This document shows positions 1 to 64,000 of a DNA stretch of 64,000 nt, piece by piece. A program made the translations under genes and the position numbers. Source of the stretch: Trachythela sp. YZ-2020 (lineage: Eukaryota; Cnidaria; Anthozoa; Malacalcyonacea; Clavulariidae); assembly GCA_016169945.1 (NCBI GenBank), contig JADLSH010000379.1:834001-898000 (forward strand). The letters run 5' to 3'. Every line of letters begins with the position of its first letter. Positions within the stretch are counted from its first letter, which is position 1. The notes under the pieces are model-generated. The model saw only the letters and a list, made by a program, of their open reading frames with translations, did not search any database and was not told where the DNA came from.

Positions 1-70
1 TCTCACGTACACGTTCTCACGTACACGTTCTCACGTACACGTTCTCACGTACACGTTCTCACGTACACGT
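1..70. repeat. 14-bp tandem repeat, five units
   Basis: Five exact head-to-tail copies of TCTCACGTACACGT, followed by degraded sequence. It lies in the intron after the M4 exon of gene A and runs into the window edge. Confidence 0.9.
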
Positions 71-111
71 TCTCGTTCTAGTTCTGTTATTAAACATTAT
101 TAATGTCTCAC

Positions 112-295
112 CTGTCTCGAACTTCGAGCGGCAAAGAGCTCGTTTTAAAGGTTTTTTTAAATACTCAAATAAGATTCCAAACAGCAAAGCGAAACAAAAG
201 AGAATAACAGAGATGAATAGACATTGCTTGTATACAATAAATGTTGGGTCGATCAGAGACGTCGCATGTTTAACTGACTGACTCACTTCACTTTT
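112..295 (-). CDS. Gene A exon 18: M4 helix (last exon inside the window)
   Basis: The exon enters in phase 0, contains ATSLIDPTFIVYKQ and then the helix CLFISVILFCFALLFGILFE, followed by a basic stretch (KKPLKRALCR). It leaves in phase 1 at ETG|GTGAGA. The position, phases and helix match the M4 exon of gene B (53673-53847). The cytoplasmic tail exon would lie to the left of base 1. Confidence 0.75.
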
Positions 296-3200
296 CTAAA
301 ATGAGAAAATCAAAGAGAGGCTTTTATTAAGGTCTGATTCCACGAGTGTTTTTTCTCAGCGAAATGCGAAAAATTTCGCACGAAATGAATTGACGCATGC
401 GCAGAAAACATAAATCAGGCTTCGCGAGAAAAAATTTCGCTTCGCCAGTGAGTAGAAGTTAGTTCTACTCACTGCGAAAGCGAAAAAAGTGGGGAAATTG
501 AATAGAATCACTGATGTGCAGCCATCCGTATTCTGCAGACACAATTTCTCGCGAATAATTTCGCCGTGGAATGAGGCCTTTAGAACGCTGAAAATTAATA
601 TGGTTCAAGTGTTTACAAGTCTCCTCATGTAGTAACACTGGATCAATATGGGAAAAGGTTCTTACTAGACCTCTAGAGAACTATCAAGTTTAATAATGGT
701 AGCTTTTAGTCAATTCAATGAGAATAAGAGAGAAAAAAAGGAATGAAACCTGTGTACAGGGTGAATGGCACATGCACTAATATAACCACTGTGTCACAAT
801 CACACCGAAATGGACGTAGGATGAGTAATGTCCATGTATACGAAGAGGAATTGGACAAAATTAAGATGAAAAGATTAAATGAATCAAAATTGAGTGCAAA
901 ACATTTATTGAACCAAACTGCCACAGGTGATTAAAACAACTTACCTTAATCATATGTACATTTTCCTCGATAATCTGAAAGATACCTCTTCTATTTTCGC
1001 TCACATATTCACGGAAACATTTCTGTAGCTTCTTAGCCTCGCCAGCCAACACCACTCCGTACGCGGAGGAATAATCATAAATTTTGTTGATGCCAACTCC
1101 AATATTATTAAACAAATCTCTTCGACTACCAAGGACGTATGCGTCAACCAGAGCTCCCTTAACATAGCCTTTGGTTAGAGCGTTGTAAATGTCGTACAGA
1201 TTATTGTAGGCATGTTCTAAAACAAAATATATAAATAGATTTACTGTATTTAGTCATGTACAATACTGATACTTTACATTGGTTTACCTCAAAACCTTCA
1301 CTACCGTTCGGTTTTACCCTAAGTGCAATCATCAGTTCACCTAGCTAAGTGAGATCGTCAGATCTTCAGATACGAAACATCTCTGCAAGGTCCATTGAAT
1401 GATGACAAAGTAATTGAAGTATACTTTTTATTCTATCTGATGTTTAACTAAGCAAATAAATGATGAGTTATACCTAAATCAGCATGAGCATTCTTCCTCA
1501 CTGCAAGTTGATGTTCAGATGAGTTTTGAATTACAGCAACCTAGAATAAAGTATAGTTAATGCTAAGCAGATTTGTCAAAATAGAGTTCAAAGTCTTCAT
1601 ATTAGAAACATATTATCACGTTTTATAGTAACTTATGAAGCGTTGGTGGCACAGTTGGACGGTCTGGATCAAAAGGATTGCCCTTACTCGATTTCAAAGC
1701 TGAACAATTTAGAACTAATAATAATAATAATAATATTTATTCAGGAAACTCCGCTCACCAAGGTGTTTTTCAGGAAGGTCCTGCAATATATATCCATATT
1801 ACATAATTATATGAAACTACTCTATGATTATATTAGATACAAATATAGTTAAAGATTTTATATACATAATTAAATTTGTAAAAAGATTAACTCAATCAGA
1901 TAAAATGTTTTAGTTTGATTTTAAACAGTTGAAAACTAGTGGATTGTTTTAGTTCAATAGAGCTATTTATTGTAGTAAACTTAGATTAGTTCAGTTTAAG
2001 CTGGTCAAACTTTGATCCAGTAATCTTACCTTTGTGCCATACAGTTTCAATTTATCTACGACAACTTCGGTTGTGATATGTGACGTCAAAATAGAAGTGT
2101 ACAGCGACATTATAATGGAACCAGTTAATATCCAGAATATACCGATGATCCGGCCTGCAACACTGCGAGGAAATTTGTCACCGTACCTGTAAAAATTTCA
2201 GAATATACAATAGTTTAAATTTAAATACACTAGACGGCAACTACAACTATCCAGTATAAATATAGTTTGTTGAGTTCAGATTTACTGGATGGCTCTTACT
2301 GGACTTCAAGGGATAACAGCTTAGAACGCATAGAACTATGTAGTATAAATAGATGTTGATTTGGTTTAGCTAGGTTTCCTCCAGTAATAGCAATGGCCTG
2401 ACAAGAGACAACCATTACTGGACCTCTTGGAAAAACAGTTTAGAACTTATAGATCTCTCTCGTATAAATATAGTTTAGTTTAAGTTTCCTTCTGTAGTAA
2501 CAGTTTAGAACAGATAGAGCAATCTGGTATATATATAGATAGTTGAGTTTAGGTTTCCACCTAGCTCCAGTAACACTTGACCAATATAAAGGGATTACTC
2601 TTACTGGACCTCTAGGAAGGACAGTTTGGACTGGAACTACAGTTAGATTAGTTACCGGTTCAAAATAATAGACCCACACACCACTTGATGAACACCAGGA
2701 AAAAAAAGAAAAAAGATTGACTATTATTGGTGAAACTTTCCACACACCAAGTAACGATACCAATCACCGAAGTGAATACAACAATAACAACAACAATGGG
2801 TAACGTATCTACAATCGTATCCAATAACATTATAGATGCAGTGTTGGTATCATCTTCGAGTACGAGAAACGCCACGCCCGGAGATTCGACCAGGGGTATA
2901 AACTCGTAGCGCTTGTAGTATTTCACTTGATGGACCTGACCGTACATTGGGAAATGTAGCTCGGCTGTGTCACCTACATGGTCCCGGAATTCCGAGACCC
3001 CTGACTTGAGAAAGCTCGAGGCGTCCCGCGCGTGCTCCTCGAAATGCGTGATCGTCCAATTGTGTTCGTGACAAAACCCGCAACACGTGGAGACCATGCG
3101 CGGTAAGATTGCTGGAAAAATTCCCGAGATCTTGCTGTTGTTTTTGTAAATATACGGAGGGTTGATCCACCAGTTTGTTCTGTAAGCTGATGCACACTTG

Positions 3201-6200
3201 CAGGTCTCTAGGAATTGTAATTGATGAATGAAGAGTAAAAGCATTAACTTGTAAAGTAGTCAACTTTAGAAATGTTGACACTGATATGGGCAAGCAAAGT
3301 AAACAGAATCTCTCTCTTATTCATTTGCCATCAAATACAAGACTACTACATATAATGAAATATATTTTGTCATTCTGACAACGGTCGGTTCACCACCATC
3401 GCTTGGTGAAACGCACTTGCAGCATTGTCATTTTAGGTAAGTAGGATTATGGATTACGGATTTGTATCCAGGTCGTTGGAACTCTGAAACCAGGACTCGA
3501 TTCCTGTAATATGCAGTTGTCTGATTATAATTTTGCTTCAGTAACATGAGCGAAGAGTTAGGGAGAACAGTTTTGATCTGATAGAGTCATCCACTATAAA
3601 TAGGTCTAATTTAGTTTAAGAGAAGGAAGGAGATACGAGAGTTGGATCTTATGGATTTCACTGAAGGACAAGGTGAGAAATAAAGAGATGTAGGGTGGTA
3701 GACATTGCAGAGAAGGTGAGGGAAACAAGGCTGAGATGGTATGGACACGTAATACGAAGATATGAAGGAGAGCCGCTCAGAGACATTATGGAATGAAGAG
3801 ATCAGAAATGTGAGGTGATAGATATTGTAGAGAAGGTGAGGGAAGCAAGGCTGAGATGGTATGGACACGTAATTTAAGAAGAGATGAAGGAGAGCCGCTC
3901 AGAAACATTATGGAATGAAGAGCTCAGAAGATGTGAGGTGATAGATATTTCAGAGAAGGTGAGGGAAGCAAGGCTGAGATGGTATGGACACGTAATACGA
4001 ACATATGAAGGAGAGCCGCTCAGAGACATTATGGAATGAAGAGATCAGAAGATGTGAGGTGATAGATATTGTAGAGAAGGTGAGGGAAGCAAGGCTGAGA
4101 TGGTATGGACACGTAATAAGAAGAGATGAAGGAAAGCCGGTTAGAGACATTATGGCGCTCAAGGGAACAGAGGACTGCAGAAGAGATGGATGATGGACTG
4201 TGTAGAAGAAGATTTATATATCAAAGAAATAGCGATGGAAGGGACAGAAAAGCATGGTGGACAAGAACCCGAGTAGCCAACCACAGTCTAGAACTAAAGC
4301 CGAGTGAATGAAAAAGAGTTTAGTTTACTATAGCATATTCAATTTTACCTGCAGATATTTCAGTCGATACTCCGTCTCCTTTCACAGTAAACGCTCTTAT
4401 CTTTATCCTATAGACAGCAGAAATCTCTAGACCCGTTAAAACATGCGACAGCGTGTTGGGGCCAGTAGTATGAACAACCGTCTTGCTAGCTAAAACTTCT
4501 CCAGCCAAATGAGTCATCTGAAACTCGATTTTATATCCAAGTAAAATACCATGAATGTAAAAAGGATCGCTTATTGGTTTCCAAGTGAGAGGAATCGAAG
4601 TCGGACTTGATAGGTTGATGGCTTTGAATTGCTCCGGTGCGCGACTTGGAACTGAAAAAGATAGGTTAAACTATTAAAATATTTTCGTTTGTCTAATGGT
4701 AGCTTGGGCAATATGCATTGATGACAATCTCGCCTCATGTAAGAAGAGTGCTTCCAGTCTGACTCTAACAAATAGCGCAGGTTTTCTCTGAGCACTCTGG
4801 TTTCTTCATATAATACCACTAAACCATCAAGATATGGGCCTTGCTTGAACACCAGGAGAACCGATCAGAACTGATAGAGGTATCCAGTATAAATAAAGTT
4901 AGTGTAGTTTAGGTTTCCTCCTGTTAGACGGCCGGCCAGCCTCGAAAAAAGTGACTGTCGATGGCATTTTTTGTTACAAGCAGGAAACCACACTAAATGT
5001 CATCGGAGTGTATTCACTTTGACGATGAAAGTGGTTGCCTTCCGTAATTTTTCTATTTATGTTCCGAAATTGGAAGGTTTTTATAACGACATTTCGATAG
5101 ATGGGAATCCATTTAAAAGCAATTTTCGATATCATGAATTTATTGTAATTGGTTCACTACCTAATTAACATGTGCAAATTTCTCCTTTTCTTAATTGTCA
5201 TAACTCAAAGTGACATGCTAATGAGAAAATGGTATTACTATTACACTTGTTAAAATACCTGTATGGAGGCGAGTTTCAAAATAAGGATGGATTTATTAGG
5301 ACGAGTGGTTGCCCGAAGGCTTAAATTCGTAAATTATTGCGTTTAATTTCGAATATTTACCGATTTTGAAGGTCTATGTGTTGTAGTAAAACAGCGTGTT
5401 TGCGCCAACATGCTGTTTTTCAACCATTTACATCCCAAAACGCGACTGGCTCAACAGAAATATATTGTGTTACACGGGTGGCAACCGGGCGTGTAATACT
5501 GATTCGTATGTAATCTAAACATATGTGATTGTTGCCTGTCTGTAACACAACAAAAACATATTGTTGTGGCTTCTTTTTGAAAGGTCGTGTTTTTATGTAT
5601 TTGCGCCATGTTTCTTATTAGCATATCATTTTGAATTATACGAAAGAAGATTACCCGAGCTTTACAAATGTTAATTAGATAGTCAGCCAATTAAAATAAA
5701 ACACTAATATAAAATACAGCATTCGACAAAAATCCCATCCTTCGAAATGTTTTAGAAAAAACCTTCAAATTTTAGCACATAAATAAAAAATTACGGTTGG
5801 CAACCATTCTCACTCCCAAAGTAAACACTATCCTAAGACATTTTGCGTAGTTTCATGCTTGTAACAAAAAATGCCATCGACAGTGTTTTCTAGACACTTT
5901 TTTCAAGCTTGGCCGGCCGTCTATGTAGTAACACTGGATCATTGAAGACCGACTCTTATTGGACCTCTAGAGAGAACAGTTTGAGAGAACTGATAGAGAT
6001 TCCAGTATAAATAAAGTTATTGTCACCATTTCATTAAGCTTTTTCTACATCAATCACCTACCGTCTTCGTCCGTCCACACTAAAGCTTCAGGGCTTGCCA
6101 CTCCGGCACCAACAGAAGTAAAACCAACAATCCGGAATACATACTTCGTGTATTTCCATAGATTTTCTATATCAATACTAAAATCACTTTCAGAGACATT

Positions 6201-9200
6201 CTTTTCTTCCCATTTAGATTCATTTGCTCTTCTGAGAAAAGTATGGTAGCCTTGCAATCTCCCGTGCACTCTGGAATGAGGTATTGAATTCCATGTTATT
6301 CTAATACTTGTTGAGCTTGTATTGATCGCTCGAATGTCTTGTGGCCATGTGCTCGGAACTAAATGGAGGAAAACCATAAATTAGATATATATCATGGTCA
6401 CTGTCACTCGAAATCAAAGCATAACAATTATATCGTTAGTGCTCTTAGCGCCAGTTCAGGTGAGCTCTTGGCGATTTTGCACCGAGTAGATGTTGGGCTG
6501 CGCATTGTGATTGGAAAGTATAGAGAAGACACTGTAACAGTTGTAATAATTACTACATAATTTCGTCCCGGTGAGGTGGGATATAAACAGTCAAGTTTCC
6601 GGGATCCAGTCAATCGGCCCCGTATAAACAGAACTTCAATATCAATATATTTGGATTTTCATCCATTTACAAACTTCAAGTTGGTGCGAACTTCGCTGTC
6701 GTAGAAAAGAATGGAGAAAGAATAATATTCATGATCTTTTCAAGTTCCAGTCTTTGTAAAAGATTTTCAACTGAATTCTCACAAACTTTTTGCGGAGTGA
6801 AATTTTTCATTTTAACCATTCAGTCGGTTGGTGCACTTGTTGTCAGTCTAAAGGACTGAAAATTTTTCACAATTTTGGTCCGTCAGGAAAGAATCAAATA
6901 AGTACACCTTACCATCGTCGTATGTTTGGACGTCAACAACTTGAGACAGAGGCCCACGACCTTTTGAGGTATACCCAGCTACTTTTATATGGTACACCTT
7001 AAATTTCCGAAGGCTGGCAAGTACAACTTCACTGCTCTTCGGTGACACAGTTATATTCTGGTATATGGACTGACTTTTTCTTTTGTAGAACACAATATAG
7101 CCTCGTAAATTACCGCGGTAACAGGATGTTTGTAAACGGCTCCATTTTACCCAAACTGAAGTTGAGTTGGTTGAGTTGGAAGTTAGTTTGGTGGGCGCTG
7201 AGCAAGGAACTGAAAATAGTGTTTGAATAAGTAAGGTTAGTAAGCAATATACTAAATTAAGTCTATACACTGGATTGCTTTATCAGTTTTAATCTGTTCT
7301 GTCTTGACGTCCAGTAAGGTCAATCCCTTATTGGTACAGTGTTATTACAAGAGGAAACCTAAACTAAATTCTCTTTATTATTTACACTGGATACCTCTAC
7401 AAGCCACCTTTGTAATCAGTTATATCTATACTGACCCAGTGGTCCGTATCATCATCTCTTATTGTTCTAGTGTTACTACAAGAGGAAACCTAAAATCTAG
7501 CTCTATCAATAGACAATTTGCATTATAGACTAATTTTTTATCTAGGCAAAAAAAGTATATTGCCGTTAAGAACATACTAAAATTAGTAGTATTGCAAAGT
7601 TTGGTTGCGAAATGTTGTAAAATGCGGAAAATATAGCCTTGCAAAGTTTGCAAATTTTGTATACTTTTGTATTACGTGCGGAAATTCCTACCACATTTGG
7701 ATTTGGGCATGAATCAAACTCGCTCTCCGAGGTGAAAGACACATGTATGGTCACCAAAACCCCACATTGTATTCTAAAATAGGCTGCCGTGGTTTGTGTC
7801 TGATCTTCCTGAAAAAGATTCCACTTCGACGTTTCACGTGAAGGCCTTTTGTGAGGGGGTAAGTGGTGTCAATTGCGCTGGAAACATCCAAGTGTTTTCA
7901 GGTAGTTCAGACACCAACAACGACAGCTTAAAGGTACGCTCACACACAGCGATTTGTCGGGCCGATTTTAGGTTTTGCTGAATGTTAATGACGAATATTT
8001 TCAGTTGATGATGTCACCAGATGACGTTTGCCACGTATTTTTCAAATATCATTAACGTGCATCTGAAATCAGCCCGACAAATCGCTGTGTGTGAACGTAC
8101 CTTAATGCAGAAAAAGTCATCTTAAAAAAACTACAAACACTATACCATCCTCGTCTGTTGAAACCAAGATAGTCTTGCTAATTTTTCCTTCTCCTTTACT
8201 TGTAATTGCAGATATCCTGAACAAATATTTAGTAAACATCTTTAACTTGTTAATAGTATGACGTATTTCTCTTTCTTGTATATTAATGATATTCCATGAA
8301 CCGTTGCTACGGTATTGTTTGTAATATAAACGGTAACCAAGGATGACGCCACTTTGATGGTTGCTAAGGACTTTGTGCCACTGAAGTTGAATTGATGTTG
8401 AGTTTTCGCTGCCATAGGAATGGAATACGGGCGCTGCGCTTGGAACTGCAATGAAAAATGGTGTTGTTAAATCGTGAGTGTTAACACGCAGATGGACAAT
8501 CGATTGTAAATTGAACTATCATGTACCATCTTCATTAGTGTACAGTAGAGTTCTACTTGACTTCCCACCAACTCCTTTCGATGTAACACCCGCAACACGT
8601 ATTTCGTATTTCGTGTACTTTCTAAGGCCAGTTAAATGAACAGACAAACTATCGGGAGGGACTGTGACATTTTGAAGGGTCTCATTGGATGAATATGGTT
8701 TGTAGAACAAGGTATAGGCTCGAAGAATGCCATTAATGTCCATTCGTGGTATAGCTTTCCAACTGATGTTCAGAGATGTGGAGCTGGTGTTGTGACCAAT
8801 AGGTTTGAGGTTTGGTGATGCATTAGGTACTGTGAAAAGAAGAAAAAACTTGGTGTATATCGAGTATGAATGGGCATGGAAGTTTTTTTGTGCAAAGTGC
8901 TAAGATCAAATAAAGGTATAAGCAGAGTGACATATACAATTCATGATGCTTTTCGTGCTTAGAGCTTGAAGTTCTTGGCTTTCAGAGGACAACCTTGAAT
9001 TGAATTAGCTATATACACACGTTTGACTTTGATCATTATTAACACAGATGCACTCACCGTCTTCGTCTGTAAGGACAACGAGGGGGTCACTTGGAATCCC
9101 CACACCTCGTCTGTTCATACCAGAGATCCTAATACTATACCAACTGTACTTCTTCAACTGGCTCAACCTGCCTCTGGTAACATTTAGGAAAACACTGATG

Positions 9201-12200
9201 TTGCTTATATTCGATCTTAATCTCCCAGGCCATAGTAGCTCCTCGTACATGATAACGTATCCCTGGATGCCACTCTGTCCAGGCTGACTTGACAAGGGAC
9301 TCCAATGTAAAGTGAGACTCGTTGAAGTATGATTGGACGCTGCTAAACTTTGAACCGCGTTTGTCGGTACTATATGAAACGATGTACGTACATGGTTAAT
9401 TAAAATGACTTATATTACCCTTCGTATGAACTATATATATATATATATTTAAGCTAACTTTATTTATACTCGATAGCTCTATCAGTTTTAAGCTGTATGT
9501 ACTTTCTAGATGTCCAGTAAAGGTCATCCCTTATTGCTCCAGTGTTACTACACGAGGAAACCCAAACTAAACTACAATCCTGGACAAAAGTCTTGGGACA
9601 CTGAGCATTTTATAGATTTAATTTTCAAAGTCACTCTCCCCCTCCCTTTCTCTTTTTAATGTTGGAAGTTTGCCAATTTCACTTGAACATCCCCTGCATC
9701 CAACATTGTTTGGGGATGGGGTAAGTATGAGTTTAGAAGGAAACTTGCTTGATAAATGCTGTTTCCTTATTTTTACAAAGAAAATATAAAAATATAACAA
9801 ATGGGTGGGTGGAGGATTGTAGCTTTGTATATACTGGATATGATAGCTCTATCAGTTCTAAAATCGCTAAAGACCATTTTTAATTGCTCCAGTGTTAATA
9901 CAGCAGGAAGCCGGAGTACCTGAAGAAGAGCTGCGGTGTTTGGTAGAGTCAAACTGGAAGCACTCTTCTCAGATGCGACTGATGCGGATTATATGCAGGA
10001 ATCGAAGCCCAATCGCAGAGCTGAATGGTACATGCACCGAACACTGTGTTACCAACACTCTCTTTAGTACAAAACCTATCAACTACCAGCTTACCGTCGG
10101 TTGAGGTAAACAGAAATGGAGTGACATCATACGGGCCAATTCTTCGGTCGTTATAAAAAGCATCATAAAGAGACACAGCGCCAGGAAAATCCCGCGAGAA
10201 ATATATAACTTCCATAGTTGCCACAACACTTCCTGGACTAAAAACAAATTATCATATACCAGATAACTATATCAGTTCAAAGCCCTTCTCCATATGAGTC
10301 TAGTAAGGGGAATTTCTTAGTGGCCCAGTATTACTGGAAAGGAAATCTGTGGTACTTGGTAGAATAAAATTTGAAGCATTCTTTCACATGTGCCTGAGGC
10401 GAAATTATATAACATGGTCACAGGAGTGAAAGGCACATGCACTGTACACGTGAAAATCTCACATCTTGTCAACAAGATGTGTTCGCAACAGGCTTGTAGC
10501 AAGCTTTTCAACAAGTTGTAACAATGTTGTCATTTTATCAAGTTGCTACAAGGTTGTCACTCACAACTTGTTCACAAGTTGTTGAATCGCAAGACGATAA
10601 CAAGTTGTTGGTTGTAACTAACAAGTCTGTTGAGTCAACAACCTTGTAGCAAGTTGTCAACAAACCATTGACAATTTGTCAACAAGCTGGGAGCAAGCAG
10701 TGCGAACACATCCTGATAACAAGTTGTTGAAACAGCATTGGCACAAGTCTGCTGCTGGTTGTTACAAATTGCGCGTTTTTACGTGTGTAACTGCTGTGCA
10801 GAACAATTCGCAAATTTACCTATATTCCATGATTTTGATATCTTTTATAATGTTTTCTTGATGGAGTACGACGATCTAAAAAAAAAGGGAAATGAATATA
10901 TTTTAATGATTCATCATTGATCAATCTTTTAGAAGCACAAGTTACACACTTACTGCTGTTTTCAGCTCTGCGTTCAAGTTTCGGTAACGTTTGCTCGAGT
11001 TGTCCAAAAGCTCATCTGTCCAGTTTAGATTATTCAGCTTAAATTTTACATAGAAATCGATATCTAAAAGTAGAAGAAATATAGTCAAGTACAATTAATG
11101 TTCCCATACGTAGTAAACTAGACTAACTTTATGTATATTGGATAGCTTCTCCCGAAAGGTCCAGCTAGGGACACCACTTATTGATTCAATATTGCTGGAT
11201 TTTGCAGGAAGAAATCTAAACTAAATTGTAACTATATTTATACACTGGATAGCTCTATCAGTTCTAAGCTGTTCTCTCTACAGGGCCATTAAGGTTCGTC
11301 TCTCATTCGTCCACTGTTACTAAAGGGAAAGCCAGAGTGCCCGGAGAAAACATGCATACGTTTAGTAGAGTTAAATTGCAAACACTCTTCTGATATGCAA
11401 CTGAGGTGATATTATTATCAGACAACTGCATATTGCACGAATTGAACCCCGCGCGTCCCCTGTCACAGAGGTGAAAGACACATGCACTAACCATTGCGTT
11501 ATCCACAACAAACCCACATCATCCCCACACCATCATTACCTGGACATGGTTGAGTTTCACATTGCTTCGTTTCCACGGAAGGTCCCAACATGTAACAATC
11601 ACGACCACCAAAAAGAGGCGACGGTTTTGTACAAAACCTTCTTCTACTCTGCGTTCCATTATCACAACTTTTACTACACGGTCCGAATGACGACCACGTG
11701 CTGTAGTTTCCATGAATAGGACAAGGTCTCACGTGACAGGATATGACGTCACTCGTAGGTTCTAGTTTAGAACAATTGTCACCACCATATCGAGGTTCGG
11801 GGTTTGTGCAATATCTATAACGAATCCTGATTCCTGACCCGCACGTCTTGCTACAGCCCGAAAATTGAAACCAATCGCTGAAGTTCCCATGAATCGGGCA
11901 CGGCCGCATGTAGCAGAAGCGAGTTTCTTTACTGGGACCGAGTGTGGAGCAATTCTGCCCGCCATAACTGGGCTTTGGATTTTGGCAAACTCTAGTTCGA
12001 AATTGTGTTCCACTCCCGCAAGATCGACTACAAGGACTGAACTTAGACCACTCAGAATAATTCCCATTTACAGGACAAGGTTGGACATCACATCTTACAA
12101 CTTGAACGTTATGGCCTAGGGACGAACAATCGTTCCCACCATGCATAGGCGCCGGCCGAGTACAATTCCGATACCGTTTCTTAACACTGTTTCCACATGT

Positions 12201-15200
12201 GGTTGAACATTTCGAAAATTCAGACCACTCAGAGAAATTTCCATGTATGGGGCAAGGAGATTGGAAACAGGCTACCCTCTCAATATCTAATCCAATGTCG
12301 GTGCAATTTTCCCCTCCGAAACGGGGCTTTGGGTTCGTGCAAGATCGTCGCCGAATTTTAGAGCTGTTTCCGCAAGTTTTAAGGCACGGTGAAAAGTCCG
12401 ACCAATCAGAATAATTGCCGTGGATCGGACAAGGAGGGGTCTCACAGGGGACTGTGTCCGAACTTGGTCCCAGGGCTTTACAATCCCGACCGCCATTACT
12501 CGGTGTCGGATTGTTACAAGTTCGAGTCCGGGTTTTTGAAGCATCACCACAAGTCTGTGAACAGACTGAAAATTCTGACCAATCATTATATCCGCCGTGT
12601 ATGGGGCACTTCCCAAGATTGCACGTGCTTATCTCATGATCTAAACCTAACCTCGAGCAATTTCGGCCATCATATTTTGGTACGGGATTCGTACAGGTCC
12701 TGTTACGGGTCCTATAACCGTGTCCACATGAAGTATTGCACGAACTGAACGCTGACCAAGCTGAATAGTTACCATGAACAGGACAAGGGTTGAGGGTGCA
12801 ATTTTGAATTTCAATACCTGGCCCAAAGATAGAACAATTTTGACCACCATATTGAGGTATTGGGTTCGTACAATTCCTTGTTCTATACCTTGTTCCCCCA
12901 CCGCCACATGAGAGAGAACATTCTGAAAAATTTGACCAAGGAGTGTAGCCCCCTGACATAGGACAAGGCTGGGTGTTACATTCCTCTGTTTGTAATGCTT
13001 GACCATTGTTAGAACAATTTTGACCACCATATTGAGGTTTAGGGTTGGTACAATTTCGAGTTCTATACCGTATACCCCCACCGCCACATGAGAGAGAACA
13101 TTCAGAAAAGTTAGACCAAGGGGTGTAGCCCCCAGAGATAGGACAAGGCTGGGTGTTACACTCCACTGTCTGTAAAGCTGGACCAATGTTAGAACAATTT
13201 TGACCACCATATTGAGGTCTAGGGTTGGTACAATTTCGAGTTCTATACCTTGTACCCCCACCGCCACATGAGAGAGAACATTCTGAAAAATTAGACCAAG
13301 GGGTGTAGCCCCCAGAGATAGGACAAGGCTGGGTGTTACACTCCACTGTCTGTAAAGCTGGACCAATGTTAGAACAATTTTGACCACCATATTGAGGTCT
13401 AGGGTTGGTACAATTTCGAGTTCTATACCTTGTACCCCCACCGCCACATGAGAGAGAACATCCTGAAAAATTTGACCAAGGGGTGTAGCCCCCTGAGATA
13501 GGACAAGGTTGAGTGTTACACTCCACTATCTCTGATGATGGGCCAATGTTAGAACAATTTTGACCACCATATTGAGGTTTAGGGTTGGTGCAATTCCTTG
13601 TTCTATACCTCGTTCCCCCATCGCCACATGAGAGAGAACATCCTGAAAAATTTGACCAAGGGGTGTAGCCCCCAGAGATAGGACAAGGTTGAGTGTTACA
13701 CTCCTCTGTTTGTAATGCTTGACCAATGTTAGAACAATTTTGACCACCATATTGAGGTTTAGGGTTGGTACAATTTCGAGTTCTATACCTTGTACCCCAC
13801 CGCCACATGAGAGAGAACATTCTGAAAAATTTGACCAAGGAGTGTAGCCCCCTGACATAGGACAAGGCTGGGTGTTACACTCCACTGTCTGTAATGCTTG
13901 ATCAATGTTAGAACAATTTTGACCACCATATTGAGGTCTAGGGTTGGTACAATTTCGAGTTCTATACCTTGTACCCCCACCGCCACATGAGAGAGAACAT
14001 TCTGAAAAATTTGACCAAGGGGTGTAGCCCCCTGAGATAGGACAAGGTTGAGTGTTACACTCCACTATCTCTGATGATGGGCCAATGTTAGAACAATTTT
14101 GACCACCATATTGAGGTTTAGGGTTGGTGCAATTCCTTGTTCTATACATTGTACCCCCACTGCCACATGAGAGAGAACATTCTGAAAAATTTGACCAAGG
14201 AGTGTAGCCCCCTGAGATAGGACAAGGTTGAGTGTTACACTCCTCTGTTTGTAATGCTTGACCAATGTTAGAACAATTTTGACCACCATATTGAGGTCTA
14301 GGGTTGGTACAATTTCGAGTTCTATACCTTGTACCCCCACCGCCACATGAGAGAGAACATTCTGAAAAATTTGACCAAGGGGTGTAGCCCCCAGAGATAG
14401 GACAAGGCTGGGTGTTACACTCCACTGTCTGTAAAGCTGGACCAATGTTAGAACAATTTTGACCACCATATTGAGGTTTTGGGTTGGTACAATTTCGAGT
14501 TCTATACTGTACACCCCCACTGCCACATGAGACAGAACAGCTTGAATAGTTAGACCAAGGGGTGTATCCCCCTGCGATAGGACAAGGTTGAGTATTGCAC
14601 TCCACAGTTTCTGATAATGGGCCTAGGTTACTGCAGTCCCTGCCACCATAATCTGGAATCGGGTTGTCACAAACTCTCTTTCTGGTTTTTGTACCATTAC
14701 CACATACGATAGAGCAAGAAGAAAATTCTGACCATGATGAATATTTACCATGGACTAAAAAAGTAAGAAAATATATAAGCTGTCGTGGTTTGTGTTTGAG
14801 CTACTTGAAATAGATTAAAAACACTTTTCGAGCAAAGGTCTTTGTATAAAGGTCCTCCTGACAAAATGCCTCGCTCAAAAGGTTGAAATGTTTTCAATCC
14901 TATTTCAGGAAGTTCAGTTACAATCCTCGGCAGCGACTTACCTCTTTCCTGATTGATCATCTCACACAATCTTTCCTGTTTCAAACTCTTGTACCAAATC
15001 GCGAAATCATCAACAGCAATTGGCGTTGCTTTCTTCCCCGCATGATTGGCTCCCAAAATCAACATCTTATGTTCTTCTCTCTTCTTTCTATTCGCCTTCG
15101 TTCTTCTCGACTCAAACTTATACCCGCTTGTACAGTTGACAAACAAAGACATTTTCGGTTTCGCAGTTGCGTTCCAAACCAGTGCAACATGATGCCAAAT

Positions 15201-18200
15201 ATGAGGTGAAAGCTCGGCCTCTATACTGTGGATTCGCTCAGGTGTGTTGCCATAAAACATTAGAGAAATCCTGCCTTCTTTGTATAGCGTGTTTACAGTT
15301 ATTCCACGACTTTTTCGACTCCAGCCAAGTTGCAACAAAACTCCGTCGTTCAAAACTTTCTTTAAATTTACCCAAAATGTTATAGTAAAGCCATTTTCAC
15401 ATCGTGTAGGATCGGGAAGACACGTTTTACTGAAATCTCCAAGAATCATGTGCGATTTTGAATGTTTCGAAGTTTGTAGTAATTCTAGAGCGTTGTCTTT
15501 TGGTCCTGGAAACAGTTTGTAATTTCCAATAATTTTTGAATGTCGATCTCCTTTCAAATCTAAAACGATATTTTTAACGGCTGCGTCGAAGTCCCAATAG
15601 TTGTCCGCGTCGTGAAACCATGGTAAATGAGCGTCTAAATAAAATAAAATAAAATAAGGTATGATGGAGTCTACCAAACAGTGCAAAGGTTAGCGCTGTT
15701 GTAGGAAATTGAATGCTGAACGATGCGGAAAAATGAAGACCTCCTGCGAAGGACGGCGATGCGAATGTTGAGTTTCGCTGAAGGACAAGATATCGACGAG
15801 GAATGAAGAGGTCAGAAGATGTGGGGTGGTAGACATTGCAGAGAAGGCGAGGGAAGGAAGGAAGACTGAGATGGTAAAGGAGAGCCAATCAGAAACATAT
15901 TATGGAATGAAGATATCAGGAGAAGATGTGGAGTTGTAAAAATTGCAGAGAAGGTGAAGGAAGCGAGAATAACATGGTACGGATACGTAACAAGGAGATG
16001 AAGAAAAGCCGATCAGAAACATTATGGAATGAAGAGATAGAAAGATGTAAAGTAGTAGACATTGCGGAGATCGATGAGAGGAGCAAGGCTGATATGGTAT
16101 GGGCACGTAACCCTTGATGAAGGAGAGCTCGTCAGAGACATTATGGAATGAAGAGATTAGAAGAAGATGTGAGGTAGTAGACAGTGCAGAGAAGATGAGG
16201 GAAGCAAGGCTGAGATGGTATGGACACGTAATAAGAAGAGATGAAGGAGAGCTCGTCAGACACATTATGGAATGAAGAGATCAGAAGAAGATGTGGAGTG
16301 GTAGACATTGCAGAGAAGATGAGGAAAACAAGGCTGAGATGGTATGGACACGTAATAAGATGAGATGAAGGAGAGCCATACAGAGGCATTATGGAATGAA
16401 GAGATTAGAAGAAGATGTGGAGTGGTAGACATTGCAGAGAAGATGAGGGAAGCAAGGCCGAGATGGTATGGACACGTAATAAGAAGAGATGAAGGAGAGC
16501 TCGTCAGAGACATTATGGAATGAAGAGATTAGAAGAAGATGTGGGGTGGTAAACATTGCAGAGAAGATGAGGGAAGCAAGACTGAGATGGTATGGACACG
16601 TAATAAGAAGAGATGAAGGAGAGCCATACAGAGGCATTATGGAATGAAGAGATTAGAAGAAGATGTTGGGTGGTAGACATTGCAGAGAAGATGAGGGAAG
16701 GAAGTCTGAGATGGTATGGACACGTAATAAGAAGAGATGAAGGGAATCCGGTCAGAGTCATTATGGAATGAAGAGATAGGAAAAAGATGTGAGGTGGTAA
16801 ACATTGCAGAGAAGATGAGAGAAGCAAGGCTGAGATACTATGGACACATAAGAAGAAGAGATGAAGGAAAGCCAGTCAAAGCCATTATGGAATAATAAGA
16901 TTAGAAGAAGTGAGGTGGTATATATTGTAGAGAAGATGAAGGAAGCAAGACTAAGATGGTATTGACACGTAATGAGAAGAGATGAAGAAGTGACATAAAA
17001 ATGAAGAAAATATTACACGGAGATAACTATTTAAGTCTCAGGTGCGGTCGCGGAAAGGGTCCGTTTGTATGGTCCTGTTCCTCCGCCACGAGATGGGAAA
17101 CGCGATGATTTTTTATGTTCAAATGATTCAGGGAAATTGTATAATATAGTGTTAAATATCTATTAGAAACTGCAAATGGAACTGCATATGAGTGCTTTGT
17201 TGCTGTTTTCTGCGGTGTATAAATAATAACTCGTGGTTGGTTTTAATGATTTTAAATGAGTCTATTTAAACACCACAAGCTAGTATTAAAAATTTCATTC
17301 ATGCAAGTATTATAGGTTATTTTTAGTCGTTTATATATCGATATAGCGATTTATCTGTGTTTATGTTGATTTCGTTGCTAAAATCCACCCCATGCTACGT
17401 TATAAATAATAACTTCGCTTCTCCTCAAAATATTTCCGTCGTGTTCATCCAATTAGATATCAATTTCAATACTTATAAAAAATTCAGTCGTTCATTGTTT
17501 CATTTTAATGAGAGGAAACATGATAAGACGAATAACATGATATTAATAAAAATGTAATGCATTTTTTATGTAACTTACTATAGATATAATTTTAAAGGCT
17601 GTTTACATGATCATGCTATGCTGGTTCGGAGTGCAAAGCGGGACGATTTCATGCATAAAAAAGAAACAAACAAAATTGATTTCACTTTTTTCATTTGAAC
17701 AACAAAATCTATTATTGAAATCTATAGTGCTTAGAATAACAAGCTAGACTTTAAACACAGACTCTCCTTCTAAAATCTCCTAGAAATTTTAGTGTTTGTC
17801 CATTTTCTGTTCCTTCGCAGTCTCTCCGTATCTATATATGTTTAGGTAGTTCAGACACAAACCACGGCAACTTATTGTAAATATTACTCTATACATGAGT
17901 TGACTGGTTTGACGTAGTAACTAAGGCCTCAGACAGACAAATACATTTCGGATCAGAATATCAATTTGTCTTTGAGGACAGGAAAAGTGCCGAGTTCGTC
18001 TGCCCGACGCGTTCGCCGGAGTACTATTAACACTCGATCCTCACGTTTGCAATAGTAGCGGCTACAAATCTCTTGATGAAGTGCCGTCGCTTGAAACTTT
18101 CTTAGATTTTAAATGTTTTTCACGTAATTCAGTCACAAACCACAGCAGATTATTGTTGAATATCATGCCACTGGAGCCCCACGTTTGAGATATCATAATG

Positions 18201-19196
18201 ATATGCATCATGCTGTTAACAAGATTTGACACGACCGCAGTTTACACAATAAACGAAATTTACAAGTACATATTTCAATAAAGTTCCCGCTGGGAGAAAA
18301 ATTAAGCGCTTCAGAAAATGTGACATCTGCAGTTGGCATCAAACAGAAATTAGAAATAAATAAATGCTTTTACGAGGTTTTTTGAATTAAATTTAAGTAT
18401 AAGGAATCTCCCATCGAAAAATGGAACTGATTATAAGTTATAGCTTGCAGAAGTGTAATTATAAACCTTATTTGCAATACAAATTATTTCACAGATGGGA
18501 CCGCATTGAAAAGTTTTGTGACCGAGGTTCAATTACTGCAATATGCAGTGATAATATTTTCTCTCAGTCGCATGTGAAAAAAATTCTTCGATGCAATTCG
18601 ATTTTACCAAACACTGCAAGTTTTCCCTCGAGTTTCGTCCTGTAGTAACACTGGACCAATATGAGATGACCAATACTAGAGCACTTGCATGGGAGAACAT
18701 TTTAGAACTGATAGAGCGGCCATATCGTGACACTTACCATTTCGATTCCGAGGACTTTTTTCAGCCCAAGCAATCTGAAATAGAAACAACGAGTTTTAAG
18801 ATACGCTTATAAACTGCCCCACACCGGCAGACGAGCGATTGAGTTTTATTTGAGTTAGTTGAAGGATGCAGTTGACTTTCTTTTTCAGGTGGTTGTATTT
18901 TTCAAACAACTTCTTGAATATTGTTCAATGCTGCCTAACTTGTACTTTTCTATTCAGTACAAATTCCATAGCGACTAACGAGTTGTACGCAAGAATCCAA
19001 TGACAAGTGAAATGGGCGCGGCGAGTTTAAATTTGCGTCAGTGTACCGTGGTCAACGATCAAATTTCCTTGTTCATGGGAAACACTACAAGGCCGAATCA
19101 TTAAAAAAACAGGATATTTTCATTTACTGTTAATTGGAACTAAAAATATTTGCTTACCGGTATAAAGAAACCAAGGACGAAAAACAGCAGCTTCAT
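112..19196 (-). CDS. Gene A: LamG-TSP1x18-SEA-FN3x6-ionotropic receptor/K+ channel-like protein (3' end outside window, damaged)
   Basis: This is the minus-strand paralogue of the gene at 38509-55453. Exons, 5' to 3': 19158-19196, 18738-18774, 14942-15634, 11540-14754, 10954-11063, 10820-10875, 10095-10237, 9058-9369, 8527-8829, 8146-8445, 6913-7209, 6062-6358, 4349-4651, about 2744-3207, 2030-2186, 1474-1540, 945-1216 and 112-295. The final cytoplasmic exon is beyond base 1. Apart from the two faults below, junctions are GT/AG and phases match. The product would be a type-I-oriented surface protein: signal peptide, LamG, 18 TSP1, SEA, six FN3, S1, M1, pore, M2, S2, M4. Two faults are seen: one base is missing in the TSP1 exon (13795-13798), and no exon for the pore helix is recognisable between 2186 and 2744. 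The gene may be a decaying paralogue, or the assembly may be wrong there. The ligand is not predictable. Confidence 0.85.
330..579. mobile_element. TIR MITE (family 1, copy 1), 250 bp, TTA target duplication
   Basis: The ends AGGTCTGATTCCACG and CGTGGAATGAGGCCT are inverted repeats, flanked on both sides by TTA (327-329 and 580-582). Two further copies are at 21834-22028 and 23104-23352. There is no coding capacity. TTA duplications are typical of PIF/Harbinger-like elements, but the family is an inference. Confidence 0.8.
945..1540 (-). CDS. Gene A exons 16-17: S2 half of ligand-binding module
   Basis: Exon 16 (1474-1540, 67 bp) encodes VAVIQNSSEHQLAVRKNA. Exon 17 (945-1216, 272 bp) encodes the rest, including GALVDAYVLGSRRDLF and YGVVLAGEAKKLQKCF. 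Both lengths are identical to gene B. The YG-V/I-V-L-x-G-E/S-K/R-K/R-L-Q block corresponds to the end of S2 in ionotropic receptors. Donor and acceptor sites are canonical and the phases (0 to 1 to 0) match gene B. Confidence 0.8.
2030..2186 (-). CDS. Gene A exon 15: second half of K+ filter (YGD) and M2 helix
   Basis: This 157-bp exon, the same length as in gene B, enters in phase 2 with (G)YGDKFPRSVAGRIIG. It continues with the inner helix FWILTGSIIMSLYTSILTSH and ends at AAG|GTAAGA. The YGDK-x-P-R-S/T-V block matches potassium channels, where D follows the filter. The helix end (SLYTSILTSHIT) also resembles the M3 gate region of ionotropic glutamate receptors. Without the missing upstream pore exon, the filter of gene A is incomplete. 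Confidence 0.8.
2240..2660 (+). repeat. SINE tail units, tandem (plus orientation)
   Basis: About four degraded copies of the dispersed unit marked by CCAGTATAAATA, TTTCCTCC, AGTAACACTGGA, TTACTGGACCTCT and ACAGTTTAGAAC. The units fill the intron where the pore-helix exon of gene A should be. Confidence 0.7.
2744..3207 (-). CDS. Gene A exon 14: S1 half of ligand-binding module plus M1
   Basis: The exon begins ETCKCASAYRTNWW, aligned with ETCSCQRVFTTNWW in gene B. It runs through GIFPAILPRMVSTCCGFC and FIPLVESPGVAFLVL (S1) to the first membrane helix TLPIVVVIVVFTSVIGIVTW. A phase-0 exit is possible only at TGT|GTGGAA, a poor donor, where gene B has a good GTAAGT. The end at 2744 is therefore uncertain. 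The paired cysteines are shared with gene B. The next exon expected from gene B (pore helix) was not found. Confidence 0.75.
3640..4290 (+). repeat. Minisatellite of 120-122-bp units derived from a retrotransposon C-terminus
   Basis: Units recur at about 3739, 3859, 3981 and 4101 (start of ATGGTATGGACACGTA). Translated, a unit reads EARLRWYGHVIRRDEG, the signature found near the C-terminus of many non-LTR reverse transcriptases. It sits in the gene A intron between FN3-6 and S1. Related arrays are at 15780-17000, 19640-20220 and 46430-46740. Confidence 0.8.
4349..9369 (-). CDS. Gene A exons 8-13: six fibronectin type III domains
   Basis: Six single-exon FN3 domains, all phase 1-1: 9058-9369, 8527-8829, 8146-8445, 6913-7209, 6062-6358 and 4349-4651. 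Each starts near V-P-S/T-x-A/P and has the conserved tryptophan (ISWKAIP, ITWNSIP, LTWKPIS), the tyrosine of the C' strand (GYHTF, GYKIEF) and the Y-x-I/F-R-V-A-G-x-T-S-K-G block. Most end in T-D/N-E-D-G. Unlike gene B, none of the six is split by an intron. Between them lie a 171-bp MITE, a 1-kb TIR element and SINE fragments. Confidence 0.9.
4690..6020 (+). repeat. SINE copy split by a 1-kb TIR element
   Basis: SINE-type sequence (AGTGCTTCCAGT, GACTCTAAC, GAACTGATAGAGG, CCAGTATAAATAAAG, GGTTTCCTCCTG) runs to 4925 and resumes at 5923 with TGTAGTAACACTGGATCA. The inserted element at 4926-5922 interrupts the SINE between TTTCCTCCTG and TAGTAACACTGG, so it is the younger of the two. Confidence 0.75.
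4926..5922. mobile_element. 997-bp DNA transposon with ~55-bp imperfect TIRs
   Basis: The left end AGACGGCCGGCC...GGCATTTTTTGTTACAAGC (4926-4981) is mirrored by the right end (5857-5922), with a few mismatches and a short gap. No open frame of a recognised transposase is present, so the element is non-autonomous or degraded. It interrupts a SINE copy. Confidence 0.85.
7260..7520 (-). repeat. SINE tail fragments
   Basis: Degraded units with CACTGGAT, TCAGTTTTAATCTGTTCT, GTCCAGTAAGG, GTGTTATTACAAGAGGAAACC, repeated twice, in minus orientation. Confidence 0.6.
7932..8102. mobile_element. 171-bp MITE with 32-bp TIRs and TAA target duplication
   Basis: The ends starting AGGTACGCTCACACACAGCG and finishing CGCTGTGTGTGAACGTACCT are near-perfect inverted repeats. 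TAA is present on both sides (7929-7931 and 8103-8105). The element lies in the gene A intron between FN3-3 and FN3-4. Confidence 0.9.
9570..9800. mobile_element. Tc1-like transposon end (remnant)
   Basis: Starts TACAATCCTGGACAAAAGTC followed by TTGGGACACTG, a typical Tc1/mariner-type terminal motif. A diverged copy is at 51396-51610 (shared CCTGNACAAAA and CCAACATTGTTT motifs). No transposase frame is visible. Confidence 0.55.
10095..11063 (-). CDS. Gene A exons 5-7: SEA domain
   Basis: Three exons (110, 56 and 143 bp) form one SEA domain. It opens with FYVKFKLNNLNWTDELL. The middle strand contains SPGSVVATMEVIYF, which carries the G/SVV autoproteolysis-type site typical of SEA modules. The first and third exon lengths are identical to those of gene B (110 and 143), and the middle one differs by one codon. 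SEA domains sit close to the membrane and can self-cleave while staying non-covalently joined, so the TSP1 arm may be a separable subunit. The intron between exons 6 and 7 is filled by an ACAAGTTG-rich repeat. Confidence 0.85.
10440..10795. repeat. ACAAGTTG-rich repeat element
   Basis: Dense, degenerate copies of CAACTTGT/ACAAGTTG in both orientations, bounded by CACGTGAAAA and TTTTTACGTG as short inverted ends. It fills the intron between SEA exons 6 and 7 of gene A. A related block is at 40365-40600 in gene B. Confidence 0.6.
11110..11525 (-). repeat. tRNA-derived SINE, near full length (minus orientation)
   Basis: On the minus strand the head has an A-box-like TGGTTAGTGCATG and a B-box-like GGGTTCAATTCG, the spacing expected of a pol III promoter. 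The body follows (CACTCTGGCTTTCCC, TAGTAACAGTGGA) and then the usual tail TTAGAACTGATAGAGCTATCC. This copy shows that the tail fragments scattered through the window belong to a tRNA-derived SINE. Confidence 0.7.
11540..14754 (-). CDS. Gene A exon 4: array of 18 thrombospondin type 1 repeats, with a frameshift
   Basis: One giant exon encodes 18 TSP1 repeats of about 60 residues. Each shows the pattern GGYTPWSNFSEC, then LSCGGG, RYRTRNCTNP, YGGQNCS and CNTQPCP. Repeats 2-11 (about 12900-14580) lie in an exact 180-bp register and are nearly identical. Repeats 1 and 12-18 are divergent (GNYSAWS, GGYNDWS, GNFSEWS and others). In repeat 6, at 13795-13798, a run that is five C in neighbouring copies has four, shifting the frame. 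The exon is 3,215 bp. Restoring one base gives the phase-1 exit that the next exon needs, so the indel is real relative to the gene model or is a sequence error. Many W and N-x-S/T positions suggest C-mannosylation and N-glycosylation. Confidence 0.9.
14942..15634 (-). CDS. Gene A exon 3: LamG-like (concanavalin A-type jelly-roll) domain
   Basis: This single 693-bp phase 1-1 exon encodes about 231 residues. It has the hallmarks of a LamG_3-type domain: GFTITFWVNL, ISLMFYGN, WHHVALVWNA and a closing VDDFAIWYKSL strand. The gene B counterpart (39665-40324) matches it motif for motif (GFTILFWMRT, WTHVGLQWNA, IDELGIWDG). Such domains usually bind carbohydrate or protein partners outside the cell. 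The ligand here is unknown. The acceptor is preceded by an (AAAAT)-rich stretch. Confidence 0.85.
15780..17000 (+). repeat. 124-bp minisatellite derived from a retrotransposon C-terminus, about 10 units
   Basis: Units containing ATGGTATGGACACGTAATAA recur at about 16215, 16339, 16464, 16587 and 16711, a 124-bp period. Units encode the LRWYGHV-type motif of non-LTR reverse transcriptases. Because 124 is not a multiple of three, each unit is in a new frame. The array lies in the gene A intron between exons 2 and 3. Confidence 0.85.
17001..18737. other. Gene A intron, no gene seen
   Basis: AT-rich sequence. It contains remnants with TAGTTCAGACACAAACCACGG (about 17848 and 18125), part of a repeat also seen near 7900, 26645, 36045 and 14780, and a SINE fragment at about 18610-18730. 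No coding exon is supported. Confidence 0.6.
18738..19196 (-). CDS. Gene A exons 1-2: signal peptide and linker
   Basis: Exon 1 (19158-19196) encodes MKLLFFVLGFFIP, a compact hydrophobic signal peptide, and ends in phase 0 at a GTAAGC donor. Exon 2 (18738-18774, 37 bp) encodes IAWAEKSPRNRN and ends in phase 1 at GTAAGT. That is exactly the phase the LamG exon at 15634 needs. The start was chosen because this two-exon path is the only one I found that supplies both a signal peptide and the correct phase. Gene B instead uses one 94-bp first exon. Confidence 0.7.
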
Positions 19197-19639
19197 GGAC
19201 TTTACCTTTCAAACAACATTCTATAGAAGAAACAACAAACTCTAAAAACCAATGCATATATATTTTTTATGACTGAACATCCAATTGTTCAGCAATTAGG
19301 ACAAATTTAATTGGCTTAAAACAATCGCTTCTGATTGAGTTCGTGTGAGATTTCATCTCTGACAATATAATTGCCGCACGCCTTAGAAATGCAAATTATT
19401 TATATATGTACATGGACAATTTAGATCGACTAGATAATAGCATATTTTTCTATTTTTCGAAAAGAAATTATCTTTAAAAAGTAAAAGTTAGATTGATAGA
19501 CCACAATAAAGAAGTTGTGTTAATATGTTTGGAGCATTTATAAACAAAATGCCAGGAGTAATTTGTGACAGGAAAATGTCAAGAAAGCAGGAATGCAAAA
19601 TCGACAAAGCAGTGTCGAGGACGCCTGTTGCGGTGCGGA

Positions 19640-20222
19640 GCTAAATACTAGGCGATGCGGAAAAAAAGAAGGACGGAGATGGGAATGTTGACATGGATCC
19701 TAGGGGTTTTTCTGAAGGCCAACATGAGGAATGAAGGGATCTGTAGAAAAGGTGAGGGACGTAAGGCTAGGATTATATGAACAGGTACTAAGAAGAGATG
19801 AAGGAGAGCTGGTCAGAGACATTATGAAATGAAGAGATCAGAAGAAGATGTGAGGTGGTAGACATTGCAGAGAAGGTGAGGGAAGAAGACTGAGATGGTA
19901 TGGACACGTAATAAGAAGAGATGAAGGAGAGCTGGTCAGAGACATTATGGAATGAAGAGATCAGAAGAAGATGTGGACTGGTAGACATTGCAGAGAAGGC
20001 GAGGGAAGCAAGACTGAGATGGTATGGACATGTAATAAGAAGAGATGAAGGAGAGCCGGTCGGAGACATTATGAAACTGGAGATAGAGGAGATCAAAGGA
20101 GATCTAAATATCAAGGAACTGACGGAGGACATTGACAAGGGACAGAAAAAGATGCAGAATAAGAATCTGAGCAGCCGAGCCCGGGTCAGTCTGGAACAAG
20201 ATCTTAGGTATTTATTACCGTG
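19640..20222 (+). repeat. Retrotransposon-derived minisatellite with longest preserved C-terminal tail
   Basis: Two to three units of the ARLRWYGHVIRRDEGEPV type. The last one (to about 20222) stays open beyond the repeat into a charged, Lys/Glu-rich tail ending LRYLLP. This copy preserves most of the parent protein's C-terminus. Confidence 0.7.
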
Positions 20223-21833
20223 AAACTGCGCAAGGAACTGAAAGTGACGGCCAGTGCCACCATTTTTGGCCACATTTCATTAAGATAATTCACCGATGTT
20301 CTTGCTCAAGTTAAACGGTGCTCCCTGAAGTGCACATGCAAAACAATAAACACCTGAACAAAAAATTGCGAAACGAATCTCACTTTGGACACTCCAAACT
20401 ACACTGGCTGTAGCTGTGAACACTCCAAATTTAAATCTACGCCGCGATCACTACGTTCTCATAAATACTTGATATCCTGAAGTTTCTAACAGCTTCCATT
20501 TCAAGCGTTCACTCAAAACAACGTGAGTGACATTGATGCATGTCACATCGCAGGAGGCGCAGGCATTTGGTCACCTGCCAAAGCACTTCTGGCAACGTCT
20601 TTTAGAGTTTAACATATGCAAATCTTAAATTTCATCCCTTCACGATTGACATATATATTTAATATTCGAAGGAACGTCTGCATGCCTGTCTTCCCTCAAA
20701 GGCCAGGGAGGTCAATGAAGCAGAATTGCCATTTTGATTTTAGAAGAAATATTTGTTATGATTTAGAAACTTCATCATGATTTAGATTAAGAACAATTAA
20801 CTTCCTTTCAGAAATATGTAAATTGAAAATAGACTATAGATCAAACCAGCTTTGTTCAGACTGGACAGCTATATCAATTCTTAATAGTTGACGGTCTAAT
20901 GAGGGTCATCCTTATTTTCTCCAGTAAAAGTGTTACAACAGGAGGAAATCGGAGAAGAAAGCCAGCCGTGTTTGGTAGAGTGAAACAGTAGAAATTTTAC
21001 TTACTAATTCTCACGACCCCATCGGCTTTTGTTGCAATTACCATATAATTTATAGTGATTAAATATATGCTTTATTTCTATACTTTCATTACCATGCACT
21101 ATACCAATATATCAACGAAACAGCCTTTTGAAAAATATCTGTTCTTTTGCCCTTTTGTCGTTCCGTTATCCCTGCTTAAATTCACTTTCAGTATTTTCCA
21201 CATAGTTTAACCTGCCGAAACGTCCAAATTCGAATATCTATGGCCGGCGCGGCGATTCCCAAACGTCGTTCACAATTCGTCCGGTTCCATTCGTCCACAC
21301 GGGAATTCGCACGGTTAGTTGTACTCGAATTCGTCTGGATTCATGCATTCTGTGTGAGCCCGAAAGGCACAATCGTGCATATTTGAGCACGGGTTTGTAC
21401 CGTGGGCTATTCGTCTTTTCCAATAAAAAATAGACTTTAAGTTAAGACTTTATTTAGATGTTAAAAATGATATGGGCAATTGAAAAACTTTTACCATAAC
21501 CTAAAAAATAACGCACTTTTTCCTACCTTATATAATAATATACAACATCAAACTGCTTTCCTTTGCGGACTTCGTTCATATAAATTAACACCAGAATATG
21601 TAATGATGAACTTTAATGCACAACAGGATGTAAACAATAACTGCAAAACAAGCAAGCTATTTTTAATATATATGGACTGTGAAATTTTCATTAAATATTA
21701 AACAAGTTTTAAGCTGAACTTTGCTCGCAAAAGCTAGAATTTTCACACGTATTACGGAGATAAATAGAGTTTTTACAACTCTACATTGGCATATATTGGG
21801 TGTTCTATTCTTCGCGCGTGTTTTCTATAATTA

Positions 21834-22028
21834 AGGTCTGATTCCACGAGTGTTTTTTCTCAGCGAAAAGCGGCGAGAAACAATTTCGCTTCGCCAGTGA
21901 GTAGAAGTTAGTTCTACTCACTGCGAAAGCGAAAAAAGTGGGGAAATTGAATAGAATCACTGATGTGCAGCCATCCGTATTCTGCAGACACAATTTCTCG
22001 CGAAGAATTTCGCCGTGGAATCAGGCGT
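21834..22028. mobile_element. TIR MITE (family 1, copy 2), internally deleted, TTA duplication
   Basis: Same ends as the element at 330-579, flanked by TTA at 21831-21833 and 22029-22031. It lacks about 55 bp of the interior, removing the TTTCGCACGAAATG segment. Confidence 0.8.
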
Positions 22029-23103
22029 TTAATAAATTAGGCTTCGGTTTAATGGGATATTCAAGTACGCATTAATTATAAATTAAGATTCAAGGAAAAA
22101 ACGGTGAGGAATATATAAACAATTTAATATACGAGATCATTTAGATTAGAAAGGCCTTGCGCTATTTACAAAAAGAAATATTAGGCCAGAAAGTTTACTC
22201 TACAAGAACTAAGAAAATACACAATCGTGGCTGAATTCTACGCCCGAAAACATGCCAATGAACCTAACTGCTATGTTTTCAAAGCTGACTTTAACTAACT
22301 TTAATTCTATTTATACTGCATGAAGCATGATATCTCATATCAGTTCTATACCGTTCTTTTGTTTTCTATATGCGTTCCACGCAATAAGGGGCATTCCTTA
22401 TTGATCCAGTGTTACTACAAGAGGAAACCTAAACTAATCTTTTTTTATACTATAGATAGCACTATCAGTTTCATAATCTTCCTATTGGTCCAGTAAGAGC
22501 CATCTTCTATTGTTCCAGTGTTACTACAGGAGGAACCGGTGTAATCAAAATACACACTATTTAACAGTAAACTTTAATATAGTTTACATTTCAAAGGTTT
22601 TTACAAGTTGCAAAACATTCCGTGTTTTCCATGTATAATTATACATTCTCATTAGTAATTCATGATCAATCGTAATGTGAAGTATAAACAAGGGGTATAA
22701 TGATGATTCATTAAGGCTTAATATAACGGAACTTTATGAAAAACACACTTCTTTATGCATATATTGACACGAAACACGGAAGGCACCTTCAAACGGATTA
22801 GAGAAATATATTTGTGGAGTCAGTATGATATATACATGTAGTAAAATATGATCAATATTCTATGACGATCTATATTATGTTATGAAGAAATGATCATTTT
22901 TTTACACGAATAATAATTTGACGGTAACCTTTAGCCTCCCACCCCCAGACATGCAAAAATTCATGAAGAAACTATTTCGCAGGCAGAATTTCTCGAGAAA
23001 TATAATATTTTGCGGTCGGGTAATCCGCCTTATGATAGATAAGTCAAGAACGACTCACAGTAGTGACTGCACACTGACCGCAACTAATTATATAGCTGCA
23101 GAA

Positions 23104-23352
23104 AGGTCCGATTGCACGAGTGTTTTTTCTAAGCGAAATGCGAAAAATTTCGCACGAAATGAATTGACGAATGCGCAGAAAACATAAATCAAGCTTCGCG
23201 AGAAAAATTTCGCTTCGCCAGTGAGTAGAAGTTAGTTCTCCTCACTGCGAAAGCGAAAAAAGTGGGGAAATTGAATAGAATCACTGATGTGCGGCCATCC
23301 GTATTCTGCAGACACAATTTCTCGCGAATAATCTCGCCGTGGAATCAGGCCT
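23104..23352. mobile_element. TIR MITE (family 1, copy 3)
   Basis: Full-length copy. The left end has diverged (AGGTCCGATTGCACG) and the left TTA is lost. TTA follows on the right (23353-23355). Confidence 0.75.
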
Positions 23353-26300
23353 TTAAATAAGATCGTGAATAAAAAAGAGTTCTTATGAATAATCCTAATA
23401 AAAGATAAAAATCTTCCGTGGTCTGCTTGTATGAAAAAATGGTTCATATCTCTCTCAGATAAATAAGAATCTTCCCAAACACACACGAATTTTCTACAAA
23501 AAGTAAGATAAGTATCATAGCTACTTCACCAAGAAAGAATCTACTAACTTGTTGTCACTTAAGAAAAGTGTTTGATCAATTTTTAATATCATGAAATATT
23601 GCGGAAAGCAGTAATCCACGACCACATACCACGATCTCAGGTGATTTGCCTATTTCAATACCCCGAGACTGCTTCTACTACAATATCAGTGTAATTTGCA
23701 TTTTTCGATTTTCGCCGCGTATCAGGACATATATTAATTCAGTGTTATAAGAGTATCATAATACCTCTATGTTCAAGGTAGACGCTTGTATCAAATGGAC
23801 CATACGGATAGTACCACAGTTGGATAACAACATTGTCCTTTAGGATTAATATAAATCGTAGAATATATAGGGAAGACCATTTGGCGCATAATCTGATTAT
23901 ACCACCGCTTCTTATATACATGCCCCAAGAGACAAATATAACTAAGATGATTATAATATAATACGAGAGCTCAATCCCAGCTGTTAGAATAGGGGAAAAC
24001 AATAAAATGTTTTGATGTTGTCACTCGGCAATATGACCAGCAAAAGTTTGAAGCATATTGAAATCATATAGTTTCCAGACCTCTATCGGACTTGACCGTG
24101 AGCATTTCAATAATTCCGCGAGTTCTTCCATATACAGTACCTTATTATACACTTGATCAAGTAATCAATATATGCACCGTCATGTTCAGTCGAATCAGAA
24201 AAACATTATTCAAAATTTTGTACTTTTGCATAAAATAGCTAGCCCAACAAAATCTTAGAGATACCTTGTCTTTTTCAATTATATAGAATACGGCACAATA
24301 ATATATATTGAAATGAATTTATGATTGGCCTAGCCCTATAGAGGAACATAGCAAGTGGCTTGAATTGAATGAATACAAGACTGTACAGTTATTCATTTTA
24401 TCAAAGGTAGAAATAGTCACTTTGGATACTTATACTATGAAGAGATATTGTGACAGTAGTCCTTGACTGGCCGCGGCTAGGGATGCCTTGGCAGAATTGT
24501 CATGGCAAACTCCTTTTGATTCTATTGTTACTGGTTTCATTGCATATTGCCGATCAGGTTGACTTCTTGCAATCAAAGCTAGCTGCAGTCTTGGACCACC
24601 AACGGCACCGTCTCCAAACAACAATAGTCTAGTGACGTTAACGATGTTAACATCGACGCGTTTGACTCAAAGGAAAGAGCCTGGGAACGATGTTGCACAC
24701 TGAGATTGAGTGTTAGAAATTCCCTTATAGAATTCCCAAATAAAATCTTACTTGATTTCAATGATTCCTGGTCACAAGGTGATAACGTTACAAAGGAAAC
24801 CAACAATTCAGCCTCATTCGTGACACAGTATGAAATAAGCAACGGGAGTGTTTAGCTTTTTCTGTGCTCGTTCTTGTGTCATCTTTTGTGCATGTGAACG
24901 TGCATGCTTCTGTTTAGTTTTGTGGTTATATATGTTAATACGCTCATTTCATTATAGAGACTCGATTTTAATGTTTACTCACTTTTCATATAAACTGATA
25001 ATCCTATTCCTATCATGTATATTCTATAGTTATACATATCTTTAACCCTCCAAACTGATTAATAACTTTACAAACACGTTAGCTAAATATATCATACTAT
25101 TGTCGACTCGTCAGTATTATATGAATATTTATATTTGCGCTGATGAAGACTCCGGGATTATCCGATCGAAAATTTCGCGAAATAAATAAAATAAGTGTTT
25201 TACACTAAAACAAAATAATAATCGTTTAAAAAACCCGTTATTTTAATTTAAAAAACCTGCAATCGTTTTTCATATATTACTCTAACCCCATGTCCCGGTT
25301 GGAGATTGTTAGTTTGCGGGGTAGCTGACTTTTCGGAGAGAACCGTGCGATGTTAGATTAAATTACTTACTGGCTACGCAAACGAATTATCTTCAGTCTA
25401 GAAGTATTATAATTAATTAATTTAATTGAAGATAATTAATACCTGCTGGTTGTTGTGTTAAACGGCTAGCTCAAATTGTATTTTGACTTATTCTTATGCA
25501 AGTTAAGATGGGTAAATTTTGTTTTCAGACACGTATAGAAGCTGAACTAAGGTAACTGGCCATATGCTGGATAGCTGTATCAGTTTTAATTTGTTCTCTC
25601 TACAGGTCCAGTAAAACAGGGGTTGCAAAAACAAAGCAGAAATAATTTTCTTTTGAAAGTCTTTTGTTTCGCTTCAGCTTATAGTCTAAGGTTCTGTTTA
25701 GACTAGATTAGAGACTTTATTTAAACAGAATACAATAACCTTTTTAGTGACAAATACACCGCTATCAATAAGGGTCCTGATCAAGGGTTACTTGTTCTTA
25801 TCTCACATGCATGTGCGCTACCAGGCTCCACTACCGAATCTTGATTCTATTTGATTTAGCTGCAAAAATTGTCAAATGAAAAGTGAAAATTCACAATCAT
25901 ATTGAACCGCCATTTTGAATAGTTTTGGTCAAATTAGTAGGATCGCGGGCTCGAGATTGTACGGCGGTACAAGGGTCGGGATTGGGGTCAAGATCAAAGA
26001 GAAATATTCGTGATTGCGTGTCATGGAATTATAACCAGAATTCAGCACTGACTTTCAGCGCCATCTACGCGGGCGGTAGTCATTAGTTCAACCTTTGTAT
26101 TAATGCCCGTAAAGCTGTGAAAGTCACGGTTACGAACCCCAGAATAAATACCAAAAAAATTGAATGTATAATATAATACTGATCTTTAATCTGGGTTATA
26201 CCAATCAATACTCAACAGCCAATTTTACAAAGGTTGAGAAATCGCTATTTGGTGGATAAAGCTTTGCGGCCTTCGTTCAAGTTAGCCCGCCATGTAAGGA

Positions 26301-27603
26301 TGTTCTGGCATACCTTAAATAGTCATCTCAAATTCTTTTCTTTCCATCAGTTATCCAAAACCCCACAATCTCGTTTTCCAACCTCAAATTTATGAAGAAT
26401 TTTATTAGACTGCACGCTTTCACAACCAGCTTGTCAATCTTTAAGCACTCCAGTGTTACATCATTTATGCAAGACAAAACAGATGATGTAGTAAGAAAAA
26501 CAGTTCATCTTTATTTTCCACAAACAGCTGTACAGTCGTTTTCGTTGGAACTACTTGAAAAAGAACAATTCGAGGTTTCCAGCGAAGGCCAGAAGGAGCC
26601 TCAGCTTCACTCCATACCTGAAAGTGTTTTAATCTTTTCAGGTAGTACAGACACAAGCCACGACTGATTTTTGTACAATATCACCTACACTGACCAATCA
26701 AGTGTGAGATACCATGATGTACGCGCCCGTTATACAATTACGACAAATACTTTGGACATGTACGATACTTAAAGTCACTGAATTCAACTAAGGGCCCTAG
26801 CTGAGCTAGTTAGTCAAAACGATACCGAAGGATAAAATATTAATACTGTAATGTACGGTAAACAAATTAGATAACGTAGTAATTTCGTTAATACGCAGTC
26901 AATAATTTATTTGCAGGTTTAACAGCTGTTTGCAGCAATTGAATGTTTAACATAACACTATAACAGACACCGCGTCAATGGTCTATTTTTACCGTAAGTG
27001 ATGGATAATGCGAGCAATCGAAAGTGCCCGAAATGATCGCAACTCAAAACTAACCGCTACTTAAAGTTATACTGGAAAGATCTATCAGTTTAATAGAGGT
27101 AGTAAATGCACTTCTTTATTTAAATTCCCAGAGGTATAACAACGCACGTTTAACAACAAAAGAGTGATTTCTACAGTATAGGGGGACTTTTTTTGGGTCA
27201 CCCTGCATATGATGTTAATAACGATATGTTAATTTGTTATAGAAATATTGCATAAGTAATATCTGTAAGTAATATTTGTATTGTCATATGTTGTAATTTA
27301 TACAGGGCTCCATTTGAACCAGCTTGTGCTGTATGGACCACCCTGTTAAAATATTCCTAAAATACAAAATACAAATAGCTCTATATGACTATATCAGTTC
27401 TAAACTGGTAAAATGATATAGAAGCAAGTTGAAGGATGGCCTTTACTGGACCTCTAGGGAGAACAGTTGAAAACTAATATTAATAGTCTAATAGAGAACA
27501 ATTCCTAGTCTTGTAGAAACACGGCAACCCATATAAATGGATGGCCCTTGCTGGACCTCAGAGAGAACAATTCAGATAAAACGTACAACATCAACCCCTT
27601 CCA

Positions 27604-27623
27604 ATATATATAAACTGACGTCA
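27604..27623 (+). promoter_or_regulatory. Possible TATA box and CRE-like palindrome upstream of P4HA
   Basis: ATATATATAA is followed by TGACGTCA, a perfect cAMP-response-type palindrome, about 520 bp before the P4HA start codon. Placement is suggestive only; no transcription start is visible. Confidence 0.2.
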
Positions 27624-28140
27624 GTTTTGTTTTCTTTGATAATCAAATTTAGCTAGTGTATATAATATTATAATTAACCGTGTAGCGCGTAGGATGTAGT
27701 TCCGGACGCTTGTTATAAATTCCTGGGCGATTCTGAATATATCCTGGCAACAAGTTCAATGGCAATGCGGACATATATTTTATTCACAGTCCTCGTGAAA
27801 ACACTAATATATAAATAAAGTTAATTTAATTAAGTTTAAGTGTAAGCTATGTGGGTCTAAAAAGATGAAGAAAACTTTGCGCAAAAATCCTTCACGATTA
27901 TTAAAGTGAGTAGCTAATCTTTAGACAGCCTAACATCTTCCGTTTTTCACGGCTCAAATTACAATGCTTGACACTAAAATAAATTCTTTATGTTACGTCA
28001 CAGCGAATGCATGAAAGCCAATATTAACAGGGGAAAACAAAGTACCATTGACTTGCCAAATCGACTGTACTACCACATCTAAATTGTGGTCTAACTTATG
28101 TTCACTCCTGCGTGTTAACTACCGCGAACTAACCTCAAAA

Positions 28141-31100
28141 ATGGCATTCACAAGGGTACTATATTGTATACTGTTCATCGGGACCATATATTTATCACCC
28201 AACGGGGTAATATGCCGCGATATATTCACGGCTTACAATCATATGGAAAAACTGGCATCGGTCGAACTCGAACTCCATCAAGCATTACAAGACTACATCA
28301 GCTCTGAGGAGACGAAATTGAATGAATTGCGAGAGTTTTCAAAAATCATCGCAACAGCAAGGCAATTGAAAGCAGACGCAACGACATCGCTAACGGATTA
28401 TGCAGCAAACCCAATCCGCGCTTACCTAATGTTGAAACGTTTCGTTACGCAGTGGCGACAAATGAAGAAAACAATGGCAGGCCAGCAAGGTATATTGTGG
28501 AAATTCATTTATATACTTCAGGTTAACAATTTAAATCTCTCTTGGCTGTTCAATACTTTTATATCTAAACATATACGGATATACCGACTTGAATTTGGTT
28601 GTTTAATTGCGCATTAACTGTATGAGACCCATTCGTTATTGGTACTTTAGCTTTTGCGTTCTTTACGTTTATGCGTTGGCTGCCAAGCGACGAGCTTTAA
28701 TAGGGGCTAACCGATGAAATCGTAGTTTTATATTTTCTTGATAAACCTATAATCGGGAAGAGCATAAATATTATTATATCTTTGCGTTTTGGTCGTTTAA
28801 AGATGCCAGTTTTATGTCTTGGTCCAAACATATGGTAGGTGATTGTGAATAATGCGAACGTGCAACATTGCATGTCCTACATACACAATGAAACTATTTA
28901 ATGAGGAATAATTACAGTAATATACATAAAATAACTTGATTATATTGACAGTAGAGCTATATATAATACAAGCAAATTCTCACGACTTAAAGCTGCTGTA
29001 TATATAGTATATTTTGATACTTTGGCTCAAAAATAGTTTCATAGATTTATTAGTAGGAACAGTTTAAACTAGGAGAACTATTCAGTATAAATAAAGTTAG
29101 AGTATACATTCCCTCTTTGCATTCCCTCTTGGTTTGCGTGACGAGAGATATCATTAACAGTATTCGTTGTTGTGGAAAAAGCACGATTATTTCTTTAGCA
29201 AAATTTCAATCAATAAATTATGATCAATAAATCATGATCAATCAATGATGATCAACCAATGATGATCAATCAATGATCAATCAAGTCAAGCATGATCAAT
29301 CAACTTTGATCAACAATCAATCAGTATCCATAATCAATCATTATCCATAATCAATCATAATCATCAATCAATCATGATCAAATCATTCAATTAATCAATC
29401 ATTAGCAATCAATAATAATGATTAATCAATCAACCATGACCAATCAATTAAACAGTAAATCATGATCAATAATGATCAATATATCATTCATGATCAATCA
29501 TAATCAGGTCAGTTTGTCAATCAATTAACAAATAGATATTTAATGGAGTAATAACTAGAATTAACAATTTCATGTCTCTATTCAAAACCATTCAAAATGC
29601 TTTACATATCATAACCCTAGACTTGATCCTGGGACGTCTACAAAACTACAACGAACTACTTCCTTCAGAAGTCGACTTGGACGGAGCACTTAAAGCGATC
29701 GCCCGAATCCAGGAAACCTACCACCTTCCACCCTCTTACATTGCGGCTGGCCTTCGTGAAAAGCCAACAGACGACTTGCAGTTGGGTGTCCATGGTACGT
29801 ACACGATAGGAAGAGACTCTTACCTCCAAGAGAAATATTATAATACCAAGATATGGATGGAGGAAGCATTTCGACAAATGAACGGGTCGACATTTAAAGA
29901 TGGCATAAAACGGAGTGATATACTGGATCACTTGAGCTGGGTTGAGTTTAAGGTACAGAAACGTGCTATTGGCAATATTGAATTACGACAATTACCGCCG
30001 TTAACAATCCTTATATCTTCTTCTTTCGGCGATCACAAGGCTTTCATTTGTTCACACGAGAATTTGTACGGTTAGCTGTGTGCTTAATATCTTTACATAC
30101 ACTTTCATTCTCAATTTCAAAGGTATCTGCTCATCTAATATCATGCACGCACTCCTATTACTTCTGTTAGCAATATTTATATACCACGCAGAAATAGACA
30201 AGCACAAAGTTACTTCGTATACCAAGGATTTTGAGGCCATAAAATCAGGGGTGAATTTACTGGGGGAGTGCAGGGGGTGCGCATCCCCCCCTAGCCTTGG
30301 CCAAGGGGGGTGCAGGAGGGGTGCCAATTCCCATATCAAATCCACATTTTGGATTTGACAGGGCATTTATCAAACAAAAATATAATATTGGGCCATTGAT
30401 GGGCCTTTTTAACCATCTAGGCCATCCTTTTTAACCATCTAGACTATCTTATTTTTCAAAACATTTCTGTCAAGAAACCCCCTTGACTCTGTAGGGGTCC
30501 TCAGTGGTGATTCACTCTTCCTCGGTCGCCGACCACGCCCTGCTTCATGACCAAAGCCCGCTTAGCACCCCCCCCCCATCAAATCAAGCTGGATCCATCC
30601 CTGCATAAAATTGCCTATGCTTATTTCAACATCTTGTTTTAGTTAGGGAATGTGCAGCAAGCGGTGAATTATACGGTGGAGTGGTTGAGATTAGGTAGGT
30701 ATCGGGAAATAGTTTTTAGCGATTAAATTTTGGTTCAATTTGGATGAACAGGAGTAAACCGTGGTACCGACAGAAAACCTGCGATGTTGTGATACTAACG
30801 AAGAAATTATAATCAGACAACTGTTTACAGACAAATTAATTTCTTCCTACTAATTTCTCCTGACGAAGGGCTTTTGCTCGAAACGTCGAGATTTTGTTTA
30901 TATCTTTTAGGCACACGCGAAGCAACCCTCAATTTGTTCTATTTGAATATAATAGTTCACCTTTTATGACAGATAACTCTCTTTACGTTCAGAGCCAGAT
31001 CATGAACGGGCAAGAGCGAACCTGATCTATCTAACGCAAGAGAAAGAGCGACAAATGGGAGATAGCAGCAGCAAAGTAGAAAAACCTGATTCAGGGAAAA

Positions 31101-34100
31101 AGAAGAAAAAGTTGAAACCACATCAAAGAAAACGATACGATTTCAGAAACTTTGACTGGCCAACCGAGAGAGAAAATTACAAACGATTGTGTCGTGGTGA
31201 TGACATGCTTACATACCAGGTAAAAATCTAAAAAATCAACATTCAATTTGCCCATATGGACATTTTACCCATATGGACATTTTACCCATATGGACATTTT
31301 ACCCATATGGACATTTTATCCATATGGACATTTCACCCATATGGACATTTTACCCATATGGACATTTTACCCATATGGACATTTCACCCATATGGACATT
31401 TTACCCATATGGACATTTCACCCATATGGACATTTCACCCATATGGACATTTTACCCATGTGGACTTTTTGCCCATATGGACATTTTGCCGATATGGACA
31501 TTTTGCCGATATGGATATTTTGCCAATATGGACATTTTACCCATATGGACATTTCACCCATACAGTATGGACATTTTGCCGATATGGACATTTTGCCGAT
31601 ATGGACATTTTGCCAATATGGACATTTTACCCATATGGACATTTTACCCATATGGACATCTTACCTATATAGACATTTTACCCATATGGACATTTTACCC
31701 ATATGGACATCTTACCTATATAGACATTTTATCCATATGGACATTTTGCCAATATGGACATTTTACCCATATGGACATCTTACCCATATGGACATCTTAC
31801 CTATATAGACATTTTACCCATATGGACATCTTACCTATATAGACATTTTATCCATATGGACATTTTGCCGATATGGACATTTTGCCAATATGGACATTTT
31901 ACCCATATGGACATCTTACCTATATAGACATTTTACCCATATGGCCCAAGATTGAAGCCTAGGGAACTCAACGGGAAAATGGAATGGCTTCTTATTGAAC
32001 GGCGTCAAAACGAACATTGTTTTATTGAAAATAATAATTATCAACCTGGACGAGCAATTTCTCACAGATTTTCCCTAACATAATAGGCTTTTAATGCACG
32101 TCCTGAATTTTAAATTACCTTTTTTATCGCTTACTCTTAAGGAAAAGCAAGATGACAATAAATTAAAATGTTCCTACTTCAACAAAGATCCTTTATTGAA
32201 AATCAAGCCAGCCAGAATGGAGAGAGTGTGGGAGAAACCGCCAATTTATATATTCCGAGAGTTTGCAAGCAAGAAAGAAGTTGAAGATCTTAAAGCCATC
32301 TCTGGCCCACAGGTAAATACAGCATATACAAATATATCTCTTAATTATCCAGACGATTTAGCTAGAACAATGCAATCTATACTGCCAATGCGACTGCGAA
32401 CCTGATATTTTCCTGATGGTTCGTCTATTGTCATATGCGTATTGATGCGCATAAACAGTTCATCCGTTATTGTGTATCAGTATTTTTTAATGTTCAAAAT
32501 GATTTATTTTCTAGCTATCCAGGGCAACAGTTCATAATCCAACGACTGGAGTAATTGAGTTTGCTAGTTATAGAATAAGTGAATTGTAAGTAGAACAATA
32601 TCTCGCTAATTTGCATAACGTGCGACTTCCATATTACCATCCTGAAATGACATCACAAGGATCCTAGTTAGGATAAGGGGCTTAGATTAGAATTTGGATT
32701 GTATTTAAAGAGGTTAGTAATATTGAAATTGACCCTTCTTATTTCGCAGTTCTTGGTTATATGACCAAGATGGGGAGGCTGTGGCAAGAGTCAACGCAAG
32801 ATTAGGAGCGATTACTCAGTTAGATGTCTCAACTGCTGAAGGCTTGCAGGTTTGTCATAATAATGTCTGCTTAATACATGAAAGAAATTCAGATTGCTTC
32901 AGAACTTCAGCCGCTATTATCAGAGGGAGCTTTTTAACTACAAGATTATACCCACAGGAAAACGACCTGCTGTATCGAGGGATTGGAGACCTTAAGATTT
33001 ACGTATGTTTACGATTACGTCGAACCGCAAACCGCTAGCGATCACGTGACTAGACTCCCGCGGTCGAAGTTGCGGTAAATTTTCAGGTTTTCAACGTGTG
33101 GAAATTGTTTTCGCGTCCTGAGGGATCTTTTTCGAAAATATCAAACTATATTTTAGTATCGCTAGAATAAATGTTTAAAACATCATCTTAGCTTCATATT
33201 GCACTTATTTTGAAACACGAAAAACGAAAAACTAAGCTTGGAAAAAACTATAAAGCACAGCTTTCAAAACAAGATGGCAGCTTATACTAAAAAGCATCTC
33301 AGAGTTTGTACTTCAATCTTAATCTCCTCAAAATGTATTACCTCTAACGTCTAACCTCAAACTGCAGTTTGAGGTTTGAAGTAAAACATTTAAACCTCAA
33401 TCTTAAGGTCTCTAACAACACAAAACTCCGGCGATACTTTTATAAATGGCCTATTCCTTAGTTCCAATAAAAAGTTAAAACTTTCATCATATTATTTAAC
33501 TACGGTGACAAATCAATCTATTGGTTTAGGTGCAGAATTATGGGATGGCAGGCCAATATGATCCACACTTCGACTTCTCCAGGGTAAGTAGAAAATGGTA
33601 ATACATAGTGCTTAAAGTATATATATGTTATTTACCGGCTGGGAGGTCCGTACTGGAAAAATATTTTCCCGAAGTCTCAGAAGCGGCCCGAGACCGAAGG
33701 TCGAGGGCCGCTTCTGAACTGAAAATATTTTTCCATTACGGACCGACCAGAACGGTAAATAACGTGTTTATTTTTTCGTGTTTATTTCTTCACTCCTTTG
33801 TTTGTTTTGGCGCGAAAAGTTGCGAGAGGTCCGTACTGGTGTGATACGGACCTCGTACTCAGCCAATCAAAAGGCTCTATTTTAGTTACGGACCTGAGTT
33901 ACGGACCTCAAAAAAATAATCCTAGTTACTGTTTAATTCTGTGTATAATCACATATATACAGGTATATAGTCACGGACTAGCGCAAAATTAATACGGCAA
34001 GCATATAATCCATATATATGTATGTGGTATTATGGAATTACATCCAATAATTTGAGTTTATTTCTTTGTATTCACAGCTCAAACTTGAAAAAGCCCGTGC

Positions 34101-36509
34101 CGCTAAAGTAAGTCTATATATACCACTATTTATAAGCGTTTGACTAATTGTTGTTTTTGAGGAAACTGCATGAATAGCCCATGAAAACGGAGATGAAATG
34201 GACCAACGTTTATCATAAATGAATGTATAATTCAATGAAGAAATTGCCAGTAATTCTTGAACGTGTGTTATATATCCAATGGACCAATTTGGATGTGTTA
34301 TGATATTGAACGGTAATATTGTTAGGGCTTTCTTAACGTTTGAGCAGTGATTATACAATATTTATGTTTAAAACTGTTGTGACACTATAAGCCTGCTTAA
34401 TGGAATTGCATTTTTATCTTTTAGGAACACGAGGTAAAGTTAATAAAAAGTTTTGGCGATGGAAACAGAATTGCTACAGCGCTCTTATACGTAAGTTTAA
34501 ATCGTACGGTTTATTGATCTTAATGTTGTATAGTTGTTTAATGTTTTTCACAGATAGAAGATCGAAGGCTTGCTACTATTCTATTCAAATATTCAATCCC
34601 ATTAATGATCAGCAGAAGAATAAGCGATCTCTAGTACTTTGCAGTATAAATTGGGCCAATGAAATAGATTAATCCTACCTCATAATCCGACCTCGAATAC
34701 AAATTCCATTGAAAATCCACTCCTTAATTCAGGTCTTCTATAACTTTCATAAATCACATTTGTTTACAATAATTTCCCTTTCCAGATGAACAAAGTCGAA
34801 GCCGGTGGAGCGACAGTGTTTCCTTACGTCGGAGCTCGACTCACACCATCAGAGGTATAACACTTAAACTAAAAGACACAACACAAAGATTGTATAGTTA
34901 GATAACTTAAAAACACATCTCACGTACGAATATGCTTTTAAGATCAATACATTTCTTGCGGTTGGTGTAAATATCCTTACCAACTTGTGTGTTAGTAAAA
35001 CCACTTAATATTTGAGGTAAAAGAAAATGCAAAATCGAAATGTTCAAAAGATCGTTCCGCGTATATAGACACCAGAATTTGCTTGAATGTATACAAAACA
35101 ATAGCTTGAACTCAAAGCCTGGCAAAATGTGATCATATCGAACGGCATTTGAACTCCATCTTCGCGGGATTCTAGAGCACCGCTCTACACATTAAGGTCG
35201 CCAGAGCAAGCGCCTTTTACTTTTGAGAGCGTGGGCTCGAATCTCGCTGCGAACTCTTTACATATTATGAGAAAAGAGATAGTCAATGCTCTGCTGAAAT
35301 TCGTTACATTTTCATGTTTGCCTAAAGTTACATGCAACATCTTCGCGCGAAATCGTGTACATACAGCTTTCTATAACATAAATGTTTGAACTCAATTTAG
35401 GGTGATGTTGTCTTCTGGCATAATTTACTGAGATCTGGAGATGGTGACTTTAGAACGAGGCATGCTGGTTGTCCTATCATCTCAGGCACAAAATGGGGTG
35501 AGTGATATATAAAACTTGGGGGTCCATTGTAGATATATATAGTATTCTACAATAAACTGTCAACTACTTGAGAAGGATTAAGAAGACTTCAAAACATTTT
35601 CAACCTCCCCCCGGCTAGGAGTTACGGTTTTCCCAACCTTCCTCAAAATAACTGGAAATTTTCCGACATGCAGGCTTTTGCTTCATGCATGGATAGGTTT
35701 GCCAGTTCACCATTGCATTACACCTTTGTCCTTTGCCAGGCTTTGCAATGTTTTATTCAGTGCTTCACTTTCAACCTTCCTCGATGCCAGTAAACCTTCC
35801 TCACGGGTGGCACCCGCATGGCCGCAGCTTTTTGCAACTCTGGATGCTACTTCGAAGTAATATTTAAAACACGAGCAGGAGTGTTTCATCAGACAGTGTT
35901 ATAACGTTGTCTAAGCCGAGAAAATCGATGCTAAAGTTTATGTAAATCAGGAGGATTTTTTATCACATATAAAACCACGATACGGTCATGATTTTTCTTT
36001 GTGTTTTCCTCATGAATTTTTTTAAGTGTTCTTCATTTTTTTGTCAGGTAGTTCAGACCAGAAACGAGACAATTTATTAGGAGTAAAATCTATCTCCTTC
36101 TAATCTTTCCTCTCATGCATAAATAACGACAGCTTAGAGAAGGCTAAACCTTTCGACGTTTCGTCTTAAATTCATACTATACGTTTTCAAGGCTATTTTC
36201 GGAAATAGTTTTTTTCAAATTTCTTTTAAACTTTTTTTTAAGATCTGTTTAACAAATATAGAAATGCATTATGTGGTTATTATGTAATGCATGTAGATTC
36301 ATTTTAGCTAACGTTTAAAAATTTGTAGTTGGTCACAAAAAAACCCTTTTTATATTATTTGAGAATGAGTCTCAAACGAAATTATACCCTTGCGAGAGGA
36401 AATCTTGACCTAACGTTACTTTTAATATTTTTCAGTTGCCAATAAATGGTTCCATGAAGGTGGGCAGGAATTCAAACGACCCTGTGGTCTTACACCGGAT
36501 GCGGAATGA
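28141..36509 (+). CDS. P4HA: Prolyl 4-hydroxylase subunit alpha (collagen type), 13 exons, 563 aa
   Basis: It hydroxylates proline in X-Pro-Gly collagen repeats in the ER, using Fe(II), 2-oxoglutarate and ascorbate, normally as an alpha2beta2 tetramer with protein disulfide isomerase. Exons: 28141-28489, 29621-29952, 30643-30694, 30993-31219, 32142-32312, 32515-32585, 32750-32849, 33530-33583, 34078-34107, 34425-34490, 34786-34854, 35401-35497 and 36436-36509. All junctions are GT/AG and the phases close to 563 residues (vertebrate forms are about 534). Residues 1-25 are a signal peptide. The N-terminal and peptide-substrate domains follow (LPSEVDLDGALKAIARIQ, YYNTKIWMEEAFRQM). The dioxygenase domain has iron ligands H447, D449 (DPHFDF) and H528 (TRHAGC), and the 2-oxoglutarate lysine K538 (GTKW). 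The start at 28141 was preferred over the in-frame ATG at 28048 because it gives the signal peptide directly. A lysine-rich loop (about 268-282) is an extra relative to vertebrates. All expected blocks are present. Confidence 0.95.
29205..29515. repeat. Degenerate AATCATGATCA tandem repeat
   Basis: About 300 bp of irregular ATGATCAATCA-type units in intron 1 of P4HA, ending about 100 bp before exon 2. Confidence 0.8.
30235..30620 (+). repeat. Dispersed repeat (G/C-tract family), copy 1
   Basis: Shares GGGGTGC...CATATCAAAT, ATTGGGCCATTGA, CATCTAGGC, CTGCTTCATGACC and GGATCCATCC with 50635-50945 in the same order and orientation. It lies in a P4HA intron. No coding content is evident. Confidence 0.75.
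31245..31945. repeat. 17-bp minisatellite, about 41 units, in a P4HA intron
   Basis: Tandem CATATGGACATTTTACC units with sub-variants (TTTGCCGATATGG, CTTACCTATATAG). Because 17 is not a multiple of three and the unit lacks stops, all plus frames read the same 17-residue cycle (MDILPIWTFYPYGHFTH). The long open frames here are therefore an artefact and not a gene. Confidence 0.95.
33627..33763. mobile_element. Foldback element in P4HA intron
   Basis: GTTATTTACCGG...GGTCCGTACTGGAAAAATATTTT on the left is mirrored by AAAATATTTTTCCATTACGGACC...GGTAAATAAC on the right, around a GC-rich centre with GAGACCGAAGGTC. Confidence 0.65.
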
Positions 36510-38508
36510 TAAAGATAAATTAACATAATTTGCGCATCACAGTTTAGAAGGCAACCTATCTTCAGTTGTATATACGCTTCTTATGAGATTTAACATGATA
36601 CACAAGAATTCTGACACATCTTGGTTATGTATAATTTAGAAATGCGTTCCTTTCATAGCGTACAGGTTAAGGTAGCCTGGGGCAGGTTGTATAAAACAGT
36701 AGTTAAAGTTAACCGTAGTACGTGCTAAACTACAATTTTACTACAATTTTACTACAAAACGGGTAATTGAAAAGTAGTTAAGAGTTTTATACAACCGGCC
36801 CCTGGTCTTTAACCAGTAATTGTACGACGCGAATCACAAAATATATTGCGCATATTTACAGAGAAATAGACCTTTAAATATCGCGCGATTTGGGGTAATT
36901 GTCAATCTGATGTGAACAGCCTTGAAAAGACACTAATGCATTTATGTATATTAGCTCTGAAGGGAACTTTTAAAACTGTATTAGTTATTTAATTACGATT
37001 AACTTTGCAATATATGATTTTCGTTTTGAGTCATTATTAAAGCTTGTTCGATGTTTAAATATGACGACGTCATTGGCAGGGCAATAATATCATCATTACC
37101 AGGCTTTTCGCGCGGTTTTGGTCAGTACATTTTCCGAATTGCATATTGTACTTTGACAGGTTTTTATAGTTTTCGCGAGATTTTTTTGAAGAAATTACGC
37201 ACCATTGAACAAAGCCGGTCCAAGCAAGTATTTGGACACAATAAAACAACCTACAAAACACATCGCAAAATAGACAGGCAATGCAATTTACGTACATACG
37301 AACTTTCAGCGATACATTCCTCTACGAATCTTTTGCCAGGCTTTTTTGTGTACTTAACAAAACTGAGCGAAAATAGGCCTGAGACGGAGTTGTGAATATA
37401 ATGTTGGGAAACGTCTAACATTTTGCGTTTAGTATAAAAATATAAAAAACAATGCGGTTTTTAAACCCTTCCCATCAATAAAACCCGTAATTACTTTTTG
37501 ATTATCGTCAATGATTTAACTTTGATTTACGCAACGATTTTAATAACAGCAGCGACACGGAGTCTAGTGTTTTAAACGGATAAACTTTTCCAAAACATCC
37601 CGCTTATTGTCGATTCAAATTTAATTGTGATAAAGCAATAGCACTTATTAATTAAAGGGGAGAGAGGAATCACGCTCTGAGACTGGTTGTATAAAACACT
37701 TAACTATTTTGAACTATCCATTTTCGAAATTTAAATATAGTAGTTCATTCTAAAATCGAAAAGTATACTAATATTTAAGGAGTGCTTCCAGTTTGACTCT
37801 ACCAAACACCGCAATAACATTGGAGCAACAAGGGATGGCTCTTACTGGACCATAACGAAGAGCAGCTTAGAACTGATAGAACTATCCAAAAAATAGTTAG
37901 TTTAGTTTATTTATAAATATTTTAGTCTATCGGGTTTTTTTAAATATCAACAATCAGTCACCGATTTCAGTTAAACTTTTACCAACCTTTACAAATACAG
38001 TCTATAGTCTATACATTAGTCATTATACAGTTTGAATAAGTTATATGGATGAATTTTATAGTCCTTGTAAGTTGTAACATAAATTTAGCCTATTTACGGG
38101 CTTTTCCCTGGAAATCTCGACGAAGAACATAAACTAGCCACTAAATTGTCATTAAAAACGTGGCGTGACATATGAACGGCTTAACAGGTAACTTTCAAAA
38201 CAATTTTCACGATACTTTATTCTGATTGGTTCTCGATTTAAATGTTTTCAAAATATGTTTTTCAAATGTAACGTTCTAGAGTTGTCGCTTAGCGGCTGTT
38301 TGTAGTTGAAAATGACGCTCTGTATTGCTTTAAACTGGTTCAATTTTATATGAAGTAGATATGTCCAGACGAATATGGTGTTGGATTGTTTTTCTGCTCG
38401 CAAGGTTATCAAAGGTATAAGATTGCTTAATGATTGATGTACAATAGTCAAAATATGGAGTCAATTTGGTGTTAATTTGATATTTGTGGTGTTTGCTGCT
38501 ATTTGGAA
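36510..38508. other. Intergenic region between P4HA and gene B
   Basis: About 2 kb carrying a 130-bp foldback (36676-36805), a SINE fragment (37780-37915) and an open frame of 114 codons (37051-37395) that I do not recognise. The promoter of gene B must lie here. Confidence 0.6.
36676..36805. mobile_element. 130-bp TIR MITE (CCAGGGG family)
   Basis: The left end CCTGGGGCAGGTTGTATAAA pairs with the right end TTTATACAACCGGCCCCTGG. A longer relative is at 61594-61834, and a half-copy begins near 37685. Confidence 0.75.
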
Positions 38509-38602
38509 ATGATTTTTTATGTTTGGCCTTGGCTTAGACGTTTAAACAACACTTTACTTGCCACTGTTTTTACTCTTGTAATTTATTCAAACAGTTATTT
38601 CA
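38509..38602 (+). CDS. Gene B exon 1: signal peptide
   Basis: The exon encodes MIFYVWPWLRRLNNTLL followed by the hydrophobic core ATVFTLVIYSNSYF. It leaves in phase 1 at a GTAAGT donor, exactly the phase needed by the LamG exon. The start has A at -3. No other upstream ATG gives this frame with a hydrophobic segment. Confidence 0.75.
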
Positions 38603-41600
38603 GTAAGTAAAAAAAGAGTAGAACTTAGTAAGTGTGGATGTGCTAATCATCCTTACTTGCAGCTGAGAGCTGAGCTGAATTACGAAGGACGCAGCTCGAC
38701 TTGATCGAGTCGAAGGCTTATTAAAGGCGCCTCATGGCTGCCACCGTATGACTCATGTCTGATCAGGGAGCACAGCTGCGATGCAAGGGTTAGTTTGGGG
38801 TTTATCCAAACCCACCCTATCAGCATTCCCTGTGGGAGGAAACTGGTAATTGTTGCAATTATGTAATTTTGAAGTAAAAATAATAATTTTGAAGACTTCG
38901 TACTTTCATCCGACGATCAAGAATATTTTTGCCATTCTTTGCAAAATATATTGCATGAATACTTTATTAAATACTGGAAAGAACAGATTCAACAAGGTGG
39001 AAGAATGGTAAATTAAGACTTTTTAAAAAAGTGAAAATACATTTTGGCTTTGAGAATTATCTCTCTTCAATTCACAATTAATTCTCTTCAATTAAATACA
39101 AAGTTTTCTGTTGAGTGATGGCCCTTACTGGACCTCTAGCGAAAACAGCTTAGATAATCCAGTATAAATTACGTTAGATTAGTTTAGTTTTGGTGAGAAC
39201 CTGAACTGGATTAATAATTCGTTCATTTGTAATTGTACCTTACCTTCTTGTCGTAGGATTCTGCAGAATCAATCCCACAGGTAACGGAATCAGGTACGCG
39301 AATCTAAATGAAGAAAAAGAAGTAGTTGTTAAACTTAGTAGTTGGTCATTTAGGCAGAATTATATACTAAGGCACATTGACGGATTAACCCAGGACTCAG
39401 CTGATCAATAGATTTAATTTTCTTTCTTATATCAGAGTCAACATTTCTGAAGTTGACCACCATTTGCTGTCCCCTAACGCTCATGGAATAATTGAAGTAT
39501 GCGATCCTCAATACATTAGCGCTGTAATGAAGGGATTTGTTAAAGAACGGGGCAATTCTATACAGTGCTAACCTATTGGGGATCGTATCCTTAAATTGAT
39601 CCCCAGCACCAAGGCACAAATAGACACTAGATTTTAATGCTTTGACTCTATTTCCACATTGTAGATCCTTACTACATCAACACAAAATACTTCTGGTCTT
39701 TTGACGGACTCCAACACAGTAAAAACCTCACACTACAATATGTCTGGGGCATGCTAGATGAAGGCATCAAACTATCTAGTCACACTAATAGTTCAGTTCC
39801 ATGGCTAGACCTCGGGCCGATCGATTCTTCGTGCATTCCAAAACCTTTTGAATGCAAGGATGGGTTCACTATATTATTTTGGATGCGAACAGATGGAACA
39901 CAAACAAATACAGTCCTCTTAAATGCTGCAGAAGAAAAAGCTGCTAGAGGGTTTAACTTAAAAATAGACAATGGAATACTTCGTGTTTCTACAACTGGAT
40001 TTGAATGGGACGACCTTTTCCCAAGGACTGTTCAAATGTTTTTAGATACAAATTGGAATTTTAAGACATGGACTCATGTTGGTTTGCAGTGGAATGCGGC
40101 AGTTAAAGAGTTAAAGATATATTATAATTGTTCAGAAGCTGATTACATTTCGACTGGTGTTTCGTTTGACCGCACTGCGCATGCGTTTGGACCGCCGCAG
40201 CGATTGATCGTGGGCGCAGATAACGAACTGGCCAATAGCGGTGAGGTTGAGATCGATGAGCTAGGGATCTGGGACGGAATACTATTGAGAGAGGAGATTT
40301 GTCACGTGTTTCACGCAAGACGTGGTAAGATGATAGAAGAATAACATTTCTTTGTATATGTAAAACGCGCAAATTGCCACAAGTTAACAGCAGACAGACA
40401 TGTTATAAGTTGTCTTAAAAAGTTGATACCAGGTTGGATTCGCACTGCTTGTTTCCAGCTTGCTGAAAGGTTGTTACAATCCTGCAGCAAACTTGTTACA
40501 AGATTGTTTCAACAAGCTGATATCAGGTTGACTTCAATGAACAGCAATGTTACAAGTTGTTCCAAACTTCTTATCAGCCATGTTCATTGTTAGAGCTTTG
40601 TTCTATTAACGACTTTTATAAATCTAACCTAATGTTTCGCCTTTTCTCATTTTAGTTCATGGTAAATACAGCCCGTGGTCAGAATTCACCCCTTGCTCAA
40701 AAACTTGTGGTCCGGGACTTCATTCGCGGTCCAGGACTTGCACAGACCCCAAACCAGCGAACGGAGGACGAAACTGTGGTCACCAAGGACCAACAACGGA
40801 AATTACGTCATGCATTGATCGAGAATGCCCAATAAATGGCGGCTATTCCCAGTGGAGTGAATTCAGCGATTGCAGTCAGACCTGCGGAGGGGGATATACA
40901 ACTCGTATACGAACATGTACCCAGCCTGAGCCGAAATACGGCGGGAAAAATTGTTCGGGTCTAGGGCCGGCCAGGGAAATTCGGGTCTGCAACCTGAATC
41001 CGTGCCCAGTCCATGGAAATTACTCGGCCTGGGGGAATTTTAGTGCTTGCACTAAAAGTTGTGAAAACGGCACAAAATATAGAAATCGAACATGTGATCA
41101 ACCTAGACCTCTACACGGTGGTCGGAATTGCTCAAAATGGGGACCTTCTTTCGAAATTGTGAGGTGTAATGAATTCCCATGTCCAATTCATGGGGGTTAT
41201 TCGCCTTGGTCGAACTTCTCAGAATGTACCAAGTCATGCGAAGGGGGCAAGAAAACCAGAGTGCGAACTTGCACTGAACCAAGCCCGCAACACGGCGGGA
41301 GAGATTGCAACCATTTTGGCGCAAGTAATGAAACGAGAAGATGTAACATACATTTTTGTCCAATTCACGGAAGTTATTCTCAGTGGAGCGAGTTTAGGTC
41401 TTGTACAAAAAGTTGCGGGAATGGAACCCGGGCAAGGAATCGAATCTGTGATAGTCCAACCCCACAACACGGGGGGAAGAATTGCTCAGTGCTTGGTCCC
41501 GCCACGGAGGTTGAGAGTTGTAATGCATTTCCATGCCCCATTCACGGCGGATATACTCAGTGGTCGAACTTTTCCGAGTGCACTGTATCCTGTGGTGGTG

Positions 41601-44600
41601 GGCATCAGACACGGGTGCGTTCTTGTACTAACCCCACTCCACAATACGGGGGGAGGGACTGCCTCCACTTAGGGGCAAACAATGAAACCAGACCATGTAA
41701 CACCCATTATTGCCCAATACATGGAGCATACTCAGACTGGACCGATTTCACAACATGCGCTAAAAGCTGCGCTAATGGAACTCAATCAAGAAATCGGAGT
41801 TGCACCAATCCAAAACCAATGTATGGTGGCTTAAATTGTTCAAGATTAGGGCCAGATTACGAGGTACGGACCTGTAATGATTTTCCGTGTCCAATACACG
41901 GAGCCTGGGGCAAATGGACTTCGTATTCGGCCTGTACTCGCACATGCGCTGGAGGTCGACGTTTTCGGATTAGAGAATGCGATAATCCGAAGCCCAAATA
42001 CGGAGGAAAGAGTTGCGAGGGCATTTCGGGTGAATCAAGGTTGCATTGGGACATATGTGGTACCAGACCATGCCCTGTCGATGGAGGGTACTCGATTTGG
42101 GGAAATTTGAGTATTTGCACCAAAACTTGTGGGAACGGGACGAAATATCGAAATAGGAATTGCTCCAACCCAAAGCCGGCTCACGGTGGACGAGATTGCG
42201 AGAGACTAGGGCCAAGCTTCGAGGAGGTCTTCTGTAACACACATCCGTGCCCAGTCCACGGGAACTACACGGCCTGGTCTGAGTTCACAGCTTGCTCAAC
42301 GACTTGTAATAATGGTACTCAAACACGGCGTCGTAATTGCAGCAATCCAAGGCCAATGCATAACGGACACAATTGCAGTCATTTAGGTCCACACAGCGAG
42401 ACACGGTCTTGTTTTTTGCGAGAATGCCCAATCGATGGCGGCTATGGGCCTTGGACAAGGTTTTCGGAGTGTAGCACAACTTGTGGCGAGGATGGTTATC
42501 AAATACGAACACGGCAATGTGACAGTCCGACCCCTAGATTCGGCGGACGTGCTTGCAACAGACTAGGAGCGGGGAAGCAAATACGGGCCTGTAATATTTT
42601 TCCATGTCCCATAGACGGAGGGTGGGGTGCGTGGTCGGAATTTTCAGGTTGTTCTAAAACTTGTGAGAGTGGAAGGCGGGTGAGGATTAGGGTATGTGAT
42701 AACCCACCTCCACAATACGGTGGGAGAGAGTGTACGGTCGTGTCTGGGGAGTCTGGTGTGCACTCCGAGGAATGCAATCCACAAAGATGTCCTGGTGGGT
42801 TTTGTTTAGAATATCTTTTAAATGAGATCTAGTGTTTCAAAAAGGAGTTTAGGTTTTTGGTCTAATAAGTTTATTTAACTCTATCAGTTCGTCCATACTG
42901 TACTATTAAATTGTCCAGCAATGGCACATTATGGCAGAATCGTCAGTGATCTAGCTATTATGTAATTTCTTATAGATATTCTTTTCACAATAACGATCAA
43001 GATCACCTCCGAGGAATGGAGAGATTCATTGCTAAATTTTAACAGTCTGGAGTACCAGAACCTCGAGAAGAAAATACTGAAAAATGTAAGAATCGCTTAA
43101 TATAAGTATTCTTTAGTTTAATAGTTTTTGCTTCGATTAATTCCTCTTTTCTTTTTATTCAAATTAAAACTTGTGATTGGTTTCTTAAGGTGAGAGATTT
43201 TTACGGTGACAATTCGCCTTTACACAGAATGAAAGTTTTAAAGCTATGGTAGGTGGTACGGTCACATACCTAAAATACGACTTGTCAAAAATAACTTGTA
43301 CCTTGCTCATTTTTTCTTTGACAATCTTTTCCAGGAAAGGAAGTGTGATTGCCCTCGTGGAACTACATTTCTTCAACATTATGTATTCTGGTGTAATGGA
43401 CGTACAAGATGAAATATTTCTACAAAATAGATTGGCAGAATTAGACGTCATTGGTATAAATATGAAAAGTGCTGATGGTGAGACGATTTGAGATTAATAT
43501 TATCAGAGAAAAATAAAACAAAACATAAAGAGTGGTATACGATCAACTGCAGCAAACGTGTCCTCATCTATATTATATATTTTTCTTATGCAGTTCCGTC
43601 AGACCCGCCTGACAACATAACAGCTTACAACACAAGCTCAAGGAGTATAATGGTTAGATGGAATGACATTCCAACATCTCAATCTAACGGCAATCTCACG
43701 AATTTTGTCGTGCTCTACACTAAAAACCATACAACAGACTACACTGAAACTATGTTGGATCCAAACGCTTATCATGTAGAGTTAAAGAATTTAGAGATAT
43801 TTAATCCATACAATATCAGAGTTGTGGCGCGCAATAGACGTGGAGAAGGCGTCGCGAGTTTGCCATTAGTTGTTTGGACTGAAATGGAAGGTAAAAATGC
43901 AAACTAGCTTTATATACCAGATAGCTGTATCAGTTCTAAACAGTTCTCCCTAGAGGTCCAGTAAAGGTCATCCCTTCTTGATCCAGTGTTACTACAGAAG
44001 AAAACCTAAGCTGAACGAACTATATTTGTACTGGATAGCTCTATCAGTTCTAAACTGTTCTCCTTAGAGGTCCAGTAAATAAAGGCCATTCTTAATTGGT
44101 CCAGTGATACCACGGGGGGAAACCTACACTACACCACACAACACCACATCAAACTACACCACACCACACCACACCACACCACACCACACCACACCACACA
44201 ACTAAACTACACCACTTTATTTATACTGGACTAGCTCTATCAGCTCTAAACTGTTCTCTCTTGAGGTTTAGTACGAACCATGCCTTAAATGTTGGACCAA
44301 TGTTACTACAAGAGGAAACCTAAATTAAACTAACTCTATTTATACTGGATAGTTCTATCAGTTCTAAACTGTTCTTCCTAGAGGTTCAGTAAGTGTCATC
44401 CCTTATTGATCCAGTGTTACTACAGAAGAAAACCTAAGCTGAACGAACTATATCTATACTAGATAGCTCTATCAGCTCTAAACTGTTCTCCCTAGAGGTC
44501 CAGTAAATAAGGGCCATTCTTAATTGGTCAAGTGATACCACGGGAGGAAACCCCAATGTTACTACTAAATTAAACTAACTCTATTTATACTGGATAGCTC

Positions 44601-47600
44601 TATCAGTTCGAGACTTTTCCCCTAGAGGTCCATGGCCATCCCTTGTTGGTCAAAGGGTGTGTTATTACAGGAGGAAACCTGAACTAAACTAACTTTATTT
44701 ATACTGGACAGCTCTATCAGTTCTAAACTGTTCTCCCTAGAGGTCCAGTAATTGCATGTCCTGGAAGTACTTCTTTTCACATGTAACTGTTGCAAAATTG
44801 AAATCAGAACGAACACTCTGAATAAAGGATGAGACCTAACGGAATGAGGATCAATTACGAGTTCCCATCTACTGATTAATTTACTGATTGCTTTTCTTCA
44901 TTTTAGCTCCGAATGCAGCGCCACAGATTCAATCTGCCCACAACTTGAGTTCCACAAGTGTCTATCTGCAATGGTCCGCTATTCCTAAGGAAGATCTTCT
45001 CGGAATACTACAAGGATATGAAGTGAAATATCGTTTGAAGAAAACAGGTACAAACTTCGTGAAGTACAGTTACGGCGTGCTAATCATTGCAGCTGAGTGC
45101 GGAATTGCAAGGGACGCTACTTCAACTTCATTGTGTCGAAGGCTTACAAGGGCACCTCTGCCACCATAAGACCCATGTCTGATCACGGAGCATAGCTAAG
45201 GTGGAAGGGTTAAGTCTTTGATGAGGGAGGAAAACTGGAGTTCCCCTGAAAAACCCTCTCCATATTGCAGAGTTTGCGATCTTTATAGACCTATCTTATT
45301 TGTGTGTATTGAATGTTTAGATGAGTGGATGTCAATCACGTTAAACACAAGTACTCGAGACATTGTCTTACGAGATATGAAGAAGTTTTCAACATACGAA
45401 GTGACAGTGGCAGGATTTAACAGGATTGGAAGAGGACCAGCGAGTCATGTTTATATCACAACAGACGAGGACGGTGAGTACATTTAAGTATATTAAGAAA
45501 GGGAAGGGGAATTGCGAGTCGAAAGCTTGCTAGGGCGCCTCTGGCTGTCGCCATACAGTCCATGTCTGATCACTAACGATATTTAAGGTGGAAGGGTTAA
45601 TTTTTGGTGAGGAAAACCAGAGTACTTAGCAGAAAACCCCCGAAGCATAGGAGAGAACTAACCGCAACTCTACAAATATGAGCTTCAAGCACATCAACTC
45701 AGAGCAGCGTAGTCACTCATCAGTGTAATAACCCATCAGGGTAGTCACACATCAGTGTAGTCACCCATCAAGCAACAATACTCTACCTTCAACCTTCAGT
45801 AACAAGCTTAACTTGAAAAGGGGCAGCGCGCTAAGCTCAACAAAGATCTGGCTAATACGTTTGATGACTTCAATTCGATCCATCCTACCAAAACTACATC
45901 ATAGATAGAAGTACGTAGTATGAAAATAAAGTTAAAACATTGTATCTTCACATTTTTAGTCCCAAGTCAATATCCGCCTAACATCAAAGTAGTGAACACT
46001 AGCTCAACAAGCCTTAAAATATCATGGAAAGCAATTTCACCTCAACACATCCACGGGATTCTACAAGGATATGGAATATTCTATAGAGCTGACCATGTTC
46101 ACATATGGAGCAACATCACTGTACTACCGGATATATATAGTTTGGAGTTAACTGGACTGCCAAAGTATCAGAAATATTACATCCAGGTGGCTGGATTGAC
46201 CGTTAAAGGAATCGGGAAACCTTGTAAACAGATCCCAGTCATGACAGACGAAGATGGTAAGGCAAGATTACAGATTCTGTTTTTTCTTGCAGGTCATTAT
46301 ATCTATCTTCATCTTTCACTCAAATCTAGTCCCAGATTGACCGAGAGTTGGCTGCTCAAATTATTGACTTCCATCTTTTTCTGTCCCTTGTCATGTCCAC
46401 CGTCAGTTCCTTGATATTTAGATCTTCCTTTACCCAGTCCATCCATCTCTTCTTCGGTCCCCCTTTTCCTCTGTCTTATTTATCTCCAGCTCCATGTCTC
46501 TGACCAGCTCTCCTTCATCTCTTCTTATTACGTGTCCATACCATCTCAGCCATACTTTCCTCACCTTCTCGGCAATATCTACCACCTCACATCTTCTTAT
46601 CTCTTCATTCCATAATATCTGTGATCGGCTCTCCTTCATCTCTTCTTATTACATATCCATACCATCCCAGCATTGCTTCTCTCACCTTCCCTGCAATGTC
46701 TATCACCTCATATCTTCTTTTTATCCCTTCATTCCTCATCTTGCCCTTCAGCGAAAGCCCCAAGGATCAATCTCGTAACTCTGTCTTTCTCATCAGATAT
46801 TTTTTCTGCACATTGATGCAGTAATCTTCTAAAGGAACATCGTAACTGCTCCCTGTCAAAATTTTACCGCTCTTTCCTGGCGGTAGCTAATGATATTTGT
46901 TTTAAACTCTCCTCTTTCATATTTCAGTACCAAGTGTACCACCCCCAGGAGTCCTGGCAGTGAACACCAGCTCAACTTCGCTTCTCATCGAATGGGATCC
47001 ACTCCCCCAAGCACAAATACACGGCATCCTCCGCGGCTACATTGTCTACTATAAGCGACGGGCCTACAAAAATAGACCATGGATCCCACGTCACGCCACG
47101 CCGACAACCAGGGCAGTAGAAATTATAGGATTAAGGAAATTTACCAAGTATAACATCAGAGTTGCTGGATTTACGTCCAAAGGAATCGGAAATAAGAGTA
47201 AATTGATTTTTGTACCCACAGCTGAAGACAGTAAGTGAGATTTTCCAATAAGATTCGTTCTATACCAAGATATATTTGGTGAATGAATGAATGCACTTTA
47301 TTTAAACACGCTAGCCTCTCACAACTATCCGAAGTGTTGATTTTCAGGAGGGACGTATGAGTACTAACTATATACAAAATGAAAAAAAGGAGAGTTTTCA
47401 CAATAAAGATTAAAAAAGATGACTTATAAATATAGTATTGAAAGTATTAGACATGCAAAGTGGCGATTGTCTCTTGGGGGAGACCGTTCCATAGCATTGC
47501 ACCACTATGCTTAAAGCTTCGTTTCAAAAAATTAGTATGATGCCTTGGAAGCGTTAGATCAGTATCAATGTAAACTATTTACAATCAGGCTCAATCTTTT

Positions 47601-50600
47601 GAATAGATCACTCCATATGTCAAGTAAACTAAACTAAGTTTACTTTATATTGGATAGCTGGATCAATTCTAAACTGTTCTTTTTAGAGGTCAAATAAAAA
47701 CCATCTTCTATTTGTCCTGTATTATTACAGGAGGAAACCGGAGTACCCAACGAAAACTTGCGGTGTTTGGTAGTCAAACTGGAAGCACTCTTCTGGCAAG
47801 CAACTGAGATGAAATAATAATGAGACAATTGCATGTTGCAGGAATGGACAAACGACTGTCCAATGCTACGTACAATGAACTCAATGCATTGCATTCACTT
47901 TTATTTCAGTTCCAAGCCGTTCGGTGAATTCCGTGGCTGCCAATACATTAAGCTCTACCAGTATAAAGGTAAAATGGGGTCCAATACCTCACGAACAGGT
48001 TCACGGTATCTTACGCGGTTACAAGATCGTATTTCGGACGATAGATAATGACGGAGACTACGTGGTCAAGGAAACTATACCGTCCACCGACGAGATGGTT
48101 TTGGAAAATTTGTTGAAATTTACGAAGTACGGCATCAGGGTTCTCGGTTATACCAGTATTGGAAAAGGGAAGGCAAGCAATGAAATAAACTGTACGACAT
48201 TTGAAGACCGTAAGTAATAGTTAAATAAAATTTGTGGACCATATGAAAACTTGTCAGACGAGCAGTTTTATTTGCTCGTCTGTATGCTCAACAGGCTTTA
48301 GATATGACATACACTTGTCCAAACAATGCTCTGGATGAACGAACTTCTCCTTATACGGGCATCTCTCTAATATACGGACAGTTTTCTATGTCTCGACATC
48401 GTGTACTTTCTTTAAAAAATAACCTCTATAATTCCTCTATATTCCTCATTCTCATATGATCTTACAGTACCCTCACGACCACCACTACACATCAAAGTTC
48501 ATTCTCGCTGGAGCTCAACAGAAATCCCCATTACCTGGCAACCAATCACGCCATCATACTACGTCCACGGCATACTCCTTGGATATCGTATCAAATACAA
48601 GCCCGTGAGGGATACACTGAAGCCTATCAATGCGACATTCAAGTGGAAGGAAATAGGTAATGATAACGATGAGTTATTTAATGTCAATAACATAGGGTAA
48701 GGTTGCCCAAGGTTGTCTACTAACTTCCAGACGAAGGGCCTGGCGCTCGAAACGTCGAAGTTCTTGTTGTATTTTTCGGGTAGATTAATCTTAAAGACCG
48801 CAAGCTTATTGTATAGACGTTACCTACACTGGCACCACACATTCGAGATACTGCCCAATTCACCCGAGCCAGAGGCATGATACACGTTCTCGACAACTAA
48901 GGACAAAGCCTAAAGGCTCTTTTCCACTCGTCGCAAAAACTAACTCGCAAGCTCGCTGCGAGTACTTTCATCCAATCACAATGCTCGACATTTTGATTGG
49001 ATAAAAGTACTCACAGCGAGCTTGCGAGTTGGTTTTTGCGATGAGTGGAAAAGAGCCTTTAGGATTCGTTTTTGGTGAGGGAGAAAAACCGGAGAAACCA
49101 TCGAACATCTATGTAATACCCTACCCCTCACCATTATAGCGCCAAGTGGCAGTGCGCTAACCGTATCTACAACTATCTGTGTTCCCCTAGGTTCTGACAA
49201 GCTGGAATATTTGATCCAAGGACTGCAGCCGTTTACTACTTATGTCATTCAAGTGCTGGCGTACACTTCCATAGGGAATGGCGTAGAGAGTGAAAAGGGT
49301 TATGCAGGTATGTGTATGGGGGGGGGGGGAGTCTGTAGAGCGCGATGAGCTCTATATAAAACTGCAGTAATAACCAAACTATGTCGGTCTCCTCCTGGAG
49401 TATAAGATGGTCTTCACCAGATCTCTAGAAGTCTGAGTAGTTTCGGCAAAACTGATAGCAGTATCCGGAATAAATAAGTTAGTTTTAATGTGGTTTAGTT
49501 CATCTTTGAAAGCGAAGAACTTAAGACTTTACCAAAGTTGAGAGAAGATAATTAAGATTTGGCTGTCGTGAGACCTCGCATGAATAGTCAAGAAGTAATA
49601 GAACTATCCAGTAGAAATACAATAGGTTTGGACCTACAAGCGATGAGTCGGATGACCCTAACTGGAACTCTATAGAAAATAGTTTAATGTACCGAAATGA
49701 TAGGGCTATCCAGCCCAGTATAAACAAAGTTAGCTTAGTTTAGATTTCCGCTGTAGTAACACTGGAACAACAAGGGACAGCTCTTACTGGACCTCTAGAT
49801 TAGGGAGAACAGTTTAGAACTGATAGAGCTAACCAGTATAAATAAACCTTATTTAAATATTTTGGTTATTTTTCAGAAACCTGTAGCTGCCAACGAGTAT
49901 TTACAACTAACTGGTGGCAACTGACACCGTACACAACGGTGGAAAACAACATTGCTGTTGGTATTTTCCCAGATATCCTAAAAAACGCTGTAGAATTCTG
50001 TTGCAGCGATTGCGTCCATGGCGATATCGCGAGCATAGACTTCGTAGGAAGCAACAAAACGAAATCATTACAGCGAGGAATCATTGAAGTCAAAGATAAC
50101 CTTGGAGAGGACATTGATTTTCACTTTCCAATATTTGGCACGAAGTTTAAGACGACTTACGGCAATGGCTTTCCATATGTTCCCCTGGTTCATTCGCCCG
50201 GGGCGGCATTTCTTGTCAGTTCGCATAATGCGTTTAACGAATCGGAGAGAATCATGAAGACTTTTCTGAGTTCATGGACATTTGTCGTCGTATTGGTTTT
50301 GGCGTCATATATGGTTGGTCTGATCATGTGGTTCATTGTAAGTTCATGTATATAATAGTTCGCATATATAAGATGTCCAGGAGATTATTCTGTGGCAGTC
50401 CTACTGCTGTGGAGTTTCTACAAAGCCAATGATTTAAGGAGATAGAAAATTGACCCGTAACATTGTTCTCACGAAGGGTCCCAGATTAATAGGCCGCAAA
50501 AGCACAGAGGCACATTTCAATTGGGTAGCAGATTCTTGGTTTTAAGGTACAAATGTGAACATCATTTCCTGCATTTTGAGGCATGTTTACGCCAGACGTA

Positions 50601-53600
50601 CGTACTGAGATTCTGTCACACAAACACAACATCCAACCAGGGATGGATTTACTGGGGGTTGCGCACCCCTCCCAGCCTTTGCCAAGGGAGGTGCGGGAGG
50701 GCGGGGGGGGTGTGCAAATTTCCATATCAAATTTATCAAAAATATAATATTGGGCCATTGAGGGCCTCTTTGACCATCTAGGCAATCCTATTTTTCAAAA
50801 ATTTTCGGACAAGCTCAGCCCCTACACCCTGTCGGGGTCCTCAGTGATGATGCACGGCTACCTGGGTAGACAGTCACACCCTGCTTCATGACCAGCAACC
50901 GCTCAGCACCCCCCTACCAGATCAAGATGGATCCATCCATGCATGCAACATGCAACAAGTTTCTCCCTTTAAAGAATTTAAACTTTTCATAAGAACAGCT
51001 TTTCCTAAACAACTGCCACCTTTGTTGTTTTCATGTTGTTGTATATTCATGTGTTTTATGACAGGAACGTAGATACAACTCCAAGTATTTCCCAATGTCG
51101 TGTCTTTATGGACCCTGGGATGGTTTCTGGTGGAGTGTTGTAACAGTTACAACTGTCGGGTGAGGATATTTAACCATCCATTTCCATATGAATGAGAAAT
51201 TGACAAATTTAGTGAATTGTAACTGGTTGAGAGGAGGACACTTCGGTAGAGGACCGATTGTACTTAAGTCACGGTCTCTCTAAAATTGGTTGATAAGATG
51301 TTGATTAAGTATCTAGTTAGTAGTCAGGCAAGTTTGAACTTGGCGGAACAATGGTTCATATAGGCAACTTTCACTTATTCGACATACAATCCTGAACAAA
51401 ACATCTGATACACTACCAATTAATGGACTAATTTTCGTAATATTATCGCAAATTTGGAAAAGCCTCTCCCCGCTTAACCCCACCCCCTTTACCCCAACAA
51501 TTCAATGTTGATTATGATCTCAGAACACAGTTAAAGGAATTGTAGACGTCCAACATTGTTTTTTTTGGGGGGGAGAAGTTAATGAATAAATTGATGCACT
51601 TGTGTCGCACGAAAGGACAAAGAGAAAGTGGGTTCGATTCTTGCTGTATGGAATTTTCTTAGTCTCACTTTCATGTGAGAAGAATCCTTCAAGTTGACTC
51701 CCGGTTTCAATAGTAACAATGGACAATTAGGAATGCCCCTTACTACGCATCTGGGGAGAACAGTTTAGAACTAGATAAGGTTTTCCAGTTTAGTTCAGTA
51801 TTTAAGCTGCATGCTGCACCCTATTAACCAGTTTGCTTTGATTTAAACAGTAATTATTAATATTCATTATGGTTTTTCTCATAACTAGATATGGTGACAA
51901 AACCCCAAGAACTGTACTCGGGCGGTCTATATCCATTTTATGGATCATGTGCGGTCAGATTATGGTGGTGATGTTTGTAGCACACATCACAAGTGAAATA
52001 TCTGCTGGTATTATTGGAGAAGAAATCAGAATTTATGGGAAAAAGGTGATATACAGGATGAACTTTGATGCAGGGAAGAACGACTCCCTCACTCCCTCCC
52101 TCCCACCCTCCCTTCCGCCCTCCCTTCCTTCCTCCCTTCCTCCATTCCACCCTCCCTTCCGCCCTCCCTTCCTTCCTCCCTTCCTCCATTCCAACCTCCC
52201 TTCCGCCCTCCCTCCCTTCCTTCCGTGCATAACCATGCACCATTTACCATTTACCAATTGAAGGTTGTTCCTAATTTTAGATGGCAGTGATACAAAACTC
52301 CTCGGAATTCAGACTTGGTGTGAAAAAGAACGCAAGATATGACCCAGGTATTTTTTTTATTTTTTAGAAACTTAGCCATTAGGCAGGTTAACCCTACAGA
52401 GCTTATTGCTCCATTTACAGGGTTCCTAAAATTTTAAACTTCCATCTATAGCAACAACAAAAACAAAATAGCAACAAACAAAAACAAAATAGCAACAACA
52501 GCAACAGCAACAACAGCAACAGCAACAGGAGCAGCAACAACAACAGCAACAGCAACAACAGCAACAGGAGCAGCAACAACAGCAACAGCAACAGGAGCAG
52601 CAACAGCAACAGCAACAGCAACAGGAGCAGCAACAGCAACAGCAACAACAGCAACAGGAGCAGCAACAACTTTATACTAACAATAACACAACCTCTTTTC
52701 TACTTCCCTTCAGATGTGCAGTACACAAACTTGAAAGAAATTTATGATGATTTGGTAAACCATAAAGTTTTTGGTGCCCTTATTGATACCTATACGGTGT
52801 CTAGTGCAACAGATTTGTTCAATGACGCTAAACTTACTGTAAATGAAATATTTGATTATTCTCTCAACTATGGAGTGGTGTTGGGAGGTGAAGGACGCAA
52901 GTTACAGCCCTGTCTTGAGCATTATATCACACAAGAAACCGAGGAAATACATCATTCTGTTGTCCGACATGTCAAACCGTTGAAGGTACTGCGTGTTAAG
53001 GGGCCACAGTAATTGGTTTTAACTGTTGTGGCGTCCCCGCCATTTGTTATTAGTGTTTAATTTTAGTGTGTTGTATAGTGTTTTTTGGTTGTTTTTTTGT
53101 GTGTTTGTAACTCTGATGTAAATGTATCACCTGGCAAAGTTAAATAATAAAAATAATAAAATAATAGTATGCTATCATTTTCTTTTCTCGATTTCTCGAT
53201 TTAAGACGTGCTTCGTTGTTGTAATTATTATTTATACTAATAGCCAGAGCAGTTACAGATAATCATGTTGCAACAATTATTGGTACTAACTCGACACTAG
53301 TCAATCGAGCAGCTACATAAAATCATGTTGTGACATTTAATGACACTAATTAGAAGATAAATTATACATAATCATTTGGTAACAATTACACTAATTAAAG
53401 GTTAACAAATCATCCAGTTAATGACACTAATTAGAATGTCAGGTATTAATAATAATCATTCTATCATAGCAATCAACGATATCAATTGACGGATCAATTC
53501 AACTTAACAATAAATGTTAATTAAAATGTCAAATATATAAAATGTTGCGCAAATTAATGATGCAGAATAACGGATAAGCTATATATATAATGCTCTTGTA

Positions 53601-55453
53601 ACAATCAGTGATAGCAACAAGCGAGTAAGTTATTATCACTAACAACAAAGCTTAACATTATTCATTAATTAGGATGTTCTAACAAGAAATGTCAGAGTGG
53701 ATAAAACACGGAGCCTGTTCGACGCAACTTCGAAGACATATCAACAAATTGTTATAATTACTGCTGCCATGTTTGCTTTTCTCTTTCTTCTTGGAGTTAT
53801 TGCACCGTATATTTTAAAACTTATGCCTCATTTTAGAATGCCAATCGGTAAGTAATTTGGAGTTCTAGTCCTCCACTGCTCTCTGTATTAGAGATCCCAG
53901 GAATCGATTATAAACCTACTGGACTCGTTTCGTATCTGTATGGATGATTTTGTATCTCATCAGCCATGAAAAACAACACAGTTGTCATTCTAAGATGCGT
54001 GATATAGTTTGTAAAACCATTCGTCCACCATTAAAGCTTAACATGCATTCAGCATACAGTATGGTACAGCTGTTTCGCATGAATCATTAGAGAACTTAAG
54101 CATGTAGGACGGCAACGCGACGACTATTAATACAATGAGTCGATGAAAAGAAATGAATTATTAAAATCCCACGGGAGTTTTAGACGTGGTCCTCGCTCTG
54201 TTTACAACGTCAAATCACAGATTTTCACACCTTGTACACAACGCCTGCAATTCAAGCCGCAACAAGTGCTACTTCAAATTGATTCAGTAGAACTCTTCTC
54301 AACCATAAAGCCCATGTCTTCAATTTCTTAAATTGTATTTAATTCATACGATTGATAATACAAGACAAGTTTTCTTTACTATAATTTATTTGAAGGAGTT
54401 TGTTGTGGCCGTCCTCTGCATAAATGCAGTAATTAATACAAGTCAAAACAATGGCGACTGGATGGCATGGAGAACAGTGAGATTTTCAAAACTATGAAAA
54501 GACAATTTAACATTCTGATCACTGAATCGTGACTGAATGGCACTATTGTTGTGTTAAGTGTCATGCAAAGACCATTAATTTATTTTAGTCGCATGTGAGA
54601 AGAGTGCTTTCAGTTTCAATCCACGAAACACCACATATTTCTCCGGCTACTTCGGTTTTCTCCTGTTGTAACACTGTGTCACTGTGGCAAAAAGAGATGG
54701 TCCTTACCGGACCTCTATGGAAATTACTAATTAGTCATATCATCAGTTCGAATAAAAATGGTTCAACTGACCACGGAGAAACGAGTTTGTACTGTTTTAC
54801 ATTGTACCCAAGACTCAAAGTACAGCACATAATTCATATGTTGGACGAAACAAAAAGCTTTTAAATAACTTCGGTACGCATAAAAGTCAATTCAATTCTG
54901 TTTTACGCACCCGTGGGTTGAGCATAGTGCTAAGGCATTCAAATTCCAACAATAGCTTGATTTCTAAAGGCCTCGTTTTTTTTATACACCCTGCATCGGC
55001 TGCATGTATAAAGCTACCAGTGTGAAAGTTAATTTTGTTTCATAATTTTTATTCATCTTTTAACACTTCACAGACACCAGAGCGTTAGTAGCCCGTGCAA
55101 GAGATCGAGCATTTGAATCTTGGCAGGCAGCTGTAATGACGCGAATCACACCCGACAATACTCTCACACGACAAATGGAACGGAGCATTCAACGGACAAA
55201 ACGAAGACATTTAAAAGAAATAAAATCTTACATAAAAGAACGCCAGAAAGCCGAGAAACGGATCGAAAGAGATTTGAGAAGGGAACGAGCGAGAAAGCAA
55301 CGGGAGGAAGCGAGGAGAAAACGAGAGGAGACCGATGAGAATTTGAGCGATGGAAATTTGTCGAGCACGAGTTCTGAAGGATCGGTTAAGAAAGAGAGGA
55401 AATATATTTGGGGGGGAATTGAGCCGCTTGAAGGGATATTTTCACTTGTGTGA
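38509..55453 (+). CDS. Gene B: LamG-TSP1x12-SEA-FN3x6-ionotropic receptor with TVGYGD K+ filter, 2,202 aa
   Basis: Exons: 38509-38602, 39665-40324, 40656-42794, 42976-43085, 43190-43248, 43335-43477, 43594-43890, 44907-45047, 45321-45473, 45960-46256, 46928-47230, 47910-48209, 48468-48656, 49191-49307, 49877-50337, 51065-51159, 51889-52045, 52281-52347, 52714-52985, 53673-53847 and 55074-55453. All 21 have GT/AG borders and compatible phases, totalling 6,609 bp in one frame. Domains: signal/anchor 1-31, LamG to about 251, twelve TSP1 to 964, SEA to 1068, six FN3 to 1667, S1 to about 1790, M1 about 1797-1820, pore with filter 1851-1856, M2 about 1864-1887, S2 to 2018, M4 about 2044-2065, cytoplasmic tail to 2202. 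The channel order S1-M1-P-M2-S2-M4 is that of ionotropic glutamate receptors, and TVGYGD is the potassium filter. The likely role is a surface receptor coupling extracellular binding to K+ flux. The ligand and subunit number are unknown. Confidence 0.92.
39665..40324 (+). CDS. Gene B exon 2: LamG-like domain
   Basis: This 660-bp phase 1-1 exon carries motifs YFWSFDG, GFTILFWMRTDG, WTHVGLQWNAAVKELKIYYN, RLIVGADN and IDELGIWDG. It ends in FHARRG, equivalent to INQERG in gene A. It is a jelly-roll (LamG_3/pentraxin-like) domain, probably for extracellular binding. Confidence 0.85.
40656..42794 (+). CDS. Gene B exon 3: array of 12 thrombospondin type 1 repeats
   Basis: One uninterrupted 2,139-bp exon with 12 repeats of about 59 residues: GKYSPWSEF, GGYSQWSEF, GNYSAWGNF, GGYSPWSNF, GSYSQWSEF, GGYTQWSNF, GAYSDWTDF, GAWGKWTSY, GGYSIWGNL, GNYTAWSEF, GGYGPWTRF and GGWGAWSEF. 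Each has six cysteines and a C-x-x-x-C-G/N-x-G core with R-x-R-x-C. All repeats differ from one another, in contrast to the homogenised array of gene A. Repeats 8 and 12 are variants (ISGE, VSGE in place of LGP). Confidence 0.95.
42976..43477 (+). CDS. Gene B exons 4-6: SEA domain
   Basis: Exons of 110, 59 and 143 bp. Sequence: FTITIKITSEEWRDSL, then LEKKILKNVRDFYGDNS, then LWKGSVIALVELHFFN and VMDVQDEIFLQNRL. The GSVI turn between two strands is the autoproteolysis-type site of SEA modules. Phases run 1-0, 0-2, 2-1. This SEA domain separates the TSP1 arm from the membrane-proximal FN3 stalk. Confidence 0.88.
43594..49307 (+). CDS. Gene B exons 7-14: six fibronectin type III domains
   Basis: FN3-1 43594-43890; FN3-2 44907-45047 plus 45321-45473; FN3-3 45960-46256; FN3-4 46928-47230; FN3-5 47910-48209; FN3-6 48468-48656 plus 49191-49307. 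All outer borders are phase 1. Conserved positions include W (MVRWNDIP, LQWSAIP, ISWKAIS, IEWDPLP, VKWGPIP, ITWQPIT), GY in the C strand and the KY-x-I-x-VAG-x-T-x-K-G block. FN3-2 and FN3-6 each contain an internal phase-1 intron that gene A lacks. Both introns hold repeat DNA. Confidence 0.92.
43905..44760 (-). repeat. SINE tail amplified in tandem, about seven units
   Basis: Units of roughly 120-135 bp, each with GGATAGCTCTATCAGTTCTA, AACTGTTCTCC, TAGAGGTCCAGTAA, TCCAGTGTTACTAC and AGGAAACC, in minus orientation inside a gene B intron. An (ACCAC)n microsatellite (about 44145-44205) interrupts the array. Confidence 0.85.
45048..45320. repeat. Intron within FN3-2 made of a dispersed repeat
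   Basis: This 273-bp intron carries GAAGGCTTACAAGGGCACCTC, CCATGTCTGATCA, GGTGGAAGGGTTAA and GGAAAACTGGAG. The same series occurs at 45490-45650 and 38640-38860, so most of the intron is one copy of a dispersed repeat. Confidence 0.7.
46430..46745 (-). repeat. Retrotransposon-derived minisatellite, minus orientation
   Basis: Two to three units reading RLRWYGHVIRRDEG on the minus strand, in the intron before FN3-4 of gene B. Same family as 15780-17000. Confidence 0.75.
47281..47600 (-). mobile_element. 3' end of a CR1/L2-like LINE
   Basis: On the minus strand, YIDTDLTLPRHHTNFLKRS and GAMLWNGLPQETI match the C-terminus of LINE reverse-transcriptase proteins (the LWN-S/G-LP block). A 3' untranslated stretch ends in a short (ATTC)n tail at about 47281. 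It is 5'-truncated, as is usual for LINEs. Confidence 0.75.
48909..49063. mobile_element. 155-bp near-perfect foldback MITE inside the FN3-6 intron
   Basis: CCTAAAGGCTCTTTTCCACT on the left and AGTGGAAAAGAGCCTTTAGG on the right extend as an inverted repeat for about 65 bp per arm with few mismatches. It occupies part of the intron that splits FN3-6 of gene B. Confidence 0.85.
49560..49850 (+). repeat. SINE tail units (plus orientation)
   Basis: Two to three units (CTATCCAGTATAAATAAA, GTAGTAACACTGGAACAA, TTACTGGACCTCTAGA, GAACAGTTTAGAACTGATAG), ending about 30 bp before the S1 exon of gene B. Confidence 0.75.
49877..50337 (+). CDS. Gene B exon 15: S1 half of ligand-binding module and M1 helix
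   Basis: A 461-bp exon, phase 1 to 0. It starts ETCSCQRVFTTNWWQL and continues with VGIFPDILKNAVEFCC, an S1-like G-x-F-x-D-I/L-L block. It reaches FPYVPLVHSPGAAFLV just before the membrane, then the helix TFVVVLVLASYMVGLIMWFI. The arginine that binds the ligand carboxylate in classical glutamate receptors is not obvious, so glutamate binding should not be assumed. Confidence 0.85.
50635..50945 (+). repeat. Dispersed repeat (G/C-tract family), copy 2
   Basis: Parallel copy of 30235-30620 within the gene B intron between M1 and the pore. Shared blocks include AATATAATATTGGGCCATTG and CCTGCTTCATGACCA. Confidence 0.75.
51065..52045 (+). CDS. Gene B exons 16-17: pore helix, TVGYGD filter and M2 helix
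   Basis: Exon 16 (51065-51159, 95 bp) encodes ERRYNSKYFPMSCLYGP, then WDGFWWSVVTVTTVG, and stops within the second filter glycine codon. Exon 17 (51889-52045, 157 bp) completes it with YGDKTPRTVLGRSIS and the inner helix ILWIMCGQIMVVMFVAHITS. The joined filter TTVGYGD is preceded by FWW-S-V-V-T, which resembles voltage-gated K+ channel pore helices (WW-A-V-V-T-M-T-TVGYGD). The phase-2 intron inside the filter is conserved in gene A's exon 15. Confidence 0.92.
51396..51610. mobile_element. Tc1-like remnant (copy 2)
   Basis: TACAATCCTGAACAAAACATC with later CCAACATTGTTTTTT matches 9570-9800 at reduced identity. It lies in the intron that splits the K+ filter. Confidence 0.45.
51590..51835 (+). 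repeat. SINE with tRNA-like B box (plus orientation)
   Basis: GTGGGTTCGATTCTTGCTG is a B-box-like motif. It is followed by the SINE body (GTGAGAAGAATCCTT, AACAATGGACAATTAGG) and tail (GAGAACAGTTTAGAACTAGA). It lies just upstream of exon 17. Confidence 0.6.
52080..52225. repeat. Polypyrimidine (CCCTCCCTT)n microsatellite
   Basis: About 145 bp of strand-asymmetric C/T sequence directly downstream of the exon 17 donor (52045). It includes a duplicated segment of about 58 bp. Confidence 0.9.
52281..52985 (+). CDS. Gene B exons 18-19: S2 half of ligand-binding module
   Basis: Exon 18 (52281-52347) encodes MAVIQNSSEFRLGVKKNARY. Exon 19 (52714-52985) encodes LKEIYDDLVNHKVFGALIDT and later IFDYSLNYGVVLGGEGRKLQ, then PCLEHYI. 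The final block matches the YG-I/V-x5-G-S/E-x-L region that closes S2 in ionotropic receptors. Lengths (67 and 272 bp) equal those of gene A. If exon 19 is not spliced, the frame stops at 53012 and the product would lack M4. Confidence 0.82.
52449..52672. repeat. (CAA/CAG)n microsatellite
   Basis: About 220 bp of CAACAG, CAACAA and CAGGAG triplets ending about 40 bp before exon 19. It lies in an intron. The minus-strand poly-leucine frame it creates is not a gene. Confidence 0.95.
52990..53170 (+). repeat. Possible retroelement 3' end with (AATAAA)-like tail
   Basis: Sequence after the exon 19 donor (TGTTGTGGCGTCCCCGCCA ... TGTAAATGTATCACCTGG) ends in AAATAATAAAAATAATAAAA, as LINE or SINE insertions do. 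It could also serve as an alternative poly(A) region. Confidence 0.35.
53171..53672. other. Gene B intron, nothing recognised
   Basis: AT-rich with irregular AATGACACTAATTAGA-like motifs (about 53338-53640), a weak degenerate repeat. Confidence 0.5.
53673..53847 (+). CDS. Gene B exon 20: M4 helix
   Basis: A 175-bp exon, phase 0 to 1. It encodes DVLTRNVRVDKTRSLFDATS, then the helix IVIITAAMFAFLFLLGVIAP and YILKLMPHFRMPI. About 90 bp of its 3' part, with the donor, is duplicated at 60562-60652. Confidence 0.88.
55074..55453 (+). CDS. Gene B exon 21: cytoplasmic coiled-coil tail
   Basis: The final exon encodes 126 residues after the split codon. RALVARARDRAFESWQA is followed by an Arg/Lys/Glu-rich helix (KRRHLKEIKSYIKERQKAEK, RRERARKQREEARRKREE), predicted by eye to form a coiled coil. 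A Ser-rich acidic patch (ENLSDGNLSSTSSEGS) and a C-terminus GIEPLEGIFSLV follow. The last residues S-L-V are compatible with a class-I-like PDZ ligand only if position -2 is read as S; this is weak. The stop is at 55451-55453. Confidence 0.88.
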
Positions 55454-55474
55454 TATGTAAGGATGTAGGACTAA

Positions 55475-55480
55475 AATAAA
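55475..55480 (+). terminator. Poly(A) signal of gene B
   Basis: AATAAA lies 22 bases after the stop codon and is followed by a second overlapping AATAAT. The same sequence is present in the duplicated copy near 61860. Confidence 0.55.
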
Positions 55481-55532
55481 TAATATTTGTAAAGGCTGTT
55501 TAAATGATGTAATTATAAATTTCATATTAAAT

Positions 55533-55832
55533 TATGTCTTTTTCAGCACTTCTTAACCTATCTTTGAATATTAAGGCTGCGTTTACACAGGAGCGAAATC
55601 AGAACGGGACGATTTCTTTCGGTCATATAGTAATGTCTCTACAACATTGTTCACAATAGACCCGGTTGAAAAATTTCTCAGACCGGTCTGAAGTTTTCCC
55701 ACAACAAGGCACAACCGACTTCGCTTTAGATTAGAAAATATATTTCCTTCAGTGTATCTTTCCTACTTTCCAAAAGTTTATAAAAGTTTCTTGCAAAAGT
55801 TTATATGTTTTAAAGATAACGGTTTAAGACAC
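55533..55832. repeat. Duplicated flank, copy 1 (interrupted by array element)
   Basis: Sequence from TGTCTTTTTCAGCACTTC to GGTTTAAGACAC. It matches 57490-57755 and, in its first part, 61920-62044. Motifs: GAGCGAAATCAGAACGGGAC, CATATAGTAATGTCTCTACA, AGACCGGTCTGAAG. Confidence 0.85.
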
Positions 55833-56868
55833 TTTATAGCCATTTATACGGGAGAAAATAAGTCGCGTCTTATATATAAGACGCGAACACACTCGTATAA
55901 ATGGTCAAATTCTAATAAGTCGCGACTTATTGTGGAACACTGAACCCCTGTTCTTATTTAAGTCGCGACTTACTAGAATTTGACCATTTTTACGAGTGTG
56001 TTCGCGTCTTATATAAGACGCGTCTTGTGTGTAAGTCGCGACTTATTGTGGAACACTGAACCCTGTTCTTATTTAAGTCGCGACTTACTAGAATTTGACC
56101 ATTTATACGAGTGTGTTCGCGTCTTATATAAGACGCGTCTTGTGTAAGTCGCGACTTATTGTGGAACACTGAACCCTGTTCTTATTTAAGTCGCGACTTA
56201 CTAGAATTTGACCATTTATACGAGTGTGTTCGCGTCTTATATAAGACGCGTCTTGTGTAAGTCGCGACTTATTGTGGGACACTGAACCCTGTTCTTATTT
56301 AAGTCGCGACTTACTAGAATTTGACCATTTATACGAGTGTGTTCGCGTCTTATATAAGACGCGTCTTGTGTAAGTCGCGACTTATTGTGGAACACTGAAC
56401 CCCTGTTCTTATTTAAGTCGCGACTTACTAGAATTTGACCATTTATACGAGTGTGTTCGCGTCTTATATAAGACGCGTCTTGTGTAAGTCGCGACTTATT
56501 GTGGAACACTGAACCCCTGTTCTTATTTAAGTCGCGACTTACTAGAATTTGACCATTTATACGAGTGTGTTCGCGTCTTATATAAGACGCGTCTTGTGTA
56601 AGTCGCGACTTATTGTGGAACACTGAACCCCTGTTCTTATTTAAGTCGCGACTTACTAGAATTTGACCATTTATACGAGTGTGTTGGCGTCTTATATAAG
56701 ACGCGTCTTGTGTAAGTCGCGACTTATTGTGGAACACTGAACCCCTGTTCTTATTTAAGTCGCGACTTACTAGAATTTGACCATTTATACGAGTGTGTTC
56801 GCGTCTTATATAAGACGCGTCTTGTGTAAGTCGCGACTTATTTTCTCCCGTATAAATGGCCAGCCCTA
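55833..56868. mobile_element. TIR-bounded element filled with ~115-bp palindromic tandem repeats (8 units)
   Basis: The ends are GCCATTTATACGGGAGAAAA plus TAAGTCGCG (from 55839) and the inverse (to 56860). Inside are about eight units of 114-118 bp. Each contains the palindromes TAAGTCGCGACTTA and GCGTCTTATATAAGACGC, the spacer TGTGGAACACTGAACCCCTG and AGAATTTGACCATTTATACG. The paralogous segment at 57490-57870 lacks the whole insert, so it is a mobile insertion. The 212-codon minus frame across it follows the repeat period and is not a gene. Confidence 0.9.
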
Positions 56869-57489
56869 TTGTCATTGAACATTCTAGCTACGAAGCCAAA
56901 ATACATGAAAAAATTACAAGCCGCGCGTCTTCATGTTAAAAATGAAAATTTAAATAGATTTTAAAAGCCAATTTTCATTAGAAAAAGTACACAAAGCGTT
57001 GCATGGAAACATATTTAAAAGCTGGCTGCAAAATAGCGTGAAGGCGAACAGCCGTGGATCAATCTGTCCTTGTTTAAACCCAAGCTATAGAAGAGGCTGA
57101 ATAATTTAGTTCTAATTTGCACTACTTTTCTCTCAAATTTCAGCGCGTTTTAGCCTTTTACGGATAATAACTTATATGTTGTCAAACGTCAGCACGATTC
57201 TGATTGGTTACACGACGGATAAATACATATTGCGGTGCTCTGGTAATACTTTGAATACATTAAATATTAATCATGTTAAATATGCTTTCGGAGTAGTACA
57301 TCTACTGCGAAGGTCATATAACGCAGCAAAACTTGTTGCGAATTTGATATAACTGTTTAAATTTCAACTTAAAATACTCTTTTCGAAAATGTCCGTTATA
57401 ATTCGAACGATTTTATCATGCTTCATAACACTGGTAAGCTGTCGTTATCACCTCATAGAAATCTTGAGCTCATAATCTAATTGTTAAAT
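56869..57489. other. Intergenic, partly duplicated sequence
   Basis: Its first ~110 bp (GTCATTGAACATTCTAGCTA ... AAAAGCCAATTTTCAT) recur at 57757-57860. AAAATACTCTTTTCGAAAAT with CGTTATAATTCGAACGATTT recurs at 57372 and 58330. No gene is seen. Confidence 0.6.
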
Positions 57490-57870
57490 ATTAAGGCTTC
57501 GTTTACGCAGGAGCGAATTCAGAACGGGACGATTTCTTTCGGTCATATAGTAATGTCTCTACATCATTGCTCACAATAGACCCGGTTGAAAATTTCTCAG
57601 ACCGGTCTGAAGTCTTCCCGCTATCAAGGCACAACCGACTTCGCTTTAGATTAGAAAATATATTTCCTTAAGTGTATCTTCCGATTTTCCAAAAGTTTAT
57701 AAAAGTTTCTTGCAAAAGTTTATATGTTTTAAAGCAGATAACGCTTTAAGACACATTGTCATTGAACATTCTAGCTACCGAAAACTACGCAGCCAAAATA
57801 CATTTGTTAAAAATGATGTTAAAAATGAAAATTTAAATAGATTTTAAAAGCCAATTTTCATTTAAAGCCA
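57490..57870. repeat. Duplicated flank, copy 2 (empty site)
   Basis: Collinear with 55560-55832 joined directly to 56869-56975. At the junction it reads TTAAGACACATTGTCATTG without the 1-kb array element. Confidence 0.85.
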
Positions 57871-58090
57871 AATTTACTTTAAAATGTTAATTTAAAATCA
57901 CACTTTTATATCAGAGATTCTGATTGGACGATCAAAATAGACGTTGTGAAATAGCAGAACTCGTTCTGGCGCTCGGTTCAGCAGACGTTTGTTTTTCGTC
58001 GCTTGGCGTGAGAAAAACAACGTCTGCCAGCAGGCTATCCTACCGGGTAACCGTGAGAAGTTACCTCATACCGTGAGTCTCACGGTCAAA

Positions 58091-58258
58091 CCTAGACTTG
58101 CTCCAAGTCTGTCTCTTATAGGGGTTTTTATTGGGGAGTGCGAAAATGCGGGCGGAAGGAAATTAAGGCGGACGGCGGGCGGGCGGGCCGTCTCCCACCC
58201 GCATTTTAGCGCGCCCTAATATACTCCCCCTAAGAGACAGACTTGGAGCAAGTCTAGG
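58091..58258. mobile_element. 168-bp foldback with GC-rich core
   Basis: CCTAGACTTGCTCCAAGTCT and GTCTCTTA at the left are matched by TAAGAGAC and AGACTTGGAGCAAGTCTAGG at the right. The centre is rich in GGCGGGCGGGCGGG. Each arm also contains its own palindrome, GACTTGCTCCAAGTC. Confidence 0.8.
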
Positions 58259-59962
58259 TCAAACCGTGAGAGTTGGCAGATGTGCATCCTAGCGTTAGCG
58301 TCCGGAGAGAAAGAGTTAAATCAGTGGCTAAAATACTCTTTCGAAAATGTCCGTTATAATTCGAACGATTTTATCATGCTTCATAACACTGGTAAGCTGT
58401 CGTTTTTGCTAATGCAAATAGATTCACTTTTATTACAGAATAGAGATAAGATACTGTGCGACTTCCAAGACAAGCGTCGAGTCGTCACCAAAATATTTTG
58501 TGCATTTAAATTGGATAAAACTCGCTGTTGGATCAACGAATAGAGCGGCAGTGTAGAAATTCGAAAACGCGAGTTTGAATCCACGAAATTTTCGTTGTTT
58601 TCTGCAGAATGCAGTGTCAAAATTGATATGAAAAGATCATTCCTATCTCTGATAAGAGATAACAGTTCTGATCTTACATTGTAATATTGTGTATTTTAAA
58701 AGCTTTTCTAATTTGAAACTGCATTTTTACTTTTAGGTTTTGAACGGAAAGCTGACAGAGGCGGCAGGTGGGTTCAGTCGCTTTGCGACGAAAGTAAAAC
58801 ATTGGCAGTTTTTGAAAATTACATTATACACTTAATGTCTGGTCCCGAGGGAAATAGTTAGTTTTGTTTTCCCAACGAGTCTCAATGTTTCCCGAGAGTC
58901 TCAATGCTAATGTTAAACCAAACAAATTGTTGAAGGCTTTTCGGAACAGGAACAACAGAATTGTAAGACAACTGCATTTTTTGGAGATCCTCTTTGCATG
59001 GATACAATTGCGTTGTGGTGTTCAACATTGCCAAAACCTTGTCGTTTCAAGTCAGTAATGACTGCCTCGTATACTTGATTTGATTTAGCAAATTCTTGAT
59101 CACTAATAATATTAAAATTCCTTTTCAGTAAAAATGTTTTGCTAAACGCGGTGTTATAGTCCAGTTAAATAAACACGCAGCGCAAAGAGCTATATTATAC
59201 GTCTTGCTTCACAAAACGTTTACCATATCATTATCGACGATAGCTACCGGACAAAAAGCATAACCTAACCTTGGATAGTTTTTGAAAATTCCCTTATTTT
59301 ATAGATCTAGCTACTTATATGTTCCTGCAGTGTAAGGTACAAGCATGCAATGTTGAGGTTTTCGCCAAAGTTGTAAGTCTAAAAACTTTTAAAATAAACG
59401 GTGCATATAGTTAAATAAATATAATACGTCTCAGAGAGCTACACTCTGTTTAACAATAATTAGGTTTTATGAGCACCTGTTTCAACATAATAAATTATAA
59501 TACATAATTTGAAGTATTTCATAAAGGAAGCCGCAACTGTTGTTAATATATATGGAAGACTGTAAATACAAATGAACGAATTCTAAACGGATTGGAACTA
59601 CATGAATGAATGTAGTGTTTCGAATCTTTCGTTTTGGCTATCTGTTTTATGTATTTTCGATTTTCTTTGCAAAGTTTTACAAGTAGAAGTTCCTACTTAA
59701 AAATTGCGTAGTTGCACGGTGGTTATATTAATTGAAAAATATAAAGTGACGGGAAGAGCGAAACGAAACGTTTATTTCAATCTTCCCATAAATTCCTGTG
59801 GGCTCACTTCGCTCGTGGAATCTTCATTTTAGCGCTTTGTAAATGCTTAAGGTGGCTCTGCGGAAGAGAGAAGGAAGTTACCTTTTTCGCTTAGAAACGC
59901 ACCGGATTTTAATCCCGGTGTCTTCACACATAAAGAAGTGTGCTTATGTATACGCACCGTGC
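58259..59962. other. Intergenic upstream of the CUB gene
   Basis: AT-rich. The short open frames (58280-58543 and 58864-59058) are unrecognised. A possible small exon at 58738-58768 (acceptor TTTTAG, donor GTGGGT) cannot be assigned. Confidence 0.5.
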
Positions 59963-60622
59963 ATGAAAATTATATACTATATAAGCGCTTTGGTTACAAG
60001 TAAGGCCCGTTATGGAAACCACGCTACAGTATTCGCATATTTTTTTCATATCTTGCATTTAGCTTGTAATGGAGTGAAACGATTACTGGACAACGAAGGC
60101 AGGATAGAAAGCCCAGGTTTTACCGAAGGACGGAACTACCCGACAGATCAGACATGTAACTGGGTAATATTTGGACCCAGTGGCTCTACAGTTTCCCTCA
60201 CGTTTGAATCATTCGCGCTAGAAGAAAGTAAAAAATGCGAATTCTACGATTATGTTACGATTAAAGAGAGATGCACGGGGACGTCATCGATATCTGATAA
60301 CCTGGGTGATAGAACTGATGGATATTGTGGGAACTTTATGCCCCCAATGATCAACTCGACTTGCAATGAACTTCATATCAAGTTCTATTCTGATGACAGG
60401 GACACGGCTGGTGGCTTTCGCGCGAAATATAAGATACACAAAGTTGTACAACACAACGCAACGCAACACAACGCAACGCAACACAACACAACACTAGCTT
60501 CTCCGTTTCTTCCCCTCACCACCCTTTCAAACGCCTGCTACGCAGGCTACACAACACACACATTACTGCTGCCATGTTTGCTTTTCTCTTTCTTCTTGGA
60601 GTTATTGCACCGTATATCTTAA
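59963..60622 (+). CDS. Small secreted CUB-domain protein
   Basis: Exon 1 (59963-59999) encodes the signal peptide MKIIYYISALVT and exits in phase 1 at GTAAGG. A 63-bp intron follows. Exon 2 from 60063 encodes a CUB domain: CNGVKRLLDNEGRIESPGF, YPTDQTCNWVIFGP, KCEFYDYVTI, GYCGN and LHIKFYSDDRDTAGGFRAKY. The P-x-Y-P, C-x-W and F-x-S-D-x-S/T-x-x-x-GF marks of CUB modules are present. CUB domains bind proteins or glycans outside cells, often with calcium. The 3' end is uncertain: after KIHK (about 60442) the frame runs through a CAACACAACG microsatellite and, out of frame, over a copied gene B exon before stopping at 60622. An unseen donor may end the exon earlier. Confidence 0.6.
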   Translation: MKIIYYISALVTSKARYGNHATVFAYFFHILHLACNGVKRLLDNEGRIESPGFTEGRNYPTDQTCNWVIFGPSGSTVSLTFESFALEESKKCEFYDYVTIKERCTGTSSISDNLGDRTDGYCGNFMPPMINSTCNELHIKFYSDDRDTAGGFRAKYKIHKVVQHNATQHNATQHNTTLASPFLPLTTLSNACYAGYTTHTLLLPCLLFSFFLELLHRIS

Positions 60623-60652
60623 AACTTATGCCTCATTTTAGAATGTCAATCG
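60562..60652 (+). pseudogene. Copy of gene B exon 20 (M4 helix), 5'-truncated
   Basis: Nearly identical to 53757-53847, from ATTACTGCTGCCATGTTTGC to the GTAAGT donor, with two substitutions seen (ATC for ATT, TCA for CCA). The first half of the exon is missing and is replaced by the microsatellite region after the CUB exon. Confidence 0.85.
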
Positions 60653-60976
60653 GTAAGTAATTTGGAGTTCTAGTCATCCACTGCTCTCTGTACTAGAGAT
60701 TCCAGGAATCGATTATAAACCTACTGGACTCGTTTTGTATCTGTATGGATATTTATTTGTTTGCTGTATTCCTCCAAGCCCAATGCTAGCTAAATATCTA
60801 CATCTGACTCACTCGCATTTTAGCCGCATGCGACTGAGAAGAGCCCTTCCAGTTTCAATCCACGAAACACCACAATATTTCTCCGGCTACTTCGGTTACC
60901 TCCTGTAACACTGAGGCAAAAAGAGATGGCCCTTACCGGACATCTATGGAAAACAATCGAGATAGAACGCATTATA

Positions 60977-61128
60977 CAGGGTGTCTCAAAAAAAAGTGAA
61001 CCCTTTGAAATTTAATACAATAGTGAACCTTTTGAAATTGAACTTCATAATTGCATTTTCTTTCAAAGAATCTATTGTACCCTATTGTATTTAATTTCAA
61101 AGGGTTCACTTTTTTTTGAGACACCCTG
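60977..61128. mobile_element. Foldback MITE (CAGGGTGTC family), 152 bp, TA target
   Basis: CAGGGTGTCTCAAAAAAAAG on the left and CTTTTTTTTGAGACACCCTG on the right continue as inverted repeats (TGAACCCTTTGAAATT). TA flanks it on both sides, as for Tc1/mariner-related elements. Confidence 0.88.
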
Positions 61129-61130
61129 TA

Positions 61131-61446
61131 CAGGGTGTCCCAAAAAAAGTAAACCCTTTGAAATTGAAATTAGCATTGCTGTCAAACAACCTATTGTATT
61201 CAATTCACACATGGGTATAATTAAGAAAAACTTGAATTGTGTGTTAAGAAAGAATTCAGAAGCTTTTTGTCTTCGTTTGAGGCCTGTTTTACATGCCGAA
61301 TTTCCGTTGAATTTAACTCGTCAGGTTTAATATTCGACATGTAAAACAGGACTCAAACGAAGACAAAATGAATTGAATACAATAGGTTGTTTGACAGCAA
61401 TGCTAATTTCAATTTCAAAGGGTTTACTTTTTTTTGGGACACCCTG
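61131..61446. mobile_element. Foldback MITE (CAGGGTGTC family), 316 bp, sharing a TA with its neighbour
   Basis: CAGGGTGTCCCAAAAAAAGT and its inverse bound about 150-bp arms that are almost perfectly complementary. It abuts the 152-bp element; the TA at 61129-61130 serves both. Confidence 0.88.
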
Positions 61447-61514
61447 TATAAAGCTATCCAGTGTGAAAGTTAATTTTGTTTAATAATTTTTATTCATCTT
61501 TTTACACTTCACAG

Positions 61515-61593
61515 ACACCTAGCCCGTGCAAGAGATCGAGCATTTGAATCTTGGCAGGCAGCTGTAATGACGCGAGTCACACCCGACAAAACT
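61515..61593 (+). pseudogene. Copy of gene B exon 21 (tail), broken
   Basis: It matches the start of 55074-55453 (GCCCGTGCAAGAGATCGAGC and TTGAATCTTGGCAGGCAGC), including the splice acceptor. A deletion of nine bases near the start brings TAG into frame at once. Everything after GACAAAACT is replaced by a MITE, and homology resumes at TGTGATATGTAAGGATG after it. It is not functional as the receptor tail. Confidence 0.85.
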
Positions 61594-61834
61594 CAGGGGC
61601 CGGTTGTACGAAGCCCGTTTAGCCTATCCGATGGATAAATCGAAAATATCGATCAAGTCTACACATTCATCGAACAACCCAGCTAAAATTTTTCAACTTG
61701 AATAGAACAATGATGTTTGCAACTACATATTAAGTCATAAGATTTAAGTTCAGTCATTCACAAAATATGTGAAAGTGTTATTTAATTTTGGCTTATCCAC
61801 CGTTTAAGCTAAACGGCCTTCGTACCGACCCCTG
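61594..61834. mobile_element. TIR MITE (CCAGGGG family) inside the copied tail exon
   Basis: CAGGGGCCGGTTGTACGAAG on the left and CTTCGTACCGACCCCTG on the right are imperfect inverted ends. Related to 36676-36805. Confidence 0.75.
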
Positions 61835-62354
61835 GTGTGATATGTAAGGATGCAGGACTAAAATAAATAATATTTGTAAAGGCTGTTTAAATGATGTAAT
61901 TATAAATTTCATATTAAATGATGTCTTTTCTAGCACTTCTTAACCTATCTTTGAATATTAAGGCTGCGTTTACTCAGGAGCGAAATCAGAACGGGACGAT
62001 TTATTTCGGTCATATAGTAATGTCTCTACAACATTGTTCACAATCTTATAAAATGTGGAGTACCGCAAGGGTCAATCCTTGGTCCATTGTTTTTTCTTAT
62101 TTATATTACAGGTGTGACGAACTCTGAACCGTATTAGATATAATGGCTAATAGCTATATTTAGAGTTAGTAAGTAACATAACCATATATGGTATAATTGC
62201 ATGACTAATGTTGTTATTGTACAAGAGACGGTGGGAGAGATAGGTTTTAGACAAGGTTTTGAGACAAGTGAATACAGTATTGTATTTTCGTACTTTATAA
62301 TAAATATTTAAAATCAAGAGTGAGGAATTGTATATCGAGGACAACTTTGGTATA

Positions 62355-63334
62355 CAGGTGTATGTACCACAGAATACCACAGTACCACAGAATACCAGTC
62401 TTATTTATTGATCTTATAAAATTTGGAGGAAACATACTATATACTTTTTTTTTGTGAATATATATTAGTTTAGTTTTAATTGATATATAAAAAACAAAAA
62501 ATGAATATTTTCATAAAAATTCTTGAAAATAATCAGGATTAACAAAAAATAACATTCTATGTTTTTGATACTTTTTTCCCGCATAATGCCTGTAAAATTT
62601 GAAAGTTTAAAAATAAGTTTGCAAACCAGTATAATTTAGGTTGATCACTACTTTTTCTATGCAACACAACATTATTACTATACAGGAATCACACCGAGGA
62701 ATAAATTTTACCATTGAAAAACTGAATTTTTCAAAATTATTGATAAACCTGGTATACTTTGGTTACACCACTGGTATGCTGTAATGATTTTAGTGTTTAC
62801 CTTTCACTAAATTAAGTTAGCAATATCAGTATAGTATTATCACACAACATGACACACCAAATCCTGGTACAATTTGATAAACCGTTGCCAGGGCCGTCCT
62901 CAGAAAATGTATCAGGGGGGGGGGTGTAAGGTCCTTTCAACCGACTGACTAACGAACTTGTACCGACTACATTGCTGTTAGTCATCAAAAATATTTTTGT
63001 CTGCCGACTAAAATAGCACTTCTGCCGACTGAAACTCCAAATACAATTTCTGGGGGGGGGGGGTGTGACACCCCCCAAACCCCCCCGTAGGTCCGGCCCT
63101 GACCGTTGCTTATTTATCTCCGCACTGGTATTCTGTGGTACATTAGAGTTTGTTCCACAGAATGTTCAATTAAAAAAAAATATTGAAGTCTATGAAATCT
63201 AGCCCAAAAACCCCCAGGAAGAAAAAATATATCGATAAACTATACTAAAAAATATTAAGAAGCCACATTATATATATTTGACAAAAGATATGGAACATGT
63301 AAATTTTTGTGGTGTTCTGTGGTACATACACCTG
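62355..63334. mobile_element. 980-bp TIR element inserted in the LINE
   Basis: CAGGTGTATGTACCACAGAA on the left and TTCTGTGGTACATACACCTG on the right are exact 20-bp inverted repeats. Flanking TA is seen on both sides. Another CAGGTGT end lies at 62109, next to the LINE break, so the insert is probably composite. No transposase is recognised. Confidence 0.8.
62885..63112. repeat. G-tract repeat inside the TIR element
   Basis: CCAGGGCCGTCCTCAG at the left and GGTCCGGCCCTGA at the right surround poly-G stretches and four to five CCGACTGA/CTGCCGACT repeats. The ends are weakly inverted. Confidence 0.55.
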
Positions 63335-63489
63335 TAATGATCTTTGTAATGCATCAGATATTGTTGAACTGATTTTATTTGCTGATGACACAAATACTTT
63401 CTCTCATAACAACCTGCCTCTCTTGATGAATACAATTAATACTGAAATGAATAAATTATCTGAATGCTCCAGGGCTAATAAATTATTAC

Positions 63490-63997
63490 CCAGAGGCTCT
63501 TAAAGAACGGCGAGGCAAAATAACGGCGAGACGAAATAAATACGAGGCGAAAGAGCTTCTGGTCAAATCGATTGCGAATCTCACTTCCATACTTGATTAG
63601 GTTCAGAATCTGAACCTCGCATGTGATTGGCTGTTTGTAAAAACATGTCAAACCGGAGTATTCATGCTTGATGTTATATGTAAACAACGAGTTTGAGTGT
63701 TTCATCAGGGGATCCAAACACGAGAAAACGGTATGAAACACGAGCGCGAGTGTTTTATTGTTTTCGAGTGTTTGGTCCCCTGATGAAACACGAGAAACGA
63801 GTTGTTTACACAACATCTCAAACAAACCAGTATTTAAAGAGAAATTCAACGCGAAAGTCGAGTTAATTTATGGGTGTTTATTACCGTGGTATCAAGACAA
63901 CGATACGGTGGTGATTTCCTTTGTGTTTTGCTTATGAATTATTAATGAGTTTGAGATTTGCTTGATCACGGTTTGACCGTTCTTTAAGAGCCTCTGG
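63490..63997. mobile_element. 508-bp TIR element at the window's right end
   Basis: CCAGAGGCTCTTAAAGAACGG and its inverse near 63975-63997 bound the element. It interrupts the LINE fragment a second time. An internal palindrome centres on about 63760 (TGTTTCATCAGGGGA against TCCCCTGATGAAACA). Confidence 0.85.
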
Positions 63998-64000
63998 AAC

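Follow-up and report, generated by a model that had tools for sequence, protein, structure and literature searches.

Bacterial GluR0-type receptors are built in the order S1-M1-P(TVGYGD)-M3-S2, with two membrane helices, no M4 and small soluble domains. Animal glutamate-receptor-like channels are generally presented as cation channels whose amino-terminal domain serves assembly, and the M3 gating motif of vertebrate iGluRs is SYTANLAAF. LAR-type phosphatases and Sidekick are single-pass proteins with no channel, and adhesion GPCRs join a large modular arm to an effector of seven helices. For AvGluR1, a receptor of the rotifer Adineta vaga, we know of no TSP1/FN3/LamG arm. According to passages of PMC12226733, AvGluR1 is an iGluR-like receptor of an animal that carries a K+ filter and resembles bacterial iGluRs, and a passage of PMC12332018 gives its architecture as that of eukaryotic iGluRs. 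Tandem TSP1 repeats are known on cnidarian proteins from the anthozoan TSR proteins, most of which are given as lacking transmembrane domains in the relevant part of PMC5446238; the words fibronectin, laminin, ion channel and FN3 are absent from the text of that paper, and both places where it has "potassium channel" concern ShK toxin domains.

Here we describe a gene within a 64,000-nucleotide stretch of Trachythela sp. YZ-2020 DNA (the window; source assembly of 578 Mb in 396 contigs). Its predicted protein shares with the bacterial GluR0-type receptors the order of the core and the absence of [YF]TANLAA from M3, but it adds an M4, a charged tail and an arm of ~1,680 residues and lacks the ligand Arg. 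The predicted LBD-TMD fold with M4 is like that of canonical animal iGluRs (AKDF, NMDA, epsilon and lambda), whereas [YF]TANLAA and the Arg for the ligand alpha-carboxyl are lacking. AvGluR1, compared by its description in those passages rather than by sequence, also has a K+ filter on an animal iGluR-like receptor. The tandem FN3 arm resembles those of LAR-type phosphatases and Sidekick, and adhesion GPCRs offer an analogy in their large modular arm and possible self-cleaving module, although the effector here is an ion-channel core.

Gene model

The receptor gene reads as a single open frame on the forward strand, from an ATG at 38509 to a stop codon ending at 55453, and splicing the genomic DNA at 21 exons and 20 GT-AG introns of compatible phase gives 2,219 amino acids with one terminal stop (Table 1), just as the original prediction of one continuous 21-exon frame had it, with exact coordinates. 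Exon ends were picked by hand with phase among the criteria, so that phase agreement alone is no independent proof; independent support for the model comes from its co-linear match to proteins of other species. Exon 1 is the least certain: its splice codon gives N, with D at the same place in the relatives P0001 and P0003, and its signal peptide, under the hydropathy threshold (19-residue windows, at least 1.4), was called by eye. The LamG domain, the array of TSP1 repeats and each of the FN3 units are flanked by phase-1 introns, as is usual for extracellular modules spread by shuffling.

Table 1. Features of the receptor gene, the second copy and their surroundings (positions in the window)
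Feature	Position	Strand	Remarks
Exon 1, signal peptide	38509..38602	+	by eye; donor gtaagt
Exon 2, LamG/concanavalin-like domain	39665..40324	+	Laminin_G_3 30.0 bits, cut-off 27.6
Exon 3, 12 TSP1 repeats, all in one exon	40656..42794	+	TSP_1 x12, E 3.4e-94
Exons 4-6, SEA domain	42976-43085, 43190-43248, 43335-43477	+	SEA 30.7 bits, cut-off 26.4
Exons 7-14, six FN3 domains	43594..49307	+	Pfam fn3 x6
FN3 units 1-3	43594-43890; 44907-45047+45321-45473; 45960-46256	+	
FN3 units 4-6	46928-47230; 47910-48209; 48468-48656+49140-49307	+	
Exon 15, S1 lobe and M1	49877..50337	+	begins ETCSC; S1 and M1 in same exon
Exon 16, pore helix and filter first half	51065..51159	+	...VTVTTVG
Exon 17, filter second half (YGD) and M3	51889..52045	+	
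Exon 18, S2 start	52281..52347	+	MAVIQNSSEFRLGVKKNARYDP
Exon 19, S2 lobe	52714..52985	+	conserved Asp (ALIDTY)
Exon 20, M4	53673..53847	+	hydropathy
Exon 21, charged C-terminal tail	55074..55453	+	
Second receptor copy, head-to-head	62..15689	-	same domain order
Second copy, LamG ORF	15689-14748	-	
Second copy, 17 TSP1-like repeats	~14760-11500	-	two frames
Second copy, six FN3-like ORFs	9409-4323	-	by eye
Second copy, S1-M1	3259-2663	-	
Second copy, YGD-M3	2197-1994	-	
Second copy, S2	1253-864	-	
Second copy, M4	295-62	-	
180-bp tandem array	12818-14605		9.9 copies, 91% match
Prolyl 4-hydroxylase alpha subunit-like ORFs	28015-30072	+	N-terminal region and TPR domain
17-bp array	31247-31944		41 copies
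Two simple arrays	52087-52657		between receptor M3 and S2 exons
114-bp tandem array	55916-56842		8.1 copies, 98% match
CUB-domain ORF	59843-60619	+	E 2.8e-21

The adhesion arm

Every domain of the adhesion-type ectodomain predicted before S1 (LamG, 12 TSP1, SEA and six FN3) scored over its Pfam cut-off, as did Ion_trans_2 in the core (E 1.5e-13). In other proteins TSP1, LamG and FN3 are binding modules. The motif GSVIA, at 43339, lies at the SEA site and may be a self-cleavage site, as predicted from the motif, in which case the distal arm may be self-cleaved yet held non-covalently. Motifs of the type G[ST][VIL][VIL] occur in the ectodomain of 14 of the 25 family proteins (the window protein and its 24 relatives), with GS in 12 of those.

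The channel core

The filter is encoded as ACT GTC GG / A TAT GGT GAC (T-V-G-Y-G-D), and a phase-2 intron splits it, with TVG falling in exon 16 and YGD in exon 17. Hydrophobic helices were found at ~1820, ~1883 and ~2061, with a further marginal window within the SEA domain, and these three helices together with an alignment of the 24 relatives and the window protein give the order S1-M1-P-M3-S2-M4. The prediction of an ionotropic-receptor core with a TVGYGD K+ filter is supported. The profile check gave a divided answer, Ion_trans_2 passing its cut-off but Lig_chan falling below (25.1 against 30.8 bits; 37.6 bits in the relative P0005); Ion_trans also lay below (23.1 against 25). The bilobed, periplasmic-binding-like S1/S2 fold that had been proposed was found in an iGluR-like LBD-TMD fold predicted for the relative P0006 rather than for the spliced window protein (pTM 0.42 for the whole chain), with an AMPA/NMDA fold match at ~597-996; the C-terminal tail of P0006 is a long helix in the same model.

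Sequence matches in the PDB were to K+ channel pores (best 60 of 476, top E 1.6e-14), as would be expected if an ordinary voltage-gated K+ channel pore, with no receptor module, had been placed on an adhesion protein. We regard this as extremely improbable, as S1 and S2 flank M1-P-M3 and M4 follows S2, the fold match in P0006 is to AMPA/NMDA receptors, S2 has a profile match to GluR0-type receptors, and hydropathy revealed no S1-S4 voltage-sensor helices, M1 alone preceding the pore loop apart from the marginal SEA window. Nor is the core filed as a canonical animal iGluR, because [YF]TANLAA is absent from M3 in the alignment of the window protein and all 24 relatives; it is present in 8 of the 8 Lig_chan loci read in the same genome.

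All 15 bacterial relatives in the alignment carry an Arg that has no counterpart in the window protein, whose FP..SPG segment is FPIFGTKFKTTYGNGFPYVPLVHSPG, and Arg is only sporadic in this segment among its relatives, while an Asp in S2 is invariant in 10 family rows of one alignment and 19 family and bacterial rows of another. From the alignment and what is known of iGluRs we equate the Asp with the acidic residue that holds the amino group of the ligand, and the Arg with the residue that holds its carboxyl. Since the Arg is missing, glutamate is an unlikely ligand; these residues favour gating by some other small ligand, or by mechanical force or proximity acting through the arm, and make an amine-type ligand or no small ligand more likely. 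The lost Arg could also signify a dead or structural clamshell.

Alternatively the arm may only anchor or place the receptor, a soluble small ligand gating the clamshell, which would make the protein a K+-selective inhibitory chemoreceptor. The homology of S2 with its retained Asp, the clamshell predicted in P0006 and the variation of arms around a kept core all agree with such a role, but the absence of the carboxyl-binding Arg counts against it, and we hold it to be a serious possibility, somewhat short of probable.

Relatives in other anthozoans

A search with the window core, restricted to proteins of 0.55-1.75 times its length, gave one match, P0001 of Montipora capricornis, and a search with the P0001 core gave 25 matches, all but one of them members of the family. 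The 24 members are from Montipora, Stylophora, Nematostella, Acropora, Actinostola, Pocillopora, Oculina, Porites, Actinia and the octocoral Dendronephthya. Each of the 24 relatives matches the window core at E 8.7e-42 or better, with cores 28-36% identical to it. All 25 proteins retain TVGYGD, a count that the search method, which somewhat favours filter-bearing matches, may have helped. For an unused pore such retention at this level of divergence is unexpected, so that a non-conducting adhesion receptor which keeps its channel-like core as a scaffold seems unlikely, even though the ligand-pocket Arg is lost, S1 is strongly diverged and the second copy in the window appears to have lost its pore loop.

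The architecture predicted for the window protein recurs in co-linear relatives from stony corals and sea anemones. P0001 to P0005 all have LamG, TSP1 (6, 6, 6, 9 and 18 repeats), FN3 and the channel, and in all five of these examined relatives, as in the window protein, the part from the TSP1 array to S1 holds exactly six FN3; SEA is over its cut-off only in P0001, below it in P0005 and unlisted at E 0.001 in P0002 to P0004. Residues 236-2154 of the window protein are 40% identical to P0005 over 1,945 columns, exon 15 matches P0027 at 78% identity across 154 residues, and a paralogue in the same genome (paralogue C) shares 79% identity with Dendronephthya P0019 across S1-M1. The last match makes an octocoral the likely source of the window, and a build common to octocorals and hexacorals would be old. 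Fifteen further loci with an S2 piece of the receptor family (L011-L025) were seen in this genome, on C30, C41, C122, C183, C315, C357, C358 and C390, several of them on the contig of the window.

The last FN3 exon is separated from S1 by a 569-base intron and the fusion was read from genomic DNA, which would suit an ectodomain gene and a neighbouring channel gene wrongly joined. The FN3 end, however, passes into S1 through the same [AG].TC.C junction motif in 23 of the 25 proteins (an Ig-type module takes this place in P0015, and P0020 has no match), and full-length proteins of stony corals and sea anemones carry the same fusion co-linearly, which speaks for the single gene originally predicted and makes two genes very improbable.

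Eight rows of the core tree form a LamG-TSP1 branch (98/87), namely the window protein, P0001-P0005, P0006 and P0014, the last two having no TSP1 listed. Across the family the core is kept and the arms differ (TSP1, FN3, LamG, MAM, TLD, F5/8, EGF, SRCR). In the databases the relatives are named "uncharacterized", P0016 alone being "protein sidekick-1" (NCBI). The architecture originally predicted is supported but is not a one-off, the window protein belonging to an anthozoan-wide family with different arms that is already in databases. Comparison of these predicted proteins confirms a conserved anthozoan receptor family joining an adhesion arm to a putative K+-filter receptor core.

Relationship to bacterial receptors and canonical iGluRs

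A family-profile search among proteins of ~220-715 amino acids gave 101 matches at E <= 0.001, with K+ channels prevailing among the weaker ones. The matches included cnidarian-like pieces, P0030 of Rhopilema and many SBP_bac_3 + Lig_chan + Ion_trans_2 proteins, the named ones among which are bacterial and are called GluR0-type here on the basis of these domains. Profile-profile comparison of the family with the bacterial core gave a probability of 100 (E 7.9e-40). S2 alone also matched (96.8, E 2.4e-10), whereas S1 alone gave 0.5 and matched only within the whole core; of five control comparisons, a swapped one that set family S2 against bacterial S1 reached 18.8 (E 0.0013), and the remaining four stayed at 0.3 or below.

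In a tree of 50 cores, unrooted and drawn at midpoint, the anthozoan rows and small cnidarian rows were joined (99/94) and adjoined the bacterial rows, and three canonical iGluRs of the same genome formed a long separate branch; the long-branch rows P0082, P0028 and P0024 are of unsure placement. P0082, an MMETSP transcript of 554 amino acids with a TVGYGD core, lies beside the cnidarian family. P0030 (Rhopilema esculentum, 466 amino acids) is a jellyfish relative with TVGYGD and without the adhesion arm, and is possibly near the ancestral cnidarian form. The family may be an old vertical relic, or may have arisen by transfer or by return to a K+ filter.

The second copy and its neighbourhood

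The window also holds a second receptor copy. Its TSP1 exon changes frame somewhere from 13837 to 13658, and the interval from M1 to YGD yielded no pore-loop exon with TVG. This copy looks broken and may be decaying, diverged or mis-assembled. The 180-bp array inside it suggests a recent expansion of its TSP1 repeats. Between the two copies lie ORFs matching a prolyl 4-hydroxylase alpha subunit; the 114-bp array begins just past the receptor stop codon, with the CUB-domain ORF downstream of the receptor gene.

Proposed working and significance

The reading which we prefer, and think probably correct, is that of a single adhesion-armed protein, likely a tetrameric receptor, that opens a K+ conductance when its clamshell or arm is engaged. 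The core would assemble as a tetramer, with the arm contacting matrix, neighbouring cells or symbionts through TSP1, LamG and FN3; clamshell closure would pull on M3, and the TVGYGD pore, if K+-selective, would have a hyperpolarising, inhibitory effect. The filter predicts K+ selectivity and is not proof of it. More tentatively, and with rather more doubt than confidence, we suggest an anthozoan class of adhesion-gated K+ channels with GluR0-like cores and swappable arms, in which binding of matrix, kin, foreign cells or symbionts would directly hyperpolarise; such a class would be the ion-channel counterpart of the adhesion GPCRs.

No published description of the arm joined to a K+-filter core was found in the listed titles, abstract openings and passages (in two of the listings, those of the best 20 of 74 and of 142 papers), and it is undescribed in the passages of PMC12226733, PMC5446238, PMC6307864, PMC12332018, PMC9989356, PMC12549020 and PMC13099474 that these included, PMC12549020 mentioning "ion channels" among ECM-domain proteins. 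Passages of a 2016 RNA-seq study (PMC4877951) report an anthozoan-specific Nematostella transcript, Nv1971, named "sidekick-2", with FN3, TLD, MAM, F5/8C and Ion_trans_2 domains, which was among the ten highest nematosome transcripts; K+ channel terms were over-represented in nematosomes (PMC4877951). Compared by domain names rather than sequence, and as far as those passages describe it, Nv1971 resembles the relatives P0017 and P0008 and is likely a family member. As it is an assembled transcript, it supports a one-transcript fusion in a sister subfamily.

A whole anthozoan family pairs modular adhesion arms with the K+ filter that bacterial GluR0 and a single rotifer receptor are known to have, and anthozoans are another animal lineage carrying the K+-filter receptor form. 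If K+ is conducted, contact or recognition could be turned into inhibition within one molecule, and, if this is true, cnidarian recognition (symbiont uptake, self/non-self and the immune-like nematosomes) would become directly testable by expressing one gene.
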